Part shown: piece after piece, positions 1 through 64,000 of the stretch
Numbering within the stretch: position 1 is the first letter of the stretch
Layout of the letters: every line of letters starts with the position of its first letter
DNA from: Flavobacterium frigoris PS1
Lineage (GTDB): Bacteria; Bacteroidota; Bacteroidia; Flavobacteriales; Flavobacteriaceae
Reading direction: 5' to 3'
Length of the DNA stretch: 64,000 nucleotides
NCBI RefSeq assembly: GCF_000252125.1
Contig: NZ_AHKF01000016.1
Location: 62,001-126,000 of the forward strand
Notes under the pieces: generated by a model
What the model was told of the DNA's origin: nothing
Database searches by the model: none
What the model saw: the letters and a program-made list of their open reading frames with translations, nothing else
Position numbers and translations under genes: made by a program

Positions 1-560
1 GCAGTATGACTATTCCTAGAGAATTAGTGCTTGTAAAAGAGGGTGGTCATTATATTGTTTCTTCTAAACCGGTGAAAGAATTACAAAATTATATTGCAAA
101 GACTATTAAAAAAGATGCACTTATAATAGATAAGGAAACGGTTTTGATAGACAAAGAATTAGTTGATTTGGCAAAGCTAGATATTCGCTTTTCTTTAAAG
201 GATCTTAAAAAGGATGTTTACACCTTTTCATTGTCGAATGATGCTAACAATAAAATTGAATTTGGAATCAATAAAAAAGAGAACTACTTTTTTATCGATA
301 GATCAAAATCAGGAAAAGTGGCTTTCTCTGATCTTTTTGCAAAGAATATTTCAAAGGCTCCTTTTAAGGATGACTTTAATCAAATGGATGTAAGGATACT
401 TGTTGATAAAACTTCAATAGAAATTTTTTATAATAATGGGAAAACGGTAATGACCGAAATATTTTTTCCAGACAAACCGATGGAATATTTTTCTGTTTCT
501 AAAGCAGATACTAAATATACCATTGAAAACTTAATTATTAACCAACTCAATTTTAACTAA
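1..560 (+). CDS. GH32 fructan/sucrose hydrolase, C-terminal part (5' end outside window)
   Basis: The reading frame is open from the first bases, so the gene starts upstream of the window. The visible 185 or so residues begin with SMTIPREL, the conserved segment that closes the five-bladed propeller of GH32 enzymes (levanase, inulinase, sucrose-6-phosphate hydrolase). A beta-sandwich domain follows, with the typical IEIFYNNGKTVMTEIFFP strand pair near its end. The catalytic propeller residues are not in the window, so the substrate cannot be read directly. It lies 12 bases before susC on the same strand, followed by susD and a fructokinase, which points to fructan or sucrose breakdown at the cell surface or in the periplasm. 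Family assignment is firm; exact specificity is inferred from context. Confidence 0.88.
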   Translation, partial: SMTIPRELVLVKEGGHYIVSSKPVKELQNYIAKTIKKDALIIDKETVLIDKELVDLAKLDIRFSLKDLKKDVYTFSLSNDANNKIEFGINKKENYFFIDRSKSGKVAFSDLFAKNISKAPFKDDFNQMDVRILVDKTSIEIFYNNGKTVMTEIFFPDKPMEYFSVSKADTKYTIENLIINQLNFN

Positions 561-572
561 ACCAACTAAATT

Positions 573-3500
573 ATGAAACACAAAATTATTCTCTACTTAA
601 TCTTAATGGGATCCTTTTTTTCTTTATCGGCCCAAAATATAGGAATCAAAGGAGTAGTAACTTCTTCTGAAGATGGTATGTCTCTTCCTGGAGCATCAGT
701 ACTAGTTTCTGGTACGAATATAGGAACGTCTACAGATCTTGACGGTCGGTTTTCGATTAACAATGTAGACAAAAATGCAAGTATAATATTTACTTATACA
801 GGTTATGCTTCTCAAACGATTCAGCTTAATGGTCAAACTACTTTAAATGTTTCATTGAAATCAGAGTCATTAAAATTAGATGATGTTGTAGTAACAGGTT
901 ATTCTAAAGAGAAAAAAGCTGATTTAACTGGAGCTGTTACAGTAGTAGAGTTGAAGCCTATAACGGGTCAAACTTTGAGCTCAGGAAATGCCATGCAAGC
1001 TTTACAAGGAAGGGTTGCTGGTTTGACAATTGAAAAGTCAGGAGATCCAAGTGGCGCAAATACTAGAATTTTAATTAGAGGGGTAAGTACACTGGGGAAT
1101 ACAGATCCTTTGTATGTTATCGATGGAGTTCCTACGGTAAGACCTGAGGTTTTTGCTAGTTTGAATCCAAGTGCGATTGCATCTATTCAAGTCTTAAAAG
1201 ATGCTTCAGCTTCTTCTATTTATGGATCTAGAGCTGCTAATGGGGTAATCATTGTTACAACTAAGAATGCTTCAAAAGGAGATGTTACAACCGTTTCTTT
1301 TAGCACAAATGTTTCCGTTCTTTCTGAGAAAAAACAACGTTACAAAATGCTTAATGCTTTAGACAGAGGAAAAGTGTTATGGCAAGCATCTGTTAATGAT
1401 GGAGCAAGTCCATCTGGTGGCTATGGTGAAATCTATAATTTTGATTGGAATAATGATTTTAACAATCCAGTTTTGAATAGTGTAAGTGTACAGCCATTTG
1501 TAGGAGGTGATACGACTGTTCCTGTAGGCGACACGGATTGGCAAGATACTATGTACAAAACAGGTCTACTTATTAATAACGACTTATCGATATCTGGTGG
1601 ATCTGATAAAGCAAATGCGGTATTGAACATGGGGTATTTAGATAATTCTGGTATGTTAAAATATACTAATTATGAAAGATATTCTACCAGATTGAATGCC
1701 AATTTCAAATTATTCAATGACAAAGTAAGGTTTGGTGTTAATTCACAATTTACGCAATCAAATGAAAGAAGTGCAGCCAAAGATGTAGGAAATACACTTA
1801 CGCCTAGTTTGGCAATATCTTTGGCGCCAACTATTCCTGTATACACTAGCACTGGAGAATATGCTGGGCCAATTGGTTCTGGATATTCAGATAGAAATAA
1901 TCCACTGTTGATGCAATACCTTAACAGATGGGATAATACTAGAAAAATGTCGTTGTACGGAAATGTATTTACTGAAATTGACATTTTAAAAGGACTGACT
2001 TTTAGAAATAGTATAGGAATGGATTTTAGTGATTTCAAAAATAAAGACATAGAACCTACTGTTAGTAATGGGTTTATTACAAGAAGTGTGAATAGTTTGA
2101 CTGTGGATACCAATAAATATTCAAGCCTAACAATTTCTAATACTTTAAATTATAGTTTAAAAATTTCAGATCATAAATTTGGTTTCCTTATTGGAACGGA
2201 ATCAACTAAAACTGATTTTACCTCTCTATACGGACGTGCTGAAGGTTTTGCTGTTGAATCAGAATCTTATTTTACGCTTGCTGCTGCAACTGGGTCAAGA
2301 ACGACTAACGGTACATCTACAGGGAGTAGATTACTTTCTCAGTTTGGAAAATTTAATTATGCTTTTTCTGACAGATATTTAGCCTCATTTACTATTCGTA
2401 GAGATGGTTCATCAAGATTTGGTCAAGATAATAGATATGGAGTTTTTCCAGCTGTTACCGCAGGTTGGAGAATCAATAATGAAGAATTTCTCAAAAACGT
2501 AACAGCAGTTTCAAACCTGAAACTACGTGCTGGTTATGGTGAAGTAGGAAATCAATCCATTGGAGATAATGCTCGTTTTGGTCTATATGAAGCTAGATAT
2601 GGTCCTAATCAAAATGTATATTTCCCAGATTTTTTCAATATTTATTATAATGTAGGAACTGCTTATGATTTGAATGGAGCTAATACCGGAAATTTGTCTT
2701 CAGGATTTGTATCTATACAGTCAGGAAACTCTGGGCTTAAATGGGAAACAACTAAAGAGATTAACGTAGGTTTAGATTTTGGTTTTTTTGGAGATAAGCT
2801 ATCAGGTTCATTTGATTATTTTTCTAGAAATACAGAAGGTATCTTAATTGTTCCACCAGTAGCTTCGGCAGTTGGTGAAGGGCAACAACGATTTGTAAAT
2901 GGAGCATCTACCGCAAATAAAGGATGGGAGCTTACCTTAGGATATGCAGAAACCTTATCTAATGGTTTGTACTTTAATGTAACCACTAATTTTGGTGCAA
3001 CAAAAAATAAAATTACTGATTTGCCAGAAGAAGTGAGAGCAGCATACCCAGGAACAGCAGCAAATTCGATAATTGGTCATTCTCAATTTGAAATATTTGG
3101 TTATAAAACCGAGGGTTTGTTTCAAAGTCAACAAGACATTGATTCACATGCTACTCAAATTGCATCTCGTTTGGGAGGGATAAAATATGTTGATGTTAAT
3201 TCTGATGGAGTGATTAATTCTGATGATAGAACTTTTATCGGAAGTACTCTTCCAAAATTAGAATATGGTATTAACATCAGTTTAGCGTATAAAAATATTG
3301 ACTTCGCCATTTTTGGTTCTGGTGTAGCAGGAAGAATTGGACAGGATCCATATATCTATTGGAATAATTTTGTTCAAGGTAGAGAAAATGCTGGGCCAGG
3401 AACTTTGAATGCTTGGACTCCTTCTAATACAAATACGGATGTACCTTCTCTTTCATTAGCAAATAATGACAATAAAGTTTCTGATTATTTATTTAGAAAT

Positions 3501-3722
3501 AATTCTTATTTCAAAGTTAGAAACATGCAAATTGGGTATTCATTATCAGATAAATTAGTTCAAAAGTCTGGGTTTATAACTAGCTGCCGAGTTTACGCGC
3601 AAGGAGAAAATTTATTTTGGTTTACACCAAAAGGATATATAGGACAAGACCCAGAACGAACAGATGTTAATAGAATACCAGTACCAACTACATTGTCATT
3701 AGGTGTAAACTTTAATTTTTAA
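573..3722 (+). CDS. susC: SusC-like TonB-dependent outer-membrane transporter
   Basis: The 1049-aa protein has a signal peptide ending at SLSAQ (about residue 21). A carboxypeptidase-regulatory-like domain follows (about 24-100), then a TonB-box-like stretch LDDVVVTGY, a plug domain (about 115-230, with RIRG-type and DASASSIYGSRAANGVI motifs) and a beta-barrel ending in an aromatic residue (NFNF). This is the standard SusC architecture and full length. It forms the oligosaccharide uptake pore with the SusD lipoprotein encoded 10 bases downstream. Between a GH32 enzyme and a fructokinase, fructo-oligosaccharides are the likely cargo; that is inferred from neighbours, not from the sequence. Confidence 0.95.
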   Translation: MKHKIILYLILMGSFFSLSAQNIGIKGVVTSSEDGMSLPGASVLVSGTNIGTSTDLDGRFSINNVDKNASIIFTYTGYASQTIQLNGQTTLNVSLKSESLKLDDVVVTGYSKEKKADLTGAVTVVELKPITGQTLSSGNAMQALQGRVAGLTIEKSGDPSGANTRILIRGVSTLGNTDPLYVIDGVPTVRPEVFASLNPSAIASIQVLKDASASSIYGSRAANGVIIVTTKNASKGDVTTVSFSTNVSVLSEKKQRYKMLNALDRGKVLWQASVNDGASPSGGYGEIYNFDWNNDFNNPVLNSVSVQPFVGGDTTVPVGDTDWQDTMYKTGLLINNDLSISGGSDKANAVLNMGYLDNSGMLKYTNYERYSTRLNANFKLFNDKVRFGVNSQFTQSNERSAAKDVGNTLTPSLAISLAPTIPVYTSTGEYAGPIGSGYSDRNNPLLMQYLNRWDNTRKMSLYGNVFTEIDILKGLTFRNSIGMDFSDFKNKDIEPTVSNGFITRSVNSLTVDTNKYSSLTISNTLNYSLKISDHKFGFLIGTESTKTDFTSLYGRAEGFAVESESYFTLAAATGSRTTNGTSTGSRLLSQFGKFNYAFSDRYLASFTIRRDGSSRFGQDNRYGVFPAVTAGWRINNEEFLKNVTAVSNLKLRAGYGEVGNQSIGDNARFGLYEARYGPNQNVYFPDFFNIYYNVGTAYDLNGANTGNLSSGFVSIQSGNSGLKWETTKEINVGLDFGFFGDKLSGSFDYFSRNTEGILIVPPVASAVGEGQQRFVNGASTANKGWELTLGYAETLSNGLYFNVTTNFGATKNKITDLPEEVRAAYPGTAANSIIGHSQFEIFGYKTEGLFQSQQDIDSHATQIASRLGGIKYVDVNSDGVINSDDRTFIGSTLPKLEYGINISLAYKNIDFAIFGSGVAGRIGQDPYIYWNNFVQGRENAGPGTLNAWTPSNTNTDVPSLSLANNDNKVSDYLFRNNSYFKVRNMQIGYSLSDKLVQKSGFITSCRVYAQGENLFWFTPKGYIGQDPERTDVNRIPVPTTLSLGVNFNF

Positions 3723-3732
3723 TTAATTATCC

Positions 3733-5472
3733 ATGAAGAAATATACTAATATAGTTACCATTTGTTTATCAATTTTATTTTTGACATCATGTAGCTCCGA
3801 TTTTTTAGATTATGAACCAACAGGAGTATTATCTTCTGGAAATGTGGCAACAGCAGAAAATGCAGATGCCCTTGTTACCGCAGCATATGCAGCAATAGGG
3901 AATGATGAAATGGTAGGGCCAATAACGAACCAATGGGTATATGGAAGTGTGCGATCTGATGATGCCTACAAAGGCGGAGGTGGTCGTGGCGATGTTGATG
4001 TGATTGATACTTACGAACAATACAATACAACTATTGCAGATTATGGTGACTGGATGTTACCTAGAACATGGACCAATCATTATAAAGCCATTTCTAGAGC
4101 TAATTTTGCTTTGTCAGTTATCAATGCAATTCCAGATGCCGAGTACCCATTAAAAAAAGTAAGGCAAGCGGAATTACGTTTTTTAAGAGCACATTCTCAC
4201 TTTATGCTAAAGTTGTTGTTTAATAAAGTTCCTTATATCACAGAAGAGCTTACGCAAGAAGATATATTAAAGACATCAAATGATCTGTCAAGTGATGCTT
4301 TATGGAATAAAATTGCGGAGGATTTTAAATTTGCTTACGATAATTTAGAACAGTCTCAAGAGCAAGTAGGGAGAGCTGATAAAAATGCTGCAGCTGCTTA
4401 TCTCGCAAAATTAAGTTTATATCAGGCATACAAGCAAAATGATGCGCATCAAGTAACAAGTGTAGATGCTGCAAAATTACAGGATGTGATAGATTATGCT
4501 GACAAAGTTACGGGCGCTTTAGAGCCAGATTACGGATTTGATTTTTTAGACGGACATGACAATGGTGTTGAATCAATTTGGGCTGTTCAGTTTTCAATTA
4601 ATGATGGTACAAATACTGGAAGAGTAAGTTTTGTTACGGGATTGAATTCTCCTCACGGGACACCTTTATATGGATGTTGCGGTTTTCATATGGCTAGCCA
4701 AAATATGGTGAATGCTTTTAAAACGGATTCCAATGGTTTACCATTATTAGACACTTTTAATAATTCAGATATTTTTAATTCAATAACTAATGGGGTTGCG
4801 CCATTAACTGCAGGAGTTACTCTTGATCCAAGAATTGACCATACTGTAGGAGTTCCAGGAAGACCATTTAAATATAAAAACACTTTGAATGCTTCAGGCG
4901 ATATGATTTATAATTTTAGTTGGGCTAGAGATCCAGGTGTTTATGGATATTTTGGAAATATGAAAGAGCAACAATCTCCTGACTGTTCTTGTTACGTAAA
5001 AAACGGACCATTTGTAGGTACTTCTAAGAACGTTGATTTTATTAGATATGCAGATGTTTTATTATTTAAAGCAGAAGCATTAATTCAATTAAATAGATAT
5101 GCAGAAGCATTGCCTTTAATTAATCAAATTAGAGCTAGGGCAGCTGCAAGTGGATCTATGCCATTAGCTGCAGGGGCATCAAATGTATATAAAGTACAGC
5201 CATATGTTTCTTTTCCTTCAAAAAGCTATGCGATGAAAGCACTTATGTTTGAAAGACGTTTAGAATTTGGAATGGAAGGACCGCGATTCTTTGATTTAGT
5301 TAGATGGGGAATTGCTGAACCTGTTTTGAATGCTTATCTTACTACAGAGAAAACAAAAAGGGATTTTCTTGCCAATGCTAAGTTTACATCAGGTAGAGAT
5401 GAGTATTATCCAATACCTCAGAGAGAAATAGATTTTACAGCAGGTTTGTACAAACAAAATCCTGGTTATTAA
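3733..5472 (+). CDS. susD: SusD/RagB-family glycan-binding lipoprotein
   Basis: The 579-aa protein has a lipoprotein signal with lipobox FLTSC (Cys20), followed by SSDF, an acidic context like the surface-export signals of Bacteroidota lipoproteins. TPR-like helices (SRANFAL, AELRFLRAHSHFML) form the N-terminal scaffold. The C-terminus has the family signature FERRLEFGMEGPRFFDLVRWG and ends with the usual YYPIPQREID...NPGY. It forms the lid over the SusC pore and captures oligosaccharide at the cell surface. A perfect hairpin 35 bases after its stop ends this transcription unit. Confidence 0.95.
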   Translation: MKKYTNIVTICLSILFLTSCSSDFLDYEPTGVLSSGNVATAENADALVTAAYAAIGNDEMVGPITNQWVYGSVRSDDAYKGGGGRGDVDVIDTYEQYNTTIADYGDWMLPRTWTNHYKAISRANFALSVINAIPDAEYPLKKVRQAELRFLRAHSHFMLKLLFNKVPYITEELTQEDILKTSNDLSSDALWNKIAEDFKFAYDNLEQSQEQVGRADKNAAAAYLAKLSLYQAYKQNDAHQVTSVDAAKLQDVIDYADKVTGALEPDYGFDFLDGHDNGVESIWAVQFSINDGTNTGRVSFVTGLNSPHGTPLYGCCGFHMASQNMVNAFKTDSNGLPLLDTFNNSDIFNSITNGVAPLTAGVTLDPRIDHTVGVPGRPFKYKNTLNASGDMIYNFSWARDPGVYGYFGNMKEQQSPDCSCYVKNGPFVGTSKNVDFIRYADVLLFKAEALIQLNRYAEALPLINQIRARAAASGSMPLAAGASNVYKVQPYVSFPSKSYAMKALMFERRLEFGMEGPRFFDLVRWGIAEPVLNAYLTTEKTKRDFLANAKFTSGRDEYYPIPQREIDFTAGLYKQNPGY

Positions 5473-5506
5473 GGTTGAAATTTGTTTTGATGTTTGTTTA
5501 AATGGT

Positions 5507-5540
5507 GTTAAAGGCAAGATATATTCTTGCCTTTAACTTT
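5507..5540 (+). terminator. Intrinsic terminator after susD
   Basis: A perfect 13-bp inverted repeat (arms 5507-5519 and 5525-5537, GTTAAAGGCAAGA and its complement) encloses a 5-base loop and runs into a T-rich stretch. It separates the GH32-susC-susD unit from the fructokinase gene. Confidence 0.85.
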
Positions 5541-5561
5541 ATAATATTTTGTGGGATAGGT

Positions 5562-5569
5562 TACTTTTG
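5562..5569 (+). promoter_or_regulatory. Candidate -7 promoter box of the fructokinase gene
   Basis: TACTTTTG fits the Bacteroidota -7 consensus TAnnTTTG and lies 33 bases before the fructokinase ATG, just after the susD terminator. A convincing -33 TTG at the usual distance is not visible, so this is moderate evidence. Confidence 0.4.
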
Positions 5570-5602
5570 TACTTATTCTTAATTTTTTAATATGGTTTTA
5601 TT

Positions 5603-6499
5603 ATGAATGTAAAGTACACTTTAAGTGCTGTTTGTTTTGGAGAAGTTCTATGGGATGTTTTTCCAACACATAAAAAAATTGGTGGAGCGCCATTGAATGT
5701 TGCTTTGCGAATGAATTCTTTTGGAGTAGAAACGACTATGATAAGTCGTGTTGGTGCTGATGAAAATGGAGAAGATATCTTGTCTTTTTTAAATAATCAA
5801 GAAGTCACTACTGATTTAATTCAGGTAACCAAGGAATATAAAACGGGTGCGGTTAATGTAATGATTAACGAAAAAGGAAATGCTTCCTATGATATATTGT
5901 ATCCTTCTGCTTGGGATAAAATTGTAGTAACAGAAATGATGGATAAGGTAATTTCTGAAGCAGATGTTTTTGTATTTGGAAGTTTAGCATCCAGAGATGA
6001 AGTTTCTAGAAAAACTTTGATTTCTCTTTTGGACAAGGCAAAATATAAAGTTTTTGATGCAAATCTAAGAGCTCCATATTATACCACTGAGGTACTAGAA
6101 GAGCTTATGCAAAAAGCAGATTTTATTAAATTGAATGATGAAGAGTTGCGTGAAATAAGTAGAGAGTTAGGTTCTCCGTACAATTCATTTGAACAAAATA
6201 TTAAATTCATTGCTGAGAAAACCAATACGAAACAGATTTGCGTAACCAAAGGAGAATTTGGGGCTGTTTTATATTATAATGATAAGTTTTATTACAATAG
6301 TGGTTACTTTGTAAAAGTAGTAGATACGGTCGGTGCAGGGGACTCCTTTTTAGCATCGTTAATAGTACGATTATTAAGGGGGAAATCACCTCAGAAATCA
6401 TTAAATTATGCTTGTGCAATCGGCGCTTTGGTAGCTGGACAAGAAGGAGCAAATCCACAGATTTCTGAAAAGGAAATTAAGAAATTCATGATGATTTAA
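5603..6499 (+). CDS. PfkB-family fructokinase
   Basis: The 298-aa cytoplasmic sugar kinase is predicted to phosphorylate fructose with ATP. The N-terminal PfkB signature GGAPLNVALRMNSFG (about residues 27-41) and the C-terminal signature DTVGAGDSF (241-249, catalytic Asp247) are intact, and the length is normal for the family. Its position directly after a GH32-SusC-SusD set makes fructose the likely substrate. It sits after a terminator and has its own -7-like box, so it is probably expressed partly independently of the transporter genes. Other ribokinase-family substrates cannot be excluded from sequence alone. Confidence 0.87.
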   Translation: MNVKYTLSAVCFGEVLWDVFPTHKKIGGAPLNVALRMNSFGVETTMISRVGADENGEDILSFLNNQEVTTDLIQVTKEYKTGAVNVMINEKGNASYDILYPSAWDKIVVTEMMDKVISEADVFVFGSLASRDEVSRKTLISLLDKAKYKVFDANLRAPYYTTEVLEELMQKADFIKLNDEELREISRELGSPYNSFEQNIKFIAEKTNTKQICVTKGEFGAVLYYNDKFYYNSGYFVKVVDTVGAGDSFLASLIVRLLRGKSPQKSLNYACAIGALVAGQEGANPQISEKEIKKFMMI

Positions 6500-6585
6500 T
6501 AAAAATAAATCAATTAAGAATAATTAAAAAATCTCTATTATAGACTGAACCTAAAAGGTAAGACAAGTTTGTAATTAATTTAAGC

Positions 6586-6618
6586 AAAATGAGCTCGATA
6601 GTCTATCGGACTCATTTT
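6586..6618. terminator. Bidirectional terminator-like hairpin between convergent genes
   Basis: Two 16-base arms (6586-6601 and 6603-6618) pair at 14 positions around a central base, with A-tracts on one flank and T-tracts on the other. It lies between the convergent fructokinase gene and the minus-strand small lipoprotein gene and could terminate both. Confidence 0.65.
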
Positions 6619-6733
6619 GTTTAAATACATCAAGAATACTTCTTTTATTTTAGTTTTGCGGGTAATAAAAGCCAATCATTTATAAAATCAGTTTCCTGAT
6701 TTAGACTAATGTCAAAGGTTTTAACGGAGAAAA

Positions 6734-6862
6734 TTATTTTACTAATACAAAATCTCCTTGCGGGACACTTCTACAGGGTAATGAATCTGCTTTGCATCCT
6801 GAGAATAAAAAAAGAACGATTAGAGCTCCGAAAATCTTCAAGCTTTTTTTAATTGTTTTCAT
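6734..6862 (-). CDS. Small lipoprotein, 42 aa
   Basis: Reverse-strand translation from the ATG at 6862 gives a 42-residue protein. It has a Lys-rich start (MKTIKKSLK), a hydrophobic core (IFGALIVLFLF) and a lipobox FSGC (Cys23), then only about 20 residues (KADSLPCRSVPQGDFVLVK). Its ATG lies 2 bases after the stop of the upstream 305-aa gene, so the two are likely translationally coupled. The pattern fits a real tiny lipoprotein at the end of the operon. I recognise no family; the mature part is too short for an enzyme, so an accessory or structural role is possible but unproven. Confidence 0.65.
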   Translation of the reverse strand: MKTIKKSLKIFGALIVLFLFSGCKADSLPCRSVPQGDFVLVK

Positions 6863-6864
6863 TG

Positions 6865-7782
6865 TTATTTTTCTTTTAATATAATGTTTATTAGCTTCCA
6901 TTCATTGCCTATTGTTACTATATAAGAGTCCGTTTCAAGATCTGAAAAAAGAGCTTCTCCATTTGTAATCTGTTTGGTTAAAATCGTTTTCCCATTAGTT
7001 GTTAGTACTACTGAAGCGCCTTCTTGTACAGAGACCACTTTTATCACACCATCTATATCGCAAACGGCATCTTTTTTATAGAACAAGGTTGGAGTACCAG
7101 TTTGATTTATTACAACCGCATAATTACTGAGACTTGATTCATCTTCAGACAGCACTTCGTATGTTATTGTTGAAGAATAATTATCTGTAACCTCCCCTGA
7201 TTTTTGTACAATTCTGTTTTTAAACAATTTCGCACCTGTACTCAAGGTGAATACTGGTTTTAGTGCAGTTAAAGGGTAACGGTCATACAAAGTGATGTTG
7301 ATTTTACCACTGTTAATAACTGATGAGACACTCTTAGTGTCCATAAAATCAAACGTTAGAATTTCGGACTTATCATTAAGGGCAGGTTCTGAGATGCTAT
7401 AGGATTGAAATAAGTTTCCTTTGTGCTCGTTTACTTCAAACGTTACTTGCTTGCTGACAACCGCAATTTTGTTAGTTGTACTATCATACAATTTGAAGGA
7501 TATCGTTTCTCCTTGTGAATTAGAAAACACGGTGAGGTAGGCATAATAATTTGCTTCGCCAGCAACATAAGTAACGCCACTTATTCCTCTGCAGCTACTG
7601 CCAACAAATGCCGCAACTTTGTCATTTTTGCCAGTTAATGGTTTTCCGTCCACATTTAGTTTTGCGACAAAAGTCATTGTATATTGATAGTCATTCTCAT
7701 TCACTGACCAAGTGGGAGCCTGTGCGAATAACACTTGGAAAGAAAAGTGAAATAGTATAAATAAAAATGCTGTTTTTTTCAT
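6865..7782 (-). CDS. Secreted protein with a module shared with the adjacent giant protein plus a DUF5018-like domain
   Basis: The 305-aa protein has a signal peptide ending at VLFAQ (about residue 20). Residues about 30-125 form a beta-rich module (KVAAFVGSSCRG, YAYLTVFSNSQGETISFKLYD) that resembles two modules near the C-terminus of the 2857-aa neighbour. Residues about 140-225 (ILTFDF, LTALKPVFTLSTGA, ITYEVLSEDES) resemble the DUF5018 immunoglobulin-like fold common in secreted Bacteroidota proteins. The end (SYIVTIGNEWKLINIILK) loosely resembles the last strands of a T9SS sorting domain but lacks its PNP motif. It lies 60 bases after the giant gene on the same strand. No enzymatic motif is visible. 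Confidence 0.72.
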   Translation of the reverse strand: MKKTAFLFILFHFSFQVLFAQAPTWSVNENDYQYTMTFVAKLNVDGKPLTGKNDKVAAFVGSSCRGISGVTYVAGEANYYAYLTVFSNSQGETISFKLYDSTTNKIAVVSKQVTFEVNEHKGNLFQSYSISEPALNDKSEILTFDFMDTKSVSSVINSGKINITLYDRYPLTALKPVFTLSTGAKLFKNRIVQKSGEVTDNYSSTITYEVLSEDESSLSNYAVVINQTGTPTLFYKKDAVCDIDGVIKVVSVQEGASVVLTTNGKTILTKQITNGEALFSDLETDSYIVTIGNEWKLINIILKEK

Positions 7783-7842
7783 AAAAAAGATATTTATTCC
7801 GGAAAAGGATTCTTTAGATAGAGCGTTTCCGGAATTATTATT

Positions 7843-10800
7843 TTAGTTTTTTATTATTTTTTCTATAATTATTTTACCACCAATATGTAATTGAAGAAGA
7901 TAAACACCAGAAGGTATCGCAGGATTTATTTTCAATACGGCGGCATCTGAATTTATTTTAAAAGTATCTTCAAAGACGATTTGACTGAGCATGTTATAAA
8001 TTAATATTTTAGCGTCACCTCTCTCTTTGGTTTCGATTGCTATTTCAAGTTCGTGATAAAAAGGATTAGGGAAGACACTTATTTTTTCTTCCGCTAAACC
8101 AATTAGAAGTGGATTAGCAACACTACCCAAGATAGCATCCGTAGAAAAAACAATCGATTTGGTTGTAGCTTGGGCGCTATTATTTTTACCAATGTAGGCT
8201 GTAAGTGTTTCTGGTTGATTACCATAAATTGTTATGAAAGCCAGATTCGTACCTTCAATATTTTGAATTATAGTATTTCCTCTTAGTTGGCCAGTCTCAT
8301 TGTAAAATGCTAAATTTTCAAATCCGTTGGGTAATTTTACTACAGCACTCATCGTATTTGGAAACTGCGCGTATTGGTTAGACAATATTTCATCTTCTGT
8401 ACCGCTTGTGATTCCAGCCTTTTGAGCGCTCATTTTACCAGTTGATTGGTTTAAGTATTCCGGATAAGTAAACTTTTGGGCTGTATTAGTTTTTAACATA
8501 TAGCCTTCTCCTGCTTTTAAATAGGATAGTGATCCTTTCCATCCAATTGACGAACTGTATATAGCAAATAAAGACTGAGATTTAATAAAATCTCCTTCAC
8601 TGGCATTAAGGTTAGCTAGTGCATCTGTAACCAATACGTTTTTCGAAACAACAAAAGGCAGCCAATTCCAATTTTGGCTTAAATCAAAAAACCATGTATT
8701 TAAATCAACAGGAACACCTTTAATGTTTAATTTTTGTGCCGCTGATAGTTTTATTTTGTACATTTTATTGTTTGAAATTCCACCATTACTAGATATGGTT
8801 CCAGACCATCCACTTTCAGTTGGATTTGAGTTGACCTGGTAGGCATCAAATAATGCAGGAGCATTTGATTTTATCAAATCCGAAGTATTTAGAACAAGGG
8901 GTTTTGTAAGCGCATTTAAATTCCCGAATCGGGCATCAGTTACGTTAAAAGAGGTCCATGTCCAGCCTTGGTTAAAGGATATTTGCTGACCAGTTACTTC
9001 GGTATTGTTAAAAATAGCGGGACTGGTATAAGTTCCAATAACTTCATCTGCCATATAAGGGATAGTGAATTCGTTGTTTAAAGTGGCTTCTTTTAATTTT
9101 CCATCGGAAGCATCCCAAATATAAAATGAAATATTTTCTCCGCTAACTTCATTACTATAAATCGTCAGATATACAAGGTATTCCTTAAAACTTGCATCAT
9201 ATATAACACTTGCTTTACCGCGAACTTCGCCGTTTACTGTAGCCACCACCCTGTCATAAAGATCATCTGTAAAAAAATTAGCTAATTTTACTTTTCCGAT
9301 GATACTCATTGATTGGCTAAACTTGCTGGGATCGAGTTCTAATACAGGTTCTTTTTCTAATACCCTTAAATCCAATTGGATTTTTTCGTTATAACCATAA
9401 TTGGTAGCTAGAGATAAAATAGTATTGTAATTTCCAATTGCTAGATCACGGTCAACGGTTACCGTTAATGTCATCTTTGTGTTAGGGGCAATGGTTCCTG
9501 AATTTGTTGATGATGTTAGCCAGTTTGGCAATTCAACAGTGTAAGGCTGTGTTGTTCCGCCTCGATTGATTATGGTAATATCAAATGAGAGGTTTTCATT
9601 GGTTCTTTTTATTAAATTCACCACATCAGTATGTCCTTCAACAAACCATTTCATAGGACTTTTATTAATTAGGGCGCTCCAGGTAACTGGTGATTCTTGC
9701 CTATTGTCAGCCATGTCATTAAGGTTAGAAACCGTAATGTAAGCTACTTTTCCTTCTATACTTGACCAGTTTGTAATTTGTGGATTTAGTGCTATTTGAT
9801 CACCATTTATTACCGCATTGACAACAATGGATTCTGTAGGACGGAATGACTTAATAGCTGGGGTTTCATCAGAAAAAGCAAGTGGTTTACTGTTTAATGA
9901 AGCATAACTACTTGTTTTTTCGAACGTATTTAAGGGATAATAATATTTTGGCCCAAAAGCATTCGCAGTTTCCGGTTTATTAAAGGTGGAATATAATAAT
10001 AGCCCTGTACTGTTAAAATCGAGTTCGTTGTATCGATCTGATTTTATTTGTTCGGCATTTCGGGCTGTTTGCCAAAGACACAATTCGTCTAGTAAACCCA
10101 CATAATTTTGGTCTATGCTTAAAGGACTGATTTGACCTCGGGCACCAATGAAGATATTACTCGAAGTAAATCCTCCTAAATCATGACTTGCAAAAGATTC
10201 TACCTGATTACCGTCAATATACATTCTGACAGAACCATTTCTGGTTAAACTTAATGCAACATGATGCCAGCTGTTATTATTTACTTTAACAGTTCCAAAT
10301 GGAAATGTTTTTGCTTCTGCCTGCAGTTCCATGTTACCATTAGTATTCAGATTTATTGCCCATTTATTTCTATATCCATTGCTTTCTATAGCATCAGTAG
10401 CATCTCCTTTACCATTAGAAAATAATGTTGCAGCGCCAGTTTGATTGGTTTTCATCCAAAAGGAAAGTGTAGCATCCATTTCTTTAGAAATAACTACTTT
10501 GGCAGCATCTGAGAGAGTCAGATAATTAGTCCCATCGAAGTTGTAGGCAGTACCTTTTGGAGTAATATCCCAATTGGTATTAGTAATAACAAGATGTTTG
10601 TATCGGGCCAAATCATTTGCAATTAACCCATTTCCTTCGTTTATAGGCCAATATCCTAAAAGATCTGTTTCGTTACCGTTTAACACGTTATTCATATTGG
10701 CTACCGCTGCTTCTCTTGAGACACTGCGTTTCCAGAATCGCATATCGTGTACGTTTCCTTTGAAAGTGTTACCTCCTAATATGATAGGATTCTCATTAGT

Positions 10801-13800
10801 GAAGTTTAATTTGGTAGTGAGCGGTTGCACTTTTCTTTCTAAGTCATTTTCGATGATTCTCAGGATATTAGCTGTAGCATCATAAGAAAGGGTGTAATGG
10901 TTGAACGTATTGTCTTTGGTAATCATTGTACTAATACTTTGACCACCAATAGTGTATTTTAAATCACTATCTATCAATTCAATTTTAATTCCATTACTTT
11001 GGTTTAATAGTATAGATGTTCCAGTCGGACTTGAATTTTTTAACCAAAATTCGATACTAAAATCGCCAGTGGTGATCGCTGGTTTATTAATAGTGGCTGT
11101 ATTACTTGAACCGTTAAAAGCTAGAGAAACTTCATGTTTTACTGGGCTTTGGTTTTTTTGAACTAAAAATTCAAATTTTGTGACAGTACCATTGGTTTTA
11201 ACGGGTTCATTAAATTGTAATGTTATATCATCCCCTAAACCTAAAATACCGTTTTTTGGTGTTGGTGTGCCAAAAAGTACAGGAGAAGTAAGATCTACTT
11301 TCCCTTCTATAATAGCAGATTCAAAGGCAGTTTGATTATTGCAACTAGTACGAGCTCTTAGTTCATAACTTCCATTAGCTAAACCTAATCTTGCAATGTC
11401 CCAAGCATAATTTAATTCGGTACCTACTATCAATTCGATATTAGTATCTCCACCTGTAAAGGCAATATCATAATCTTGTTGATTTTTATAATAGGTTCTT
11501 AATCCAATCCAGTTGGGAGTGCCTTTTAATCGGTATTCTAAGTTGATTTTTTGGAAACTAGCAAAACTGGTATTAAAATCACCCAGTTTTATATTTACTG
11601 GTTTCGTTTCGTTTCCATTGTAGGCAGTATTTCTATTTAATAGCCAGTTGTTTGATGGTGCCATAATAGCTACTGGGGAACAAGCAGGTACAAAAGTTGC
11701 CGATACTAAAACACTAGCTGTTGCATTTTGATCACAAACTGATTCTAGAGATACTTTTATGTTTTTATAGTCAAACTGGTCTTGTTTAACTTTTTTAAGT
11801 GTCATGGTATAGGCTACGGTTTTACCAGCGGGAATATTTACAATAGTTCCGTTAGGCTCAATGTTGATTGCCGCATTATCTGGATTGGTCGCTTGGTCAA
11901 CATAAAGTTTAAAACTAGCATCTTTATTTGCAGTGCTTGTATTACGCAATTGAAGTACAAATTCTGCATTTCTACCGTCAAATATTCCTGCAAGATCTGC
12001 TGCTTCAACTGTTATTTCTGGTTTTTCTAAAGCAATGGTTGCTATTGTTAAAGGCACGCGACTCGGTTCAGGCAAATCTACAATTGTAGCTGATGGACTA
12101 GTAGCATTGGGATGCGTTGGGTTATAAAAATAGGATAGTTCTGCTCCCTCGTATGGACACGAAGTTTGTCCTCCTTTAGTAATAAAAATGGGACCATTTC
12201 CATCAAAAGCATTAATTACATCTATACTGAATGTATTATTTGAATCACCATCTTTTAGTGTATAACTAATGTTTGTAGTATCTTCAGAATTGTTTTCACT
12301 CGAATTGCCAGAACCAGACCCATTACTGGTGGTACTTTCCATAGCAAAACCAGCTCCATTAAATTCAGCGCCAACAGCTGCTACAAAAGATTGATCTAAT
12401 TGTAATTCGTATGAATAGGTACTGGCACTTAAACGCCCTATTTGATACCCTTTTGTCAATTCTCCAATACCAGAATCGAATGAAACATTTTCAAAAAACG
12501 TTTTATTTAATAAATCTTTAAGTTGCTTAGCCGATTCAGACAACGTATTTGTCGCCGGATCTTTCAAACTTTCTATAATGGCGTTTAAGGAAGACTTTAA
12601 TTTGTCTTTATCAGTAAGCGCTTGGTATTTAGTTAATTCATTATTTAAAATTATTTTTCTCCAAAGATTGATAGACGAGTTGTAAGCGCTTTTAGAAAGT
12701 ACACCATTCTGGTTTTCAATAAGGACCCCCGATTCAATTTGGTTAATAATATCTAAAGTTTGAGGTATAATTTCAGTTAAGATATGATGCTGCGTATACA
12801 TAAATACCGTTTTTTCTGGTGACTCATTAAAATACATTGCCTTATTTACTTTAGGATATAGTTTTGTAGCTGCAGTTTGAGTGCCATTAACATAAGTTAC
12901 ATCAATAGTAGGGCTTGAATTAGCTGTTGTTGAAGTCACTAATTCATCATAAGTTCCATAAAATTGGTTAGCTGAAGTCCCTATATATAAATCGGCATCA
13001 CCACCAACCCAATCCGGATTATCACTTGTTGAAATGGTTTGGTTAAAACTATAAGTAGTACTTACGCTTTTTCCGTTGCTAGACGATTGTTGCGTACTTA
13101 CACCGGTTGTTAAATCGTTGGTGCTTTCTGTCTCCATTACGGGCCCTGCTAGGCCTCCTCCTAAACTAAGTGTGAAGCCAAGAGAAACAGTGGTGTCTAA
13201 ATTGCTTCCATTACTGGAGCTAGATGTGTTTTCTTTAGAGAAACTAAAAGAAGAACCCTTTTCTATGGTTGCAGAACTTCCTGATCCCGGCGGATCTCTT
13301 AATATAATATCTGGCAATTGTGGGCCTGCAGTAACAAACGTTTGTGAACCATCCGCAACTCCTCCTAATATAATTCCGTCTTTGTTATAACCCGTTAACG
13401 GATAATCAATTCCATTTGATCTGTATTTTAAATCAATAGTTCTCTTAAAACCAGTTGCTGCATCTGTATTGGGTGTTCCCCCTTTAAAACTATAGGTTAA
13501 TATGCTTGGATCTGTAGTCGAAACTACTACTTTCTCACTGTTTTCTAAAGCCAAATTATTAGTAGCAATTAAAGTGCCTCCTTCAACCGGAACGGTATTG
13601 ATTACAGGTGCGCTAGCACTTTTATCATAATTATAATACAGTTCCTGACCTTGAACCTGAATGCTGTAATCGCCAAACTGGGTATAAATTGGAGTTTTTT
13701 GTTGTGCCGATACCGTGTAGGTAATTCCGCCAGCGATTATTGTTTTATCAGAAGTTTGGCTTAATACCTTTTGCGTCGGGTTTGCGATATGAGCAAATTT

Positions 13801-16416
13801 CAGCACTTCCTGATAGGGTTGTCCTGTGATAGTATCTTTTCCCTGAATAAATGTTGGATATTGTAATCCTTTTATAGCCGTAAAATTGATAGTTCTGTCT
13901 GCGTCTAAAATTGGAGTGTTATCCGGATTTTTGCCACTGGTAAATGTTAAATCATTTTTAGATAGCATGTAATTTAAGGGCAATAAAGAAACACGGTATT
14001 CCCCTGTTTCAGTATTGGTTAAAAAACTGCTTTTATATTCTGGAGTAACACTGTTGGCACCCGTTGGTAGGTAACCGAGGGTTAATTGTGCTATTCCAAT
14101 ATTATTTTCAGAAGTATAAATTGTAGATCGGCTTACTCCGTTTGCGTCTTTATATGGATACGCTTTTTTTCCATCGTAACCAAAACCAATTTTCCTATCG
14201 GCTTGTACTGTTCCCCCCACAACTCTACCAACTACAATCACTTTAGTATTGTCAATAAAAGTAATGGGTTCATCACGGTCTTCAAAAAAGTCTTGATAAG
14301 TATTGGTATATGTAGTCACTCCGTTCGCTACAGAAGCCTCTTTTGCAGGATATCTTCCGTCAAAATCAAAAGTATGTCCACTTTTGGTTATGCTAATGGC
14401 GTGTTTTCCTATAGGTACTTCTATAGTAAATCGACCATTAATATCCGTTTGAATGGCTACATTATTGGCGTCAATTGCTTGTACATTATCAATGCTTACA
14501 AAGGCTCCTGGAACAGGTATTTGCGCATATCTATGCAGTTTTGTGATTTTCCCCGTAGCATCTTTTTCTGCCCAATATTCTCCTTTTTGGTATTTTACAG
14601 TCCCTTTTACATAGGCATTATATACCTCATCATCCTTAATATCTCCTGTTATTGGTGCATCAGAAGTAGTAGGAAAAACACCTCTACTATCATAAACAGC
14701 AATCCCTTTAAATACAAAAGAAGAATTATCAATAAAGTCTATTTTATTTACCACTGTAGAGCCTACGCCTAAAAAGGCTAATTGCTGCGAAGGATTAAAT
14801 TCATGCTTTCCAAGTGAAGGTACAATGGTAAAAGAATCGCCATTACCACTATAGGGAACAGCTGATATTACATAATTACCAAACTCATCTGTTACACCTA
14901 AAACACCCAATTGACTGCTAGTTGGGATGTTGTTGCCTGTATTGTCAAATGTAGGTGTTTGAGCAGTGGTTAATAATGAATTGCTCAGTTTGGCATTATT
15001 CCCATGGAAATTAAAGCCAGTATGGGCCATGTCATACGCATAATCGCCAATTTTCTCGTTAGCACTGATGTAGGTGTTTAGAAATGCTTCATTTCCGTTT
15101 AAATAACGACGGTAATCTCTTTTGATTTGGGAAGGACTCAATGCTGTTTCCCATACCCTAAATTCATCTAAATAGGCATTTGCGCCTCCACCCATCTTAA
15201 AGTGTGTCCAAGTCTGGGGTTGTCCAGTAGGAGAAGTATTCAAATTTACACTACGATGTAAAATGTCAATTCGCATTGCAGGCAGTCCCTTTTTGGCTAA
15301 AATTCTCGTCATTTCAGCTTTGTAACCAACTTCAATAAATCGTCCATTAATGTAAAATTTAGGAACGTCATTATCTCTAATTACTACACTAAAATGGGTG
15401 AAAACTTTAGTTATATTGCTTATTGGGAGTAAAATATCGTCTCCATTATTATCAATTTCGCCACTTGGGTAATAATCAAAAGCAGCAACATATGCGGCCC
15501 CCAAGTATAATTGGACGTAGTGATTAGCCGAATAATTGACCTTAAAAGTTAAAGATTGGTCGGCATTGCTTTCTAAAGTGTATAAAGATATTCCTGAGCT
15601 TGCATCAATTTCTGGCTTTACCCAAGCTTGTAAGGTGATAGAATCTTTCAAACTTTGATTCAATCGGGGTACAGAGGCATAGCCGCTGGCAGGAATTTTT
15701 AATGAACTCCCAATACTTAACTGACTGCCCGTTGGGTTAGCTACTACCATTACATCTTTCACCGGATTTCCGCCTGTAAAAGTGATGTTACCAGTAACTA
15801 CACCTGTTGGATTTCTATAACCTATACCTGTAATGTAAGTTGAATATAGAATCTCTAAACCGTCAATTTCAACACCTTTAGCTGCTATTTTATAGCGATA
15901 CAGTTTACCGCCTTCTATATTGGTATCTACAAAGGTTCCCGCGTCTGCAGCAAGTGTTTTTAGTGATTTTCCCCAATTTGGATTTGGACTGTCAATATCC
16001 TCCGTTCGGTATACCGATATACTGATAATTTTTTCTCGGTTCATTTTCACATCCCAGTTGATCTCAATTCTATCACTGAAATACCCTTTAGATACTGTGA
16101 AGGCATCTTCTGAAAAAGTATTGTATCGATACCGAATTCCCCAAGGAAAACCTAAATCTTTCGTGTAATTTTGTGTAGGGTTATTGGTATATGGCTTATC
16201 CGTTACCCCCATATAAGGCATTCCCACTTGTAAACTTACCTTTTGTATGGTGAAAGTTTTATTTACCCCATTGACCTTTTGGGTTAAGGTGTGGTTAAGG
16301 TTTTCTTTTGCAGAAGCAGCAGCACCAATTACAGTGGCAACACCTTTTTGTTCCTGACCGAATAGCGTGCTATAGCTTAACAACAGTAAGCATAGCGCAT
16401 AAATGTATTTCGTCAT
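7843..16416 (-). CDS. Giant secreted LamG-domain protein with T9SS C-terminal sorting signal
   Basis: The 2857-aa protein has a signal peptide (ending at TLFGQ). In order it shows an Fn3-like region (about 125-190), a LamG/concanavalin-like domain (about 227-440, ending in YLDEFRVWETALS), a carboxypeptidase-regulatory-like domain (about 633-685) and a Ser/Gly-rich stretch (about 1042-1122). Two more LamG domains follow (about 1763-1925 and 1956-2144). Near the C-terminus are a beta module (about 2362-2467), two Trp-rich tandem modules (about 2474-2563 and 2570-2656; QGWTWTSF and QNWNWLPF), a second copy of the beta module (about 2685-2769) and a type A T9SS sorting domain (about 2778-2857, starting ISVFPNPF). 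This indicates outer-membrane export by the type IX system and a surface or adhesive role, possibly glycan binding through LamG. No catalytic site was identified. Confidence 0.85.
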   Translation of the reverse strand: MTKYIYALCLLLLSYSTLFGQEQKGVATVIGAAASAKENLNHTLTQKVNGVNKTFTIQKVSLQVGMPYMGVTDKPYTNNPTQNYTKDLGFPWGIRYRYNTFSEDAFTVSKGYFSDRIEINWDVKMNREKIISISVYRTEDIDSPNPNWGKSLKTLAADAGTFVDTNIEGGKLYRYKIAAKGVEIDGLEILYSTYITGIGYRNPTGVVTGNITFTGGNPVKDVMVVANPTGSQLSIGSSLKIPASGYASVPRLNQSLKDSITLQAWVKPEIDASSGISLYTLESNADQSLTFKVNYSANHYVQLYLGAAYVAAFDYYPSGEIDNNGDDILLPISNITKVFTHFSVVIRDNDVPKFYINGRFIEVGYKAEMTRILAKKGLPAMRIDILHRSVNLNTSPTGQPQTWTHFKMGGGANAYLDEFRVWETALSPSQIKRDYRRYLNGNEAFLNTYISANEKIGDYAYDMAHTGFNFHGNNAKLSNSLLTTAQTPTFDNTGNNIPTSSQLGVLGVTDEFGNYVISAVPYSGNGDSFTIVPSLGKHEFNPSQQLAFLGVGSTVVNKIDFIDNSSFVFKGIAVYDSRGVFPTTSDAPITGDIKDDEVYNAYVKGTVKYQKGEYWAEKDATGKITKLHRYAQIPVPGAFVSIDNVQAIDANNVAIQTDINGRFTIEVPIGKHAISITKSGHTFDFDGRYPAKEASVANGVTTYTNTYQDFFEDRDEPITFIDNTKVIVVGRVVGGTVQADRKIGFGYDGKKAYPYKDANGVSRSTIYTSENNIGIAQLTLGYLPTGANSVTPEYKSSFLTNTETGEYRVSLLPLNYMLSKNDLTFTSGKNPDNTPILDADRTINFTAIKGLQYPTFIQGKDTITGQPYQEVLKFAHIANPTQKVLSQTSDKTIIAGGITYTVSAQQKTPIYTQFGDYSIQVQGQELYYNYDKSASAPVINTVPVEGGTLIATNNLALENSEKVVVSTTDPSILTYSFKGGTPNTDAATGFKRTIDLKYRSNGIDYPLTGYNKDGIILGGVADGSQTFVTAGPQLPDIILRDPPGSGSSATIEKGSSFSFSKENTSSSSNGSNLDTTVSLGFTLSLGGGLAGPVMETESTNDLTTGVSTQQSSSNGKSVSTTYSFNQTISTSDNPDWVGGDADLYIGTSANQFYGTYDELVTSTTANSSPTIDVTYVNGTQTAATKLYPKVNKAMYFNESPEKTVFMYTQHHILTEIIPQTLDIINQIESGVLIENQNGVLSKSAYNSSINLWRKIILNNELTKYQALTDKDKLKSSLNAIIESLKDPATNTLSESAKQLKDLLNKTFFENVSFDSGIGELTKGYQIGRLSASTYSYELQLDQSFVAAVGAEFNGAGFAMESTTSNGSGSGNSSENNSEDTTNISYTLKDGDSNNTFSIDVINAFDGNGPIFITKGGQTSCPYEGAELSYFYNPTHPNATSPSATIVDLPEPSRVPLTIATIALEKPEITVEAADLAGIFDGRNAEFVLQLRNTSTANKDASFKLYVDQATNPDNAAINIEPNGTIVNIPAGKTVAYTMTLKKVKQDQFDYKNIKVSLESVCDQNATASVLVSATFVPACSPVAIMAPSNNWLLNRNTAYNGNETKPVNIKLGDFNTSFASFQKINLEYRLKGTPNWIGLRTYYKNQQDYDIAFTGGDTNIELIVGTELNYAWDIARLGLANGSYELRARTSCNNQTAFESAIIEGKVDLTSPVLFGTPTPKNGILGLGDDITLQFNEPVKTNGTVTKFEFLVQKNQSPVKHEVSLAFNGSSNTATINKPAITTGDFSIEFWLKNSSPTGTSILLNQSNGIKIELIDSDLKYTIGGQSISTMITKDNTFNHYTLSYDATANILRIIENDLERKVQPLTTKLNFTNENPIILGGNTFKGNVHDMRFWKRSVSREAAVANMNNVLNGNETDLLGYWPINEGNGLIANDLARYKHLVITNTNWDITPKGTAYNFDGTNYLTLSDAAKVVISKEMDATLSFWMKTNQTGAATLFSNGKGDATDAIESNGYRNKWAINLNTNGNMELQAEAKTFPFGTVKVNNNSWHHVALSLTRNGSVRMYIDGNQVESFASHDLGGFTSSNIFIGARGQISPLSIDQNYVGLLDELCLWQTARNAEQIKSDRYNELDFNSTGLLLYSTFNKPETANAFGPKYYYPLNTFEKTSSYASLNSKPLAFSDETPAIKSFRPTESIVVNAVINGDQIALNPQITNWSSIEGKVAYITVSNLNDMADNRQESPVTWSALINKSPMKWFVEGHTDVVNLIKRTNENLSFDITIINRGGTTQPYTVELPNWLTSSTNSGTIAPNTKMTLTVTVDRDLAIGNYNTILSLATNYGYNEKIQLDLRVLEKEPVLELDPSKFSQSMSIIGKVKLANFFTDDLYDRVVATVNGEVRGKASVIYDASFKEYLVYLTIYSNEVSGENISFYIWDASDGKLKEATLNNEFTIPYMADEVIGTYTSPAIFNNTEVTGQQISFNQGWTWTSFNVTDARFGNLNALTKPLVLNTSDLIKSNAPALFDAYQVNSNPTESGWSGTISSNGGISNNKMYKIKLSAAQKLNIKGVPVDLNTWFFDLSQNWNWLPFVVSKNVLVTDALANLNASEGDFIKSQSLFAIYSSSIGWKGSLSYLKAGEGYMLKTNTAQKFTYPEYLNQSTGKMSAQKAGITSGTEDEILSNQYAQFPNTMSAVVKLPNGFENLAFYNETGQLRGNTIIQNIEGTNLAFITIYGNQPETLTAYIGKNNSAQATTKSIVFSTDAILGSVANPLLIGLAEEKISVFPNPFYHELEIAIETKERGDAKILIYNMLSQIVFEDTFKINSDAAVLKINPAIPSGVYLLQLHIGGKIIIEKIIKN

Positions 16417-16467
16417 GTGTAGGTTTTATTAGGATAGTAAGAAATAGGATAGAAAAGCAGACTATGA

Positions 16468-17385
16468 TTATATTTTGATAATATAGTTTACTCCGTAGTT
16501 GATGGGGCGGGTTTCTGTGCCACCTGTATTGTTTGTATTTCCTGAGGCAGTATGAGTATGGGCTCCATCATATCCAATGGTTTTAGAATTTACTAAATTT
16601 ACTTCTTCACCGCTACCGTTATTATTATCTGTGCCACCAACAGTATACTTACCATCCATACTTAATACTCTATTAAAGTTGCTGTTGTCATTATGATTGT
16701 GGCTACCTGCAGAATTCGTGGGTAAACTAGCCGCATGCAAATGCGATTTTAGATCATCCTGCTGGATTGCTTTTAATTCAGGACCTTCATAACAACCATA
16801 AGCGTTACACTGGCGTCCAATACCACGTAAAAAAATTCCTTTTAAGTCTGGGGTGTTGGTACTGCCACCCAATAGTGCTTTTAAATTTGCTGTAATAACC
16901 ACATCAAGTGAAGCAAAAGAACTTCCATTACAAAGCAGCCATCCATTAGGTGCTGTCGTTCCTATAAAAGGCATTATAGAGCCAGTAGGAACTCCGTTTT
17001 GCGCAAAAATAGCATAAGGAACTGCTTGTAATTTTTCATTAGAAAAAACCACGCTGCCTTGCACTACTTTTAAATAAGTAGATTGGCTACTAATTTTACC
17101 ATAAATTGTTTGATCTATATCTAATACATAAGAGAATACACCAAAATTATCAGTTTTTACATTGGCTGATTTAGTAAGTATAACTTGCTCACTATTACCG
17201 GTACCTAAATAGTATACAGTAAATACCAGTGCTAATTGATCAATGTTAGCTATCGCGGCATTGGTTTCGTCACGTGCAATTCCTTGGATAGACATTCCTG
17301 AAGAAGTTACATTCGTTTGTGCATTGACATTTGTAGTTAAAACAATAGCGATAAAAGCGAAGAGAGTTAGGTAGATTTTTTTCAT
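16468..17385 (-). CDS. Secreted phage-tail-collar-domain protein
   Basis: The 305-aa protein has a signal peptide ending at NVNAQ. Residues about 28-130 resemble the N-terminal domain found in many secreted Bacteroidota tail-fibre-like proteins (SIQGIARDETNAAIAN ... KLQAVPYAIFAQNG). From about residue 132 it carries a phage tail collar domain: GSIMPFIGTTAPNGWLLCNG, then LGGSTNTPDLKGIFLRGIGR, and an ending ETRPINYGVNYIIKI typical of short tail fibres. His-rich clusters (SHLHA, SHNHN, HTHT) could bind metal as in tail fibre tips. No phage genes surround it; it leads the operon with the giant LamG protein 51 bases downstream, so it is more likely a surface adhesin subunit than a prophage remnant. 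Confidence 0.8.
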   Translation of the reverse strand: MKKIYLTLFAFIAIVLTTNVNAQTNVTSSGMSIQGIARDETNAAIANIDQLALVFTVYYLGTGNSEQVILTKSANVKTDNFGVFSYVLDIDQTIYGKISSQSTYLKVVQGSVVFSNEKLQAVPYAIFAQNGVPTGSIMPFIGTTAPNGWLLCNGSSFASLDVVITANLKALLGGSTNTPDLKGIFLRGIGRQCNAYGCYEGPELKAIQQDDLKSHLHAASLPTNSAGSHNHNDNSNFNRVLSMDGKYTVGGTDNNNGSGEEVNLVNSKTIGYDGAHTHTASGNTNNTGGTETRPINYGVNYIIKI

Positions 17386-17465
17386 GGGAGAAAAGAGGGT
17401 TTAATTATTTTTTAACAAATAACAATAATACTAGCGCACAAACAACATCTTATCTGTACAAAACT

Positions 17466-17473
17466 TATATTTG
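17466..17473 (+). promoter_or_regulatory. Candidate -7 promoter box of the AraC-type regulator gene
   Basis: TATATTTG matches TAnnTTTG and ends 24 bases before the regulator's ATG. The 112-base divergent region also has to hold the promoter of the collar/giant operon on the other strand. Confidence 0.4.
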
Positions 17474-17497
17474 TTACATATTTTGATTATTTGACAC

Positions 17498-18634
17498 ATG
17501 TTTTTAGATCTTATATCGTTATTCGTCGGTTTTTTATGCATTTTGATAGTATGTTTTATGATTTTTAATAGAATTGAAAATCATAAAACGAATACTTATT
17601 TTGTGCTTATTTTGTTTATTGTAGGCATACAAAGGTTTGTTTACAGCATTGAATTTTTAGGTCTTATAGAAAATTCATATAACCCATTAAAGAAAAAATT
17701 ATCTCTAGCTTTGTATATTGTTCCTATTTATTTTTTATTCTTTAGAAGATTAATTAAAGGGTACGATCGACTTAAAAACGAATTTTTACACTTTATTTTA
17801 CCAACATTGTTTGTTTTTGTAAATATGGTATATGAAATTAGCTATCTATTCTTTTTTTTCTACTCTACGTTTTATTTTATTTTGATTCTTCTTCTTTTCA
17901 AGAAGTTTATATATCGAAAGAACACATCAATGCTTGAGATAATTAGTTATCGCGAGATTAAGACCTGGTTATTATTGATGATTAGTTTAACTTTTTTATT
18001 ATTCGTTTATTCTAATTATTTTTTATTTAGCGGAACGAATCCTAAAATGAATTTAGGTTCATTTTATAGGTATTCATCATTACTGTGGTTATTGCTGCTT
18101 ATTTACATGTTTAAAAATCCAATTGTAATATTCGGAGAGCACTATTTGTTGAAAAACATGCATTTAAATGAGTCAACAGAATTTTTAGTATGGAGTAGAA
18201 AGCTTTTAAAGCCAGTGGAAGAAAAAGACAAAGTAGTGTATACTACTATTTCAAAGAGAATCGATTTTATTATTTCGGATATTCAAATTCTTCAGAAATC
18301 AGTCCCTATGTTGACTACGACAACTTTTACCGCAAGTACTTTGTCTAAAAAATTAATAATACCAAAACGTCATTTAGAGTTTGTTTTTAAGTATTATTGT
18401 CATTATTCCATTAATGATTTTAGTAATCTAGTAAAAATAACTTATGCATTATCACTCATTAAGGAAGGTTATCTTGATAGCTACACAGTGGCCTCATTGG
18501 GTGAAAAATGCTTGTTTAATTCCCGATTTACATTTTCAAAAAATTTCAAAAAATTTATCGGGATTTCGGTGAGTGATTATATAAATAGCACTGTTAAATC
18601 AAAGCTGTTTTCTGTAAGAGCTGTTGTATCATAA
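17498..18634 (+). CDS. Membrane-anchored AraC-type transcriptional regulator
   Basis: The 378-aa protein has an N-terminal half of about seven hydrophobic segments (residues about 3-205, rich in Phe, Leu and Ile). A cytoplasmic C-terminal part carries an AraC-like double helix-turn-helix; the second helix pair (VASLGEKCLFNSRFTFSKNF, then FIGISVSDYINS) matches the conserved AraC pattern. Proteins of this layout occur in Flavobacteria and are thought to sense through the membrane domain. Divergent placement 112 bases from the collar/LamG operon suggests it controls that operon. The ligand is unknown, and a remote target is possible. Confidence 0.75.
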   Translation: MFLDLISLFVGFLCILIVCFMIFNRIENHKTNTYFVLILFIVGIQRFVYSIEFLGLIENSYNPLKKKLSLALYIVPIYFLFFRRLIKGYDRLKNEFLHFILPTLFVFVNMVYEISYLFFFFYSTFYFILILLLFKKFIYRKNTSMLEIISYREIKTWLLLMISLTFLLFVYSNYFLFSGTNPKMNLGSFYRYSSLLWLLLLIYMFKNPIVIFGEHYLLKNMHLNESTEFLVWSRKLLKPVEEKDKVVYTTISKRIDFIISDIQILQKSVPMLTTTTFTASTLSKKLIIPKRHLEFVFKYYCHYSINDFSNLVKITYALSLIKEGYLDSYTVASLGEKCLFNSRFTFSKNFKKFIGISVSDYINSTVKSKLFSVRAVVS

Positions 18635-18824
18635 ATTTGAAAGAAGTCGTTGTGAATTGCGATGAAATGGTACACAATGAGAAATTAAATAATAATAATA
18701 ACGATTATTATTTCGACAGTGCAATTATAAATAGCAAGTAAAAGATCTTGCCTAAAAGCTATCTCATCAATTATGGAACTTTATAATGATGTACACCAAT
18801 CTGTATTGAAATAATCTGTGAGGT

Positions 18825-18871
18825 AAAAATAAAGTCCCAATCTGTAAGATTAGATTAGGACTTTTTATTTC
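18825..18871 (-). terminator. Terminator of rpe
   Basis: An imperfect inverted repeat (arms about 18826-18842 and 18853-18871, core AAAGTCC) lies directly after the rpe stop codon on the minus strand and runs into a T-rich tract in that direction. The remaining 190 bases up to the regulator gene show no convincing ORF or motif. Confidence 0.7.
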
Positions 18872-18872
18872 T

Positions 18873-19535
18873 TTAAAAACTTGTTAGTTTTTTTAATTCT
18901 TTAATCGTTTCAGTAGGGTTTTCTGCCTTGAATACATAGCTTCCGGCCACTAGAACATCTGCTCCAGCTTGTACTAGTTGTTTTGCGTTTTTGTTGGTTA
19001 CACCACCATCCACTTCAATTATAGTTGATGCTCCTTTTCTAATGATCAAATCTTTTAGTTTTTTCACTTTAGCATAAGTGTTTTCTATAAAAGACTGACC
19101 TCCAAATCCTGGATTCACACTCATGATACAAACTAGGTCAATATCATTAATAGTGTCTTCTAACAAGTCAATGTTAGTGTGTGGGTTGATTGCAACTCCA
19201 GCTTTCATCCCTTCCGCTTTTATAGCTTGTAGCGTCCTGTGAAGGTGTGTGCAGGCTTCGTAATGCACGCTTAGGATATTTGCACCTAATTCAGCAAAAG
19301 TCTTAATGTAACGATCCGGATCTACTATCATCAAATGCACGTCGATGGTTTTTTTTGCATGCTTGTTAATCGCTTCCAAAACAGGCATTCCATAAGAGAT
19401 GTTCGGAACAAAAACACCGTCCATGATGTCAATGTGGAACCAGTCTGCTTCACTTGCATTAATCATTTCGATGTCGCGCTGTAAATTTCCAAAATCGGCC
19501 GCTAGAACAGAAGGTGCAATTAATGTATTCTTCAT
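18873..19535 (-). CDS. rpe: Ribulose-phosphate 3-epimerase
   Basis: The 220-aa TIM-barrel enzyme interconverts ribulose 5-phosphate and xylulose 5-phosphate in the cytosolic pentose phosphate pathway. Family motifs are intact: LAADFGNL near the N-terminus, WFHIDIMDGVFVPNISYG (metal-binding His and Asp), the VHLMI strand, CIMSVNPGFGGQSFI (phosphate-contacting loop) and EVDGGV (second catalytic Asp). Length is normal. It is a single-gene unit with its own promoter and terminator. Confidence 0.96.
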   Translation of the reverse strand: MKNTLIAPSVLAADFGNLQRDIEMINASEADWFHIDIMDGVFVPNISYGMPVLEAINKHAKKTIDVHLMIVDPDRYIKTFAELGANILSVHYEACTHLHRTLQAIKAEGMKAGVAINPHTNIDLLEDTINDIDLVCIMSVNPGFGGQSFIENTYAKVKKLKDLIIRKGASTIIEVDGGVTNKNAKQLVQAGADVLVAGSYVFKAENPTETIKELKKLTSF

Positions 19536-19561
19536 AGTAGTTAAAGTAAGTGTTGTTTTTG

Positions 19562-19588
19562 CAAAGATAGTTTTTAAAATAAAAACAA
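19562..19588 (-). promoter_or_regulatory. Promoter of rpe
   Basis: On the minus strand a -33-like TTG (plus positions 19586-19588) is followed after 16 bases by TATCTTTG (19562-19569), which fits the TAnnTTTG -7 consensus. It lies 26 bases before the rpe ATG. Confidence 0.6.
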
Positions 19589-19650
19589 TTATCAGATTAG
19601 GATAAAACTAATTTTTTTGGATTGATAAATGGGGTCGTTAATATGAAGTA

Positions 19651-19698
19651 AAAAAGCTTATTAGAAACATTTTTAGTTGTTTAAAAATAAGCTTTTTT
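19651..19698 (-). terminator. Terminator after the 204-aa lipoprotein gene
   Basis: Arms AAAAAGCTTATT (19651-19662) and AATAAGCTTTTTT (19686-19698) form a 12-bp stem with T-rich flanks, placed just downstream of the minus-strand lipoprotein gene. Confidence 0.7.
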
Positions 19699-19720
19699 TA
19701 TAAATTGTATAGCAAAAGAA

Positions 19721-20335
19721 TCAGTCTAATTTAGAAAACGGAAATTTTTTCAGGTAAGATTTTAATTCGTCTAATTGGATTTTAGTTCCTTCCAAATTAA
19801 TCTGGTATCTGCCTTTATAAATCAACGTTATTGATGATGACCTATCAGCATCTGGATTAGTGTCGTTTTCTGTTAATGCTTTTACTCCGTCTATTTCTTC
19901 TGTTTTTTTAGTTGTCGTACTGTCTATTGATTCTGTATCAGCTGCAAGTGACATATGGGTAATCGCAATTAATGCACTACCGGCTTCACCAGCGCCGTCA
20001 AAAATAGATACTTTTAGGATCTTGCCACTGTTATCAACGTAAGTTGCATCAGATGAGCTTAGTCCTACCGTTGCTGTATTTCCAGCATTAAAACTGCTTC
20101 TTTTAAAATTGTCTAATTTTTCAGATAATATTTGTTTATATAGCTCTTTAGGTATTGGTTTCAGTTTTTTTAACTCTTCTGTATGCTTTTCATAATCTTT
20201 TATGGCATCCGTTGCTTTGTTGATGTTTTTCATGGTTTTTCTAGATTCCAATAATCCTGGCTCGCTGTTTATTTCGGCCTCTTTTTTACAGGCAATTACG
20301 GTTAGTAGGCTTAGTGCTATGATAAGTTTTTTCAT
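19721..20335 (-). CDS. Putative lipoprotein of unknown function
   Basis: The 204-aa protein has a lipoprotein signal: MKK, a hydrophobic core, and lipobox VIAC (Cys16) followed by KKEAE. The mature region starts with a charged helical segment (about 30-75, rich in Lys and Glu) and ends with a beta-rich part (about 160-204; ITLIYKGRYQINLEGTKIQLDEL). No family is recognised and no catalytic pattern is visible. It is a single-gene unit bounded by a terminator and AT-rich upstream DNA, likely periplasmic or inner-leaflet anchored. Function is unknown. Confidence 0.7.
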   Translation of the reverse strand: MKKLIIALSLLTVIACKKEAEINSEPGLLESRKTMKNINKATDAIKDYEKHTEELKKLKPIPKELYKQILSEKLDNFKRSSFNAGNTATVGLSSSDATYVDNSGKILKVSIFDGAGEAGSALIAITHMSLAADTESIDSTTTKKTEEIDGVKALTENDTNPDADRSSSITLIYKGRYQINLEGTKIQLDELKSYLKKFPFSKLD

Positions 20336-20688
20336 GTTATTTTTAATTTAAAAAATAAAGATATAAATTAATGTGTTTTATATAAACGTTTTATATTAAT
20401 TTATTCTATAATTGGGTTTGTGTAAGGATTACAATGAAAATCCTTTTATTCTTTTGTTTTGAAAGTAAAAGATGGGAGGGAAAGTGCGACCCGAAGTTTT
20501 TACTTAGTGAAATACCAAGAAAGAGGCAAGAGAGAAGTAATCGAGAAATGGGTTTTATTAAAAAATAAAACTCCGGTAATCAGCCGGAGTTTCAATCATC
20601 AATCAAAAAACGAACAGTCAATCAAACTGTTGTTCATTTTGAATTAAAAGATTTAAAATTTAAAAATTTTAATTGGGGAATATTTTGA
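20336..20688. other. Intergenic region, 353 bp, no supported gene
   Basis: This holds the AT-rich upstream region of the lipoprotein gene and, at 20568-20592, the rpoD terminator. A plus-strand frame opened by TTG at 20459 (62 codons) resembles nothing I know and runs through the terminator, so I do not call it. No RNA gene or repeat was recognised here. Confidence 0.6.
20568..20592 (-). terminator. Terminator downstream of rpoD
   Basis: A perfect 9-bp stem AAACTCCGG / CCGGAGTTT (20568-20576 and 20584-20592) has a 7-base loop. On the minus strand it is followed by a T-rich run (TTTTATTTTTT), on the plus strand it is not, so it serves rpoD, whose stop is about 100 bases upstream. Confidence 0.7.
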
Positions 20689-21552
20689 TTAACCTAAATA
20701 GGTTTTTAGTATTTTACTTCTTGAAGTGTGTTTCAATCTTCGGATAGCTTTTTCTTTTATTTGACGAACACGCTCGCGGGTCAGGTCAAAAGTTTCACCA
20801 ATTTCTTCAAGTGTCATTGGGTGTTGATCACCAAGACCAAAGTACAAACGTACTACATCAGCCTCTCTTGGAGTCAATGTTTCTAATGAACGCTCGATTT
20901 CAGTACGCAATGATTCGTGGATTAATTCTCTGTCAGGATTTGGAGATTCACCAGAACGCAATACATCGTAAAGGTTAGAATCTTCTCCTTCTACAAGAGG
21001 GGCATCCATTGAAAGATGACGACCAGAGTTTTTCATAGACTCTTTTACGTCGTTGACTGTCATGTCAAGTTCTTTTGCAATTTCCTCAGCAGATGGTGGA
21101 CGCTCGTTAGATTGCTCTAACAAAGCATACATTTTGTTGATTTTATTGATAGAACCAATTTTATTTAAAGGCAAACGAACGATACGAGATTGCTCTGCCA
21201 AAGCTTGTAGTATCGATTGACGAATCCACCATACAGCGTACGAGATGAATTTGAAACCACGTGTTTCATCAAAACGTTGCGCTGCTTTGATCAATCCTAA
21301 ATTCCCTTCATTAATTAAATCAGGAAGTGTAAGTCCTTGATTTTGATATTGTTTTGCTACCGAAACAACAAAACGTAAATTTGCTTTTGTTAATTTCTCT
21401 AAGGCTTTTTGATCCCCGGCTTTAATCTTTTGTGCTAATTCTACTTCTTCGTCAGCGGTAATAAGGTCAACTTTTCCAATTTCTTGTAAATATTTGTCTA
21501 ATGAAGCAGTTTCACGATTGGTAACCTGCTTGGTAATTTTAAGTTGTCTCAT
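20689..21552 (-). CDS. rpoD: Primary RNA polymerase sigma factor (compact Bacteroidota sigma-70)
   Basis: The 287-aa sigma factor starts with a short region 1.2 ([12 protein letters not shown]). It contains region 2 ([38 protein letters not shown], then [17 protein letters not shown]), region 3 and region 4 ([17 protein letters not shown], then [29 protein letters not shown]). The long N-terminal extension of proteobacterial RpoD is absent, as is usual for Bacteroidota. It recognises TTG/TAnnTTTG promoters such as those seen across this window. The start is supported by a GAGGAGA ribosome-binding-like stretch. A decayed copy of its 5' end and leader lies at 26.3-26.5 kb. Confidence 0.96.
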
Positions 21553-21580
21553 GTTTTTGTCTCCTCAAGTTTTAAGTGTA

Positions 21581-21611
21581 CAAATAGTTATACGTATGGA
21601 TCATCAAAAAA
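21581..21611 (-). promoter_or_regulatory. Candidate rpoD promoter and leader
   Basis: Minus strand: TTTTTTG (plus 21605-21611), an 18-base spacer, then TATTTG (21581-21586), roughly matching -33/-7 elements. The leader between it and the ATG contains an 18-base stretch (21566-21583) that recurs unchanged upstream of the rpoD pseudogene at 26491-26508. Confidence 0.5.
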
Positions 21612-21742
21612 GTTACAAAAAATAGAAAATAGTTAAAATTCCTGCTCTAGAAACTGTATTTAGACCATAAAAAGAGTTTGCGAAAATAGCGATTGCTTAA
21701 AAACCATTGATTATCATAATAACAATATTGAAAAAAACAAGA

Positions 21743-22450
21743 TTAGAATTCTAAAAAGTTTTCAACGTTTTTACCATTCCACTGGCCTAAAAATTTATAG
21801 GGAATAAATCTTGCAAAGAGCTCTTCTTTATACCATTTGAGTTTTCTGGTAAGACGAACGACCTCTTTATGTTTTTCATTTTTATAGGCATAATCAATCA
21901 TTTCGGATTGAGTTTTCCATATGCTTAATGTAGCTTGCTGTATTAAAGGCCATTCGCCAACACCTATCGATAACGCTAATCCATCATAACTATCTAAACT
22001 TTTGCTCACATCACCAACTTTTCTCCAAAAAGAAATTAATTTTGAAAGCCGAATACTGGCTCGTGTTAAAACCATAACTGGCTTATCTAGAGCCAAAGAG
22101 GCATGAGAAATAAAAGGTTGCTTTCCGTCCCATTTTCCGTGGGCTTCTGCTGCATGTGCAAAAACGGTGAATGATTCAGAGCTTCTAGATTTATAGTTGT
22201 TAAAAAAGGAGTTTTTTTCAAAAAAATTATTTGCATCTTTTTCGGATACCCAAATACATAATAATGCATAAGTACCAAAGTTTGGTTTTGAACTAAAACC
22301 ATTTTCAGCACCTGAACCCAATAATTTGTAGAATACTAATCCTTCAATCTTTTTGAAATGAGCATGTCCTAATTGCATTTGCGAAAATGCCCAAAGTTTG
22401 TTGGAAAAACTTTCCAATTTAAAAAAAGTACAAGTTGTTATTTGGCTCAT
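21743..22450 (-). CDS. crtA: CrtA-like carotenoid oxygenase (spheroidene monooxygenase family)
   Basis: The 235-aa protein matches the spheroidene monooxygenase family along its length: FGTYALLCIWVSEKDANNF, HGKWDGKQPF, VLTRASIR, SIGVGEWPLIQQATLSIW and a final KEELFARFIPYKFLGQWNG. In purple bacteria CrtA introduces keto groups at C-2 of acyclic carotenoids; homologues in Bacteroidota act in monocyclic carotenoid pathways. It is the last gene of the carotenoid cluster, 44 bases after the methyltransferase, and probably oxidises the acyclic end produced by CruF and CrtD. Family is confident; the exact reaction here is inferred. Confidence 0.82.
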   Translation of the reverse strand: MSQITTCTFFKLESFSNKLWAFSQMQLGHAHFKKIEGLVFYKLLGSGAENGFSSKPNFGTYALLCIWVSEKDANNFFEKNSFFNNYKSRSSESFTVFAHAAEAHGKWDGKQPFISHASLALDKPVMVLTRASIRLSKLISFWRKVGDVSKSLDSYDGLALSIGVGEWPLIQQATLSIWKTQSEMIDYAYKNEKHKEVVRLTRKLKWYKEELFARFIPYKFLGQWNGKNVENFLEF

Positions 22451-22494
22451 GAGTTTGTGTTATGTTTTGAATGGGTTTGTGATTGTAAATTAGA

Positions 22495-23430
22495 TTATTT
22501 TTTTTCAACCACTAAAATTTGTACGCCCAAAGGGAATAGTTTTTCAAATACAAAAATAGGGGATGTAACCACTTTTAAAAGAACAAGCATCCAAAAATGA
22601 TTAGACATATTCCCCGACCAGTCTATCCCTTTTTTTTCCATTCTGCCAAGCCACCACAGGGTAAACGCATCAAGGGTTCCGTATCGCAAATGTTTTTTAA
22701 TTTCCCATTTATCGTTAGGAAACAAAAGCGAAAAACCTTTATTTGTTAATAATGACAGGTGTCTTGGACTATGCCATCCTTGCCAATATGATTTTTGAAT
22801 TTTTGCACTTATGCTTTTATAATCAGGTATTTCGATAATTATTTTTCCGCCTTTTTTTAAGCAATTATAGAGTGTTTCAATGGTTTGATGTGGGTTGTAA
22901 TCGTGCTCTAAATAATGCCATAACGTGATTGCATCAAATTCGGTCTTAGTATTATAATCTTCAATAGAAACTTTTTTAAGTTCTAAGTTAGGATAATTTT
23001 TACCCTTCCAACCCGAATCTGAAAAATCAATTCCAGTGCAATTTACTTTTGATTTTTGTTGCAAAGATTCTAAAAAACTCGGATTACCACATCCTACATC
23101 TAAAACGCTACGAGTAGACTCGTTTTTTTTAAGATATTTTTTTACAAAATTAACGCGCTTTAAATCTAACTTTTTTTGACTGTTATCTACAAAGGAAAAA
23201 TACTTTCCCCAAGCTAAAGAGCCTCTGTAGGGCAAATAGTTTTCGGTGTAGTACTCCTCTAATCTTTCAGGCACTACCGGATTTGTTAGAAACACTGTTT
23301 CACAATTATTACAAACATCAAAAACATAAAGCTCATTATTTGGCTCATGCATTAATGCATTTGTTGACATGTAATAAGAAGTTTCGGTTTTTTTACAAAT
23401 CGGGCAATTGGCAGCATTTGTATGTTCCAT
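22495..23430 (-). CDS. Class I SAM-dependent methyltransferase with N-terminal zinc-ribbon-like motif
   Basis: The 311-aa protein starts with a Cys4 arrangement (NCPICKK at about residue 8 and CNNCETVF at about 40) that looks like a zinc ribbon. A Rossmann methyltransferase follows, with SAM motif SVLDVGCGNPSFLES (about 110-125), an acidic loop at CTGIDFSD, and the post-motif FDAITLWHYLEHDYNPHQTI. Such proteins modify small molecules or glycans in diverse pathways. It lies between crtZ and the crtA-like gene on the same strand, so a role in carotenoid end modification (for example methylation of a hydroxyl) is possible, but it may only be a passenger. Confidence 0.82.
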   Translation of the reverse strand: MEHTNAANCPICKKTETSYYMSTNALMHEPNNELYVFDVCNNCETVFLTNPVVPERLEEYYTENYLPYRGSLAWGKYFSFVDNSQKKLDLKRVNFVKKYLKKNESTRSVLDVGCGNPSFLESLQQKSKVNCTGIDFSDSGWKGKNYPNLELKKVSIEDYNTKTEFDAITLWHYLEHDYNPHQTIETLYNCLKKGGKIIIEIPDYKSISAKIQKSYWQGWHSPRHLSLLTNKGFSLLFPNDKWEIKKHLRYGTLDAFTLWWLGRMEKKGIDWSGNMSNHFWMLVLLKVVTSPIFVFEKLFPLGVQILVVEKK

Positions 23431-23539
23431 CTGATAGTTTGATTTTATATAAAGTCAATGAATAATATATATGATAAACAAAAGCTAAAGCGCAAACTTT
23501 AAACTAAAGAGTAAGATATTTATCCATACGCACAGTGTG

Positions 23540-24019
23540 TTATGTGTAAAGAGTTTTAGACTGTTTTGAGGCAGCTTGAATGTATTTTTTCTTAATAATT
23601 AACATTCCAAAACTTTCGCCACCTTCTTTCCCAGTATTTTTGTGATGCATTTTGTGCGCGCGACGCAACGCTAAAATAAATACATTTTTTGTTTTAGTAA
23701 ATACTTTGAAGCGTTGGTGAATTATGAGGTCATGTACAAAAAAATAAGCTGCACCATAGAGTAATATGCCAAAACCAACCCATGTGTACCAGGCATACTG
23801 GTTCATCATTCCAAACATTATTAGTAACCAACTTGGCACGGCATAGATGATAAAAAACAAGTCATTTCGTTCAAACCAGCTTTTATGGTCTTTTTTGTGA
23901 TGATCAGCATGAAAATACCACATAAAACCATGCATTACGTATTTGTGATTTGCCCATGCAGAAAATTCTGTTAGTATAAAAGTGACTACAACTATGCTAG
24001 AATTAATTATTATTTCCAT
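23540..24019 (-). CDS. crtZ: Beta-carotene 3-hydroxylase
   Basis: The 159-aa membrane protein belongs to the fatty-acid-hydroxylase-like CrtZ family. The di-iron histidine clusters are intact: HKYVMHGFMWYFHADHHKKD (about 25-44), HDLIIHQR (about 100-107) and RAHKMHHKN (about 124-132). It adds the 3-hydroxyl to the beta-ionone ring of carotenoids in the inner membrane. Its ATG is one base after the cruF stop, so crtD-cruF-crtZ are tightly coupled. Length is normal for the family. Confidence 0.94.
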   Translation of the reverse strand: MEIIINSSIVVVTFILTEFSAWANHKYVMHGFMWYFHADHHKKDHKSWFERNDLFFIIYAVPSWLLIMFGMMNQYAWYTWVGFGILLYGAAYFFVHDLIIHQRFKVFTKTKNVFILALRRAHKMHHKNTGKEGGESFGMLIIKKKYIQAASKQSKTLYT

Positions 24020-24020
24020 A

Positions 24021-24647
24021 TTAAATAAATATAAATAAAAAGGTGAAGAATATAATTTGTAAAATCAATATTATTAAAGAGACGGTACGATTGCCCTTTA
24101 TGATTGTAGGGTAAAAAAAGTAAGATGTAAAAAAAGCAACGCCAATCCAACTTAGATAATTCTGTAAATCAGGTAACCCACCTTCAAATTGCCAAAAATT
24201 AAGTTTCGGTGCCACTTGCTCAATAAGTAAATCAATAAGTGTTACGAGTAAAGCAGCCACAATCAAAACAGTTATTTTGTTTGTAAAGATACGACTTACC
24301 ACTTTGATTCCAGCACAAATAAGCATTGCCCAATTGATCGAAATGACCAGAGGAACATTAAGAAATTTATAGCCTAATCCGTCACCGTATGAATATTTCC
24401 CAAAAATTAATCCAGTTTTTACACCAACTACTTCAATAATAAAACCCAAAGATGCAATAGAAAAAAACGCAATTATAAATTTTTTGTCTTCTAAGGGACT
24501 ATGAATTAAAAAAACGAAACAAGTAAGTAATAATGTATAAGGTGTAAAAGGACTAAAAAAAGAAGGATTGACGACAAACCCAATCGAGCCAGAAATATAG
24601 ACCAGAATTAAGAAATATAAAAAATATGATTTGTATGTTTTTTTCAT
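24021..24647 (-). CDS. cruF: CruF-family carotenoid 1,2-hydratase (carotenoid biosynthesis protein)
   Basis: The 208-aa protein has six or seven predicted membrane spans. It carries the family's conserved segments FIIEVVGVKTGLIFGKYSYG, KFLNVPLVISINWAML, LIDLLIEQVAPKLNFWQFEG and LQNYLSWIGVAFF. The family hydrates the psi end group at C-1', forming a tertiary hydroxyl in monocyclic carotenoids such as myxol and saproxanthin. The start overlaps the crtD stop by 4 bases (ATGA), indicating translational coupling. It is not a CrtYcd lycopene cyclase, which has a different motif pattern. Confidence 0.85.
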   Translation of the reverse strand: MKKTYKSYFLYFLILVYISGSIGFVVNPSFFSPFTPYTLLLTCFVFLIHSPLEDKKFIIAFFSIASLGFIIEVVGVKTGLIFGKYSYGDGLGYKFLNVPLVISINWAMLICAGIKVVSRIFTNKITVLIVAALLVTLIDLLIEQVAPKLNFWQFEGGLPDLQNYLSWIGVAFFTSYFFYPTIIKGNRTVSLIILILQIIFFTFLFIFI

Positions 24648-26116
24648 TTCATTTCTTGTTCTACTATAAGTTGACTGGCTATTTTTGCACTAAAAAGACA
24701 TAGTGGAATACCTCCTCCTGGATGTACACTTCCTCCCACAAGAAACAAATTTTTAATACTTGACGAAAAATTAGCATGCCGTAAAAATGCTGCAAATTTA
24801 TTGTTGCTAGAGTTACCATACAGTGATCCGCCTAGAGAAGATGTTTGATTTTCTATATCAATTGGATTTAAAGTACTTTCGCTAATAATATATTTTTCGA
24901 TATCTGTTTTCAGCATCATATTAATTTTGTCAACTACATTCTTTCTAATTGCTTCGGCATAATATATACTCTCGCTTTTATTGTGCGGTACATTTACCAT
25001 TACAAACCAGTTTTCGCAACCCTCTGGCGCATCATCTTTGCAATATTTTGAAGTAATATTTATATAAATTGTAGGGTCTTCTGTTGGATATTGTTTCGAA
25101 AACAAATAATCAAATTCCTTCTTATAATCATCACTGAACAGAATATTATGCAATCCTAATGCTGGAAATTCTTTGTTTATTCCCCAATAAAAAACATAGG
25201 CACTACTAGATTTTTCTTGTTTAATTAGCTTTTTAGGAGTAAAAGAATTTGGCAATAAATATTTGTAGAGTGCATGAATATCTATATCGCTTGCCACAAT
25301 ATCAAAGGGATAGCTAATCCCATTACTCTTAATGGAGGCAATCCTATTATTAGATTCAATATGTAAGGTTTCAACAGTTGCATTATATTTAATTTCCACA
25401 TTAGCTTCTTCTGCTAGTTTGACCAAATGTGTTGTAATTTGATGCATACCTTTTTTAGGTAAGTAAGCACCAAGATTAAATTCTAAATGCGAAATCATAT
25501 TCATTAAAGCAGGTGCTTTATAAGGATTAGAACCATTATAGGTTGCAAATCGATTGAACAACTGTACCGTTTTTGGATTCGAAAAAGTTTTTTCATTTTT
25601 TTTATGCATAGTACTCATTAAACCCAAGAACGGGGCCGATAATATACCTTTTACTGTTTTAAGATTAATGAAATTTTTCAGCTGATGTAGCGATTGTTTC
25701 AAAAATAGATCTTCGGTAGTTTTAAAATAAAAAGCGTTGCGCTTGATATGTTTTAAAACAGTTTCTTTATTTTCATTTAATTTTAAATGTACTTCCGCTG
25801 CAAATTCTTCTACATTAGCAGATGCTTTTAGTTGCGTTCCATCCGAATAAAAATAGTTAGTTATGACTTTTAATTTGTGGTATTCAAATTTATGCGAGCT
25901 TCCTTGCAAATTAGTCAATTCATCTATTAGCTCGGGCATTGTAAATAACGATGGGCCTTTATCAAATCGAAATCCATTCATATTAAATTCACTCAATTTG
26001 CCTCCTGGGTAACTATTTTTTTCAAAAATGGTTACTTTAAACCCTTGATTTGCTAGTCGAATTGATAATGCAAGACCTCCTATCCCAGCTCCAATCACAC
26101 CAACGGTTTTAGTCAT
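24644..26116 (-). CDS. crtD: Carotenoid 3,4-desaturase / phytoene desaturase family oxidoreductase
   Basis: The 490-aa FAD-dependent enzyme has an N-terminal dinucleotide-binding motif GAGIGGLALSIRLANQG (residues 8-24) followed by EKNSYPGGKLSEF. It ends with the family's C-terminal FAD contact (LFLVGGSVHPGGGIPLCL, about 462-479). It belongs to the CrtI/CrtD/CrtO desaturase superfamily. Tight coupling to cruF favours CrtD, the desaturase of 1-hydroxylated carotenoids at the 3',4' position, over CrtI. No crtB or second desaturase is present in the window, so the early pathway must be encoded elsewhere. Confidence 0.8.
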   Translation of the reverse strand: MTKTVGVIGAGIGGLALSIRLANQGFKVTIFEKNSYPGGKLSEFNMNGFRFDKGPSLFTMPELIDELTNLQGSSHKFEYHKLKVITNYFYSDGTQLKASANVEEFAAEVHLKLNENKETVLKHIKRNAFYFKTTEDLFLKQSLHQLKNFINLKTVKGILSAPFLGLMSTMHKKNEKTFSNPKTVQLFNRFATYNGSNPYKAPALMNMISHLEFNLGAYLPKKGMHQITTHLVKLAEEANVEIKYNATVETLHIESNNRIASIKSNGISYPFDIVASDIDIHALYKYLLPNSFTPKKLIKQEKSSSAYVFYWGINKEFPALGLHNILFSDDYKKEFDYLFSKQYPTEDPTIYINITSKYCKDDAPEGCENWFVMVNVPHNKSESIYYAEAIRKNVVDKINMMLKTDIEKYIISESTLNPIDIENQTSSLGGSLYGNSSNNKFAAFLRHANFSSSIKNLFLVGGSVHPGGGIPLCLFSAKIASQLIVEQEMK

Positions 26117-26324
26117 TTTTATTTATTAAATTAAAAGTGTAAATCTAGTTTTTTTTCAGAGGAAGATTGTAGAACAATAGTTAAAAAAATCTGGTAAACA
26201 GTAAACTAGCAATCAAAAATAATTAAAACCAAAAGTTTATACAATTATAAAAATAAACAATCTCAATTTCAAAAAATGGGGGTCAAATAAACAACATAAA
26301 GTGATTTTTTTTCGTTAATTTTTT

Positions 26325-26477
26325 CTATTTCTGATTGATCATCGCTTTTGTCTTTTGGACTAGTTCTGCTTTTTCATCAATAGTAATAACACATACTTTT
26401 CCAATGTCCAGTAAATACTTCTCTAACGATGCCGTTTTTCGATTGGTTACTTATTTGGTATTTTTAATTTGTAGCAT
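26325..26477 (-). pseudogene. Decayed 5' fragment of a second rpoD copy
   Basis: Minus-strand translation from the ATG at 26477 gives MLQIKNTK, an in-frame TAA at codon 9, then VTNRKTASLEKYLLDIGKV and on to KTKAMINQK before a stop. This parallels the rpoD start [18 protein letters not shown], codon for codon, for about 50 codons. The CAA (Gln9) of rpoD is TAA here. Similarity also covers the leader up to about 26545, including 18 identical bases (26491-26508), but the -7 TATTTG has become TGCTTG. No downstream sigma domains remain. This fills most of the 437-bp gap between crtD and the next gene; the rest is AT-rich with no recognised feature. Confidence 0.82.
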
Positions 26478-26553
26478 GGCCGTGTTTCTTCAAGTTTTAA
26501 GTGTACAAGCAGCCGCACGTATGGAGTTGCATTAAAGTTACAAAAGAGTGACA

Positions 26554-28284
26554 TTATTTTACATTGAATGTTTCTTTTAGTGAAATTGCCTTTCCAGTTT
26601 CTGTAAAACCTTCAATGGTAACTTCAAATGTGCCTTTAACATCTGATGTGTAGAATGAAATCTCTTTGTTAAGATCAGCTGCAGGTATCCACGAAAGCTG
26701 ATTTCTGTAATCTGGGATTCTTTCATTTATTTTGATATCTGAATAATCAATTTTATTATACTGTTTTTTAATTGACGGCCTTTGGATTAATGGGTTCAAA
26801 ATATAGTTTTCTTTTATATCAGTTGTAAATTGATTTTTGGTCGTGGTAAAACTTATTAATCCATTAAAAAAACGAGGGCCTATATAATATGTTCCAGCAA
26901 TAACACTTATCTTATAAATATTTTTCATGTTGTAATTAAAGAGTTCGTTTACATTTTGTAAAAGCAAACCATCAATTAATACTAATGCTGGCTCAGGTAA
27001 TTGCGGATATATAGAATAATCATTTACATGTAAAGAGTAATTGTTGTTCTTATTTTTGTAATATAGTTCTTTAGTAATCTCTGTGATGTTTTCTTTTAAT
27101 GTTGGAAATCGGGTGAAATCATCAAGGATATACTCTTTTGCAAGTGGGAAGTAAAATACATTTGATTCATTTAGTGTACTGATACTATCTTTGCTTCTTT
27201 GATAGTATGCGTTTTCAATTTGGTTTGTTATAGATCGGTCTAATAGTGTTTGCTTCAAGCTAGCTGATAAATTAAAATCAGGCTGAATGTTTAATTTAGA
27301 GTAGTCAGGGGTATTAGGTTTGTCGAGCTCAATGGTATAGTTATCTGAATGTTCATTTATTACTTGTATAACTATATTAGGAGTATAGTAGGCTTTGTTT
27401 AGGTTAAAAATAAAATGCCCCATTTCATCTGTTTCTACAATTTTAAAAGCAGGCGATTTTCCAGGTAGAGACAATGCAATAGTTATATTTTGAAGATTAT
27501 CTGATTCTTTTGCTGATACTATTCTTCCAGAAATCATTTCTCCGCGAAGTTCAGGTAGTATTATTTTTTTTCGAACATCTAGCTTATCTGGGTTTGTGGT
27601 AGTGGAAATTTTAGCAAATTCATTTGCAGTAGTCTGATTTATGGTAGGTAATTCATCTGTTTTTCTAACAGAAAGTGAATAGCTTCCACTTCCGTTTGTG
27701 GTAACCGAAGGATCTATTTTTACTGTAACTTTTTCTCGATTAGCAAAAGTTTTTTTATTCAGTGCTATTCCGCTTTTTTGATTTGCTGATGATTCTTGAT
27801 AAGTTGTGTTTTTTGCAATTGTTACGCTATCTGTATTTTTTAGATTTAGCTTATTTGTTGAAAAGCCAGTTTCATTTGTTTGATATGGATTTATAATTTT
27901 GATGTCTATTTGGAACATCTTTGAAGTGGATAAATTTAGCATCCAACTTGTATAAGCAATTAGTTTGTAATTCCCAGTTTGAAGAGTTGTAGGTATAAAA
28001 TAATCTCCTTCGCCCGTTGCATTTTCAAGGAATATTTTGTCTTTAAATACAGAGTTGTTATTGTTGTCTATAAGTTCAATATAGGCTAATTTGCTAACTA
28101 GGCTAGGCGTTTTATCTGTATTTTTTATACAATAGAGCTTATAAAATAGGGTTTCACCAGAAACGAGTGTAGTTGTATTTATGTGTATAAATACTGTCTC
28201 ATCTAGGGTGATTACTTGTTGTGCTATAGTTAATTGTGTATTAATTAATACAAACAATAGGATTAGGTGCTTTAATTTGTCCAA
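26554..28284 (-). CDS. Secreted MG2/plug-like domain protein of a TonB-receptor operon
   Basis: The 576-aa protein has a signal peptide (ending at TIAQ, about residue 21). A beta-sandwich resembling macroglobulin MG2 follows (about 25-130; LVSGETLFYKLYC, GDYFIPTTLQTGNYKLIAYT). A carboxypeptidase-regulatory-like domain lies at about 245-320, and a segment like a TonB plug (about 430-485; ALVLIDGLLLQNVNEL, IYKISVIAG) near the end. Such proteins accompany TonB receptors in Bacteroidota; their role is unclear. The only plausible start is a TTG that overlaps the end of the DUF4249 gene by 13 bases, suggesting coupled translation. Confidence 0.7.
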   Translation of the reverse strand: MDKLKHLILLFVLINTQLTIAQQVITLDETVFIHINTTTLVSGETLFYKLYCIKNTDKTPSLVSKLAYIELIDNNNNSVFKDKIFLENATGEGDYFIPTTLQTGNYKLIAYTSWMLNLSTSKMFQIDIKIINPYQTNETGFSTNKLNLKNTDSVTIAKNTTYQESSANQKSGIALNKKTFANREKVTVKIDPSVTTNGSGSYSLSVRKTDELPTINQTTANEFAKISTTTNPDKLDVRKKIILPELRGEMISGRIVSAKESDNLQNITIALSLPGKSPAFKIVETDEMGHFIFNLNKAYYTPNIVIQVINEHSDNYTIELDKPNTPDYSKLNIQPDFNLSASLKQTLLDRSITNQIENAYYQRSKDSISTLNESNVFYFPLAKEYILDDFTRFPTLKENITEITKELYYKNKNNNYSLHVNDYSIYPQLPEPALVLIDGLLLQNVNELFNYNMKNIYKISVIAGTYYIGPRFFNGLISFTTTKNQFTTDIKENYILNPLIQRPSIKKQYNKIDYSDIKINERIPDYRNQLSWIPAADLNKEISFYTSDVKGTFEVTIEGFTETGKAISLKETFNVK

Positions 28285-29450
28285 AATGATGGTATTTTAT
28301 TAGATGAAAATGATGTGCAATCTCCGCATTCTACAGGGGTTAAAATATAATTCGAGCTATTATTAGAAATATAACTCATCAAGTTATTTTCGACGTTATA
28401 GATCAAACTAGGTCCTGAACAGTCATCTCCTCTAAAGCAGAAGGAAAATGGTATGTCATCACATTCAACGATGTAAGGAGGTTTTGGAGTGTTAGGGAAT
28501 ACGTCGTTATAATTGAAAAAAATTCTTTGAGAAGAAATAGATGCAACATCAAAATAGCCAATAACTTTTGTGTTAGAATCGCTAATGCATCTTATATTAC
28601 CGGTTATTATACCTGGTTGTTTTGGAGATAAAACGCTTGAAGAACTTGAGATGTCTCTCATTACTTTATGGAAATTATATGCTTCTAAATTTTCTACATA
28701 TTGCTTTACTAATACGCTGTATCTTTCTCCTATGATATAATTATTTTTGTTTATAAATCTAATTGGGAGGTTTACTCTGTCTTCTGTTTGGTCATTTGTA
28801 TTAAATAATATAATATCCGTTGAGTTTTTAGTCAAATAACAAACCCTTGTATTTATTGAATTGGGGATCAGCTGTATAGATTCGGTTCCGGTTACTGTTA
28901 GTTTCAAGGAGGACCATCTTGGCGCTACAATTTTATATGTTTCTTCATATTCATAGCGGTAATATTTTGAAGTGTTTGTAGGGTCGTAACTGTTGATATT
29001 AATTTGGACACCAATTTCATTGTCTTTATTTGTAGTAATGGTTGGGATTATGCTTTCTATTGGAGTGACCGTTGTTAGAGTTTCTGGAGTCGATTTATAT
29101 ACTTTACCGTCAGTAGTTTTAATTTCTAAGGTATATTCTCTATTGGGCAAAATTTGAAAAATAGATTGGGATATGTACATTCCAGATTTTTCATTAAATT
29201 TATATTCGTTATTGAGATTGTCTTTGAGGATGACTATGGCATCTTTTTCGGTCTCCACTCCATCATCTTCAAATCGAGCAGTTTTAGAAATTTTTATTTC
29301 TTGATTCTTAAGTTCATTTGTTAAAGTAGCCTCGACGACAATTGCTTCTTCGTATGTATTAGTTAGCAATGGATATGTTTCAGTACAGCTACTAAAAATG
29401 GTTACTAATAAAAGTAATAATAATATATGTTTAAGGTTGTCTATTTTCAT
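28272..29450 (-). CDS. DUF4249-family lipoprotein
   Basis: The 392-aa protein has lipobox FSSC (Cys22) and an N-terminal beta-sandwich (AIVVEATLTNELKNQEIKIS, residues about 35-130). Its C-terminal end, CGDCTSFSSNKIPSFW, matches the Cys-rich tail (CxxC then PxFW) typical of DUF4249 proteins. These lipoproteins are nearly always encoded beside a TonB-dependent receptor, as here, and are presumed surface partners of it. It starts 22 bases after the receptor stop. Substrate unknown. Confidence 0.85.
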   Translation of the reverse strand: MKIDNLKHILLLLLLVTIFSSCTETYPLLTNTYEEAIVVEATLTNELKNQEIKISKTARFEDDGVETEKDAIVILKDNLNNEYKFNEKSGMYISQSIFQILPNREYTLEIKTTDGKVYKSTPETLTTVTPIESIIPTITTNKDNEIGVQININSYDPTNTSKYYRYEYEETYKIVAPRWSSLKLTVTGTESIQLIPNSINTRVCYLTKNSTDIILFNTNDQTEDRVNLPIRFINKNNYIIGERYSVLVKQYVENLEAYNFHKVMRDISSSSSVLSPKQPGIITGNIRCISDSNTKVIGYFDVASISSQRIFFNYNDVFPNTPKPPYIVECDDIPFSFCFRGDDCSGPSLIYNVENNLMSYISNNSSNYILTPVECGDCTSFSSNKIPSFWTN

Positions 29451-29472
29451 TTCTTTAAAATCGTTTTGATAA

Positions 29473-32259
29473 TTAAAATTTAAAATTATAGGTAATACTA
29501 GGTACAGGTATTGAAAAAATAGATGTTTTATATCCTTTTATCTCTCCGTTTTTGTCAGTATTAAAATAAATTGAATACGGATTACTTCTTCCTAAAACAT
29601 TATAGACGGATATATTCCAAAAACTATGCGCTAGCTTTTTTATTTTATGATTTCCTTCGATATTTATACCTATATCTAGACGGATGTAATCAGGGATTCG
29701 GTATTGATTTCTGTCACTGTATAAAGTGTAATCTGAGTTGCCGTAATGGAAGGTTCCTATGGGATAGGTTATTGGTCTTCCAGTTTGGTACAAAAAGTTA
29801 GTCGATAAGCTATAACGTTTTGTGAATTTATAATTTAAAACGGCACTTAAATCATGAGGCTTGTCAAAATTTGCAGAAAAATAGTTGCCATTGTTTACTG
29901 TTTCTGAGTTAAACTCGCTATCAAGTTGGATAAAAGTTCGAGAGTAGGTATATCCAACCCATCCGTTTAAACGGCCTAATTGTTTTTTTAATAAAAACTC
30001 AACTCCATAGGCTCTTCCTTTACCCTGCAACAATTCTGTTTCAACATTTTCGTTTAATAATAATTGAGCACCCACTTTATAATCAAGAATATTTTCGGAT
30101 GTTTTATAATAGCCTTCTAAACTAAGTTCAATATCGGCAGTATTTATGTTTTTATAAAGTCCTAGCGAAAATTGGTTTGCGCTTTGTGGTTTGACATTGG
30201 TATCAGATAATTTCCAGGTATCCGTTGGCGATTGAGTAGTATTGCTTGATAGAAGATGGATGTATTGCCTGGTCATGTCAAAACCTGCTTTTATCGAAAA
30301 GTCATCAGTGATAAAGTAGCGTGCTGCTAAACGGGGCTCTATTCCGCCATAGGTTTTTATAAACTCATTATTATTGTAATGTTTAGTTCCAATTACTGTC
30401 TCATCGCTTAAAGGCAGGCCTTGCTGATAGAGGTTTACATCTGCTTCTCCCATGGAGGCATAAAAAGAATATCGTAAGCCTAAATCGATTAGTAATTTTT
30501 TACTTATTTTATAACTGTCAGATAAATAAATGGCAGATTCTAATGCCTTTTCTTTTGCAATGTCTGTCGAAATCAAAGTCGCATCTGGATTTGTGGGATG
30601 TTGATAACCTGGAGAGATATTATATAATTTACTTGATATTCCGTAAGAAATCGCGTGTTGTTTGTTAAGGGAATATTTTAGTTTTAACATCAATTGTGAT
30701 TCATTTACTTTGTATCCAAAATCAAAATCGTTGATGTTGTTTGAATTGTAGTCAATATTAAACTTGTATTCACTATTTGTAAAAATTAATGCAGCTTTGT
30801 TTCTCTTGTTAAAATCGTGGTCCCATTTTACAGATGCAAGTCGATTACTGTATTTATAAACAGAATCAGAACTAATGCTAAAACGGTCATGACTATAGTA
30901 AAGAGTTGTCTCAATGGAATTGTTTTCATTGAGAGTATTGTTGTACTTAAGAATTCCGTCATAAAAACCAGCTTGACTGTTTTTTAAATCTTCATCGTCT
31001 AAAGATTTTAATATCCAATCAGAGTAGGTGGCCCTTGCTCCAAGAAGAATACTAGACTTCCCTTTTGTTATAGGAGTACCAATAGTTAGATTTGATGTTA
31101 TAGGACCTATGGCTCCTTCACCAGAGAATTTATCTGGATCACCATTTTTTGTTGTAATATCGAATACTGAAGATAATCTACCTCCAAACTCTGCTGGAAT
31201 ACTTCCTTTATAGATTTCAGCTTTTCGAGCTGTATAGGGATTTATAGCAGAGAAAAATCCTAAAAAATGTTGCGGATTATACATTACTGCATCATCTAAA
31301 AGAATTAAGTTTTGGTCTTCTTTTCCTCCTCGGACATTAAATCCAGCAGAACCTTCTCCAGTAGTTTTTATGCCAGGGAAAGTAGTTGCTATTTTTAAAA
31401 TATCTCGTTCTCCCAGTATTAGTGGGACATTTTTCATAGCTACTAAATCGATGGAAACTAGTCCTGAAACAACAGTTTCTGTAGTTTTTGCCCTTCCGTT
31501 TTTCACTATTACTTCATCTAATAAGTTGGTGTCTTCTTGAACTTCTATATCAAGTAATCCATCGTTATAAACCATTACTGTTTGTGTAATTTTTTTGAAG
31601 TTTATTGATTTTATTTCTATAATATTAATTCCTATCGGGACTTGTAATGTATAATATCCTTGAGTGTCACTTGTACCACTTATATTTTTTCCTTTTATGT
31701 TTATGTAAACATTTGGCTCAGGTTTATTAGTAGCTCCATTTTTTATATATCCAGATAAAGTGCAATTTACCTTGTTTGTTATGTCAGATTCTTTACCGAT
31801 AAATTTAATAGATGCGTTTCTTTTTGAACCAAAATTCTTAATTGAATCATATTGTTTATAAAATATTGGGTTTTGTAACGCTTTATCGCTCACTTTGTCT
31901 GAACTATTTGAATTTGAATTAGCGAAATAATTTGACGCTAGACTGTCGTGAATTCTGTTATTATTTGTTAATATTATTTTCTTGTTAAGAATTAGGAAAT
32001 TAATATTTGTATTGCTGAAAATTTTATCTAGTAATTCTTCGATCGAAATGTTAGTATAGCTAGCAGTTACTAATTCCTTATTTGTTTGGATCCATTCTGG
32101 CTTAAAGTAAAATTTGTAAGAGGACGAATTTTCAATAGTTTGAATTATGGTTGTCAAATCAGAATTTTTAAAATCAAATGAAAATTTATCTTTTGTTTCC
32201 TGGGCAAGGGCTATTTGATTGGAAATCAGAATTAATATAATTAAAAGAAACTTTCTCAT
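29473..32259 (-). CDS. TonB-dependent receptor with N-terminal STN domain
   Basis: The 928-aa outer-membrane receptor has a signal peptide ending at ALAQ and a secretin/TonB short N-terminal (STN) domain (about 25-100; FDFKNSDLTTIIQTIE). A carboxypeptidase-regulatory-like domain follows (about 165-245), then a TonB-box-like LLDEVIVKNGR, a plug (about 260-370; FNVRGGKEDQNLILLDDAV) and a 22-strand-type barrel ending in ITYNFKF. STN domains often link receptors to anti-sigma factor signalling, but no FecR/ECF pair is nearby. This receptor/DUF4249 arrangement differs from SusC/SusD pairs and its ligand is unknown. Confidence 0.92.
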   Translation of the reverse strand: MRKFLLIILILISNQIALAQETKDKFSFDFKNSDLTTIIQTIENSSSYKFYFKPEWIQTNKELVTASYTNISIEELLDKIFSNTNINFLILNKKIILTNNNRIHDSLASNYFANSNSNSSDKVSDKALQNPIFYKQYDSIKNFGSKRNASIKFIGKESDITNKVNCTLSGYIKNGATNKPEPNVYINIKGKNISGTSDTQGYYTLQVPIGINIIEIKSINFKKITQTVMVYNDGLLDIEVQEDTNLLDEVIVKNGRAKTTETVVSGLVSIDLVAMKNVPLILGERDILKIATTFPGIKTTGEGSAGFNVRGGKEDQNLILLDDAVMYNPQHFLGFFSAINPYTARKAEIYKGSIPAEFGGRLSSVFDITTKNGDPDKFSGEGAIGPITSNLTIGTPITKGKSSILLGARATYSDWILKSLDDEDLKNSQAGFYDGILKYNNTLNENNSIETTLYYSHDRFSISSDSVYKYSNRLASVKWDHDFNKRNKAALIFTNSEYKFNIDYNSNNINDFDFGYKVNESQLMLKLKYSLNKQHAISYGISSKLYNISPGYQHPTNPDATLISTDIAKEKALESAIYLSDSYKISKKLLIDLGLRYSFYASMGEADVNLYQQGLPLSDETVIGTKHYNNNEFIKTYGGIEPRLAARYFITDDFSIKAGFDMTRQYIHLLSSNTTQSPTDTWKLSDTNVKPQSANQFSLGLYKNINTADIELSLEGYYKTSENILDYKVGAQLLLNENVETELLQGKGRAYGVEFLLKKQLGRLNGWVGYTYSRTFIQLDSEFNSETVNNGNYFSANFDKPHDLSAVLNYKFTKRYSLSTNFLYQTGRPITYPIGTFHYGNSDYTLYSDRNQYRIPDYIRLDIGINIEGNHKIKKLAHSFWNISVYNVLGRSNPYSIYFNTDKNGEIKGYKTSIFSIPVPSITYNFKF

Positions 32260-32263
32260 GGGT

Positions 32264-33016
32264 TTATTTGGTTATTTTTGTTTGAGAAATATTAATATAT
32301 TTCATTAGATTTAACATAAATTGACCGTAGTCAGATGTTTTTAAATTTCTGTGCGTAGAGTAAAAATCATTAATTCCTTTTTTTTGGCGAGGAAAGATTT
32401 TTATGATATCATTTTTGCTATCTGTGCTATAAAAAACATTGTCAAAGGAGATGAAAAATTGATTGTCTTCGGGGAAATTATAATACACTCCATCATCATT
32501 TATTCTTTTAGCAAGTTTTTTTTGATGTTTTATATAAAAGTTGAAATTGTCGTTAAGTCTTTCTAATTCATAATAGCCGCTCGTTAATTGAGCTAAGGAA
32601 GATTCATTTTGGTTGATTTTAACGAAGTTTTTATCATTTATATAAAAGGAGTTTACTTTGTCTTGTATGAGAATTATACCAATGTGTTCAGACTCTCCGT
32701 AGGGATTTAATATTAGTTCATCTTTGTAAATATTGTATTTAATGTTTACGTTATAGTAATTTTGTCCCTCATAATTGATGTTACCTCTAGTATATTTATT
32801 AGTAATAAGGTACATGTTATTTGTTCCAATTGTTTTATAGGTATCGGTATAGAATGGACCATTATTTATATCTAAATTTTCTCGGCCTACTATGTTATCA
32901 AACCAATTGTGTAGCGATTCTTCTTGTTGTGTCTGACTATTGACAGTAAAAGTATTACAAATTAGAGATAGTAAGAAAACAGAACGTAATCGATTTAGGA
33001 ATTTTAAAATTGCCAT
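32264..33016 (-). CDS. Secreted protein of unknown function, first gene of the TonB-receptor operon
   Basis: I chose the ATG at 33016 (250 aa) because it opens a good signal peptide (MAILKFLNRLRSVFLLSLIC ... NSQ). The longer frame begins at a TTG (33055) that lies inside a -7 promoter box. The mature protein is rich in Asn, Tyr and Lys with beta-strand spacing (NYEGQNYYNVNIKYNIYKDELIL). No family is recognised. It is 4 bases before the receptor gene, so they are co-transcribed, and genes of this size often head such receptor operons in Flavobacteria. Confidence 0.68.
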   Translation of the reverse strand: MAILKFLNRLRSVFLLSLICNTFTVNSQTQQEESLHNWFDNIVGRENLDINNGPFYTDTYKTIGTNNMYLITNKYTRGNINYEGQNYYNVNIKYNIYKDELILNPYGESEHIGIILIQDKVNSFYINDKNFVKINQNESSLAQLTSGYYELERLNDNFNFYIKHQKKLAKRINDDGVYYNFPEDNQFFISFDNVFYSTDSKNDIIKIFPRQKKGINDFYSTHRNLKTSDYGQFMLNLMKYINISQTKITK

Positions 33017-33052
33017 ACACTTTTTTAATTTGTTAAAAAGAAAGGTTTTTAA

Positions 33053-33060
33053 CAAATATA
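33053..33060 (-). promoter_or_regulatory. Candidate -7 box of the receptor operon
   Basis: Minus-strand TATATTTG fits TAnnTTTG and lies 36 bases before the ATG at 33016. It overlaps the alternative TTG start and argues against it. No clear -33 TTG. Confidence 0.4.
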
Positions 33061-33109
33061 TGGGAATTTTCTGAATTTTATGATATTTTTTTATTTCTTT
33101 TTTAAAGAC

Positions 33110-33145
33110 AAAAACCCCAATTCAAATGAATGAATTGGGGTTTTT
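33110..33145. terminator. Terminator between pnp and the receptor operon
   Basis: A perfect 15-bp inverted repeat (AAAAACCCCAATTCA and its complement, 33110-33124 and 33131-33145) encloses a 6-base loop with A/T tracts on both sides. It lies just after the pnp stop on the minus strand. Confidence 0.85.
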
Positions 33146-33177
33146 TATAAATAAACCTTTAGTAAACTAAGATCTGA

Positions 33178-35319
33178 TTACTCTTTTCTTTCCTCACGTG
33201 GAGGTCTTGGCATAAGTGCTTTTCTTGACACTTTTTCTTTTCTAGTTTTTGGATCCATACCTAAGTATTTCACTTCAAAAACATCACCCATGTTAACTAC
33301 ATCAGAAACATTTTCTGTGCGTTCCCAAGCTAATTCAGATACGTGTAATAAAACTTCGTTTCCTGGAGCTGCTGTATATTCTACAACTGCACCAAAATCT
33401 AGCATTTTGATTACTTTTACTTCATAAGACTCATTCATTTGAGGCTTGAAAGTGATTGATTTAATTTTAGCCAATACTGCTTCAATTCCTGCAGGATCTG
33501 TTCCTAAGATTTCAATAACTCCTTCTTCAGTAGCTGGATCTTCATTAATAACAATTGTTGTTCCAGTTGTTTTTTGTAATTCTTGAATCACTTTTCCACC
33601 AGGTCCAATTAATGCTCCAATAAAAGCATTAGGAATTCTTCTAGTAATAATTTTTGGAGCGTAAGCTTTAACATCTTCTTTTGGAGCTGCTAAAGTTTCG
33701 ATTAATTTACCAAGGATATGTAAACGACCTTCACGAGCTTGTGCTAGTGCAGCTTCCATAATTTCGTATTTCAATCCATCAATCTTGATGTCCATTTGAC
33801 AAGCAGTAATTCCTTCAGAAGTTCCTGTTACCTTGAAGTCCATATCTCCTAAGTGATCTTCATCACCAAGAATGTCAGACAATACAGCATAACGATCTCC
33901 ATCAGTAATTAATCCCATTGCAATTCCTGAAACGGGACGAATCATTTGGATACCTGCATCCATTAGGGATAATGTTCCAGCACAAACTGTAGCCATAGAA
34001 GATGAACCGTTAGATTCTAATACTTCAGATACTACACGAATTGTGTAAGGACAATCAGCAGGAATCATGTTTTTCAAAGCTCTTTGCGCTAAGTTTCCGT
34101 GACCTACTTCTCTTCTTGAAGTTCCTCTTAAAGGACGAGCTTCACCAGTAGAGAAAGGAGGGAAGTTATAATGCAAGTAGAATTTTTCTTCTCCTTGTTG
34201 AGATGGTGAGTCAATTTGGTTTGCTTCTCTAGATGTTCCTAAAGTTGCTGTAGCCAATGCTTGAGTTTCCCCACGTGTAAATAAGGCAGATCCGTGTACA
34301 GATGGTAAGTAATCTACTTCACACCAGATAGGTCTGATTTCTGTAGTTTTTCTTCCGTCTAAACGTGTTCCTAAATCTAGAGTTACGTTACGAACTGCTT
34401 CTTTATTGGTTTTTTTGAAATATTTAGAAACTAAATCTCCGTCAGCTGCCAATTCTTCTTCAGTAAATAAAGCTTTAACTTCTTCTTTAACTTCGTCAAA
34501 TGCAGCTGTACGTTCTTGTTTAGATGAACCTTGGCTAGCAATAGCGTAAATTTTATCGTAAGATGCTGCTTTTACTTTAGCGTAAATAGCCTCGTCTTCT
34601 CTTTCTCCTTCGTACGTTCTAGTCTCTTTTTTTCCAAAAGCGGCTTGTAAACGTAGTTGAGCAGAAATTTGATTTTTAATGTGTTCGTGTGCAAATTTAA
34701 TCGCTTCAAGCATTTCTGCTTCTGAAATTTCTTTCATTTCACCTTCTACCATTGCGATAGAGTCCATTGAAGCTCCAATCATCATATCAATATCTGATAA
34801 GTCTAATTGTGCACGGCTTGGGTTGATTATGAATTTTCCGTCAACACGACCAACTCTAGCTTCAGAGATTAATGTTTCGAAAGGAATGTCAGACAAAGCT
34901 AAAGCTGCTGATGCTGCTAAGCCTGCTAATGCATCTGGCATTACATCCTCGTCAAAAGACATTAATTGAATCATTACTTGAACTTCGGCATGATAGTCGT
35001 CTGGGAAAAGTGGACGTAAAACACGGTCTACTAAACGCATTGTTAACACTTCGCTATCGCTTGGTCTTGCTTCTCTTTTGAAAAAACCACCTGGAAAACG
35101 TCCTGCTGCAGCAAATTTTTCGCGATAATCTACTGTTAAAGGTAAAAAGTCGATACCTGGACTTGCTTTTCTTGAAGATACTACTGTTCCTAAAATAACA
35201 GTTTTTCCTATTCTTACTACTACAGATCCATCAGCTTGTTTGGCTAAACGACCTGTCTCGATTGTGATGTTTCTTCCATCACCTAAATCGATACTTTCTA
35301 CAAATAATTGTGGAATCAT
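33178..35319 (-). CDS. pnp: Polynucleotide phosphorylase
   Basis: The 713-aa enzyme degrades RNA 3'-to-5' by phosphorolysis. Two RNase PH-like domains (about 15-230 and 320-545; [33 protein letters not shown]) carry the phosphate site. They are followed by a KH domain (about 556-615, GxxG in [11 protein letters not shown]) and an S1 RNA-binding domain (about 625-695). Length and order are standard. It lies downstream of rpsO, as in many bacteria, but a terminator and 150 bases separate them. Confidence 0.98.
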
Positions 35320-35437
35320 AAATTTAATTTATTAGTTAAACATGGGTTCTAGTTGTGTTGTAGTTGTTGTTTGCGTAGTTAATGCCTAAAACCCAATGAA
35401 AAACCAAACTTTTTTTATTATTATGTATAAAAACAAA

Positions 35438-35461
35438 AAGAGGCACTTGCGCGCCTCTTTA
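35438..35461 (-). terminator. Terminator after rpsO
   Basis: Stem AAAGAGGC/GCCTCTTT (35438-35445, 35454-35461) with an 8-base loop. On the minus strand it is followed by TTTTTGTTTTT, placing it between rpsO and pnp. It may be partial, letting some transcripts continue into pnp. Confidence 0.72.
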
Positions 35462-35470
35462 ATATATTGA

Positions 35471-35737
35471 TTATTTTCTAATACCCAATACTTTGATAAT
35501 CTCACGGTATCTGTTGATTTCTTTCTTTTTCAAGTAATCCAACAAAGATCTTCTTTTTCCAACTAGCAATACTAATGAACGCTCTGTGTTGTAATCGTGA
35601 CGATTTTTTTTCAAGTGTTCTGTTAGGTGGCTAATTCTGAAAGTGAACAAAGCAATTTGAGCTTCTGATTTACCTGTGTTTGTTTTTTCTCCGTGTTTAG
35701 CGAAGATTTCTTCTTTAATCTCTTTAGTTAAATACAT
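35471..35737 (-). CDS. rpsO: 30S ribosomal protein S15
   Basis: The 88-aa protein has the S15 core: TNTGKSEAQIALFTFRI, LTEHLKKNRHDYNTERSL and LVGKRRSLLDYLKKKE. It binds 16S rRNA in the platform of the small subunit. Length is typical. It has its own promoter-like box upstream and a terminator downstream. Confidence 0.98.
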   Translation of the reverse strand: MYLTKEIKEEIFAKHGEKTNTGKSEAQIALFTFRISHLTEHLKKNRHDYNTERSLVLLVGKRRSLLDYLKKKEINRYREIIKVLGIRK

Positions 35738-35793
35738 TCCAATATTTGTTTAATGATTTTTATGTATGTCTTACAGCTATTGTAATACGGCTG

Positions 35794-35801
35794 CAAAAGT
35801 A
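35794..35801 (-). promoter_or_regulatory. Candidate -7 box of rpsO
   Basis: Minus-strand TACTTTTG fits TAnnTTTG and lies 56 bases before the rpsO start. The upstream gene is on the same strand but ends far enough away that a separate promoter is expected. Confidence 0.5.
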
Positions 35802-35844
35802 CTATTTATTTTGGAGAAATCTAAAATAAATTTAATAATTAATG

Positions 35845-36786
35845 TTATTTTGCTATTGTAATAGGAAGAGAGTAGAGAACTCTTACAGGGATGCCTCTCA
35901 TAACTCCTGGGACCCATTCTTTGTATTTTTTTAAAACTCTAATTGCTTCTTCGTCTAATCCGTAGCCAAGTCCTTTTATTATTTTAGTTTCAACAATACT
36001 ACCGTCCGTTTCAATTACAAATGTTAGGTATATTTTTCCAAAAACAGTATTCCGAGCTGCATTAGGAATTCTCATTGATTTTCCGATATAACTGTAAAAA
36101 TTATTCATTCCTTTTTTGGGTGCAGGATATTGATATGCTTTTTTATAGATGTGTTCAATATTTGAAGAGTCAATACTTATGCCGGAAATTAATTTTCCGT
36201 TTTCATAGTTTTCGACGAAAGTATAGTTCGGTTTTTTGCTACGCCCTTTCCAGTTTCCTTCATGGAAGCCGTCTTTTATTTTGCCGCTTTCAAAAAAACC
36301 CTCATTTGAATCTTCATAATCTCCATTGCCGTCAATTACGGTTTGGACATGTTCAGCATTCCAGAATTGATTTATTTTAGATTCAGAGCTAATCTCTTTT
36401 TCATTTTCTAAATATTCAATTTCGGATTTCGGTTGTCCGTTTTCGTACCAATGATACTGTTTGCCGCTTAGTCTGGATTTTATATATTTTGAGACTGTTT
36501 TTTTATTACCGTTTTCATAATAGTACACAAACTGTCCCTCTTTTACTAAATAATCTTTATTGGTAGACGTTCCTGCCATTTCTAAAGTCCCTGATTTGTA
36601 ATAATCAAAGACGTTGTAGATATTCTTGTCAGAATAGTAATCTTTAATAATCCTGTAATATTTGTAATTGTCTTCTGTTGATTCTTTCCATATGGAATCA
36701 AAGTAAACAATTTTACTAACTGGGGATTGTGAGAATGATAAAAATGGAATTAAAAATAGTAAGGCTAGATGTAAATTTGATTTCAT
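35845..36786 (-). CDS. TonB-C-terminal-domain protein with YwqK/MORN-like repeats
   Basis: The 313-aa protein has a signal peptide (ending at LSFSQ). Several repeats of the form YYENGNKK and WYENGQPKSEIEY (about 55-200) resemble YwqK/MORN-type repeats. The C-terminal 90 residues look like a TonB C-terminal domain (FGKIYLTFVIETDGSIVETKI, then YGLDEEAIRVLKKYKEWVPG). There is no inner-membrane anchor and Pro-rich linker as in true TonB, so energy transduction is unlikely; such periplasmic proteins are common in Bacteroidota with unknown roles. Confidence 0.78.
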   Translation of the reverse strand: MKSNLHLALLFLIPFLSFSQSPVSKIVYFDSIWKESTEDNYKYYRIIKDYYSDKNIYNVFDYYKSGTLEMAGTSTNKDYLVKEGQFVYYYENGNKKTVSKYIKSRLSGKQYHWYENGQPKSEIEYLENEKEISSESKINQFWNAEHVQTVIDGNGDYEDSNEGFFESGKIKDGFHEGNWKGRSKKPNYTFVENYENGKLISGISIDSSNIEHIYKKAYQYPAPKKGMNNFYSYIGKSMRIPNAARNTVFGKIYLTFVIETDGSIVETKIIKGLGYGLDEEAIRVLKKYKEWVPGVMRGIPVRVLYSLPITIAK

Positions 36787-36820
36787 AAATGTTTTTAATA
36801 AAAAAATAAATGTAATACTA

Positions 36821-37276
36821 TTAGTATAATTTAGCTATTTCTTTATTTACAAATTCTAAAAAGCGTTCGTCAGATTCTGTGAATGGATCTATCACATGAC
36901 TATCAATATCAATTTGACCAATATTCTCTCCATCTACAAATAAAGGGACTACGATTTCTGATTTTACCGTAAAACTGCAGGCAATATAATTATCTTGAGC
37001 CGCAACATCTGGAACCACAAAATTGTCATTAGAAACGGCAACTTGTCCGCAAATACCTTTGCCAAAAGGAATTACTGTATGATCTGTTTCTGCTCCTACA
37101 TACGGTCCTAAATGAAGTGTTTGAGTTTCTTGATTTGCAAAATAAAATCCAACCCAGTTGTAGTAGTCTATATTGTCCTGTAACAGTTGGCAAACGGCTA
37201 AAAGTTTTTCGTCTCTTGAAAGGGTAGTATTTATTGTAATTGCAGTTACTTGTGGTTGTAATTCCTGGAATGTCAT
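36821..37276 (-). CDS. Free methionine-(R)-sulfoxide reductase (GAF domain)
   Basis: With the ATG at 37276 this is a 151-aa single GAF-domain protein. The fRMsr signature is intact: NWVGFYF, FGKGICGQVAV, VVPDVAAQDNYIACSF (catalytic and resolving Cys) and KSEIVVPLFVDGENIGQIDIDS. It reduces free Met-R-sulfoxide in the cytosol. The longer frame begins at TTG 37318, but a -7 box (37294-37301) lies downstream of that TTG, so the ATG is preferred. Confidence 0.9.
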   Translation of the reverse strand: MTFQELQPQVTAITINTTLSRDEKLLAVCQLLQDNIDYYNWVGFYFANQETQTLHLGPYVGAETDHTVIPFGKGICGQVAVSNDNFVVPDVAAQDNYIACSFTVKSEIVVPLFVDGENIGQIDIDSHVIDPFTESDERFLEFVNKEIAKLY

Positions 37277-37293
37277 GTTTTTTTTTTTTAATA

Positions 37294-37301
37294 CAAAAGT
37301 A
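37294..37301 (-). promoter_or_regulatory. Candidate -7 box of the fRMsr gene
   Basis: Minus-strand TACTTTTG fits TAnnTTTG and lies 17 bases before the ATG at 37276. A TTG 14 bases further upstream is a possible but short-spaced -33 element. Confidence 0.45.
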
Positions 37302-37348
37302 TTTAAAGTCTCTTTCAAAAATTATATAAATTTGTTAAAAAATAGACT

Positions 37349-37900
37349 TTGAAAAAATATTTCAATAAATACAAACCTTTTTTACTTTTTCTGGCGAAGT
37401 TTTTTTTGACGTATATTATTCTAGCTCTTATTTATCAGGGATTTTTGAGAAGTTTTGGAGAGGATAAAATCGATTCGATCACCGAGTTGGTTGCCGAAAA
37501 CACAAAACAACTGCTGACACTATTTGATGCGGATTCTGATATAATAAAAATTGATTCTGAACCCTATATTAGATTGATTTACAATCAGCAATATGTAGCC
37601 AGAATGATAGAGGGCTGCAATGCTATTAGTATAATCGTTTTGTTCATTTCGTTTGTGGTTTCGTTTTCGGGCAGCGTTAAGTCTACCGTGCTTTTTATTT
37701 TGGGTGGAAGTCTAATTATTTATATATTAAATGTAGCTCGCATAGCTATTTTATGTGTGTTGATATATCTTTTTCCAAAGCAGCAAACATTGCTGCACGG
37801 TGTGCTTTTCCCGCTATTCATTTATGGTGTTGTTTTTATTTTATGGGTGATTTGGGTTAATAAATTTTCATTGTATGCTAAAAATACTGCTAACTCATAA
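37349..37900 (+). CDS. xrtF: Exosortase family protein XrtF
   Basis: The 183-aa membrane protein matches exosortase F of Flavobacteria. The presumed catalytic Cys90 is in MIEGCNAIS, the Arg131 in LNVARIAIL and the His150 in LLHGVLFP, each in or next to a hydrophobic span. Exosortases are thought to cleave and attach C-terminal sorting signals in the inner membrane. The start must be TTG at 37349: an in-frame TAG lies two codons upstream and no ATG or GTG follows in the N-terminus. It overlaps the next gene by 26 bases. Confidence 0.88.
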   Translation: MKKYFNKYKPFLLFLAKFFLTYIILALIYQGFLRSFGEDKIDSITELVAENTKQLLTLFDADSDIIKIDSEPYIRLIYNQQYVARMIEGCNAISIIVLFISFVVSFSGSVKSTVLFILGGSLIIYILNVARIAILCVLIYLFPKQQTLLHGVLFPLFIYGVVFILWVIWVNKFSLYAKNTANS

Positions 37901-38318
37901 ATTCAGATTTTTTATAGTACTATTATTTGTTCTCTCATTTGTCCTGATACGGGTCTATGAAGACAACTTGTTTTACGATCCTTTCCTTGATTATTTCAAA
38001 AGTGATTTTAATGATTTGCCGTTACCATTGTATAATCCTTTCCGTTTGTTTACTAGCTTACTGTTTCGCTATGGATTAAATATGTCGCTTTCATTAGCAT
38101 TGATTTACACCCTTTTTAAAGATATTGGAATGGTTAAATTTGCCTCATTTTTGTATGCTTTTTTCTTCGTTCTTCTAATTTTTTCTTTCCAGGCCATAAT
38201 CTGGGTTTATGGCGAGCATAATAATCTAGTGCTTTTTTATGTTCGAAGATTTCTTATTCAGCCCATATTTATCCTATTGTTTATTCCCGCATTTTATTAT
38301 CAAAAGCTACATAAATAG
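37875..38318 (+). CDS. Exosortase F system-associated membrane protein
   Basis: The 147-aa protein has four hydrophobic segments and a soluble loop with YEDNLFYDPFLDYFKSDF, followed by PLPLYNPFRLF. This is the pattern of the small protein always encoded next to XrtF in Flavobacteria. It overlaps xrtF by 26 bases on the same strand, suggesting coupled synthesis and a complex in the inner membrane. No independent biochemical function is known. Confidence 0.85.
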   Translation: MLKILLTHKFRFFIVLLFVLSFVLIRVYEDNLFYDPFLDYFKSDFNDLPLPLYNPFRLFTSLLFRYGLNMSLSLALIYTLFKDIGMVKFASFLYAFFFVLLIFSFQAIIWVYGEHNNLVLFYVRRFLIQPIFILLFIPAFYYQKLHK

Positions 38319-38375
38319 TTATTTTTATGTATCTTTAATTGGTTTTATTTTATTGATAATCAATTAGGTATGTAG

Positions 38376-39206
38376 ATGAAAATTGTAAAGCATTCAGGGG
38401 ACATCGTTGATTTTAATCCTGAAAAACTCAAAAAGTCACTTATGAAATCGGGCGCTAGTCCAGCTGTAGTTGAGGGTATTTTACGCATAATTCGTAAAGA
38501 ACTCTACGAAGGGATATCAACAAAGAAAATCTATAAAAAGGCTTTTGGGTTACTTAAAAAGGAGGCTAACTCCCATGCAGCACGATATAATCTAAGGGCA
38601 GGTCTTCAAGCATTAGGTCCAGCAGGTTTTTTCTTCGAAAAATATATTGCTCGACTCTTTACTGCGGAAGGCTATTTAACGGTGACTAATTTGATTTTAC
38701 AGGGAAAGTGTGTTTCTCATGAGATAGACGTTCTAGCTAAAAAAGACAATGCAGTTATGATGATTGAATGTAAGTTTCATTCTCGAAGAGATGCTGTTTC
38801 TGATGTCAAAGTCCCTTTGTATGTTTTCTCCAGATTTAATGATTTGAAAGATAAGCAACATGTTATTTTTTCATTAAAAGATACTGTTTCAAAATGTTGG
38901 ATAGCTACTAATAATCGCTTTACCTCAGATGCGATAGATTTTTCAAAATGTTCGGGAATGAGCTTATTAAGCTGGGATTATCCAAAAAACAACAATTTGA
39001 AAACTAAAAATGATATTGATTGTCTTTATCCAGTGACTTGTTTAACGACTCTTTCGCTGGCTGAAAAAGATAAATTGTTAGTGCTTGATATACTCTTAGC
39101 AAAGGAATTAGTTAATAACTCAGATCCTCTTGAAAAAATAGGATTGAGCTCAAATAGAATAAAAAATGTTTTAAAAGAGGTTACAGAATTATGCAGGTGT
39201 GATTAA
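38376..39206 (+). CDS. ATP-cone protein with Mrr-like PD-(D/E)XK nuclease domain
   Basis: The 276-aa protein starts with an ATP-cone (about 1-85; MKIVKHSGDIVDFNPEKLKK, then SHAARYNLR). A Mrr-type restriction-endonuclease-like domain follows (about 85-205), with FFFEKYIARLF, then EIDVLAKK and MMIECKFH providing the D...ExK catalytic pattern. The C-terminal 70 residues are helical. ATP-cones sense ATP/dATP in ribonucleotide reductases; fused to a nuclease fold this may be a nucleotide-responsive DNA-processing enzyme. It precedes a beta-CASP hydrolase by 32 bases. Not enough context to call a defence system. Confidence 0.78.
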   Translation: MKIVKHSGDIVDFNPEKLKKSLMKSGASPAVVEGILRIIRKELYEGISTKKIYKKAFGLLKKEANSHAARYNLRAGLQALGPAGFFFEKYIARLFTAEGYLTVTNLILQGKCVSHEIDVLAKKDNAVMMIECKFHSRRDAVSDVKVPLYVFSRFNDLKDKQHVIFSLKDTVSKCWIATNNRFTSDAIDFSKCSGMSLLSWDYPKNNNLKTKNDIDCLYPVTCLTTLSLAEKDKLLVLDILLAKELVNNSDPLEKIGLSSNRIKNVLKEVTELCRCD

Positions 39207-39238
39207 ATTATCTAGTTATTTAACAAAAAAACAAGGTC

Positions 39239-40594
39239 ATGAAAATAAAATTTATCGGAGCAGCGGGAACGGTGACAGGTTCAAAAACATTGATTGAAAG
39301 CAATGGAATTCGGATTTTGATAGATTGTGGGCTTTTTCAAGGAATTAAACCCTTGAGGGAGCTCAATTGGGAACCTTTGCCTGTTTTGGCTTCAACAATT
39401 GATTTTGTACTACTGACTCATGGTCATTTGGACCACTGCGGTTGGTTACCTAGGTTAGTTGATCAAGGTTTCAAAGGGAAAATTTATTGCAGCGAGCCGA
39501 CAAAAGCAATTGCAAAGTTAATTCTATTAGACAGCGCCAAAATACAAGAGGAGGAAGCTGAAAAAGCAAATAAAGAAAAGTATTCTAAACATGAAGTTGC
39601 ACAGCCGCTATATAATGTTGAACAAGCAAAAAAAGTATTTCCTCTTTTTAGGGTTGTGAAAACAAATGAAGACGTTCACTTGGATGCTCAAATTACTGCT
39701 ATTTTTGTTAATGCGGGTCATATTATTGGTGCTTGCAGTATTGAACTAACAATAGAAAACAAAACATTGGCGTTTTCCGGGGATATTGGTCGTGATAATG
39801 ACGCGCTGATGTATCCGCCTACCAAGCCTAAAAAAGCTGATTATGTGTTTCTTGAAAGTACCTATGGAAACAGAATACACCCAAATACGGATGTCAAGTT
39901 AGAATTGGAGATGTATATAAATAACACGATTAAAAATGGGGGCACAGTTATAATACCAAGTTTTGCAGTCGAACGTGCGCAAATGGTGATGTATTTATTG
40001 TGGCAGCTCAGAGAAGAAGATAAAATCCCTAATGTCCCATATATCATTGATTCTCCCATGGGAGTGAGTGCGTTCGATATATTTTTTGAAAATTTGAAAT
40101 GGCATAAATTATCAATTGAAGATTGCGTAGCGATAGGTAAAATGTTTACAATGATTTCTGATTATCGGGAAACGATTGAAACAATTTATAACAAACAACC
40201 TAAAGTGGTGATTGCTGCCAGCGGTATGGTAACTGGCGGAAGAGTGTTGAGTTATTTAGAACGCTATATCGAATTAGCAGAAACTACGGTGATTATTGTA
40301 GGCTATCAGGCAGAAGGTACTCGTGGTAGGAAATTGTTAGAAGGCGCTAAGGAGGTTAAAATCTATGGAAAATACTATCCTGTAATGGCAAAAATCCTCG
40401 AAATAGAAGGCTTGTCTGCGCATGGTGACCAAAAAGATTTACTCAATTGGCTTTCAGAATTGGAAAACAAGCCTGAAAAAGTATTCTTGGTTCACGGTGA
40501 AAATCAACCTGCAGATGAACTCCGAATTAAAATAGGGGAGCAGTATGGTTTTGATTGCTCCGTTCCGCTGATGGGACAAGAATTTGAGATTTAA
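39239..40594 (+). CDS. Beta-CASP metallo-beta-lactamase-fold hydrolase (RNA-specificity type)
   Basis: The 451-aa protein has the MBL core with THGHLDHCG (about 61-69), further zinc ligands at NAGHIIGACS and FSGDIGRD, and the beta-CASP insertion. Its C-terminal motifs are VVIAASGMVTGGRVLSYL and LSAHGDQKDLL. The family includes RNA 3'-processing and 5'-exonucleases related to CPSF73. It follows the ATP-cone nuclease-like gene closely on the same strand, so they may form one unit. The 238 bases after it contain no recognised feature. Confidence 0.9.
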   Translation: MKIKFIGAAGTVTGSKTLIESNGIRILIDCGLFQGIKPLRELNWEPLPVLASTIDFVLLTHGHLDHCGWLPRLVDQGFKGKIYCSEPTKAIAKLILLDSAKIQEEEAEKANKEKYSKHEVAQPLYNVEQAKKVFPLFRVVKTNEDVHLDAQITAIFVNAGHIIGACSIELTIENKTLAFSGDIGRDNDALMYPPTKPKKADYVFLESTYGNRIHPNTDVKLELEMYINNTIKNGGTVIIPSFAVERAQMVMYLLWQLREEDKIPNVPYIIDSPMGVSAFDIFFENLKWHKLSIEDCVAIGKMFTMISDYRETIETIYNKQPKVVIAASGMVTGGRVLSYLERYIELAETTVIIVGYQAEGTRGRKLLEGAKEVKIYGKYYPVMAKILEIEGLSAHGDQKDLLNWLSELENKPEKVFLVHGENQPADELRIKIGEQYGFDCSVPLMGQEFEI

Positions 40595-40832
40595 ATTAGT
40601 TGAATTGATATAAAACAGCAATTAATATTCGATCAGTAAGTTTGTGTTTTGATTTTTTTTTTTAGATAATTTAAGTTTTATTATTGATGCAGTATTTTTG
40701 CAATGTTCTAGTCGCAAATAATATTGCTTCTTCAAGCGTTAATAAAACTGTAAAACTATTCAATATATTGTGGTTGAAGTAAATTATGATTACTTTCACG
40801 CACGAATTATTTTAGCACAAACACCCCACTGA

Positions 40833-41516
40833 ATGAATAGCTTTGATTGGAAGAATTTAATTGACCCACTTTTTTATATTCACTTTGATGTGAATGGAAT
40901 AAAATTAGGGATTTATATCGTATTGTTTATTGTTTTTGCGGAAACAGGATTGTTTGCAGGGTTCTTTTTGCCTGGGGACAGTTTGCTTTTTTTAGCAGGG
41001 ATCTATAACCGTGAATTGATAGAAAATGTGCTTTTTATAGACAGCGCTTTTATTAACGTTATGATATTGTCTACTTCGGTGGCAATAGCTGGTGTTTTAG
41101 GTAATATAGTAGGGTATTGGTTTGGGTCTAAAAGCGGATATTATCTCTATAATAAAAAGGATACTTTTTGGTTTAAGAAGAAATATCTAGTACAATCAAA
41201 AGATTTCTTCGAGAGACATGGAGGTAGAGCTATTATTTTTGCAAGATTCTTGCCTATATTTAGAACTTTTGCTCCTATTGTAGCAGGTATTGTAACTATG
41301 GATAAAAAGAAGTTTATGTTTTACAATGTCGTAAGTTCTTTCCTTTGGTCTTTTACATTAATTTTTGCAGGACACTATTTATATGGTTTCTTATTGAATA
41401 ATTATCAAATCGACTTAAAGAATCATATTGAATTAATAATTATTGGTTTAGTGGTATTAACGCTTTCTCCAGTATTGCTTAAATTAGCTAAAAAAAACAC
41501 AGTAACTGAAGATTAA
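40833..41516 (+). CDS. DedA-family membrane protein
   Basis: The 227-aa inner-membrane protein has the DedA/VTT signatures: FAETGLFAGFFLPGDSLLFL, GNIVGYWFGSKSG and FFERHGGRAIIFARFLPIFR, followed by TFAPIVAG. Five to six membrane segments are predicted. Members of the family are implicated in lipid scrambling and membrane homeostasis. It stands alone and is followed by a strong terminator. Confidence 0.92.
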   Translation: MNSFDWKNLIDPLFYIHFDVNGIKLGIYIVLFIVFAETGLFAGFFLPGDSLLFLAGIYNRELIENVLFIDSAFINVMILSTSVAIAGVLGNIVGYWFGSKSGYYLYNKKDTFWFKKKYLVQSKDFFERHGGRAIIFARFLPIFRTFAPIVAGIVTMDKKKFMFYNVVSSFLWSFTLIFAGHYLYGFLLNNYQIDLKNHIELIIIGLVVLTLSPVLLKLAKKNTVTED

Positions 41517-41571
41517 AAATAGAGTAATCAGTTTTAAAAGTTAGTTTTTATTTGCATTATATATACTAAAT

Positions 41572-41606
41572 AAAAAATCCGTTCACTTTTGGTGAACGGA
41601 TTTTTT
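41572..41606 (+). terminator. Terminator of the dedA-like gene
   Basis: A perfect 15-bp stem (AAAAAATCCGTTCAC and its complement; 41572-41586 and 41592-41606) has a 5-base loop and a T-tract on the plus strand. Confidence 0.88.
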
Positions 41607-41624
41607 TATGATAAATGGTTTGGA

Positions 41625-41786
41625 ATTACATCATTCCTGGCATACCGCCACCTATTGGTTTGCCCATGCCATAATTTTCTTTAAAATTACCACTATTAAT
41701 GTTTTTATATCTTCCATAAAATTATCAGAAGGAATGTAATCTATAATGGTTTTTCTAATTTTTACTTTTTCAAATGTAAGCAATAA
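41625..41786 (-). pseudogene. Fusion remnant: 5' part of the 42.6-43.5 kb gene joined to the groEL 3' end
   Basis: On the minus strand, the part from 41786 to about 41675 copies the first 35 or so codons of the gene at 42577-43470 (TFEKVKIRKTIIDYIPSD), with a 1-base deletion near codon 28. It then runs in the shifted frame into [20 protein letters not shown] and a stop. That tail matches the groEL end ([11 protein letters not shown]): bases 41625-41652 are identical to 44488-44515. Together with the hairpin at 41803-41826 this accounts for the 321-bp gap between dedA and the next gene. Confidence 0.78.
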
Positions 41787-41812
41787 TCTATAAAATAATT
41801 AAATCCTGCTCT
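41731..41812. repeat. 82-bp perfect direct repeat, copy 1
   Basis: Identical base for base to 43418-43499. Similarity continues to about 41827, including a stem AATCCTGC/GCAGGATT that may terminate the gene ending at 41838, and with mismatches leftward to about 41683. Confidence 0.9.
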
Positions 41813-41837
41813 TGGTATGGGCAGGATTCTTTGATTC

Positions 41838-42590
41838 TTATTGTTTTAGTTTTTTAAAGAATGATAAATAGCTGTAATAATCTGTAATTTTAACTTCATC
41901 TATTGACATGCTAAAAGTGGATTTTGGATATAAAAGTGTGTCATTATTATAACGACGGGGATTATATATAAACTCGAATTTGGCTATGTCTAATTTATTT
42001 TCAAGTATAAACTCTTTTTCAAAGAGAGGTATTGGTAATTTTACTCCTTTGTTAGAAAAATAGACTTTTACTGTGTCAGCATAGGATATATCTTTTTTAT
42101 TTAAAGTAATGTATTTCCGGATTAGATTGTATTTTTTTCCATCGCAGATTTTTTGTTCAGATACTAATTTGTAATTATTAAAAACTATAATTGGTTTTAA
42201 AGGAAACCCATGATCACCTAGTAATGTATCAATAACTATTATTTTATTTACAATCAGTTTTTTTGAATCAGTATAATATCCAAATCCATCCGTCTCTTTA
42301 AAAACTCCTAATTGAAAATAGGTATTTGGATTTGGTAAAGTGTCATTAACTTCTCCATCCTGTGGGAACTCATACAAAACATAATCTTTGTAGGTAATAA
42401 CGTAATTATATGATACAAGGTCAAAATAGGCATTACGGTCTTTCAACCTTATTGGCCAATGTTTTGTGATTTTAAATTTCCGAATTGAATCTTTAGTTAT
42501 GTATTTTACAAATGAAAATGACATTAATATTAAAATCCCTAAAGAAGCTAATTTGGTTAATTTTCTAATTATTATTTTATTGATCACCAT
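41838..42590 (-). CDS. Membrane-anchored protein of unknown function
   Basis: About 250 aa; two ATGs are possible (42596 and 42590, both inside the end of the upstream gene). An N-terminal hydrophobic segment (LASLGILILMSFSFVKYI) is followed by a long beta-rich part with many Lys, Tyr and Asp residues (YNYVITYKDYVLYEF, LIVNKIIVIDTLLGDHGFP). No family is recognised. Overlap with the preceding gene by 14-20 bases suggests co-translation. Probably an envelope protein of the small accessory patch between dedA and groEL. Confidence 0.62.
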   Translation of the reverse strand: MVINKIIIRKLTKLASLGILILMSFSFVKYITKDSIRKFKITKHWPIRLKDRNAYFDLVSYNYVITYKDYVLYEFPQDGEVNDTLPNPNTYFQLGVFKETDGFGYYTDSKKLIVNKIIVIDTLLGDHGFPLKPIIVFNNYKLVSEQKICDGKKYNLIRKYITLNKKDISYADTVKVYFSNKGVKLPIPLFEKEFILENKLDIAKFEFIYNPRRYNNDTLLYPKSTFSMSIDEVKITDYYSYLSFFKKLKQ

Positions 42591-43470
42591 CTGCATAAGG
42601 TCTTTTTACACTATAACTTGTGAAGTTATCTTCTTTTGTTTTGAGTGCAATACCGCCACAATTTAATACTGCTTTTACGTTAAAATTTATATTTATTGTA
42701 GCTGTTTTTGGATTATTTACAATAGCAGAAACACTGTTTATAGTGTGAGTCACATCAAACAATGAATTATCTGTTGTTTGGTAAACAGATTCATGTGTTA
42801 TACTTACCCACTCCCAGTGATTATGAGCTCTATTGTGAATACCTGTATCTACGGATTGAAGAGTGATACCGTAACCTGTATAAAAACGCCAAGTATATCT
42901 CACAGTTCTTGATGAACTATCATCAAATGTTACAACTGAATTAATGTCTTCAGATATAGATTGTCCATATGATGAATCAAACGTACTTTCAAGGTCTCTA
43001 CATTCATTTTCAGGATCTGTTGGATCTTCATCACCATCTTGACACCAAGGCCAATCATTATTAACTGCACAGTCATAAGGATTTTCTTCAATATCTGGTT
43101 CTTCTATCCATTCACATTCATAAACACTATAAGTGTAGTTTGTACAAACTTCCTCTCCTCCTGGGCCAACACAAATTTCATATTCAATTTCACGGTCACC
43201 ACAAACGTAGCCTAGGCTAGTAGCTGTTTTAGATGTCTTTTTTTGTTTTGTGATTGACTCCGTCCGTTTTAATTTTTTATTTACAACACCTTTTGATAAG
43301 ACCCAGACCATAGTATAATTGTCTTTTGGGTTTTTAAATGAAACTTCGCCATCAAATTGCTTTGATTTAAAGTTACCGCTATTGATTTCTTTTATATCTC
43401 CCATAAATGTATCCGATGGAATGTAATCTATAATGGTTTTTCTAATTTTTACTTTTTCAAATGTAAGCAA
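42577..43470 (-). CDS. Cys-rich protein of unknown function, possibly 5'-truncated
   Basis: A 297-codon frame whose only start candidate is a TTG at 43470; an in-frame stop lies 5 codons further upstream and there is no signal peptide. The middle contains many Cys residues (GYVCGDREIEYEICVGPGG, YECEWIEEP, DCAVNNDWPWCQDG) and acidic runs. The C-terminal half is beta-rich (WRFYTGYGITLQSVDTG, HNHWEWVSITHES). No family is recognised. The leader and first 35 codons are duplicated at 41.7 kb. The missing ATG and signal suggest it lost its 5' end through rearrangement, though expression from the TTG is possible. Confidence 0.5.
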   Translation of the reverse strand: MLTFEKVKIRKTIIDYIPSDTFMGDIKEINSGNFKSKQFDGEVSFKNPKDNYTMVWVLSKGVVNKKLKRTESITKQKKTSKTATSLGYVCGDREIEYEICVGPGGEEVCTNYTYSVYECEWIEEPDIEENPYDCAVNNDWPWCQDGDEDPTDPENECRDLESTFDSSYGQSISEDINSVVTFDDSSSRTVRYTWRFYTGYGITLQSVDTGIHNRAHNHWEWVSITHESVYQTTDNSLFDVTHTINSVSAIVNNPKTATININFNVKAVLNCGGIALKTKEDNFTSYSVKRPYADGDQ

Positions 43471-43499
43471 TAATCTATAAAATAATTAAATCCTGCTCT
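43418..43499. repeat. 82-bp perfect direct repeat, copy 2
   Basis: Same sequence as 41731-41812. It covers the first codons and leader of the Cys-rich gene and ends in a hairpin (about 43490-43513) that probably terminates the 135-aa gene upstream. Confidence 0.9.
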
Positions 43500-43583
43500 G
43501 GGTATGGGCAGAATTGATAGTTTAAGTTGCTTCTTAATTTTTTTGATAAAAAAGAGAAATAGTTTCGGCCGAATTGTAGTCCA

Positions 43584-43991
43584 CTAATAGCGAGTCAAAA
43601 TATCTTTTACAATATATCCCTTTAAAATATTTTTTCCTTCGTTCGTAGCTTTATATTTAAGTGTTTTTTCTATTCCTTTTACCTCTTTCTTGGTAATAAA
43701 ATCTTGCCAAACAATTCTTATGTAATAATTATTCAAATCACTTCTTAAGTAAAAAGTAGTAGTATTAATTACGTTTCTATTATTAGCTGGAGAAAGACTA
43801 ATTATTAAAGCAGGCTTTATTTTTAAATCGGCCAACAAAACAGCACATGGCTTTCCAATATATTTCTCTTTATTTAACCTAATCTCTTTTATTTGGCTAA
43901 TGGTATCGTTTTCTTTTACTTGAGCTTGTACATTCCCAATGTTAAAAATAAAGAGTATTAGAATTAGGCATATTTTCGTTATATTTTTCAT
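43584..43991 (-). CDS. Small secreted protein of unknown function
   Basis: The 135-aa protein has a clear signal peptide (MKNITKICLILILFIFNIG ... QAQ). The mature part is 110 residues with beta-strand-like segments (KPCAVLLADLKIKPALIISL, TTTFYLRSDLNNYYIRIVW). No family is recognised. It starts 5 bases after the 69-aa frame on the same strand, suggesting one transcript. Confidence 0.65.
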   Translation of the reverse strand: MKNITKICLILILFIFNIGNVQAQVKENDTISQIKEIRLNKEKYIGKPCAVLLADLKIKPALIISLSPANNRNVINTTTFYLRSDLNNYYIRIVWQDFITKKEVKGIEKTLKYKATNEGKNILKGYIVKDILTRY

Positions 43992-43996
43992 AGCAT

Positions 43997-44206
43997 TTAA
44001 TTTAAATTACAATTAGTTGTTTTTGTATATATTGTTTTTGTGGGGTCGCTGAGGTCTAGATAGGAATTCACAAAAATGGGGATAAAATTTCCATTATTGT
44101 CCATTTTATTCAAAGTGATTCCTATATTATGATTTTGTAATACAAATGCCAATGCAATTTCAAAAGCCTCATCATCTGATTTGCCTACAAGCAACATATT
44201 TGCCAT
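43997..44206 (-). CDS. Short protein, probably the intact end of a gene with a lost start
   Basis: The 69-aa frame (from ATG 44206) reads MANMLLVGKSDDEAFEIALA ... and ends KTTNCNLN. The same frame stays open upstream for about 43 more codons to a stop near 44337, reading KKQILFLYYTFDFF near its beginning and HDWKIESSIGLEFNDV just before the ATG, but with no ATG, GTG or TTG at a sensible place. This suggests an originally longer secreted protein whose start codon was lost. No family is recognised. Confidence 0.42.
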   Translation of the reverse strand: MANMLLVGKSDDEAFEIALAFVLQNHNIGITLNKMDNNGNFIPIFVNSYLDLSDPTKTIYTKTTNCNLN

Positions 44207-44350
44207 AACATCATTAAATTCTAATCCAATAGAAGATTCTATTTTCCAATCATGAGTAGTTGAATCATAATAATTACTTTGTGGATATACAGTGCTAAAA
44301 AAATCAAAAGTATAATAAAGAAATAATATTTGTTTTTTTTATTTTAAAAG

Positions 44351-44388
44351 TTAACAAAATATACAGTTTACGCTGTACATTTTGTTAA
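44351..44388. repeat. Inverted repeat, 16-bp arms
   Basis: Arms 44351-44366 and 44373-44388 pair with one mismatch around a 6-base loop (TTAACAAAATATACAG and its near complement). It lies between the groEL terminator and the accessory patch. It may be a second terminator or the edge of inserted DNA. Confidence 0.5.
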
Positions 44389-44427
44389 AACTTGAAAAGT
44401 ACAGCCTTGATTCAAAAATAGGCACAA

Positions 44428-44460
44428 AAAAAGCCCGAAGCGATAAACTTCGGGCTTTTT
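44428..44460 (-). terminator. Terminator of groEL
   Basis: A perfect 13-bp stem (AAAAAGCCCGAAG and its complement, 44428-44440 and 44448-44460) has a 7-base loop and ends in a T-tract on the minus strand, 28 bases after the groEL stop. Confidence 0.9.
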
Positions 44461-44488
44461 AGCTCTGTTTTTGTCTTTCGACAAAATA

Positions 44489-46126
<1,638 letters not shown>

Positions 46127-46178
46127 TTATTTAAAGTTTATTTTGTTTAAAGTTTCAAGTTTTCTTGATTCTTAATTT

Positions 46179-46454
46179 TTAGATAATTGCAAGAATATCA
46201 TCTTCACGCATAATCAAATAGTCTTTTCCTTCCAGTTTCAATTCTGTACCGGCGTATTTACCATAAAGAACGCTATCGCCAATTTTCACAGTCATAGTGT
46301 GTTCTTTGGTACCGTTTCCAACTGCTACAACAGTTCCTTTTTGTGGTTTTTCTTTGGCGGTATCTGGAATAAAAATCCCTGACGCAGTTTTTGTTTCAGC
46401 AGCAACTGGTTCTATAAGAACGCGGTCAGAAAGTGGTTTAATGTTTAAAGCCAT
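46179..46454 (-). CDS. groES: Co-chaperonin GroES
   Basis: The 91-aa co-chaperonin has the N-terminal [11 protein letters not shown] strand, the mobile loop around [19 protein letters not shown] and the C-terminal [16 protein letters not shown]. It caps the GroEL ring. It is the first gene of the groESL pair, downstream of the secG terminator. No CIRCE element is present upstream. Confidence 0.98.
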
Positions 46455-46493
46455 GATTTTATGTTTTAATTTTATGTAATTATGTTAGAATTC

Positions 46494-46531
46494 AGAAATT
46501 ATGCCATTCTGTAAAAGATGACATAATTTCT
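46494..46531 (-). promoter_or_regulatory. Inverted repeat in the groES leader, candidate regulatory element
   Basis: Arms AGAAATTATG (46494-46503) and CATAATTTCT (46522-46531) are perfect complements and pairing extends imperfectly inward (CCAT/ATGA). It lies 40 bases before the groES start and after the secG terminator. It is not the CIRCE sequence (TTAGCACTC-N9-GAGTGCTAA). It could be an operator or an mRNA hairpin; function is inferred from position only. Confidence 0.4.
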
Positions 46532-46534
46532 TAT

Positions 46535-46562
46535 AAAAAATGCCAGCTTTGACAGGCTGGCA
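46535..46562 (-). terminator. Terminator of secG
   Basis: Stem TGCCAGC/GCTGGCA (46541-46547, 46556-46562) with an 8-base loop and, on the minus strand, six T residues following. It is 24 bases after the secG stop. Confidence 0.82.
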
Positions 46563-46585
46563 CTTAGTATATTTTGCGGTATAAA

Positions 46586-46912
46586 TTATTCTGCAGCTGG
46601 TGCGTCCTGTACCGGTGTAACTGGAGCTACGGGAGCAGCAGTTTGTGTGTTTTCGATGATTTTAGAATCCGTATCGCTTAGTGTTCCTGTGAAGCTTAAA
46701 CTTGACAATAAAATAAGTGCGATTAAGATTGTAGCTAGTGTCCAAGTACTCTTGTCTAAAAAGTCAGTTGTTTTTTGAACGCCACCCATTTGAGTCGATC
46801 CACCTAAAGTAGAAGAAAGTCCACCGCCTTTAGGGTTTTGAACCATTATTACTACAATCAATAGGAAACAAACGATTGTTATTAAAACTAAAAAAATTGA
46901 AAATGTGCTCAT
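46586..46912 (-). CDS. secG: Preprotein translocase subunit SecG
   Basis: The 108-aa inner-membrane protein has two hydrophobic spans (FSIFLVLITIVCFLLIVVIM and ATILIALILLSSLSF) separated by the conserved QNPKGGGLSSTLGGSTQMGG loop. This is the SecG pattern. The C-terminal 30 residues are Ala/Pro-rich (TAAPVAPVTPVQDAPAAE), as seen in flavobacterial homologues. It is part of the SecYEG channel and starts 3 bases after the TPR gene. Confidence 0.95.
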   Translation of the reverse strand: MSTFSIFLVLITIVCFLLIVVIMVQNPKGGGLSSTLGGSTQMGGVQKTTDFLDKSTWTLATILIALILLSSLSFTGTLSDTDSKIIENTQTAAPVAPVTPVQDAPAAE

Positions 46913-46915
46913 TGT

Positions 46916-47767
46916 TTAATTATTATTTTGTTGTAAAATCTTAATATCCGTGATACGGTCAGCAAAGAAACTACTTTTTTCTGGATATTTCAAAATTAAT
47001 ATTTCATAAGCTTGAATTGCTTTTTGATATTTTCTTTGTTCTAAATAAACTCGGGCTAAAGTTTCGGTCATTAAGGACGTATTGTACTCTTTGTTAATGT
47101 CAATACGTGCTGTAGAAGTTACTCCATGCTTGACTGGAGATATCTTTGGACTGGTTTCAATAAACTTGTCTATTAAGGCCGATTTTTTCTTCTTATTTTT
47201 TTCTTCTTGAACCGTTTTTATGTTATTTATTATATCATTTGTCCTGTCTATTGGTTGGGTTCTTGACAGCTGAAGCCATTCCTGGAAAGAATGCTTTTCA
47301 TTTTCGGAAAAATCCAAAGGCTTGCCTATATCCAACTTGTCTTCGGGTTCTTTTGAAGTTTCTTCAATTTCAGTTCCTGCGGCTCCTTTAATGGAGGTTA
47401 GAATTGATTGTTCTAAAGAGTTCGCTTTAGGTTCTAACTTGCTTTCCGGAACGATCAATTCACCATCAATTACATTAATCTCTAAAAGATGAAGGTTTTT
47501 CTTGTCGAATAAATCTTTTTGAATTGCGATAAAACTATCTGAAGTAATGAAATCAAACAAAACTGTTCTGTCAGTGGTATTGGCAGCCGTAGCTTTTAAT
47601 GCAGAATTATACTTAAAACTATTCTGACTGTAAAGCCCTTTTAATTGCAAAGCTCTTGCGCTTTGAAAAAAAGGAAACTCATCCAATACCTTTTCCAAAG
47701 CCAGTGTTTGCTGCTCAGTAATGGCATTTGGTTTGTTAATTAGATAAGTATAATCAGTTACGTTCAT
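46916..47767 (-). CDS. TPR-containing protein of the miaB-secG block
   Basis: The 283-aa protein has no signal peptide. Its N-terminal 90 residues (INKPNAITEQQTLALEKVLD, FPFFQSARALQLKGLY) look helical. The middle is low-complexity and charged (EEKNKKKKSALIDKFIE). A TPR-like pair lies at the C-terminus (ARVYLEQRKYQKAIQAYEIL, then YPEKSSFFADRI). It is conserved beside secG in Flavobacteria. A cytoplasmic scaffolding role is likely, but its partner is unknown. Confidence 0.78.
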   Translation of the reverse strand: MNVTDYTYLINKPNAITEQQTLALEKVLDEFPFFQSARALQLKGLYSQNSFKYNSALKATAANTTDRTVLFDFITSDSFIAIQKDLFDKKNLHLLEINVIDGELIVPESKLEPKANSLEQSILTSIKGAAGTEIEETSKEPEDKLDIGKPLDFSENEKHSFQEWLQLSRTQPIDRTNDIINNIKTVQEEKNKKKKSALIDKFIETSPKISPVKHGVTSTARIDINKEYNTSLMTETLARVYLEQRKYQKAIQAYEILILKYPEKSSFFADRITDIKILQQNNN

Positions 47768-47871
47768 CTTTTTGAGTGTTCAGTATTATGTAATCAGTAT
47801 GTATTTCCCGAAAGCTTGCGGGTGTTTTTTGTTGTTTAAACACTAAAAACTGCCAACTGCTGACTTCTTTA

Positions 47872-48375
47872 TTACCATTTGGCAAGCGATTCATTAAATA
47901 TGTCTTGAGTAATTCTTTCAAAAATTTCCTTAAGGGCAGTATCTAATGTAGTGCCAGACAATTGTGTTTGGGCTTGGTAATCATAATAAAATTCAAATGT
48001 CTTTTCGAAATTATCTATTTCCTTATTTTTATTAGTAAATCGAACATTTACCCTAATTTTTAAACGACTTTGGGACGCCTGTTGATCAGCTGTTGCTGTC
48101 ATAGGACTAATTCTGTAGTCAACTATTTCACCTTCATAAGTTAAATCTCCACCGTTTTTCACCAAATTTAAATTGGTTTGGTTCTGGATGATGTCCTGTA
48201 AGGCGAGGGTGAATGTTCTGTCAATTCCAGGTTCAATCAATTCTGAATTGTTTTGAAAGAAATTAACTTGAAAAGTTTTCGCATCGATTTTTCCAGTTCC
48301 GGTAAAGTTATAAACGGAACAACTGTTTAACGTAATAAGGATTGCAAGAGCAATGATAAAGTGTAAGTGTTTCAT
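47872..48375 (-). CDS. lptE: LPS assembly lipoprotein LptE
   Basis: The start is taken at the ATG 48375 (167 aa), giving a good lipoprotein signal MKHLHFIIALAILITLNSC; the longer frame uses an upstream TTG with six extra residues. The mature part begins SVYNFTGTGKI. It continues with the Bacteroidota LptE pattern QVNFFQNNSELIEPGIDRTF, LALQDIIQNQTNL and a beta-rich core. LptE plugs the LptD barrel that inserts lipopolysaccharide in the outer membrane. It lies between the sigma-54 activator and the TPR gene. Confidence 0.88.
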   Translation of the reverse strand: MKHLHFIIALAILITLNSCSVYNFTGTGKIDAKTFQVNFFQNNSELIEPGIDRTFTLALQDIIQNQTNLNLVKNGGDLTYEGEIVDYRISPMTATADQQASQSRLKIRVNVRFTNKNKEIDNFEKTFEFYYDYQAQTQLSGTTLDTALKEIFERITQDIFNESLAKW

Positions 48376-48441
48376 TTTATATTTAAAATTCAAAGATATT
48401 CAAATTAAATTGACAATCTGCAACCAGTTTTTGTCGGTATT

Positions 48442-49701
48442 TTAAAGGTCGAATTGTTTTATTTTTCGGTATAGTGTTCTTTCTGAAATTCCTAATTCAT
48501 CCGCAGCTGCTTTCCGTTTTCCTTTGTTTTTTTCTAATGACTTCTTGATCATTTCGATTTCTTTCTGCTCTAATCTTAGGACTTCTTCTTCCTCTTCTAC
48601 AGTTTCTGCAAAAAGATAATTATCATCATTTTCCTGGTATATTTCCTCTTTGTGTTGGTTAGAAAGTAATGCGGTTCTGGGTTCCTCTTCAAAATCTATT
48701 TCACTATCGTTTTCTTTGGAACCGTATATTTTGGTGATCAAGTTTTTATTAGTTTCCTGCACTTTAGAACTGCCACTTTCCATTAGTTCTAAGGTGAGTT
48801 TCTTTAAGTCGTGCAAGTCGCTTTTCATGTCAAAAAGTACTTTGTACAAAATCTCTCTTTCATTACTAAAGTCGCCCTCACTTTTTTTATCTTTTATTAC
48901 AGAAGGTAAATTGGCGCCTTCAGCGGGTAAGTATGATTGTAAGGTCGCAGCAGTGATGTCGCGATTTGTTTCTAAAACAGAAACTTGTTCAGCTACATTT
49001 CGTAATTGACGAATGTTTCCGCTCCAGCGAAACTTTTGTAAAACAAGAACGGCATCATCATCCAGCTTCAATGGAGGCATTTTGTATTTGTGCGCAAAAT
49101 CAGCTGCAAATTTTCTAAACAGTAAATGGATATCCTCTTTGCGATCGCGTAAAGGTGGTAAAGGAATGTCTACTGTACTTAGTCTGTAATATAAGTCTTC
49201 ACGAAACTTCCCTTTTTCGATCGCTTCAAATAAATTTACATTTGTGGCAGCCACAATTCTTACGTCTGTTTTTTGAACTTGTGAAGACCCCACTTTAATG
49301 AATTCGCCATTTTCCAGCACACGAAGAAGTCTAACTTGGGTTGTTAGTGGCAATTCGCCCACTTCATCAAGAAAAATAGTTCCTCCATTAGCCACTTCAA
49401 AATAGCCTTCACGGGTACTTGTAGCTCCTGTAAAAGCTCCTTTCTCATGGCCAAAAAGCTCGCTGTCAATAGTTCCTTCTGGAATTGCACCGCAGTTTAC
49501 CGCGATATATTTACCGTGCTTTCTGTGAGAAAGCGAGTGTATAATTTTCGGGATACTTTCCTTTCCGACTCCACTTTCACCCACAACTAACACGGATATG
49601 TCAGTTGGGGCAACCTGAATCGCTTTCTCTATGGCACGATTCAATTTCGGGTCATTACCGATAATCTCAAATCGTTGTTTTATAGCTTGAACTGTATCCA
49701 T
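48442..49701 (-). CDS. Sigma-54 interaction domain transcriptional activator without receiver domain
   Basis: The 419-aa protein begins almost directly with the AAA+ sigma-54 activator domain: Walker [16 protein letters not shown] (the sigma-54 contact loop), Walker [13 protein letters not shown] and the arginine-finger region [20 protein letters not shown]. It ends in a Fis-type HTH ([20 protein letters not shown], about 395-415). No N-terminal sensor or response-regulator domain is present. An acidic linker occupies about 340-385. Its place in the miaB-lptE-secG block is conserved in Flavobacteria; target genes are unknown. Confidence 0.93.
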
Positions 49702-49794
49702 TCTGTTTTTTGTTTAAAGTTTTTTGTTTAAAGTTTCAAGTTGCGTGACAAACTTTAAATCTAAACTTTTTTATAATGAAATAAAAGGTTGTTA

Positions 49795-49941
49795 CTATTG
49801 TGGTTTTGTTATTGTATCTTCTACAGTAGTAGTTGTTTTTTCAACTTTATGTTTTGGGAAATAGGTCCGGATAATATAAAACGTAACTCCGAATCCAATT
49901 ATAAAAGTAACTAAACCAATTATTATATTTTTTTTTAACAT
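49795..49941 (-). CDS. Small single-span membrane protein, 48 aa
   Basis: Reverse-strand translation from ATG 49941 gives 48 residues: MLKKN, a hydrophobic span (IIIGLVTFIIGFGVTFYII), then RTYFPKHKVEKTTTTVEDTI and a short end. It lies 41 bases after miaB and 93 before the sigma-54 gene, on the same strand, with a plausible A/G-rich ribosome-binding stretch. The positive-charged cytoplasmic end and single span make a real membrane peptide likely. No function can be assigned. Confidence 0.62.
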   Translation of the reverse strand: MLKKNIIIGLVTFIIGFGVTFYIIRTYFPKHKVEKTTTTVEDTITKPQ

Positions 49942-49982
49942 CTTATTCTTTTCTTAATTAATTGAGTTTGCTGCTAAGCTTT

Positions 49983-51428
49983 CTAATTCATCTCACTTAA
50001 GCCGGTTGCTTCCCCTTTCAAAGTTCCGCTGGTGCAACTTGTAATTTTTACATAGACAAAGTCGCCAATTTTATAATTCTCTTTTGGAAAAACTACGGTG
50101 ATACTTTGTGAGTTCCTACCAGAGAATTCTTCAGTTGATTTTTTAGAAACTTTCTCTACTAATACTTCAACGGTTTGACCAATGAATTCTTCAGAGCGCG
50201 ACCAAGCATGTTTTTGTTGTAGGTCTACAATTTCTTGTAATCTTCGGGCCTTGGTTTCATCCGTTACATCATCTTCCATTTTTCTTCCTGCCAATGTTCC
50301 TGGACGTTCTGAATACGAATACATATAACCAAAGTTATATTTGACATATTCCATTAGACTCAAAGTGTCTTGGTGGTCTTGCTCAGTTTCAGTAGGGAAA
50401 CCAGCAATCATATCTTGTGAAATAGATCCGTTTGGAATGATAGCTCTAATTTTATCAATTAAAGTCATGTATTCCTCACGGGTATGCAAACGATTCATTT
50501 CCTTCAGAATTCGATTGCTTCCTGATTGAACAGGTAAGTGAATGTGTTTGCAGATATTATTGTGTTTAGCAATTACGTGTAACACACTTTCGTGCATATC
50601 TTGCGGGTTGGATGTCGAAAAGCGAATACGCATTTTTGGAAAACCAACAGCCACCATTTCTAATAATTGGTCAAAATCTACAGCAGTTGCTTTTTGCATT
50701 TCCGTAGCAGCCACAAAATCTTTTTTCAAACCACCACCATACCAAAGAAAACTATCAACATTTTGTCCTAAAAGCGTAATTTCTTTAAACCCCTTGTCCC
50801 ATAAATCCTGAATTTCCTTCATGATGCTTTGCGGTTCACGACTGCGCTCTCTTCCACGCGTAAAAGGCACTACGCAAAATGTACACATATTATCGCAACC
50901 ACGTGTGATGGATACCAAGGCAGTAATTCCATTACTCATCAAACGAACCGGAGAAATGTCTCCATAAGTTTCGTCTTTAGATAAAATCACATTAATTGCA
51001 TTTCGACCTTCTTCGACTTCTTGTAAAAGGTTAGGTAAATCTTTATATGCATCAGGGCCTACCACAAGGTCTACGATTTTTTCCTCCTCTAGAAACTGTG
51101 TTTTCAAACGCTCTGCCATACAGCCTAAAACGCCAACTTTCATTTTCGGGTTTATACGTTTCACCGCATTGTATTTCTCTAAACGCTTGCGAACGGTTTG
51201 TTCAGCTTTGTCCCTTATCGAACAGGTGTTTACCAAGACCAAATCAGCCTCTTCAAGTACTTGGGTTGTGTTGTATCCGTTGCCAGACAATATGGAAGCC
51301 ACAATTTCACTGTCCGAAAAGTTCATCGCACAGCCATAGCTTTCTATGAATAGTTTTTTTGTATTCCCAGGTTTATTTTCTAAAACAAGACTTTCCCCTT
51401 GTTTGCTTTCTTCAATAATCTTTTCCAT
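49983..51428 (-). CDS. miaB: tRNA-2-methylthio-N6-dimethylallyladenosine synthase
   Basis: The 481-aa radical-SAM methylthiotransferase modifies A37 of tRNAs reading UNN codons. The N-terminal UPF0004 domain (FIESYGCAMNFSDSE, NTCSIRDKAEQTV, GVLGCMAERLK) binds one Fe-S cluster. The radical SAM motif is ITRGCDNMCTFCVVPFTRG, and a TRAM domain ends the protein. Length is standard. It heads the operon, with a good promoter upstream. Confidence 0.97.
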   Translation of the reverse strand: MEKIIEESKQGESLVLENKPGNTKKLFIESYGCAMNFSDSEIVASILSGNGYNTTQVLEEADLVLVNTCSIRDKAEQTVRKRLEKYNAVKRINPKMKVGVLGCMAERLKTQFLEEEKIVDLVVGPDAYKDLPNLLQEVEEGRNAINVILSKDETYGDISPVRLMSNGITALVSITRGCDNMCTFCVVPFTRGRERSREPQSIMKEIQDLWDKGFKEITLLGQNVDSFLWYGGGLKKDFVAATEMQKATAVDFDQLLEMVAVGFPKMRIRFSTSNPQDMHESVLHVIAKHNNICKHIHLPVQSGSNRILKEMNRLHTREEYMTLIDKIRAIIPNGSISQDMIAGFPTETEQDHQDTLSLMEYVKYNFGYMYSYSERPGTLAGRKMEDDVTDETKARRLQEIVDLQQKHAWSRSEEFIGQTVEVLVEKVSKKSTEEFSGRNSQSITVVFPKENYKIGDFVYVKITSCTSGTLKGEATGLSEMN

Positions 51429-51462
51429 AAGTCACTTTCAAAAGTGTGTTTTAATAAGTTGG

Positions 51463-51494
51463 CAAAGGTACAATTATTTGCGTGAATATGACAA
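51463..51494 (-). promoter_or_regulatory. Promoter of miaB and downstream genes
   Basis: Minus strand: a -33-like TTG (plus 51492-51494), 21 bases, then TACCTTTG (51463-51470), which fits TAnnTTTG. It lies 34 bases before the miaB start. Plausible full flavobacterial promoter. Confidence 0.6.
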
Positions 51495-51589
51495 GATGTC
51501 AGATGAAGAATTAACATTGTTTTTAGTTTTTAGTTCAGGAGCTATTCACGGCTATCCAGGCTAGGTACGAGTTCCAGTTTGAGAAATAA

Positions 51590-51621
51590 AAAACCCTCTC
51601 TTGAAAATAAGAGAGGGTTTT
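51590..51621 (-). terminator. Terminator of the glp operon
   Basis: A perfect 13-bp stem (AAAACCCTCTCTT and its complement, 51590-51602 and 51609-51621) has a 6-base loop and, on the minus strand, a T-tract. It lies 24 bases after the last gene of the operon. Confidence 0.88.
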
Positions 51622-51645
51622 AGGGAACGTATTAAAATTAAATAT

Positions 51646-52437
51646 CTAAAACAAGTTTACGTCCAATTGAAGTCTTGCAATTTTATTTGAAGGATTCCAC
51701 ATTGCTGTAGCGGAAACAGGTAGCTTGTAATGAAATATTTCAATATTTTTTGTTGCTTTTATACCTGTATTGACGATGTCAAAATCACTTTCAATTTTGT
51801 TGGTAAATAAATGTTTGCTTCCATTAAGAGGAAAGGCAGCACCCCAAAACACATTTAAATTTACTTTTTGGTTTGTAATAATTGGGTAGCTTAATTCAAC
51901 ATAGGTTGAGTTTCTACTTCGATATTCATTGCTGTCGTTTAATTCACGGTCATTTAATCCGCTATAGAGTAGTATGTCGGCTTCTATTCGAATAGGGAAT
52001 GCTTCTGGAAAACGGTATGAAGTTCTTAAATCTATAATGTGAGTGGTAGTGAGTTTGTCATAATTGAATACTCTAGGTGATTCGATTCCAGTAGTATTGA
52101 ATAAATCCCACAATCCAATAGACAAATTGTTTTTTTGGTACTGTACATAATAGTTTATTTCGCGGTAGTTTCCGTCAAATCCAGCTCCGCCCCAAATCCC
52201 TACTGTTAAGGTTTGGCTTTCGTTTAAGGCGTAGTGGATGTTTCCGGTAGCCGTCATGCCATCATTAATAACTAGTCCTCTCCATAAATGGCTAGTTTCT
52301 AAGCTAACGTTAAAGTCTAGACGAGATGATTTGGTCTCTTTATTTGGTGTAATTATTGTATCTGAAATAGTTGTTTTTTGGCCGTATCCAGCTAACCCTG
52401 TAAGTAGAATTACAGCGGAAATTATTATTTTATTCAT
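51646..52437 (-). CDS. Putative outer-membrane beta-barrel protein of the glycerol operon
   Basis: The 263-aa protein has a signal peptide (ending at GLAGYGQ). The rest is alternating beta-strands typical of a small barrel (RLDFNVSLETSHLWRGLVI, QTLTVGIWGGAGFDG, YYVQYQKNNLSIGLW) and ends in LDVNLF with a terminal Phe. No specific family recognised. It follows glpF by 24 bases in the glpDKF operon, so an outer-membrane pore for glycerol or glycerol-phosphates is a reasonable inference. Confidence 0.72.
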   Translation of the reverse strand: MNKIIISAVILLTGLAGYGQKTTISDTIITPNKETKSSRLDFNVSLETSHLWRGLVINDGMTATGNIHYALNESQTLTVGIWGGAGFDGNYREINYYVQYQKNNLSIGLWDLFNTTGIESPRVFNYDKLTTTHIIDLRTSYRFPEAFPIRIEADILLYSGLNDRELNDSNEYRSRNSTYVELSYPIITNQKVNLNVFWGAAFPLNGSKHLFTNKIESDFDIVNTGIKATKNIEIFHYKLPVSATAMWNPSNKIARLQLDVNLF

Positions 52438-52461
52438 TTTAATGATTTGTTTAAATGAGGG

Positions 52462-53190
52462 TTAGCTAAGCATTAAAAAACATAAAGCAGCCAGTATTGA
52501 TCCTATGATAGGGCCTAGAATAGGGACCCAAGCATAGCTCCAGTCACTGTTTCCTTTTAGAAGTATTGAATGTACAATTCTAGGGCCTAAGTCTCTAGCT
52601 GGGTTGATAGCGTAGCCTGTTGTACCACCTAAGCTTAGTCCAATTGCCCATACTAGAATGGCAACAGGTAGAGCACCTATTGAACCTAATCCGATTTTTG
52701 CATCAGCCGCAGCTGCGATACTTAAATCTGGACCTGAGAGATAAAAAATTACTAAAATAAGTGTGAAAGTCCCTATGATTTCACTGATTAAATTAGACGA
52801 ATAATTTCTGATTGCGGGGCCTGTACTAAAACAAGCTAATTTCCCGCCTTCATCTTCGGTAGCGGCAAAATGATCTTTGTGTGACAACCAAACTAAGAAA
52901 GCTCCTAACATGGCGCCTATTAGTTGAGCGATAATATATGATGCTACCTGACTCCAGGCAAATTTACCTACAAGTGCTAGTCCTAATGTTACTATAGGAT
53001 TTAAGTGTGCGCCGCTTACTGGACCCGCTACAACTACACCTATAAAAACGGCAAATGCCCATCCGGTAGTAATTACAATCCATCCTGAATTATTTCCTTT
53101 CGTTCCTTTAAGAACTACGTTTGCAACGACTCCGTTGCCTAATAAAATCATTAGCATGGTACCAGTGATTTCTGCTATAAATGGGGTCAT
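52462..53190 (-). CDS. glpF: Glycerol uptake facilitator (aquaglyceroporin)
   Basis: The 242-aa MIP-family channel has six spans. The second NPA box is canonical (NPARDLGPRI). The first reads GAHLNPIVTLG, with Ile replacing the usual Ala, confirmed in the DNA (AAT CCT ATA). The conserved SGAH and GIGLSLGG-like (AIGLSLGGTTGYA) segments are present. It passes glycerol across the inner membrane for GlpK. It lies 25 bases after glpK in the operon. Confidence 0.92.
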   Translation of the reverse strand: MTPFIAEITGTMLMILLGNGVVANVVLKGTKGNNSGWIVITTGWAFAVFIGVVVAGPVSGAHLNPIVTLGLALVGKFAWSQVASYIIAQLIGAMLGAFLVWLSHKDHFAATEDEGGKLACFSTGPAIRNYSSNLISEIIGTFTLILVIFYLSGPDLSIAAAADAKIGLGSIGALPVAILVWAIGLSLGGTTGYAINPARDLGPRIVHSILLKGNSDWSYAWVPILGPIIGSILAALCFLMLS

Positions 53191-53215
53191 GTTCTAGTGT
53201 TTTTATGATTTACAA

Positions 53216-54730
<1,515 letters not shown>

Positions 54731-54734
54731 TTAA

Positions 54735-56318
54735 TTAATTTGATCTAAATTCTGTTAATAGAAATCCGTTTGCAAGTGTTTTGAATTGGGTTATTTGGTT
54801 TTCTATCCAAGCTTCATCATGTCCGAGTTCTTTGGCAAGTAATTTTGCTACTTTATCTGAAACGGCTATCGCAGCACGAGCATCTAAGAACAAGAGGCGT
54901 ACTCTTCTTGATAGCACGTCGTCAATTGTTCTTGCCATTTCATGTCTGATTGCCCAGGCAACTTCGGCCATGGTATAGTCGTAATCAGGGTGTAGCTTTT
55001 GTTTTAATTCTGGCTCTTGTCTTTGTAACTCTAGTATTTTGGGAATATCGGTACCATATATATACAAATGGTTTTCACGATCAGCAGTATTTGTTTTGAT
55101 ATTTCCGTGAATGGATATGTGTTCTGTTTTGCATTGTCTTTTAGGGAGATGACGAACAGTTATTGCTTTGTCAATAATGTCTTCAGCAATTTTTCTATAA
55201 GTGGTCCATTTACCTCCGGTTATCGTAATTAGCCCAGTTTCGGAAACAATTATTTTATGACTTCTGGATACTTCCTTAGTGCTTTTACCTTCTTTTTCGG
55301 GTGCTGCAAGTGGTCTTAGCCCTGCAAAAACAGATAATACATCAGCTCGTGTAGGTTTTTTTGCCAAGAATCTTTGAGCAGTTTCTAGAACAAAATCGAT
55401 TTCTTTTTCAAGTGCAATTGGCTCTAAACTATGACTTTTAATTAAAGTGTCAGTTGTTCCAACAACAATTTTATCGTGCCACGGTACTGCAAATAAAACT
55501 CTTCCGTCACTTGTTTTCGGAATCATAAGTGCATGGTCACTTGGTAGAAAAGACTTGTCAAAAACAAGATGGATTCCTTGACTTGGAACAATGTATTTTT
55601 TATAAACAGTGTCGTTTAGTTTCATTATGGAATTTGTAAAAACACCAGTTGCGTTTATGATAGCTTTTCCTTTTAAATCATATAAGTCTCCAGTTTCCTG
55701 GTTTTTAACCTGAACACCGGTTACTTGGTTTTCGCTGTCTTTTAAAAGGTTAACAACCTTGGTGTAGTTTAAAAGGCAAGCGCCTTTCTCGACTGCAGTC
55801 TGAGCTATATTAATAGCTAAACGCGAATCGTCAAACTGTCCGTCCTGGTAGATAACGCCACTAACCAATCCTTTCTGCTCAATGGTAGGAAGTAGTTCGA
55901 TTGTTTTTTTCTTTGTAATATATTTAGATTTGCCTAAACTTAATTTACCGGACAACATGTCGTAAATGGTAAGACCTATAGTGTAAAAATAACCACCCCA
56001 CCAATTGTAGTTAGGTATGACGAAAGATTGGTTTTTAACAAGATGCCCAGCGTTTTGCGCCATTAAGCCCCTTTCTTTAAGAGCTTCTCTAACAAGGGAT
56101 ATGTCACCTTGCTCAAGGTAGCGTACCCCACCGTGAACTAATTTAGTACTTCTGCTCGAGGTTCCTTTTGCGAAATCTACTGCTTCAACTAAAATAGTTT
56201 TATACCCTCTGCTTGCTGCATCAAGTGCAGTACCAAGGCCGCTAGCTCCTCCACCAATGACAATTACGTCCCATTCTACAGTTTGTTTTAGTTTTGATAA
56301 TTGTTCAGGTAGTTTCAT
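54735..56318 (-). CDS. glpD: Aerobic glycerol-3-phosphate dehydrogenase
   Basis: The 527-aa FAD enzyme oxidises glycerol 3-phosphate to dihydroxyacetone phosphate at the inner membrane. It has the N-terminal GGGASGLGTALDAASRG, the family signature KGTSSRSTKLVHGGVRYL, the FAD-contact ITGGKWTTYRKIAED and a C-terminal helical domain. It is the first gene of the operon; a -7 box and four 10-bp repeats lie upstream. Confidence 0.97.
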   Translation of the reverse strand: MKLPEQLSKLKQTVEWDVIVIGGGASGLGTALDAASRGYKTILVEAVDFAKGTSSRSTKLVHGGVRYLEQGDISLVREALKERGLMAQNAGHLVKNQSFVIPNYNWWGGYFYTIGLTIYDMLSGKLSLGKSKYITKKKTIELLPTIEQKGLVSGVIYQDGQFDDSRLAINIAQTAVEKGACLLNYTKVVNLLKDSENQVTGVQVKNQETGDLYDLKGKAIINATGVFTNSIMKLNDTVYKKYIVPSQGIHLVFDKSFLPSDHALMIPKTSDGRVLFAVPWHDKIVVGTTDTLIKSHSLEPIALEKEIDFVLETAQRFLAKKPTRADVLSVFAGLRPLAAPEKEGKSTKEVSRSHKIIVSETGLITITGGKWTTYRKIAEDIIDKAITVRHLPKRQCKTEHISIHGNIKTNTADRENHLYIYGTDIPKILELQRQEPELKQKLHPDYDYTMAEVAWAIRHEMARTIDDVLSRRVRLLFLDARAAIAVSDKVAKLLAKELGHDEAWIENQITQFKTLANGFLLTEFRSN

Positions 56319-56364
56319 TGTGTGTAGTATTTGATGGTTTAAAGCTTTGTTTACTTTCGAATAA

Positions 56365-56411
56365 CAAACATAATGAAATTAAATGAAACTAAATAAAATA
56401 AAATGATATTT
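56365..56411 (-). promoter_or_regulatory. glpD promoter with tandem 10-bp repeats, candidate GlpR operator
   Basis: Minus-strand TATGTTTG (plus 56365-56372) fits the -7 consensus, 46 bases before the glpD start. Immediately upstream of it, plus-strand 56372-56411 consists of four 10-base units, AATGAAATTA, AATGAAACTA, AATAAAATAA and AATGATATTT. Their helical-turn spacing would place a bound protein on one face of the DNA, over the -33 region. The divergent DeoR-type gene makes this a likely operator. Binding is inferred. Confidence 0.55.
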
Positions 56412-56471
56412 ATTTGTGTATTTTATTTTTGTATCTTTAAAAACAAGCAATACTAAATAATAGGAGACACT

Positions 56472-57245
56472 ATGACCATAATCAATAGAAGACAAGAGGA
56501 TATACTTAAAGAATTAAATCAAAAGGGATATGTGAATGTGGTTGATTTGTGTGAAACACATAATGTTTCAACCGTAACCATACGAAAGGACTTGAACTTT
56601 TTAGAGAATGAAAAGCTTTTGCATCGTACGCATGGCGGGGCTAGTAAGCAGCCTATTTATGCGTTTGAAAGGGATATAAGTGATAAGGAATCATTACAGG
56701 TCGTACAGAAAAAGCAGATTGCACAAGAGGCATTGAAATATATAAGTAATAACGATTATATTATATTAGGTTCGGGTTCCAATATTCATTATTTGTCGCG
56801 AATTATTAAGGATTTTCAAAAATTAACAGTACTTACGCCGTCACTAAAGGTTTCGTTAGAGCTTTGTAAAGAGCCAAGTATTGATACAATTCAATTGGGC
56901 GGAGATATTCGAAACAGTTCAACTTCGGCTGTGGGGCCTATAGCAGAGTCGATTTTAGGTCAATTTTCATGTAATAAGTTGTTTTTGGGAACAGACGGTA
57001 TTCATTTAGAATTTGGATTAAGCACGTCAAATGCGTTGGAAGCGCATCTAAATAAGGCAATGATTGATGTTGCAGAGAAGGTAATCGTATTGGCCGATTC
57101 TACAAAAATGAATATTAGAGGGTTTGGTAAAATATGTAATCTGAATAAAATTGATGTTTTGATTACTGATAGTGGTATCGATAATGAAACCAAAGCGAAA
57201 CTAGAAGAGTTGGGTATTGATGTGGTTGTTGCTGGAAAAGGTTGA
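56472..57245 (+). CDS. glpR: DeoR-family transcriptional repressor of the glycerol operon
   Basis: The 257-aa regulator has an N-terminal DeoR HTH (about 6-58; NQKGYVNVVDLCETHNVS, VTIRKDLNFLEN, LLHRTHGGA). A sugar-phosphate isomerase-like sensor domain follows (ILGSGSNIHYLS, LGGDIRNSSTSAVGP, LFLGTDGIHLEFGLST). This is the GlpR/DeoR layout. It is divergent from glpD with 153 bases between and is preceded by an AGGAGA ribosome-binding site. The ligand is probably glycerol 3-phosphate, inferred from position. Confidence 0.92.
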   Translation: MTIINRRQEDILKELNQKGYVNVVDLCETHNVSTVTIRKDLNFLENEKLLHRTHGGASKQPIYAFERDISDKESLQVVQKKQIAQEALKYISNNDYIILGSGSNIHYLSRIIKDFQKLTVLTPSLKVSLELCKEPSIDTIQLGGDIRNSSTSAVGPIAESILGQFSCNKLFLGTDGIHLEFGLSTSNALEAHLNKAMIDVAEKVIVLADSTKMNIRGFGKICNLNKIDVLITDSGIDNETKAKLEELGIDVVVAGKG

Positions 57246-57393
57246 TTTTTATTCCTTAATATATAGGTGTAAGTTGAGAAGGAGTGTTTTTAATAGGTTT
57301 TGAGGAATACTGTTAGTTAAGGTTTTAGAGGCTTTTTTTTGGAGGAAAAATATTTTTAAAATTTTCGAAAGCCCAATATTTAAAAAAAACTTC

Positions 57394-57401
57394 TACTTTT
57401 G
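57394..57401 (+). promoter_or_regulatory. Candidate -7 box of topA
   Basis: TACTTTTG fits TAnnTTTG and ends 18 bases before the topA ATG at 57420. Its last three bases form a TTG that would extend the frame by seven codons, but that is better read as promoter. Confidence 0.5.
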
Positions 57402-57419
57402 TCCGAGAAAAATAGAGCA

Positions 57420-59951
57420 ATGGCAAAGAATTTAGTTATAGTTGAGTCCCCTGCAAAGGCAAAAACAATCGAGAAATTTTTAGGGAGTGATTTTCAAGTA
57501 GAGTCAAGTTATGGGCATATTGCCGACTTGCCTTCCAAAGAAATAGGTGTAGATGTAGAGAATGGTTTTAAACCTAAATATGAAGTTTCATCAGATAAGA
57601 AAGCTTTGGTAACTAAATTGAAAGGTTTGGCAAAAAAAGCAGAAATGGTTTGGTTAGCAAGTGATGAGGATCGCGAGGGTGAGGCTATTTCTTGGCATTT
57701 ATCAGAGGAACTAAAACTGGATAAAAGCAAAACCAAACGAATTGTTTTTCACGAAATTACAAAAACTGCTATTCTAAAAGCAATAGATAATCCACGTGAA
57801 ATTGACTATAATTTAGTAAACGCACAACAAGCAAGGCGAGTACTTGATAGGTTAGTGGGTTATGAATTGTCTCCTGTATTATGGAGAAAAATTAAAGGGG
57901 GTTTGTCCGCTGGACGTGTGCAGTCAGTTTCAGTTCGTTTGATTGTGGAGAGAGAACGCGAAATCCAGAATTTTAATGCTGTTGCAAGTTATTCTGTTGT
58001 GGCAGAATTTACTAATGAAGCTGGAAAATCATTCAAAGCAAAAATCCCAAAAAATTTCAGTACTAAAAAAGAAGCTGAAGATTTCTTAAATAAAAATGTC
58101 GGTTCTAATTATAAGGTTTCGGATTTAGAAACGAAACCAACCAAAAAATCACCAACAGGGCCATTTACGACTTCGACCTTGCAACAAGAAGCGGCGCGTA
58201 AATTGTATTTGCCTGTTGGAATTACCATGCAATTGGCGCAACGTTTATACGAAGCGGGATTGATAACTTATATGAGAACGGATAGTGTTAATCTTTCTAA
58301 AGACGCTATGGATGCTGCTCAGGCAGAAATCATTAAATCTTATGGAAAGGAATTCTCTAAACCGCGAACTTTTGTAAATAAAAGTAAAGGAGCACAGGAA
58401 GCTCACGAGGCTATTCGTCCTACTGATATGTCGCGTCATACGGTGAATATCGATAGAGACCAAGCTCGTTTGTACGATTTGATATGGAAAAGAACCTTGG
58501 CTTCGCAAATGAGTGATGCACAATTAGAAAGAACAAATGTCAAAATTGAGGCTAATAATCACGGAGAGTTATTCACTGCTTCAGGTGAAGTGCTACTTTT
58601 TGAAGGTTTCTTGAAAGTGTATCTTGAAGGACATGATGACGATGAAGAAGAGCAGGAAGGAATGTTACCTGCTATGAAAGTCAACGAAAAATTACAAAAC
58701 AATTACATCACTGCTACCGAAAGGTATTCTAGACCTCCGGCACGCTATACTGAAGCTTCTTTAGTTAAGAAACTAGAAGAACTAGGAATTGGTCGTCCAT
58801 CAACTTATGCTCCAACGATTTCTACTATAATCAACAGAAACTATGTTGAGAAAGGAAATCTTGACGGACAAGAAAGAAAGTATACGCAATTGACTTTACA
58901 GTCTGGGAAACTGGATGAGAAGGAATTGAAAGAAAATACAGGTTCAGATAAAGGAAAATTAGTGCCAACGGATATCGGGACAATTGTAACTGATTTCTTG
59001 GTAAAGAATTTCGGGAATATTTTAGATTATAATTTCACTGCAAAAGTGGAACAAGATTTTGATGAAATAGCCGAAGGGAATGTAGACTGGGCGGTAATGA
59101 TGAAGGAGTTTTACGATAAATTTCACCCTACAGTGAAAGACGTAGAGGCAAATGCCGAAAGAGAAAGCGGAGAAAGGATTTTAGGGAAAGATCCTAAAAC
59201 TGAAAAGCAGGTTTCCGTTCGTTTAGGGAAATTTGGTCCAATGGCTCAAATTGGTGAAGCGGATGATGAAGAGAAGAAATTTGCCAGTCTAATGGCCGAT
59301 CAAAATATTGGAACGATTACTTTGGAAGAGGCGCTAAACCTTTTCCTACTTCCAAAAGATTTAGGAGAATATAAAGGAGAAGAGGTTCAGGTTAGTAATG
59401 GCCGTTATGGTCCTTATATTCGTCATGGAGCGGCTTTTGTTTCTTTGCCAAAAGGAGAGAATCCTTTGGATGTCGATTTTAAAAGAGCACAGGAGTTAAT
59501 TGATGAGAAAGCTATTGCTGATGCTCCAATTACAGTATATAAAGGCGAAGGTGTTCAGAAAGGAACAGGTCGTTTTGGTCCTTTTATCAAATGGGATGGA
59601 TTATTTATCAATGTAAATAAGAAATATGATTTTGATAATTTATCGCAATCAGATATCGAAACATTGATTGAAGATAAATTGCAAAAGAACATTGATAAAG
59701 TTTTGCACAACTGGACTGAGGAAGGGATTTTAGTCGAAAAAGCACGTTGGGGACGTTCTGTAATAACCAAGGGAAAAATTAAAATTGAATTGGGTAAAGA
59801 TGTCGATGCGACAAAACTGACATTGGAAGAAGTGCAAGAAATGATTGCTAAGAAGACTCCTGTCAAGAAAACTGCCGCCAAAAAAGCACCAGCTAAAAAA
59901 GCAGTGACTAAGAAAGCAGCAGTAAAAAAACCTGTAGCAAAAAAGAAATAA
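57420..59951 (+). CDS. topA: DNA topoisomerase I
   Basis: From the ATG at 57420 the protein is 843 aa. An N-terminal TOPRIM domain (LVIVESPAKAKTIEKFLG; WLASDEDREGEAISWHL) is followed by the type IA core with catalytic Tyr284 in GLITYMRTDSVNLS. C-terminal topoisomerase repeats (RLGKFGPMAQIG, NGRYGPYIRHG, TGRFGPFIKWDG) lead to a Lys/Ala-rich tail. It relaxes negative supercoils. Length and order are typical for Bacteroidota. It ends one base before the next gene. Confidence 0.98.
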   Translation: MAKNLVIVESPAKAKTIEKFLGSDFQVESSYGHIADLPSKEIGVDVENGFKPKYEVSSDKKALVTKLKGLAKKAEMVWLASDEDREGEAISWHLSEELKLDKSKTKRIVFHEITKTAILKAIDNPREIDYNLVNAQQARRVLDRLVGYELSPVLWRKIKGGLSAGRVQSVSVRLIVEREREIQNFNAVASYSVVAEFTNEAGKSFKAKIPKNFSTKKEAEDFLNKNVGSNYKVSDLETKPTKKSPTGPFTTSTLQQEAARKLYLPVGITMQLAQRLYEAGLITYMRTDSVNLSKDAMDAAQAEIIKSYGKEFSKPRTFVNKSKGAQEAHEAIRPTDMSRHTVNIDRDQARLYDLIWKRTLASQMSDAQLERTNVKIEANNHGELFTASGEVLLFEGFLKVYLEGHDDDEEEQEGMLPAMKVNEKLQNNYITATERYSRPPARYTEASLVKKLEELGIGRPSTYAPTISTIINRNYVEKGNLDGQERKYTQLTLQSGKLDEKELKENTGSDKGKLVPTDIGTIVTDFLVKNFGNILDYNFTAKVEQDFDEIAEGNVDWAVMMKEFYDKFHPTVKDVEANAERESGERILGKDPKTEKQVSVRLGKFGPMAQIGEADDEEKKFASLMADQNIGTITLEEALNLFLLPKDLGEYKGEEVQVSNGRYGPYIRHGAAFVSLPKGENPLDVDFKRAQELIDEKAIADAPITVYKGEGVQKGTGRFGPFIKWDGLFINVNKKYDFDNLSQSDIETLIEDKLQKNIDKVLHNWTEEGILVEKARWGRSVITKGKIKIELGKDVDATKLTLEEVQEMIAKKTPVKKTAAKKAPAKKAVTKKAAVKKPVAKKK

Positions 59952-59952
59952 A

Positions 59953-61104
59953 ATGGAATTTGATTTTTTAAAACCCATTGATTCTGATATTTTAGAAGAG
60001 ATAAAAAAGTTATCTTCTCAGCAGCTGGGAAGTAAAATCGTTTTTCATACGGATGAGCAATTCCCTGATTTAAATAAGATTAACATTGCTATTATTGGTG
60101 TTTTGGAAAACCGAGGAAATGACAAGACCACAACAGATGTTGATTTGTTAGCAATTCGTAAAGAGCTCTACAGCATGTTTCCAGGAAACTGGGATGCTTC
60201 TATCGCTGATTTAGGAAATATTCTTGCAGGAAACTCTGCAGATGATTCTTATTTTGCCTTGCGCAAAGTCGTTTCGGATTTAATTAAGAAGAAAATTATT
60301 CCAATCGTTATTGGCGGTTCTCAAGATTTGACCTTTGCACTTTACAGAGCGTATGATGAATTGGAACAAATGGTAAATCTAGTTACTATAGACAGTAAGT
60401 TTGATTTTGGAAAAGAAAATGAGGGCGTTTCGGCTGCTTCATATCTGACAAAAATTATCATTGATGAACCAAATAATCTCTTTAATTATTGTAATATTGG
60501 GTATCAAACCTATTATAACTCACAGGAGGAGATTGATTTAATTGAAAAATTATTTTTTGATGCCTATAGATTGGGGGAGATTTCTAATAATATAGCCTTG
60601 GCAGAACCAGTTTTTAGAGATGCAGACATAGTTAGTCTTGATTTGAATTCTATAAAGTCTTCAGATTCAGGCAATTTTGTTACATTTACTCCTAATGGCT
60701 TTAACGGGAAGGAGATTTGTTCATTAGCCAGATATGCTGGAATTAGCGATAAGGTATCTGTTTTCGGAATATTTAATCATAATGATTCGGTTCAAGAATC
60801 CATTTTGGTGGCGCAGATTATCTGGTATTTTATAGAAGGCTTTCATTACCGTTCAAATGAGTATCCTTTTGGAAGTAGAGAAAATTATATAAAATATATT
60901 GTACCTTTAGAAGAAGAGGTTTTGGTTTTCTATAAAAGTGACAAAACAGATCGATGGTGGATAGAGATACCATTTATTTCAAATGGGAGTAATAAATTGA
61001 AAAGGAATACGTTATTACCTTGTTCCTACGATGAATATTTAGGGGCATGTAATCAAGAATTACCCGAAAGATGGTGGAAAGCACAACGCAAAAACAGTAT
61101 TTAG
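59953..61104 (+). CDS. Arginase/ureohydrolase-fold protein with degenerate metal site
   Basis: The 383-aa protein aligns by motif order with the arginase/formimidoylglutamase family, but the manganese ligands are replaced. The usual GGxHxxS is GGSQDLTFA, DAHxD is DSKFD (in VTIDSKFDFG), and DxDxxD is DLNSIKSSD. The C-terminal part (RWWIEIPF, ERWWKAQR) is typical of the flavobacterial copy that sits before gldK. It starts one base after topA. It is probably not a working ureohydrolase; a structural or regulatory role is inferred. Confidence 0.8.
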   Translation: MEFDFLKPIDSDILEEIKKLSSQQLGSKIVFHTDEQFPDLNKINIAIIGVLENRGNDKTTTDVDLLAIRKELYSMFPGNWDASIADLGNILAGNSADDSYFALRKVVSDLIKKKIIPIVIGGSQDLTFALYRAYDELEQMVNLVTIDSKFDFGKENEGVSAASYLTKIIIDEPNNLFNYCNIGYQTYYNSQEEIDLIEKLFFDAYRLGEISNNIALAEPVFRDADIVSLDLNSIKSSDSGNFVTFTPNGFNGKEICSLARYAGISDKVSVFGIFNHNDSVQESILVAQIIWYFIEGFHYRSNEYPFGSRENYIKYIVPLEEEVLVFYKSDKTDRWWIEIPFISNGSNKLKRNTLLPCSYDEYLGACNQELPERWWKAQRKNSI

Positions 61105-61231
61105 GAGTTTAATTGCTTCGACTAAAATTTTTTTTTCAAAAAGAATGTTTAGTGTAAAATAATTGTTTTATTAAAAAATAATAAATAGGTTTACACACTT
61201 AAAAAATAATGAAAATATAACCCGAATTTAT

Positions 61232-62644
61232 ATGAAGAAGTTCATTGCATTTATGGCGATTTTTACGCTATTAACCAGTTGCGGTAAATCTGGCGACAAA
61301 GGCGAATTGGTCGGTGTTAAGGGTGGGAAATGGCATCCTGAAAAACCATATGGTATGACTTTAGTTCCTGGTGGTGCATATATTATGGGTAAATCAGATA
61401 ATGATGTAGCCAATATTCAAGATGCTCCTACAAAAACAGTAACTGTTCGTTCGTTTTACATGGATGAAACAGAAATAACCAATAGTGAATACCGTCAATT
61501 TGTGGAATGGGTTAAGGATTCAACCATGAGAGTAAGATTAGCAATCCTTGCTGACCAGGAAGGTATAAAGGCTGGCGATGGAAAAGGTAAAGGTAAAAAT
61601 TCCGGAAGTATAGGGGATTTTGCTTTCAACGATTCAGATCCTGAAAAAATGACTGCTTATGATAAGTACATGTATGATAACTATTATAGTATTGGTACAG
61701 ATGACGACCCTTATGCAGGAAGGAAATTAAATAGAAAAGTTAAGTTAATTAAAGATCCTAAATTGTATCCGGATGCCTATTACGTTGAGGTGATGGATTC
61801 GATGTATTTGCCATTGGAAGCCTCTTATAATGGCTTACGAACTATCGATGTAGATAAACTTAAATTTCGTTATTCTTGGATGGATATTCAGGCTGCGGCC
61901 AAAGCTAAAGTTGGCAAAAGAAAAGATTTTATAAAAACAGAAGAAGTAAAAGTATATCCAGATACAACAGTTTGGATTAAGGATTTTGCTTATTCGTATA
62001 ATGAGCCTATGCATAATGATTACTTCTGGCATAAGGCATATGGAGATTATCCCGTTGTAGGTGTAAAATGGACTCAGGCAAAAGCTTTTTGTGCTTGGAG
62101 AACATTGAATAAAAATACTTTCATAAAATCAAGAAAGTCGGGGCGCGATCTAATAAACTCATTTAGATTGCCTACTGAGGCAGAATGGGAATATTCTGCA
62201 AGAGGTGGTTTAGAGTCAGGCACATACCCTTGGGGAGGACCTTACACTAAAAATGACAGAGGATGTTTCCTTGCTAATTTTAAACCAAACAGAGGAGATT
62301 ACGCGGCTGATCAAGCGCTATATACTGTAGAGGCAAAATCGTATGAGCCTAACGGTTATAACTTATATAACATGGCTGGAAATGTTGCTGAATGGACAGA
62401 TTCATCGTATGACCCAAATGCGTATGAATATGTTTCTTCAATGAATCCAAATGTGTTGGATGCTTCCAATAAACGTAAAGTGGTACGTGGAGGATCCTGG
62501 AAAGATGTTTCTTATTTCTTACAAGTAAGTACTAGAGATTTTGAATATGCTGATTCTGCAAGAAGCTTTATCGGATTCAGAACAGTTCAGGATTATATGG
62601 GATTAGAAACAACCGGAAACGGAAAAAAAGTTAAAACTAGATAA
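61232..62644 (+). CDS. gldK: Gliding motility/T9SS lipoprotein GldK
   Basis: The 470-aa protein has lipobox LLTSC (Cys17). It belongs to the formylglycine-generating-enzyme (sulfatase-modifying) fold family: MTLVPGGAYIMG, FYMDETEITNSEYRQFV, RLPTEAEWEYSARGG, GNVAEWTDSSYD and a final VVRGGSWKD...GFR. GldK forms the periplasmic ring of the type IX secretion machine with GldN. It is the first gene of gldKLM(N), with a 127-base upstream region. Order and length match Flavobacterium. Confidence 0.96.
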   Translation: MKKFIAFMAIFTLLTSCGKSGDKGELVGVKGGKWHPEKPYGMTLVPGGAYIMGKSDNDVANIQDAPTKTVTVRSFYMDETEITNSEYRQFVEWVKDSTMRVRLAILADQEGIKAGDGKGKGKNSGSIGDFAFNDSDPEKMTAYDKYMYDNYYSIGTDDDPYAGRKLNRKVKLIKDPKLYPDAYYVEVMDSMYLPLEASYNGLRTIDVDKLKFRYSWMDIQAAAKAKVGKRKDFIKTEEVKVYPDTTVWIKDFAYSYNEPMHNDYFWHKAYGDYPVVGVKWTQAKAFCAWRTLNKNTFIKSRKSGRDLINSFRLPTEAEWEYSARGGLESGTYPWGGPYTKNDRGCFLANFKPNRGDYAADQALYTVEAKSYEPNGYNLYNMAGNVAEWTDSSYDPNAYEYVSSMNPNVLDASNKRKVVRGGSWKDVSYFLQVSTRDFEYADSARSFIGFRTVQDYMGLETTGNGKKVKTR

Positions 62645-62681
62645 AAAAACCAAAACCTACTAAAATTAAAATCTAAAAATT

Positions 62682-63332
62682 ATGGCATTATTAAGTAAAA
62701 AAGCAATGAATTTCTCTTATGGAATGGGTGCTGCAGTTGTAATCATTGGAGCGTTATTCAAAATAACCCACATTGAATTCGGAGTTATTACCGGTAACTT
62801 GATGTTAACGATTGGTTTGGTGGTTGAAGCTGCGATTTTTGCGCTTTCCGCTTTTGAAGACGTAGATAATGAATTAGATTGGACTTTGGTTTATCCAGAA
62901 TTGGCTAATGGGAAAGCTGCGGGTGTAAGAAAACCAAAAGCAGAATCACCTTCAGAGGCACAAGGATTATTGTCTCAAAAACTAGATGCCATGTTGAAAG
63001 ATGCTAAAATTGACGGGGAATTAATGTCAAGTTTAGGAAATAGTATAAAAAATTTCGAATCAGCTGCAAAAAGTATTGCACCAACTGCTGAATCGATGGC
63101 TTCTACAAAAAAATACAGTGAAGAATTAACGATGGCTGCCGCGCAAATGGAGTCTTTAAATAGCTTGTACAAAATTCAATTACAAAGTGCTTCAAGAAGT
63201 GCTCAAATAAATGAAGAGGTTCTAGAGAATAATATGAAGTTAAAGGAGCAAATGCATTCATTAACTACAAATTTATCATCATTGAACAATGTATATGGTG
63301 GAATGCTTTCAGCAATGAGTAATAAAGGATAA
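62682..63332 (+). CDS. gldL: Gliding motility/T9SS motor protein GldL
   Basis: The 216-aa inner-membrane protein has two spans (YGMGAAVVIIGALFKITHI and NLMLTIGLVVEAAIFALSAF). A cytoplasmic helical part follows. The charged residue in the second span (Glu in VVEAAIF) is the one linked to proton-driven rotation in the family. With GldM it forms the T9SS/gliding motor. It lies 37 bases after gldK. Confidence 0.96.
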   Translation: MALLSKKAMNFSYGMGAAVVIIGALFKITHIEFGVITGNLMLTIGLVVEAAIFALSAFEDVDNELDWTLVYPELANGKAAGVRKPKAESPSEAQGLLSQKLDAMLKDAKIDGELMSSLGNSIKNFESAAKSIAPTAESMASTKKYSEELTMAAAQMESLNSLYKIQLQSASRSAQINEEVLENNMKLKEQMHSLTTNLSSLNNVYGGMLSAMSNKG

Positions 63333-63378
63333 TTAGTTTCGTACTATATAAAAAATAACTAACTAATTATTAGAAAAT

Positions 63379-64000
63379 ATGGCAGGAGGAAAACTTACCC
63401 CAAGGCAGAAGATGATAAATCTGATGTATCTGATTTTTATCGCGATGTTAGCATTAAATATGTCTAAAGAAGTATTATCTGCTTTTGGAATTTTAAATGT
63501 AAAAATTGTTGAATCAAATGTAATCACAGACCAAAGAAATGAAAGTTCATTTGCTCAATTAGCGCAAAAAGCGGTTGACCAACCAGGACAATTTGGTGAC
63601 AAAAAAGCTAAAGTTGAAAAAATAAGAGTTTTATCTAAAGAATTTAATGATTATTTAGAGAATATTAAGACATCTGTAACCAAAGATTTCGAGAGAGATG
63701 CTAAAGGTAATTTGCCTTATGAGGAAATGGATAAAGGCGATTTAATTGATAGAATGTTTTTTACTGGTGATAAAGTTTCAAAAGCTGGTGAAGAATTTTT
63801 AAATAAAATCAACAATTATTCCGCTCAAATTAAGCAAATTGGAGGTAGTTCTATTGCGGAATCTGAAATGAAAAAAATTGAAGCAAGATTTGCGACAAAA
63901 CCAGTTTATTCTGAAAAAGCAGGTGCTAATCTAGATTGGATTGATTACCATTACAAAGGCTTCCCTTTGATTGCTACGATTACAAATTTGTCTCAGTTAC
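63379..64000 (+). CDS. gldM: Gliding motility/T9SS motor protein GldM, 5' part (runs off window)
   Basis: The frame from ATG 63379 is open to the window edge (207 codons). It begins MAGGKLTPRQKMINLMYLIF, giving a short cytoplasmic end and one membrane span (about 13-33), then the periplasmic D1 domain (ERDAKGNLPYEEMDKGDLID). GldM couples the GldL proton motor to the GldKN ring. It is 46 bases after gldL. The remaining domains are outside the window. Confidence 0.95.
   Translation, partial: MAGGKLTPRQKMINLMYLIFIAMLALNMSKEVLSAFGILNVKIVESNVITDQRNESSFAQLAQKAVDQPGQFGDKKAKVEKIRVLSKEFNDYLENIKTSVTKDFERDAKGNLPYEEMDKGDLIDRMFFTGDKVSKAGEEFLNKINNYSAQIKQIGGSSIAESEMKKIEARFATKPVYSEKAGANLDWIDYHYKGFPLIATITNLSQL

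Follow-up and report, generated by a model that had tools for sequence, protein, structure and literature searches.

A conserved operon of Bacteroidota combining a giant with a T9SS signal, a protein with a phage-type tail-fibre tip and a proposed interchangeable anchor pair

Introduction

The systems that come closest to the one described here belong to two separate fields, phage tails and T9SS adhesins. The tips of the T4 fibre proteins gp12 (1ocy) and gp37 (2xgf) are trimers whose HxH pairs bind metal. A protein from a host of the family Flavobacteriaceae, C24 of Bizionia argentinensis JUB59 (6ov6), is reportedly a putative tip of the long tail fibre of a temperate phage. On the T9SS side, SprB/SprF of F. 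johnsoniae consists of a large T9SS-delivered adhesin of type B and its cognate outer-membrane carrier of the PorP/SprF kind, which is encoded next to it, while RemA of the same species is type A cargo with a lectin domain, as stated in parts of one paper (PMC12618676), which mention no tip gene, shared-module protein or lipoprotein alongside it.

Here, we report on an operon of Flavobacterium frigoris PS1 that resembles each of these systems and differs from each. It lies in a window of 64,000 nucleotides, which is the whole stretch of DNA that was analysed (contig NZ_AHKF01000016.1, positions 62,001 to 126,000). Like gp12 and gp37, its first protein has a Collar domain followed by an HxH tip that ends in a YIIK-like strand, but it is a bacterial protein with another N-terminal domain, encoded in an operon with a T9SS giant and with no phage structural family among the 10 neighbours compared. 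C24 is the best Foldseek match of this protein, albeit a weak one, and unlike it was published as a phage protein. Like SprB, the giant is a large T9SS adhesin candidate with a partner encoded adjacent, and a sister version of the operon even uses a type B domain with PorP/SprF, but in F. frigoris the giant is of type A, the partner is a mini-lipoprotein that follows a K domain (see below) and a tail-tip gene has been added. Among the matches listed from the open-licence PMC literature, no title or abstract opening presents tail-fibre proteins as T9SS adhesins, and we found no description of this four-gene set there; the initial annotation likewise knew of no described system of this exact composition. 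From a paper on two colony-spreading genes (PMC9950754), the term 'tail' is absent. The operon most likely belongs with T9SS adhesin-anchor systems, to which it would bring two new elements, a tip and a tether.

A four-gene locus

The locus consists of four closely spaced genes on the minus strand, in the order collar protein, giant, shared-module protein and lipoprotein, separated by 51, 60 and 2 bases.

16468..17385, minus strand: gene 1, collar protein, 305 aa (Pfam Collar, PF07484, 33.2 bits, cut-off 24, 4.9e-8)
7843..16416, minus strand: gene 2, giant, 2857 aa, with strings of Ig-like domains, LamG/ConA-like domains and a type A T9SS domain
6865..7782, minus strand: gene 3, shared-module protein, 305 aa
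6734..6862, minus strand: gene 4, lipoprotein, 42 aa, with an FSGC lipobox read from the sequence and the C-terminus QGDFVLVK

Order, strand and coordinates are as first annotated. So is the surrounding DNA, for which an absence of phage structural genes had been claimed: none of the 10 flanking proteins matched a phage structural family when compared with PHROGs at 1e-5, so the collar gene is not coded among phage structural genes within that range, and it is the single Collar match in the whole genome. Next to gene 3 come the lipoprotein gene and then a convergent kinase-like gene, with no PorP/SprF gene; elsewhere, the genome encodes SprA of the T9SS translocon and has five matches to PorP/SprF.

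The giant

The giant was announced as a LamG protein of 2857 aa with a T9SS C-terminal domain, and it contains three Laminin_G_3 stretches and a type A signal.

15337..15687, minus strand: LamG/ConA-like domain 1, residues 244-360 (Laminin_G_3, 1.3e-8)
10711..11115, minus strand: LamG/ConA-like domain 2, residues 1768-1902 (Laminin_G_3, 2.1e-12)
10042..10536, minus strand: LamG/ConA-like domain 3, residues 1961-2125 (Laminin_G_3, 6.3e-20)
9052..9339, minus strand: shared-module copy, residues ~2360-2455 (boundaries taken from the alignment)
7846..8076, minus strand: type A T9SS sorting domain, residues 2781-2857 (TIGR04183, PF18962)

Both sorting-domain models score above their cut-offs (TIGR04183, 36 bits against 23, 5e-9; PF18962, 30.6 bits against 27, 4.3e-7), and with this domain at its C-terminus and SprA in the genome the giant has what defines type A cargo. 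Its middle (residues 760-1590) is made of chains of Ig-like domains according to Foldseek and VIA-align, and a viral structure library gave TM values of only ~0.1 against it. Within that middle, complement proteins, HAP2 of plants and algae and Fsx1 of archaea are tied as matches to residues ~1464-1579 (Z of ~10-11), and we rejected a fusogen identity, reading the tied matches as a common Ig arrangement. Glycan binding by the LamG/ConA-like domains is a candidate function suggested by family, not a proven one.

Receptor-binding tips serve attack in phages and in contractile injection systems, and one could thus imagine a secreted complex for attack or predation on other cells, in which the collar protein aims the giant. 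In favour of this, the most conserved part of the giant (around LRDPPGS) combines long strands with a helical insert, and the Pfam clostridial neurotoxin binding domain, which is not catalytic, reaches 18.0 of the 23.8 bits needed (below cut-off) on the whole giant and, just above cut-off, 25.0 bits on one LamG piece. On that same piece, however, Laminin_G_3 is far stronger (72.3 bits), and a match of both families is expected from their shared lectin-like fold. Searched whole against Pfam, the giant has no enzyme or toxin family above cut-off, and the anchor genes described below argue for retention on the cell. We therefore regard an attack complex as rather improbable.

The collar protein

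Gene 1 is a member of the Collar family above the curated cut-off, and its two parts can be delimited as follows.

16993..17304, minus strand: N-terminal beta-sandwich, residues ~28-131, proposed docking domain (from the structural model and distant loci)
16471..16992, minus strand: tail-fibre tip part, residues ~132-305 (from profile, conservation and VIA-align)

Against PHROGs, gene 1 matches phrog_1800, tail collar fiber, at 1.8e-26. A profile built from 59 homologues matches the short tail fibre 9cuy (4.5e-17), T4 gp12 (1ocy, 2.6e-10) and gp37 (2xgf, 8.5e-10). The pair H215/H217 is invariant in all 59 homologues, and the second HxH pair, H276/H278, is kept in at least 90% of them. In an AF2 single-chain model (pLDDT 79.6, pTM 0.46), a signal helix and a beta-sandwich (28-131) precede an extended tip; VIA-align ranks 1ocy first for this model (rmsd 1.8 over 66 residues, 30% identity), with a modest Z of 6.4 that is tied with unrelated rows, and the best Foldseek match, 6ov6, is weak (E 1.4e-3, TM 0.22). 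As judged from the profiles, the C-terminal half of the protein belongs with phage tail-fibre tips of the T4 gp12/gp37 type. By extension, the collar protein would form a trimer, act as a tip and be exported. Against its export to the surface speaks that neither Pfam nor NCBIfam finds a T9SS signal on it.

A tip of phage receptor-binding type, as the profiles have it, could also serve defence, with the collar protein as a decoy that occupies the receptors used by phages, but PADLOC at 1e-3 found no family in the four proteins tested, and we think this explanation very improbable.

Conservation of the operon

The whole giant matched four genomes, its own included, among 60 relatives; two others, both from the same genus, have full-length orthologues (71% and 44%), and in the fourth only a LamG region matched. 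Its middle matched seven of 397 genomes of the family, again including its own; one match is distant (27%, genome G061), and there the third gene is present and the collar gene absent. A much broader picture comes from an alignment scan of a named genome collection with the giant, which yielded 237 stretches, the best 80 of which correspond to 72 loci (L051-L122). Among these best 80 of 237, loci are found in Flavobacterium, Polaribacter, Aquimarina, Winogradskyella, Lutibacter and Pedobacter, and also in Mucilaginibacter, Cyclobacterium, Aquirufa and MAGs of Chitinophagaceae, the nearest by best segment (92%) being that of F. degerlachei DSM 15718. The groups with conserved gene order comprise records of Flavobacteriaceae, Sphingobacteriaceae, Cytophagales and Chitinophagaceae.

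Still within the best 80 of 237, profiles for the collar and third genes place the collar gene immediately before the giant, in the order initially claimed, in 55 of the 56 loci that can be tested, i.e. those with a complete giant start preceded by more than 700 bases (the exception is L121). The third gene lies downstream in 59 of 60 loci with a complete giant end followed by more than 600 bases (the exception is L065). In this same set, gaps range from -4 to 136 bases between collar gene and giant and from -1 to 171 between giant and third gene. Since the loci were picked by the giant alone, the linkage to the collar gene is not circular.

The converse search, with the collar profile against the 397 family genomes, matched 19 genomes, eight of which hold 10 full-length collar genes (E <1e-70). 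For seven of these 10, the giant of the operon can be read, one genome having two collar genes in tandem; the other three adjoin a stretch that reads N and then the third gene, and were excluded as support. Frames of 3170 and 3372 aa that looked like collar-giant fusions were rejected as an artefact of reading across N stretches. The remaining 11 genomes have partial matches, mostly to the collar domain or the N-domain alone, and the surroundings of two of them (L049, L050) contain no giant. Among the 397 family genomes, every full-length collar relative with readable surroundings thus sits in the operon; its N-domain and tip domain also occur elsewhere.

The initial annotation had named two outcomes that would refute its reading, namely that the genes fail to co-occur in other genomes, or that the collar gene is usually found in prophages and sits here by chance; we observed neither. 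The family is indeed well known from phages, with a match in 874 phage records. Yet the top-ranked of these covers residues 68-305 at only 28% identity, the 10 neighbours compared are free of phage structural families, full-length collars are found in giant operons, the three beside an N stretch apart, and the co-occurrence with the giant refutes a stray prophage gene beside unrelated secreted proteins, to which we give practically no credence. The operon is real, widespread in Bacteroidota and conserved. Across 48 loci, the distances between homologues correlate for collar and giant (0.87), collar and third gene (residues 1-230; 0.80) and giant and third gene (0.86), with none of 2000 permutations as high in each case. 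This means that the genes travel together, which is a matter of shared inheritance, not of contact, and could be produced by host phylogeny alone.

Proposed exchangeable tips in distant loci

The core of the giant was found in 12 of 395 genomes of the phylum: its own, another of the genus that has the canonical operon, and 10 that are distant. Besides the canonical operon, we inspected a single place per genome in nine of these 10, several of which hold further places. A gene with the collar N-domain lies just upstream of the giant in four of these nine loci (L176, L177, L178 and L181), and no gene-1-like neighbour is present in the other five (L173, L174, L175, L179 and L180), which counts against the adhesion model given below. 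The C-terminal parts of these proteins differ. In L177 and L181 it is a Peptidase_S74 (2.1e-15 and 9.4e-15), in L178 a collar-like tip (Gp10_C at 27.4 bits, cut-off 27, with Collar below cut-off), and L176 has three paralogues whose C-terminal part belongs to no Pfam family, two of them with weak matches to tail proteins in PHROGs. A constant N-domain with differing ends, at least two of which are tail-fibre parts, resembles a docking domain with a replaceable head, and this is what gene 1 would look like, i.e. a docking domain with an exchangeable tip.

These distant loci also bear on the possibility that gene 1 is no tip at all but a periplasmic trimeric chaperone that aids the folding or export of the giant. 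Gene 1 lacks a recognised T9SS signal, and Peptidase_S74, the C-terminus in two distant loci, is described in Pfam as the chaperone of endosialidase. This chaperone, however, acts within its own chain and not on other proteins; alternating C-terminal parts on one N-domain fit a receptor-binding part better, as does a tip region that varies while H215/H217 stay fixed. A chaperone role for gene 1 is, in our opinion, unlikely.

A proposed interchangeable anchor pair

The third gene was labelled a shared-module protein, correctly so, in that its profile also matches giants. At its C-terminus lies a domain that we call K.

6868..7080, minus strand: K domain, 71 aa, at the C-terminus of gene 3 (FYKKDAVC...INLKE), with a cysteine conserved in 45 of 45 loci

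Neither Pfam nor NCBIfam finds a T9SS domain on gene 3, and even at E up to 1 there is no NCBIfam match to a type B sorting domain. For the K domain, hhalign gave 10% with type A and 0.9% with type B signals (68% between types A and B), so that no kinship with either is detectable and the idea of a divergent version of them finds no support in this comparison. Nor does it qualify as a general sorting signal, strong matches (E 8e-11 or better) being confined to eight of 397 family genomes, all with the operon and with one match each; 19 further genomes have weak matches. A domain that is strong only in operon genomes and without detectable kinship to types A and B points to an operon-specific anchor domain.

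Comparison of the 72 giant-selected loci (best 80 of 237 stretches) reveals how this C-terminus is exchanged. Third-gene C-termini were classified by purpose-built profiles in the 58 loci where the end is complete (two more are cut off), and among these best 80 of 237 they are K in 45 loci, type B in five, type A in six and none recognised in two. In all 45 K loci, the next gene encodes a lipoprotein with a terminal motif near QGDFELV (39 by pattern and six by eye, the latter with a looser motif or extra residues after it). The K domain, whether located by profile or by its own sequence motif, gives the same 45 loci. In all five type B loci, the next gene is PorP/SprF, whereas the eight remaining classified loci have neither next to the third gene, again among the best 80 of 237; a 1112-aa frame matching the lipoprotein pattern in these eight was discarded on inspection, and the barrel-like protein of L101 is of another kind and stays below the Pfam cut-off. 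Pfam confirmed PorP/SprF in all five type B loci, with the NCBIfam PorP model below cut-off in the two genes tested, and the type B domain itself is above the Pfam or NCBIfam cut-off in L079, L122, L121 and L087, that of L107 being below both and assigned by the purpose-built profile. The pairing of C-terminus with fourth gene is therefore exact, and we read genes 3 and 4 as an interchangeable anchor pair, the most informative feature of the operon and one that the initial annotation does not mention. There are further variations on this theme. L065 lacks the third gene, and its type A giant is followed directly by a PorP/SprF gene. In the distant loci L177 and L181 the product of the third gene is 137 aa long and comprises a lipobox-like start and the shared module, which suggests that the module may be lipidated directly.

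Sections of two papers (PMC9143113, PMC12618676) describe how PorP-like barrels hold proteins of type B, and the swap between lipoprotein and PorP thus argues for gene 4 being an anchor or a shuttle. The lipoproteins of the K loci come in a mini form of 37-62 aa and a longer form of 127-155 aa. Besides the lipid-bearing cysteine, they have exactly one other in 44 of 45 cases as counted by script, and reading the remaining one by eye gave the same number; the 42-aa lipoprotein of F. frigoris likewise has one besides that of the lipobox. Disulfide links between outer-membrane proteins and a lipoprotein have a published precedent in SprF-GldK, where, as parts of that paper have it, an internal Cys-X-Cys pair of SprF is attacked by the lipoprotein cysteine (PMC12635249). 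Since 42 of 45 third proteins have cysteines beyond that of the K domain (in 40, these sit in a CRG motif within the shared module), the K cysteine may pair within its own chain, and by analogy an intrachain pair of the third protein, opened by the thiol of the lipoprotein, is possible.

The PorP/SprF version raises the alternative of a gliding adhesin, a giant moved along the gliding track with the collar protein as contact head. PorP/SprF partners occur in five of the 58 classified loci (best 80 of 237) and in the one locus without a third gene; passages of two papers state that SprF carries the gliding adhesin SprB (PMC12635249) and that RemA, a type A lectin, is involved in gliding (PMC12618676). 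Against this, the F. frigoris branch has no PorP/SprF gene at the locus, the tails of the five PorP/SprF proteins, inspected by eye, are without the Cys-X-Cys tail reported for SprF, and fusions of SprB with type A domains were either immobile or released, as reported in part of the latter paper (PMC12618676). A gliding adhesin seems improbable to us.

Regulation

Diverging from the operon is a gene whose product has a long hydrophobic stretch as its N-terminal half and a DNA-binding domain of the AraC type.

17498..18634, plus strand: divergent AraC-type gene (PF00165, 28.4 bits, cut-off 26.6)

Of 65 loci, 12 have a homologue of it (41-71% identity) in divergent orientation upstream, and a 13th has one at 25%. 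Among these 65 loci, regulators of two unlike kinds occur repeatedly within 4.5 kb: AraC-type genes in 16, with 15 members divergent upstream, and a sensor kinase in 14 (13 of them upstream) with a LuxR-type response regulator in 13, the latter kind having been checked by Pfam on one kinase and one regulator (L019). The lipoprotein apart, no other kind of neighbour recurs in more than five of the 65 loci. We propose that the AraC-type gene is the regulator of the operon.

How the system might work

The locus is best read as a non-phage surface apparatus. More specifically, we lean towards a dedicated surface-adhesion operon of Bacteroidota, consisting of a lectin-like T9SS adhesin, a trimeric phage-type tip and its own membrane tether. 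A dedicated regulator would switch the operon on, and T9SS would export the giant to the cell surface, with the Ig-like domains as its stalk and the LamG/ConA-like domains as its glycan binders. Gene 1 would trimerise via its tail-fibre tip around a histidine-bound metal, dock on the giant with its N-terminal beta-sandwich and serve as receptor-binding head. The gene 3 protein would bind the giant via the shared module and tie it to the outer membrane. In the F. frigoris branch the tie would be the K domain held by the gene 4 lipoprotein, perhaps by a disulfide between the conserved cysteines, and in other branches this role might fall to a type B domain together with a PorP/SprF barrel, to a type A domain or to lipidation of the module itself. 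The target of adhesion would probably be other cells or surfaces.

A bolder version of this adhesion model, which we put forward tentatively, sees an appendage made of a T9SS giant with exchangeable phage tips and a third tethering route besides type A/LPS and type B/SprF, in which the K domain would be clamped to a lipoprotein, perhaps by a disulfide. The F. frigoris lipoprotein would in that case be a lipid-anchored peptide of ~20 residues ending in QGDFVLVK.

Conclusions

Should the adhesion model be true, bacteria would have recruited several versions of the receptor-binding tip of phage tail fibres as heads for their own T9SS adhesins, and the operon would offer a direct route to testing what environmental Bacteroidota stick to. 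It would also bear on how a protein without a T9SS signal gets to the surface and on how T9SS cargo can be tethered without LPS linkage or an SprF barrel, an anchoring question that could be addressed by exchanging parts, given that lipoprotein and PorP/SprF replace each other in nature.

The conserved middle of the giant

The 2857-aa giant has a highly conserved part in its middle, for which a Pfam search found no family (residues ~1030-1430), and an Ig-like domain follows it:

12127-13329, minus strand: highly conserved part of the giant, with LRDPPGS, long strands, a helical insert and GGxTSCPYEG
11680-12027, minus strand: Ig-like domain (residues ~1464-1579)

This Ig-like domain is similar to both complement and HAP2/Fsx1 domains, which tied at a Z score of about 10-11. 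Among the loci fetched from other Bacteroidota genomes, two (L100:10001-18591 and L107:464-8644) have the giant in two frames, which may reflect decay, a frameshift or a sequencing error.

The operon end and its convergent neighbours

Between the end of the operon and a convergent kinase-like gene lies a long hairpin-forming sequence (6580-6620; AAAATGAG...CTCATTTT, with an inner palindrome), which, as read from the sequence, looks like a putative terminator common to both. The genes convergent to the operon (573-6499), that is, what appears to be a SusC/SusD-like pair and a sugar-kinase-like gene, are possibly a small locus for sugar uptake.

Paralogues and duplicated operons

In five Polaribacter loci (L099, L108, L109, L112 and L113), the third gene occurs as two tandem paralogues; in four of the five the second paralogue has a type A-like C-terminal domain, with neither the lipoprotein motif nor PorP/SprF 3' of them. 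The whole operon is present as two tandem copies in L080 (9114-28556), in the order collar, giant, third gene, lipoprotein, then a second collar and giant, this second copy being cut by the locus end. Elsewhere in the Flavobacteriaceae (L049:8505-19001), a different collar protein of 238 aa, which lacks the N-terminal beta-sandwich, adjoins several large proteins of unknown function. Finally, gene 1 of the operon, the collar gene in the window, is found as tandem paralogues 5' of a single giant, two in L103, L071, L116 and L117 and three in L176, as if several heads served one stalk.
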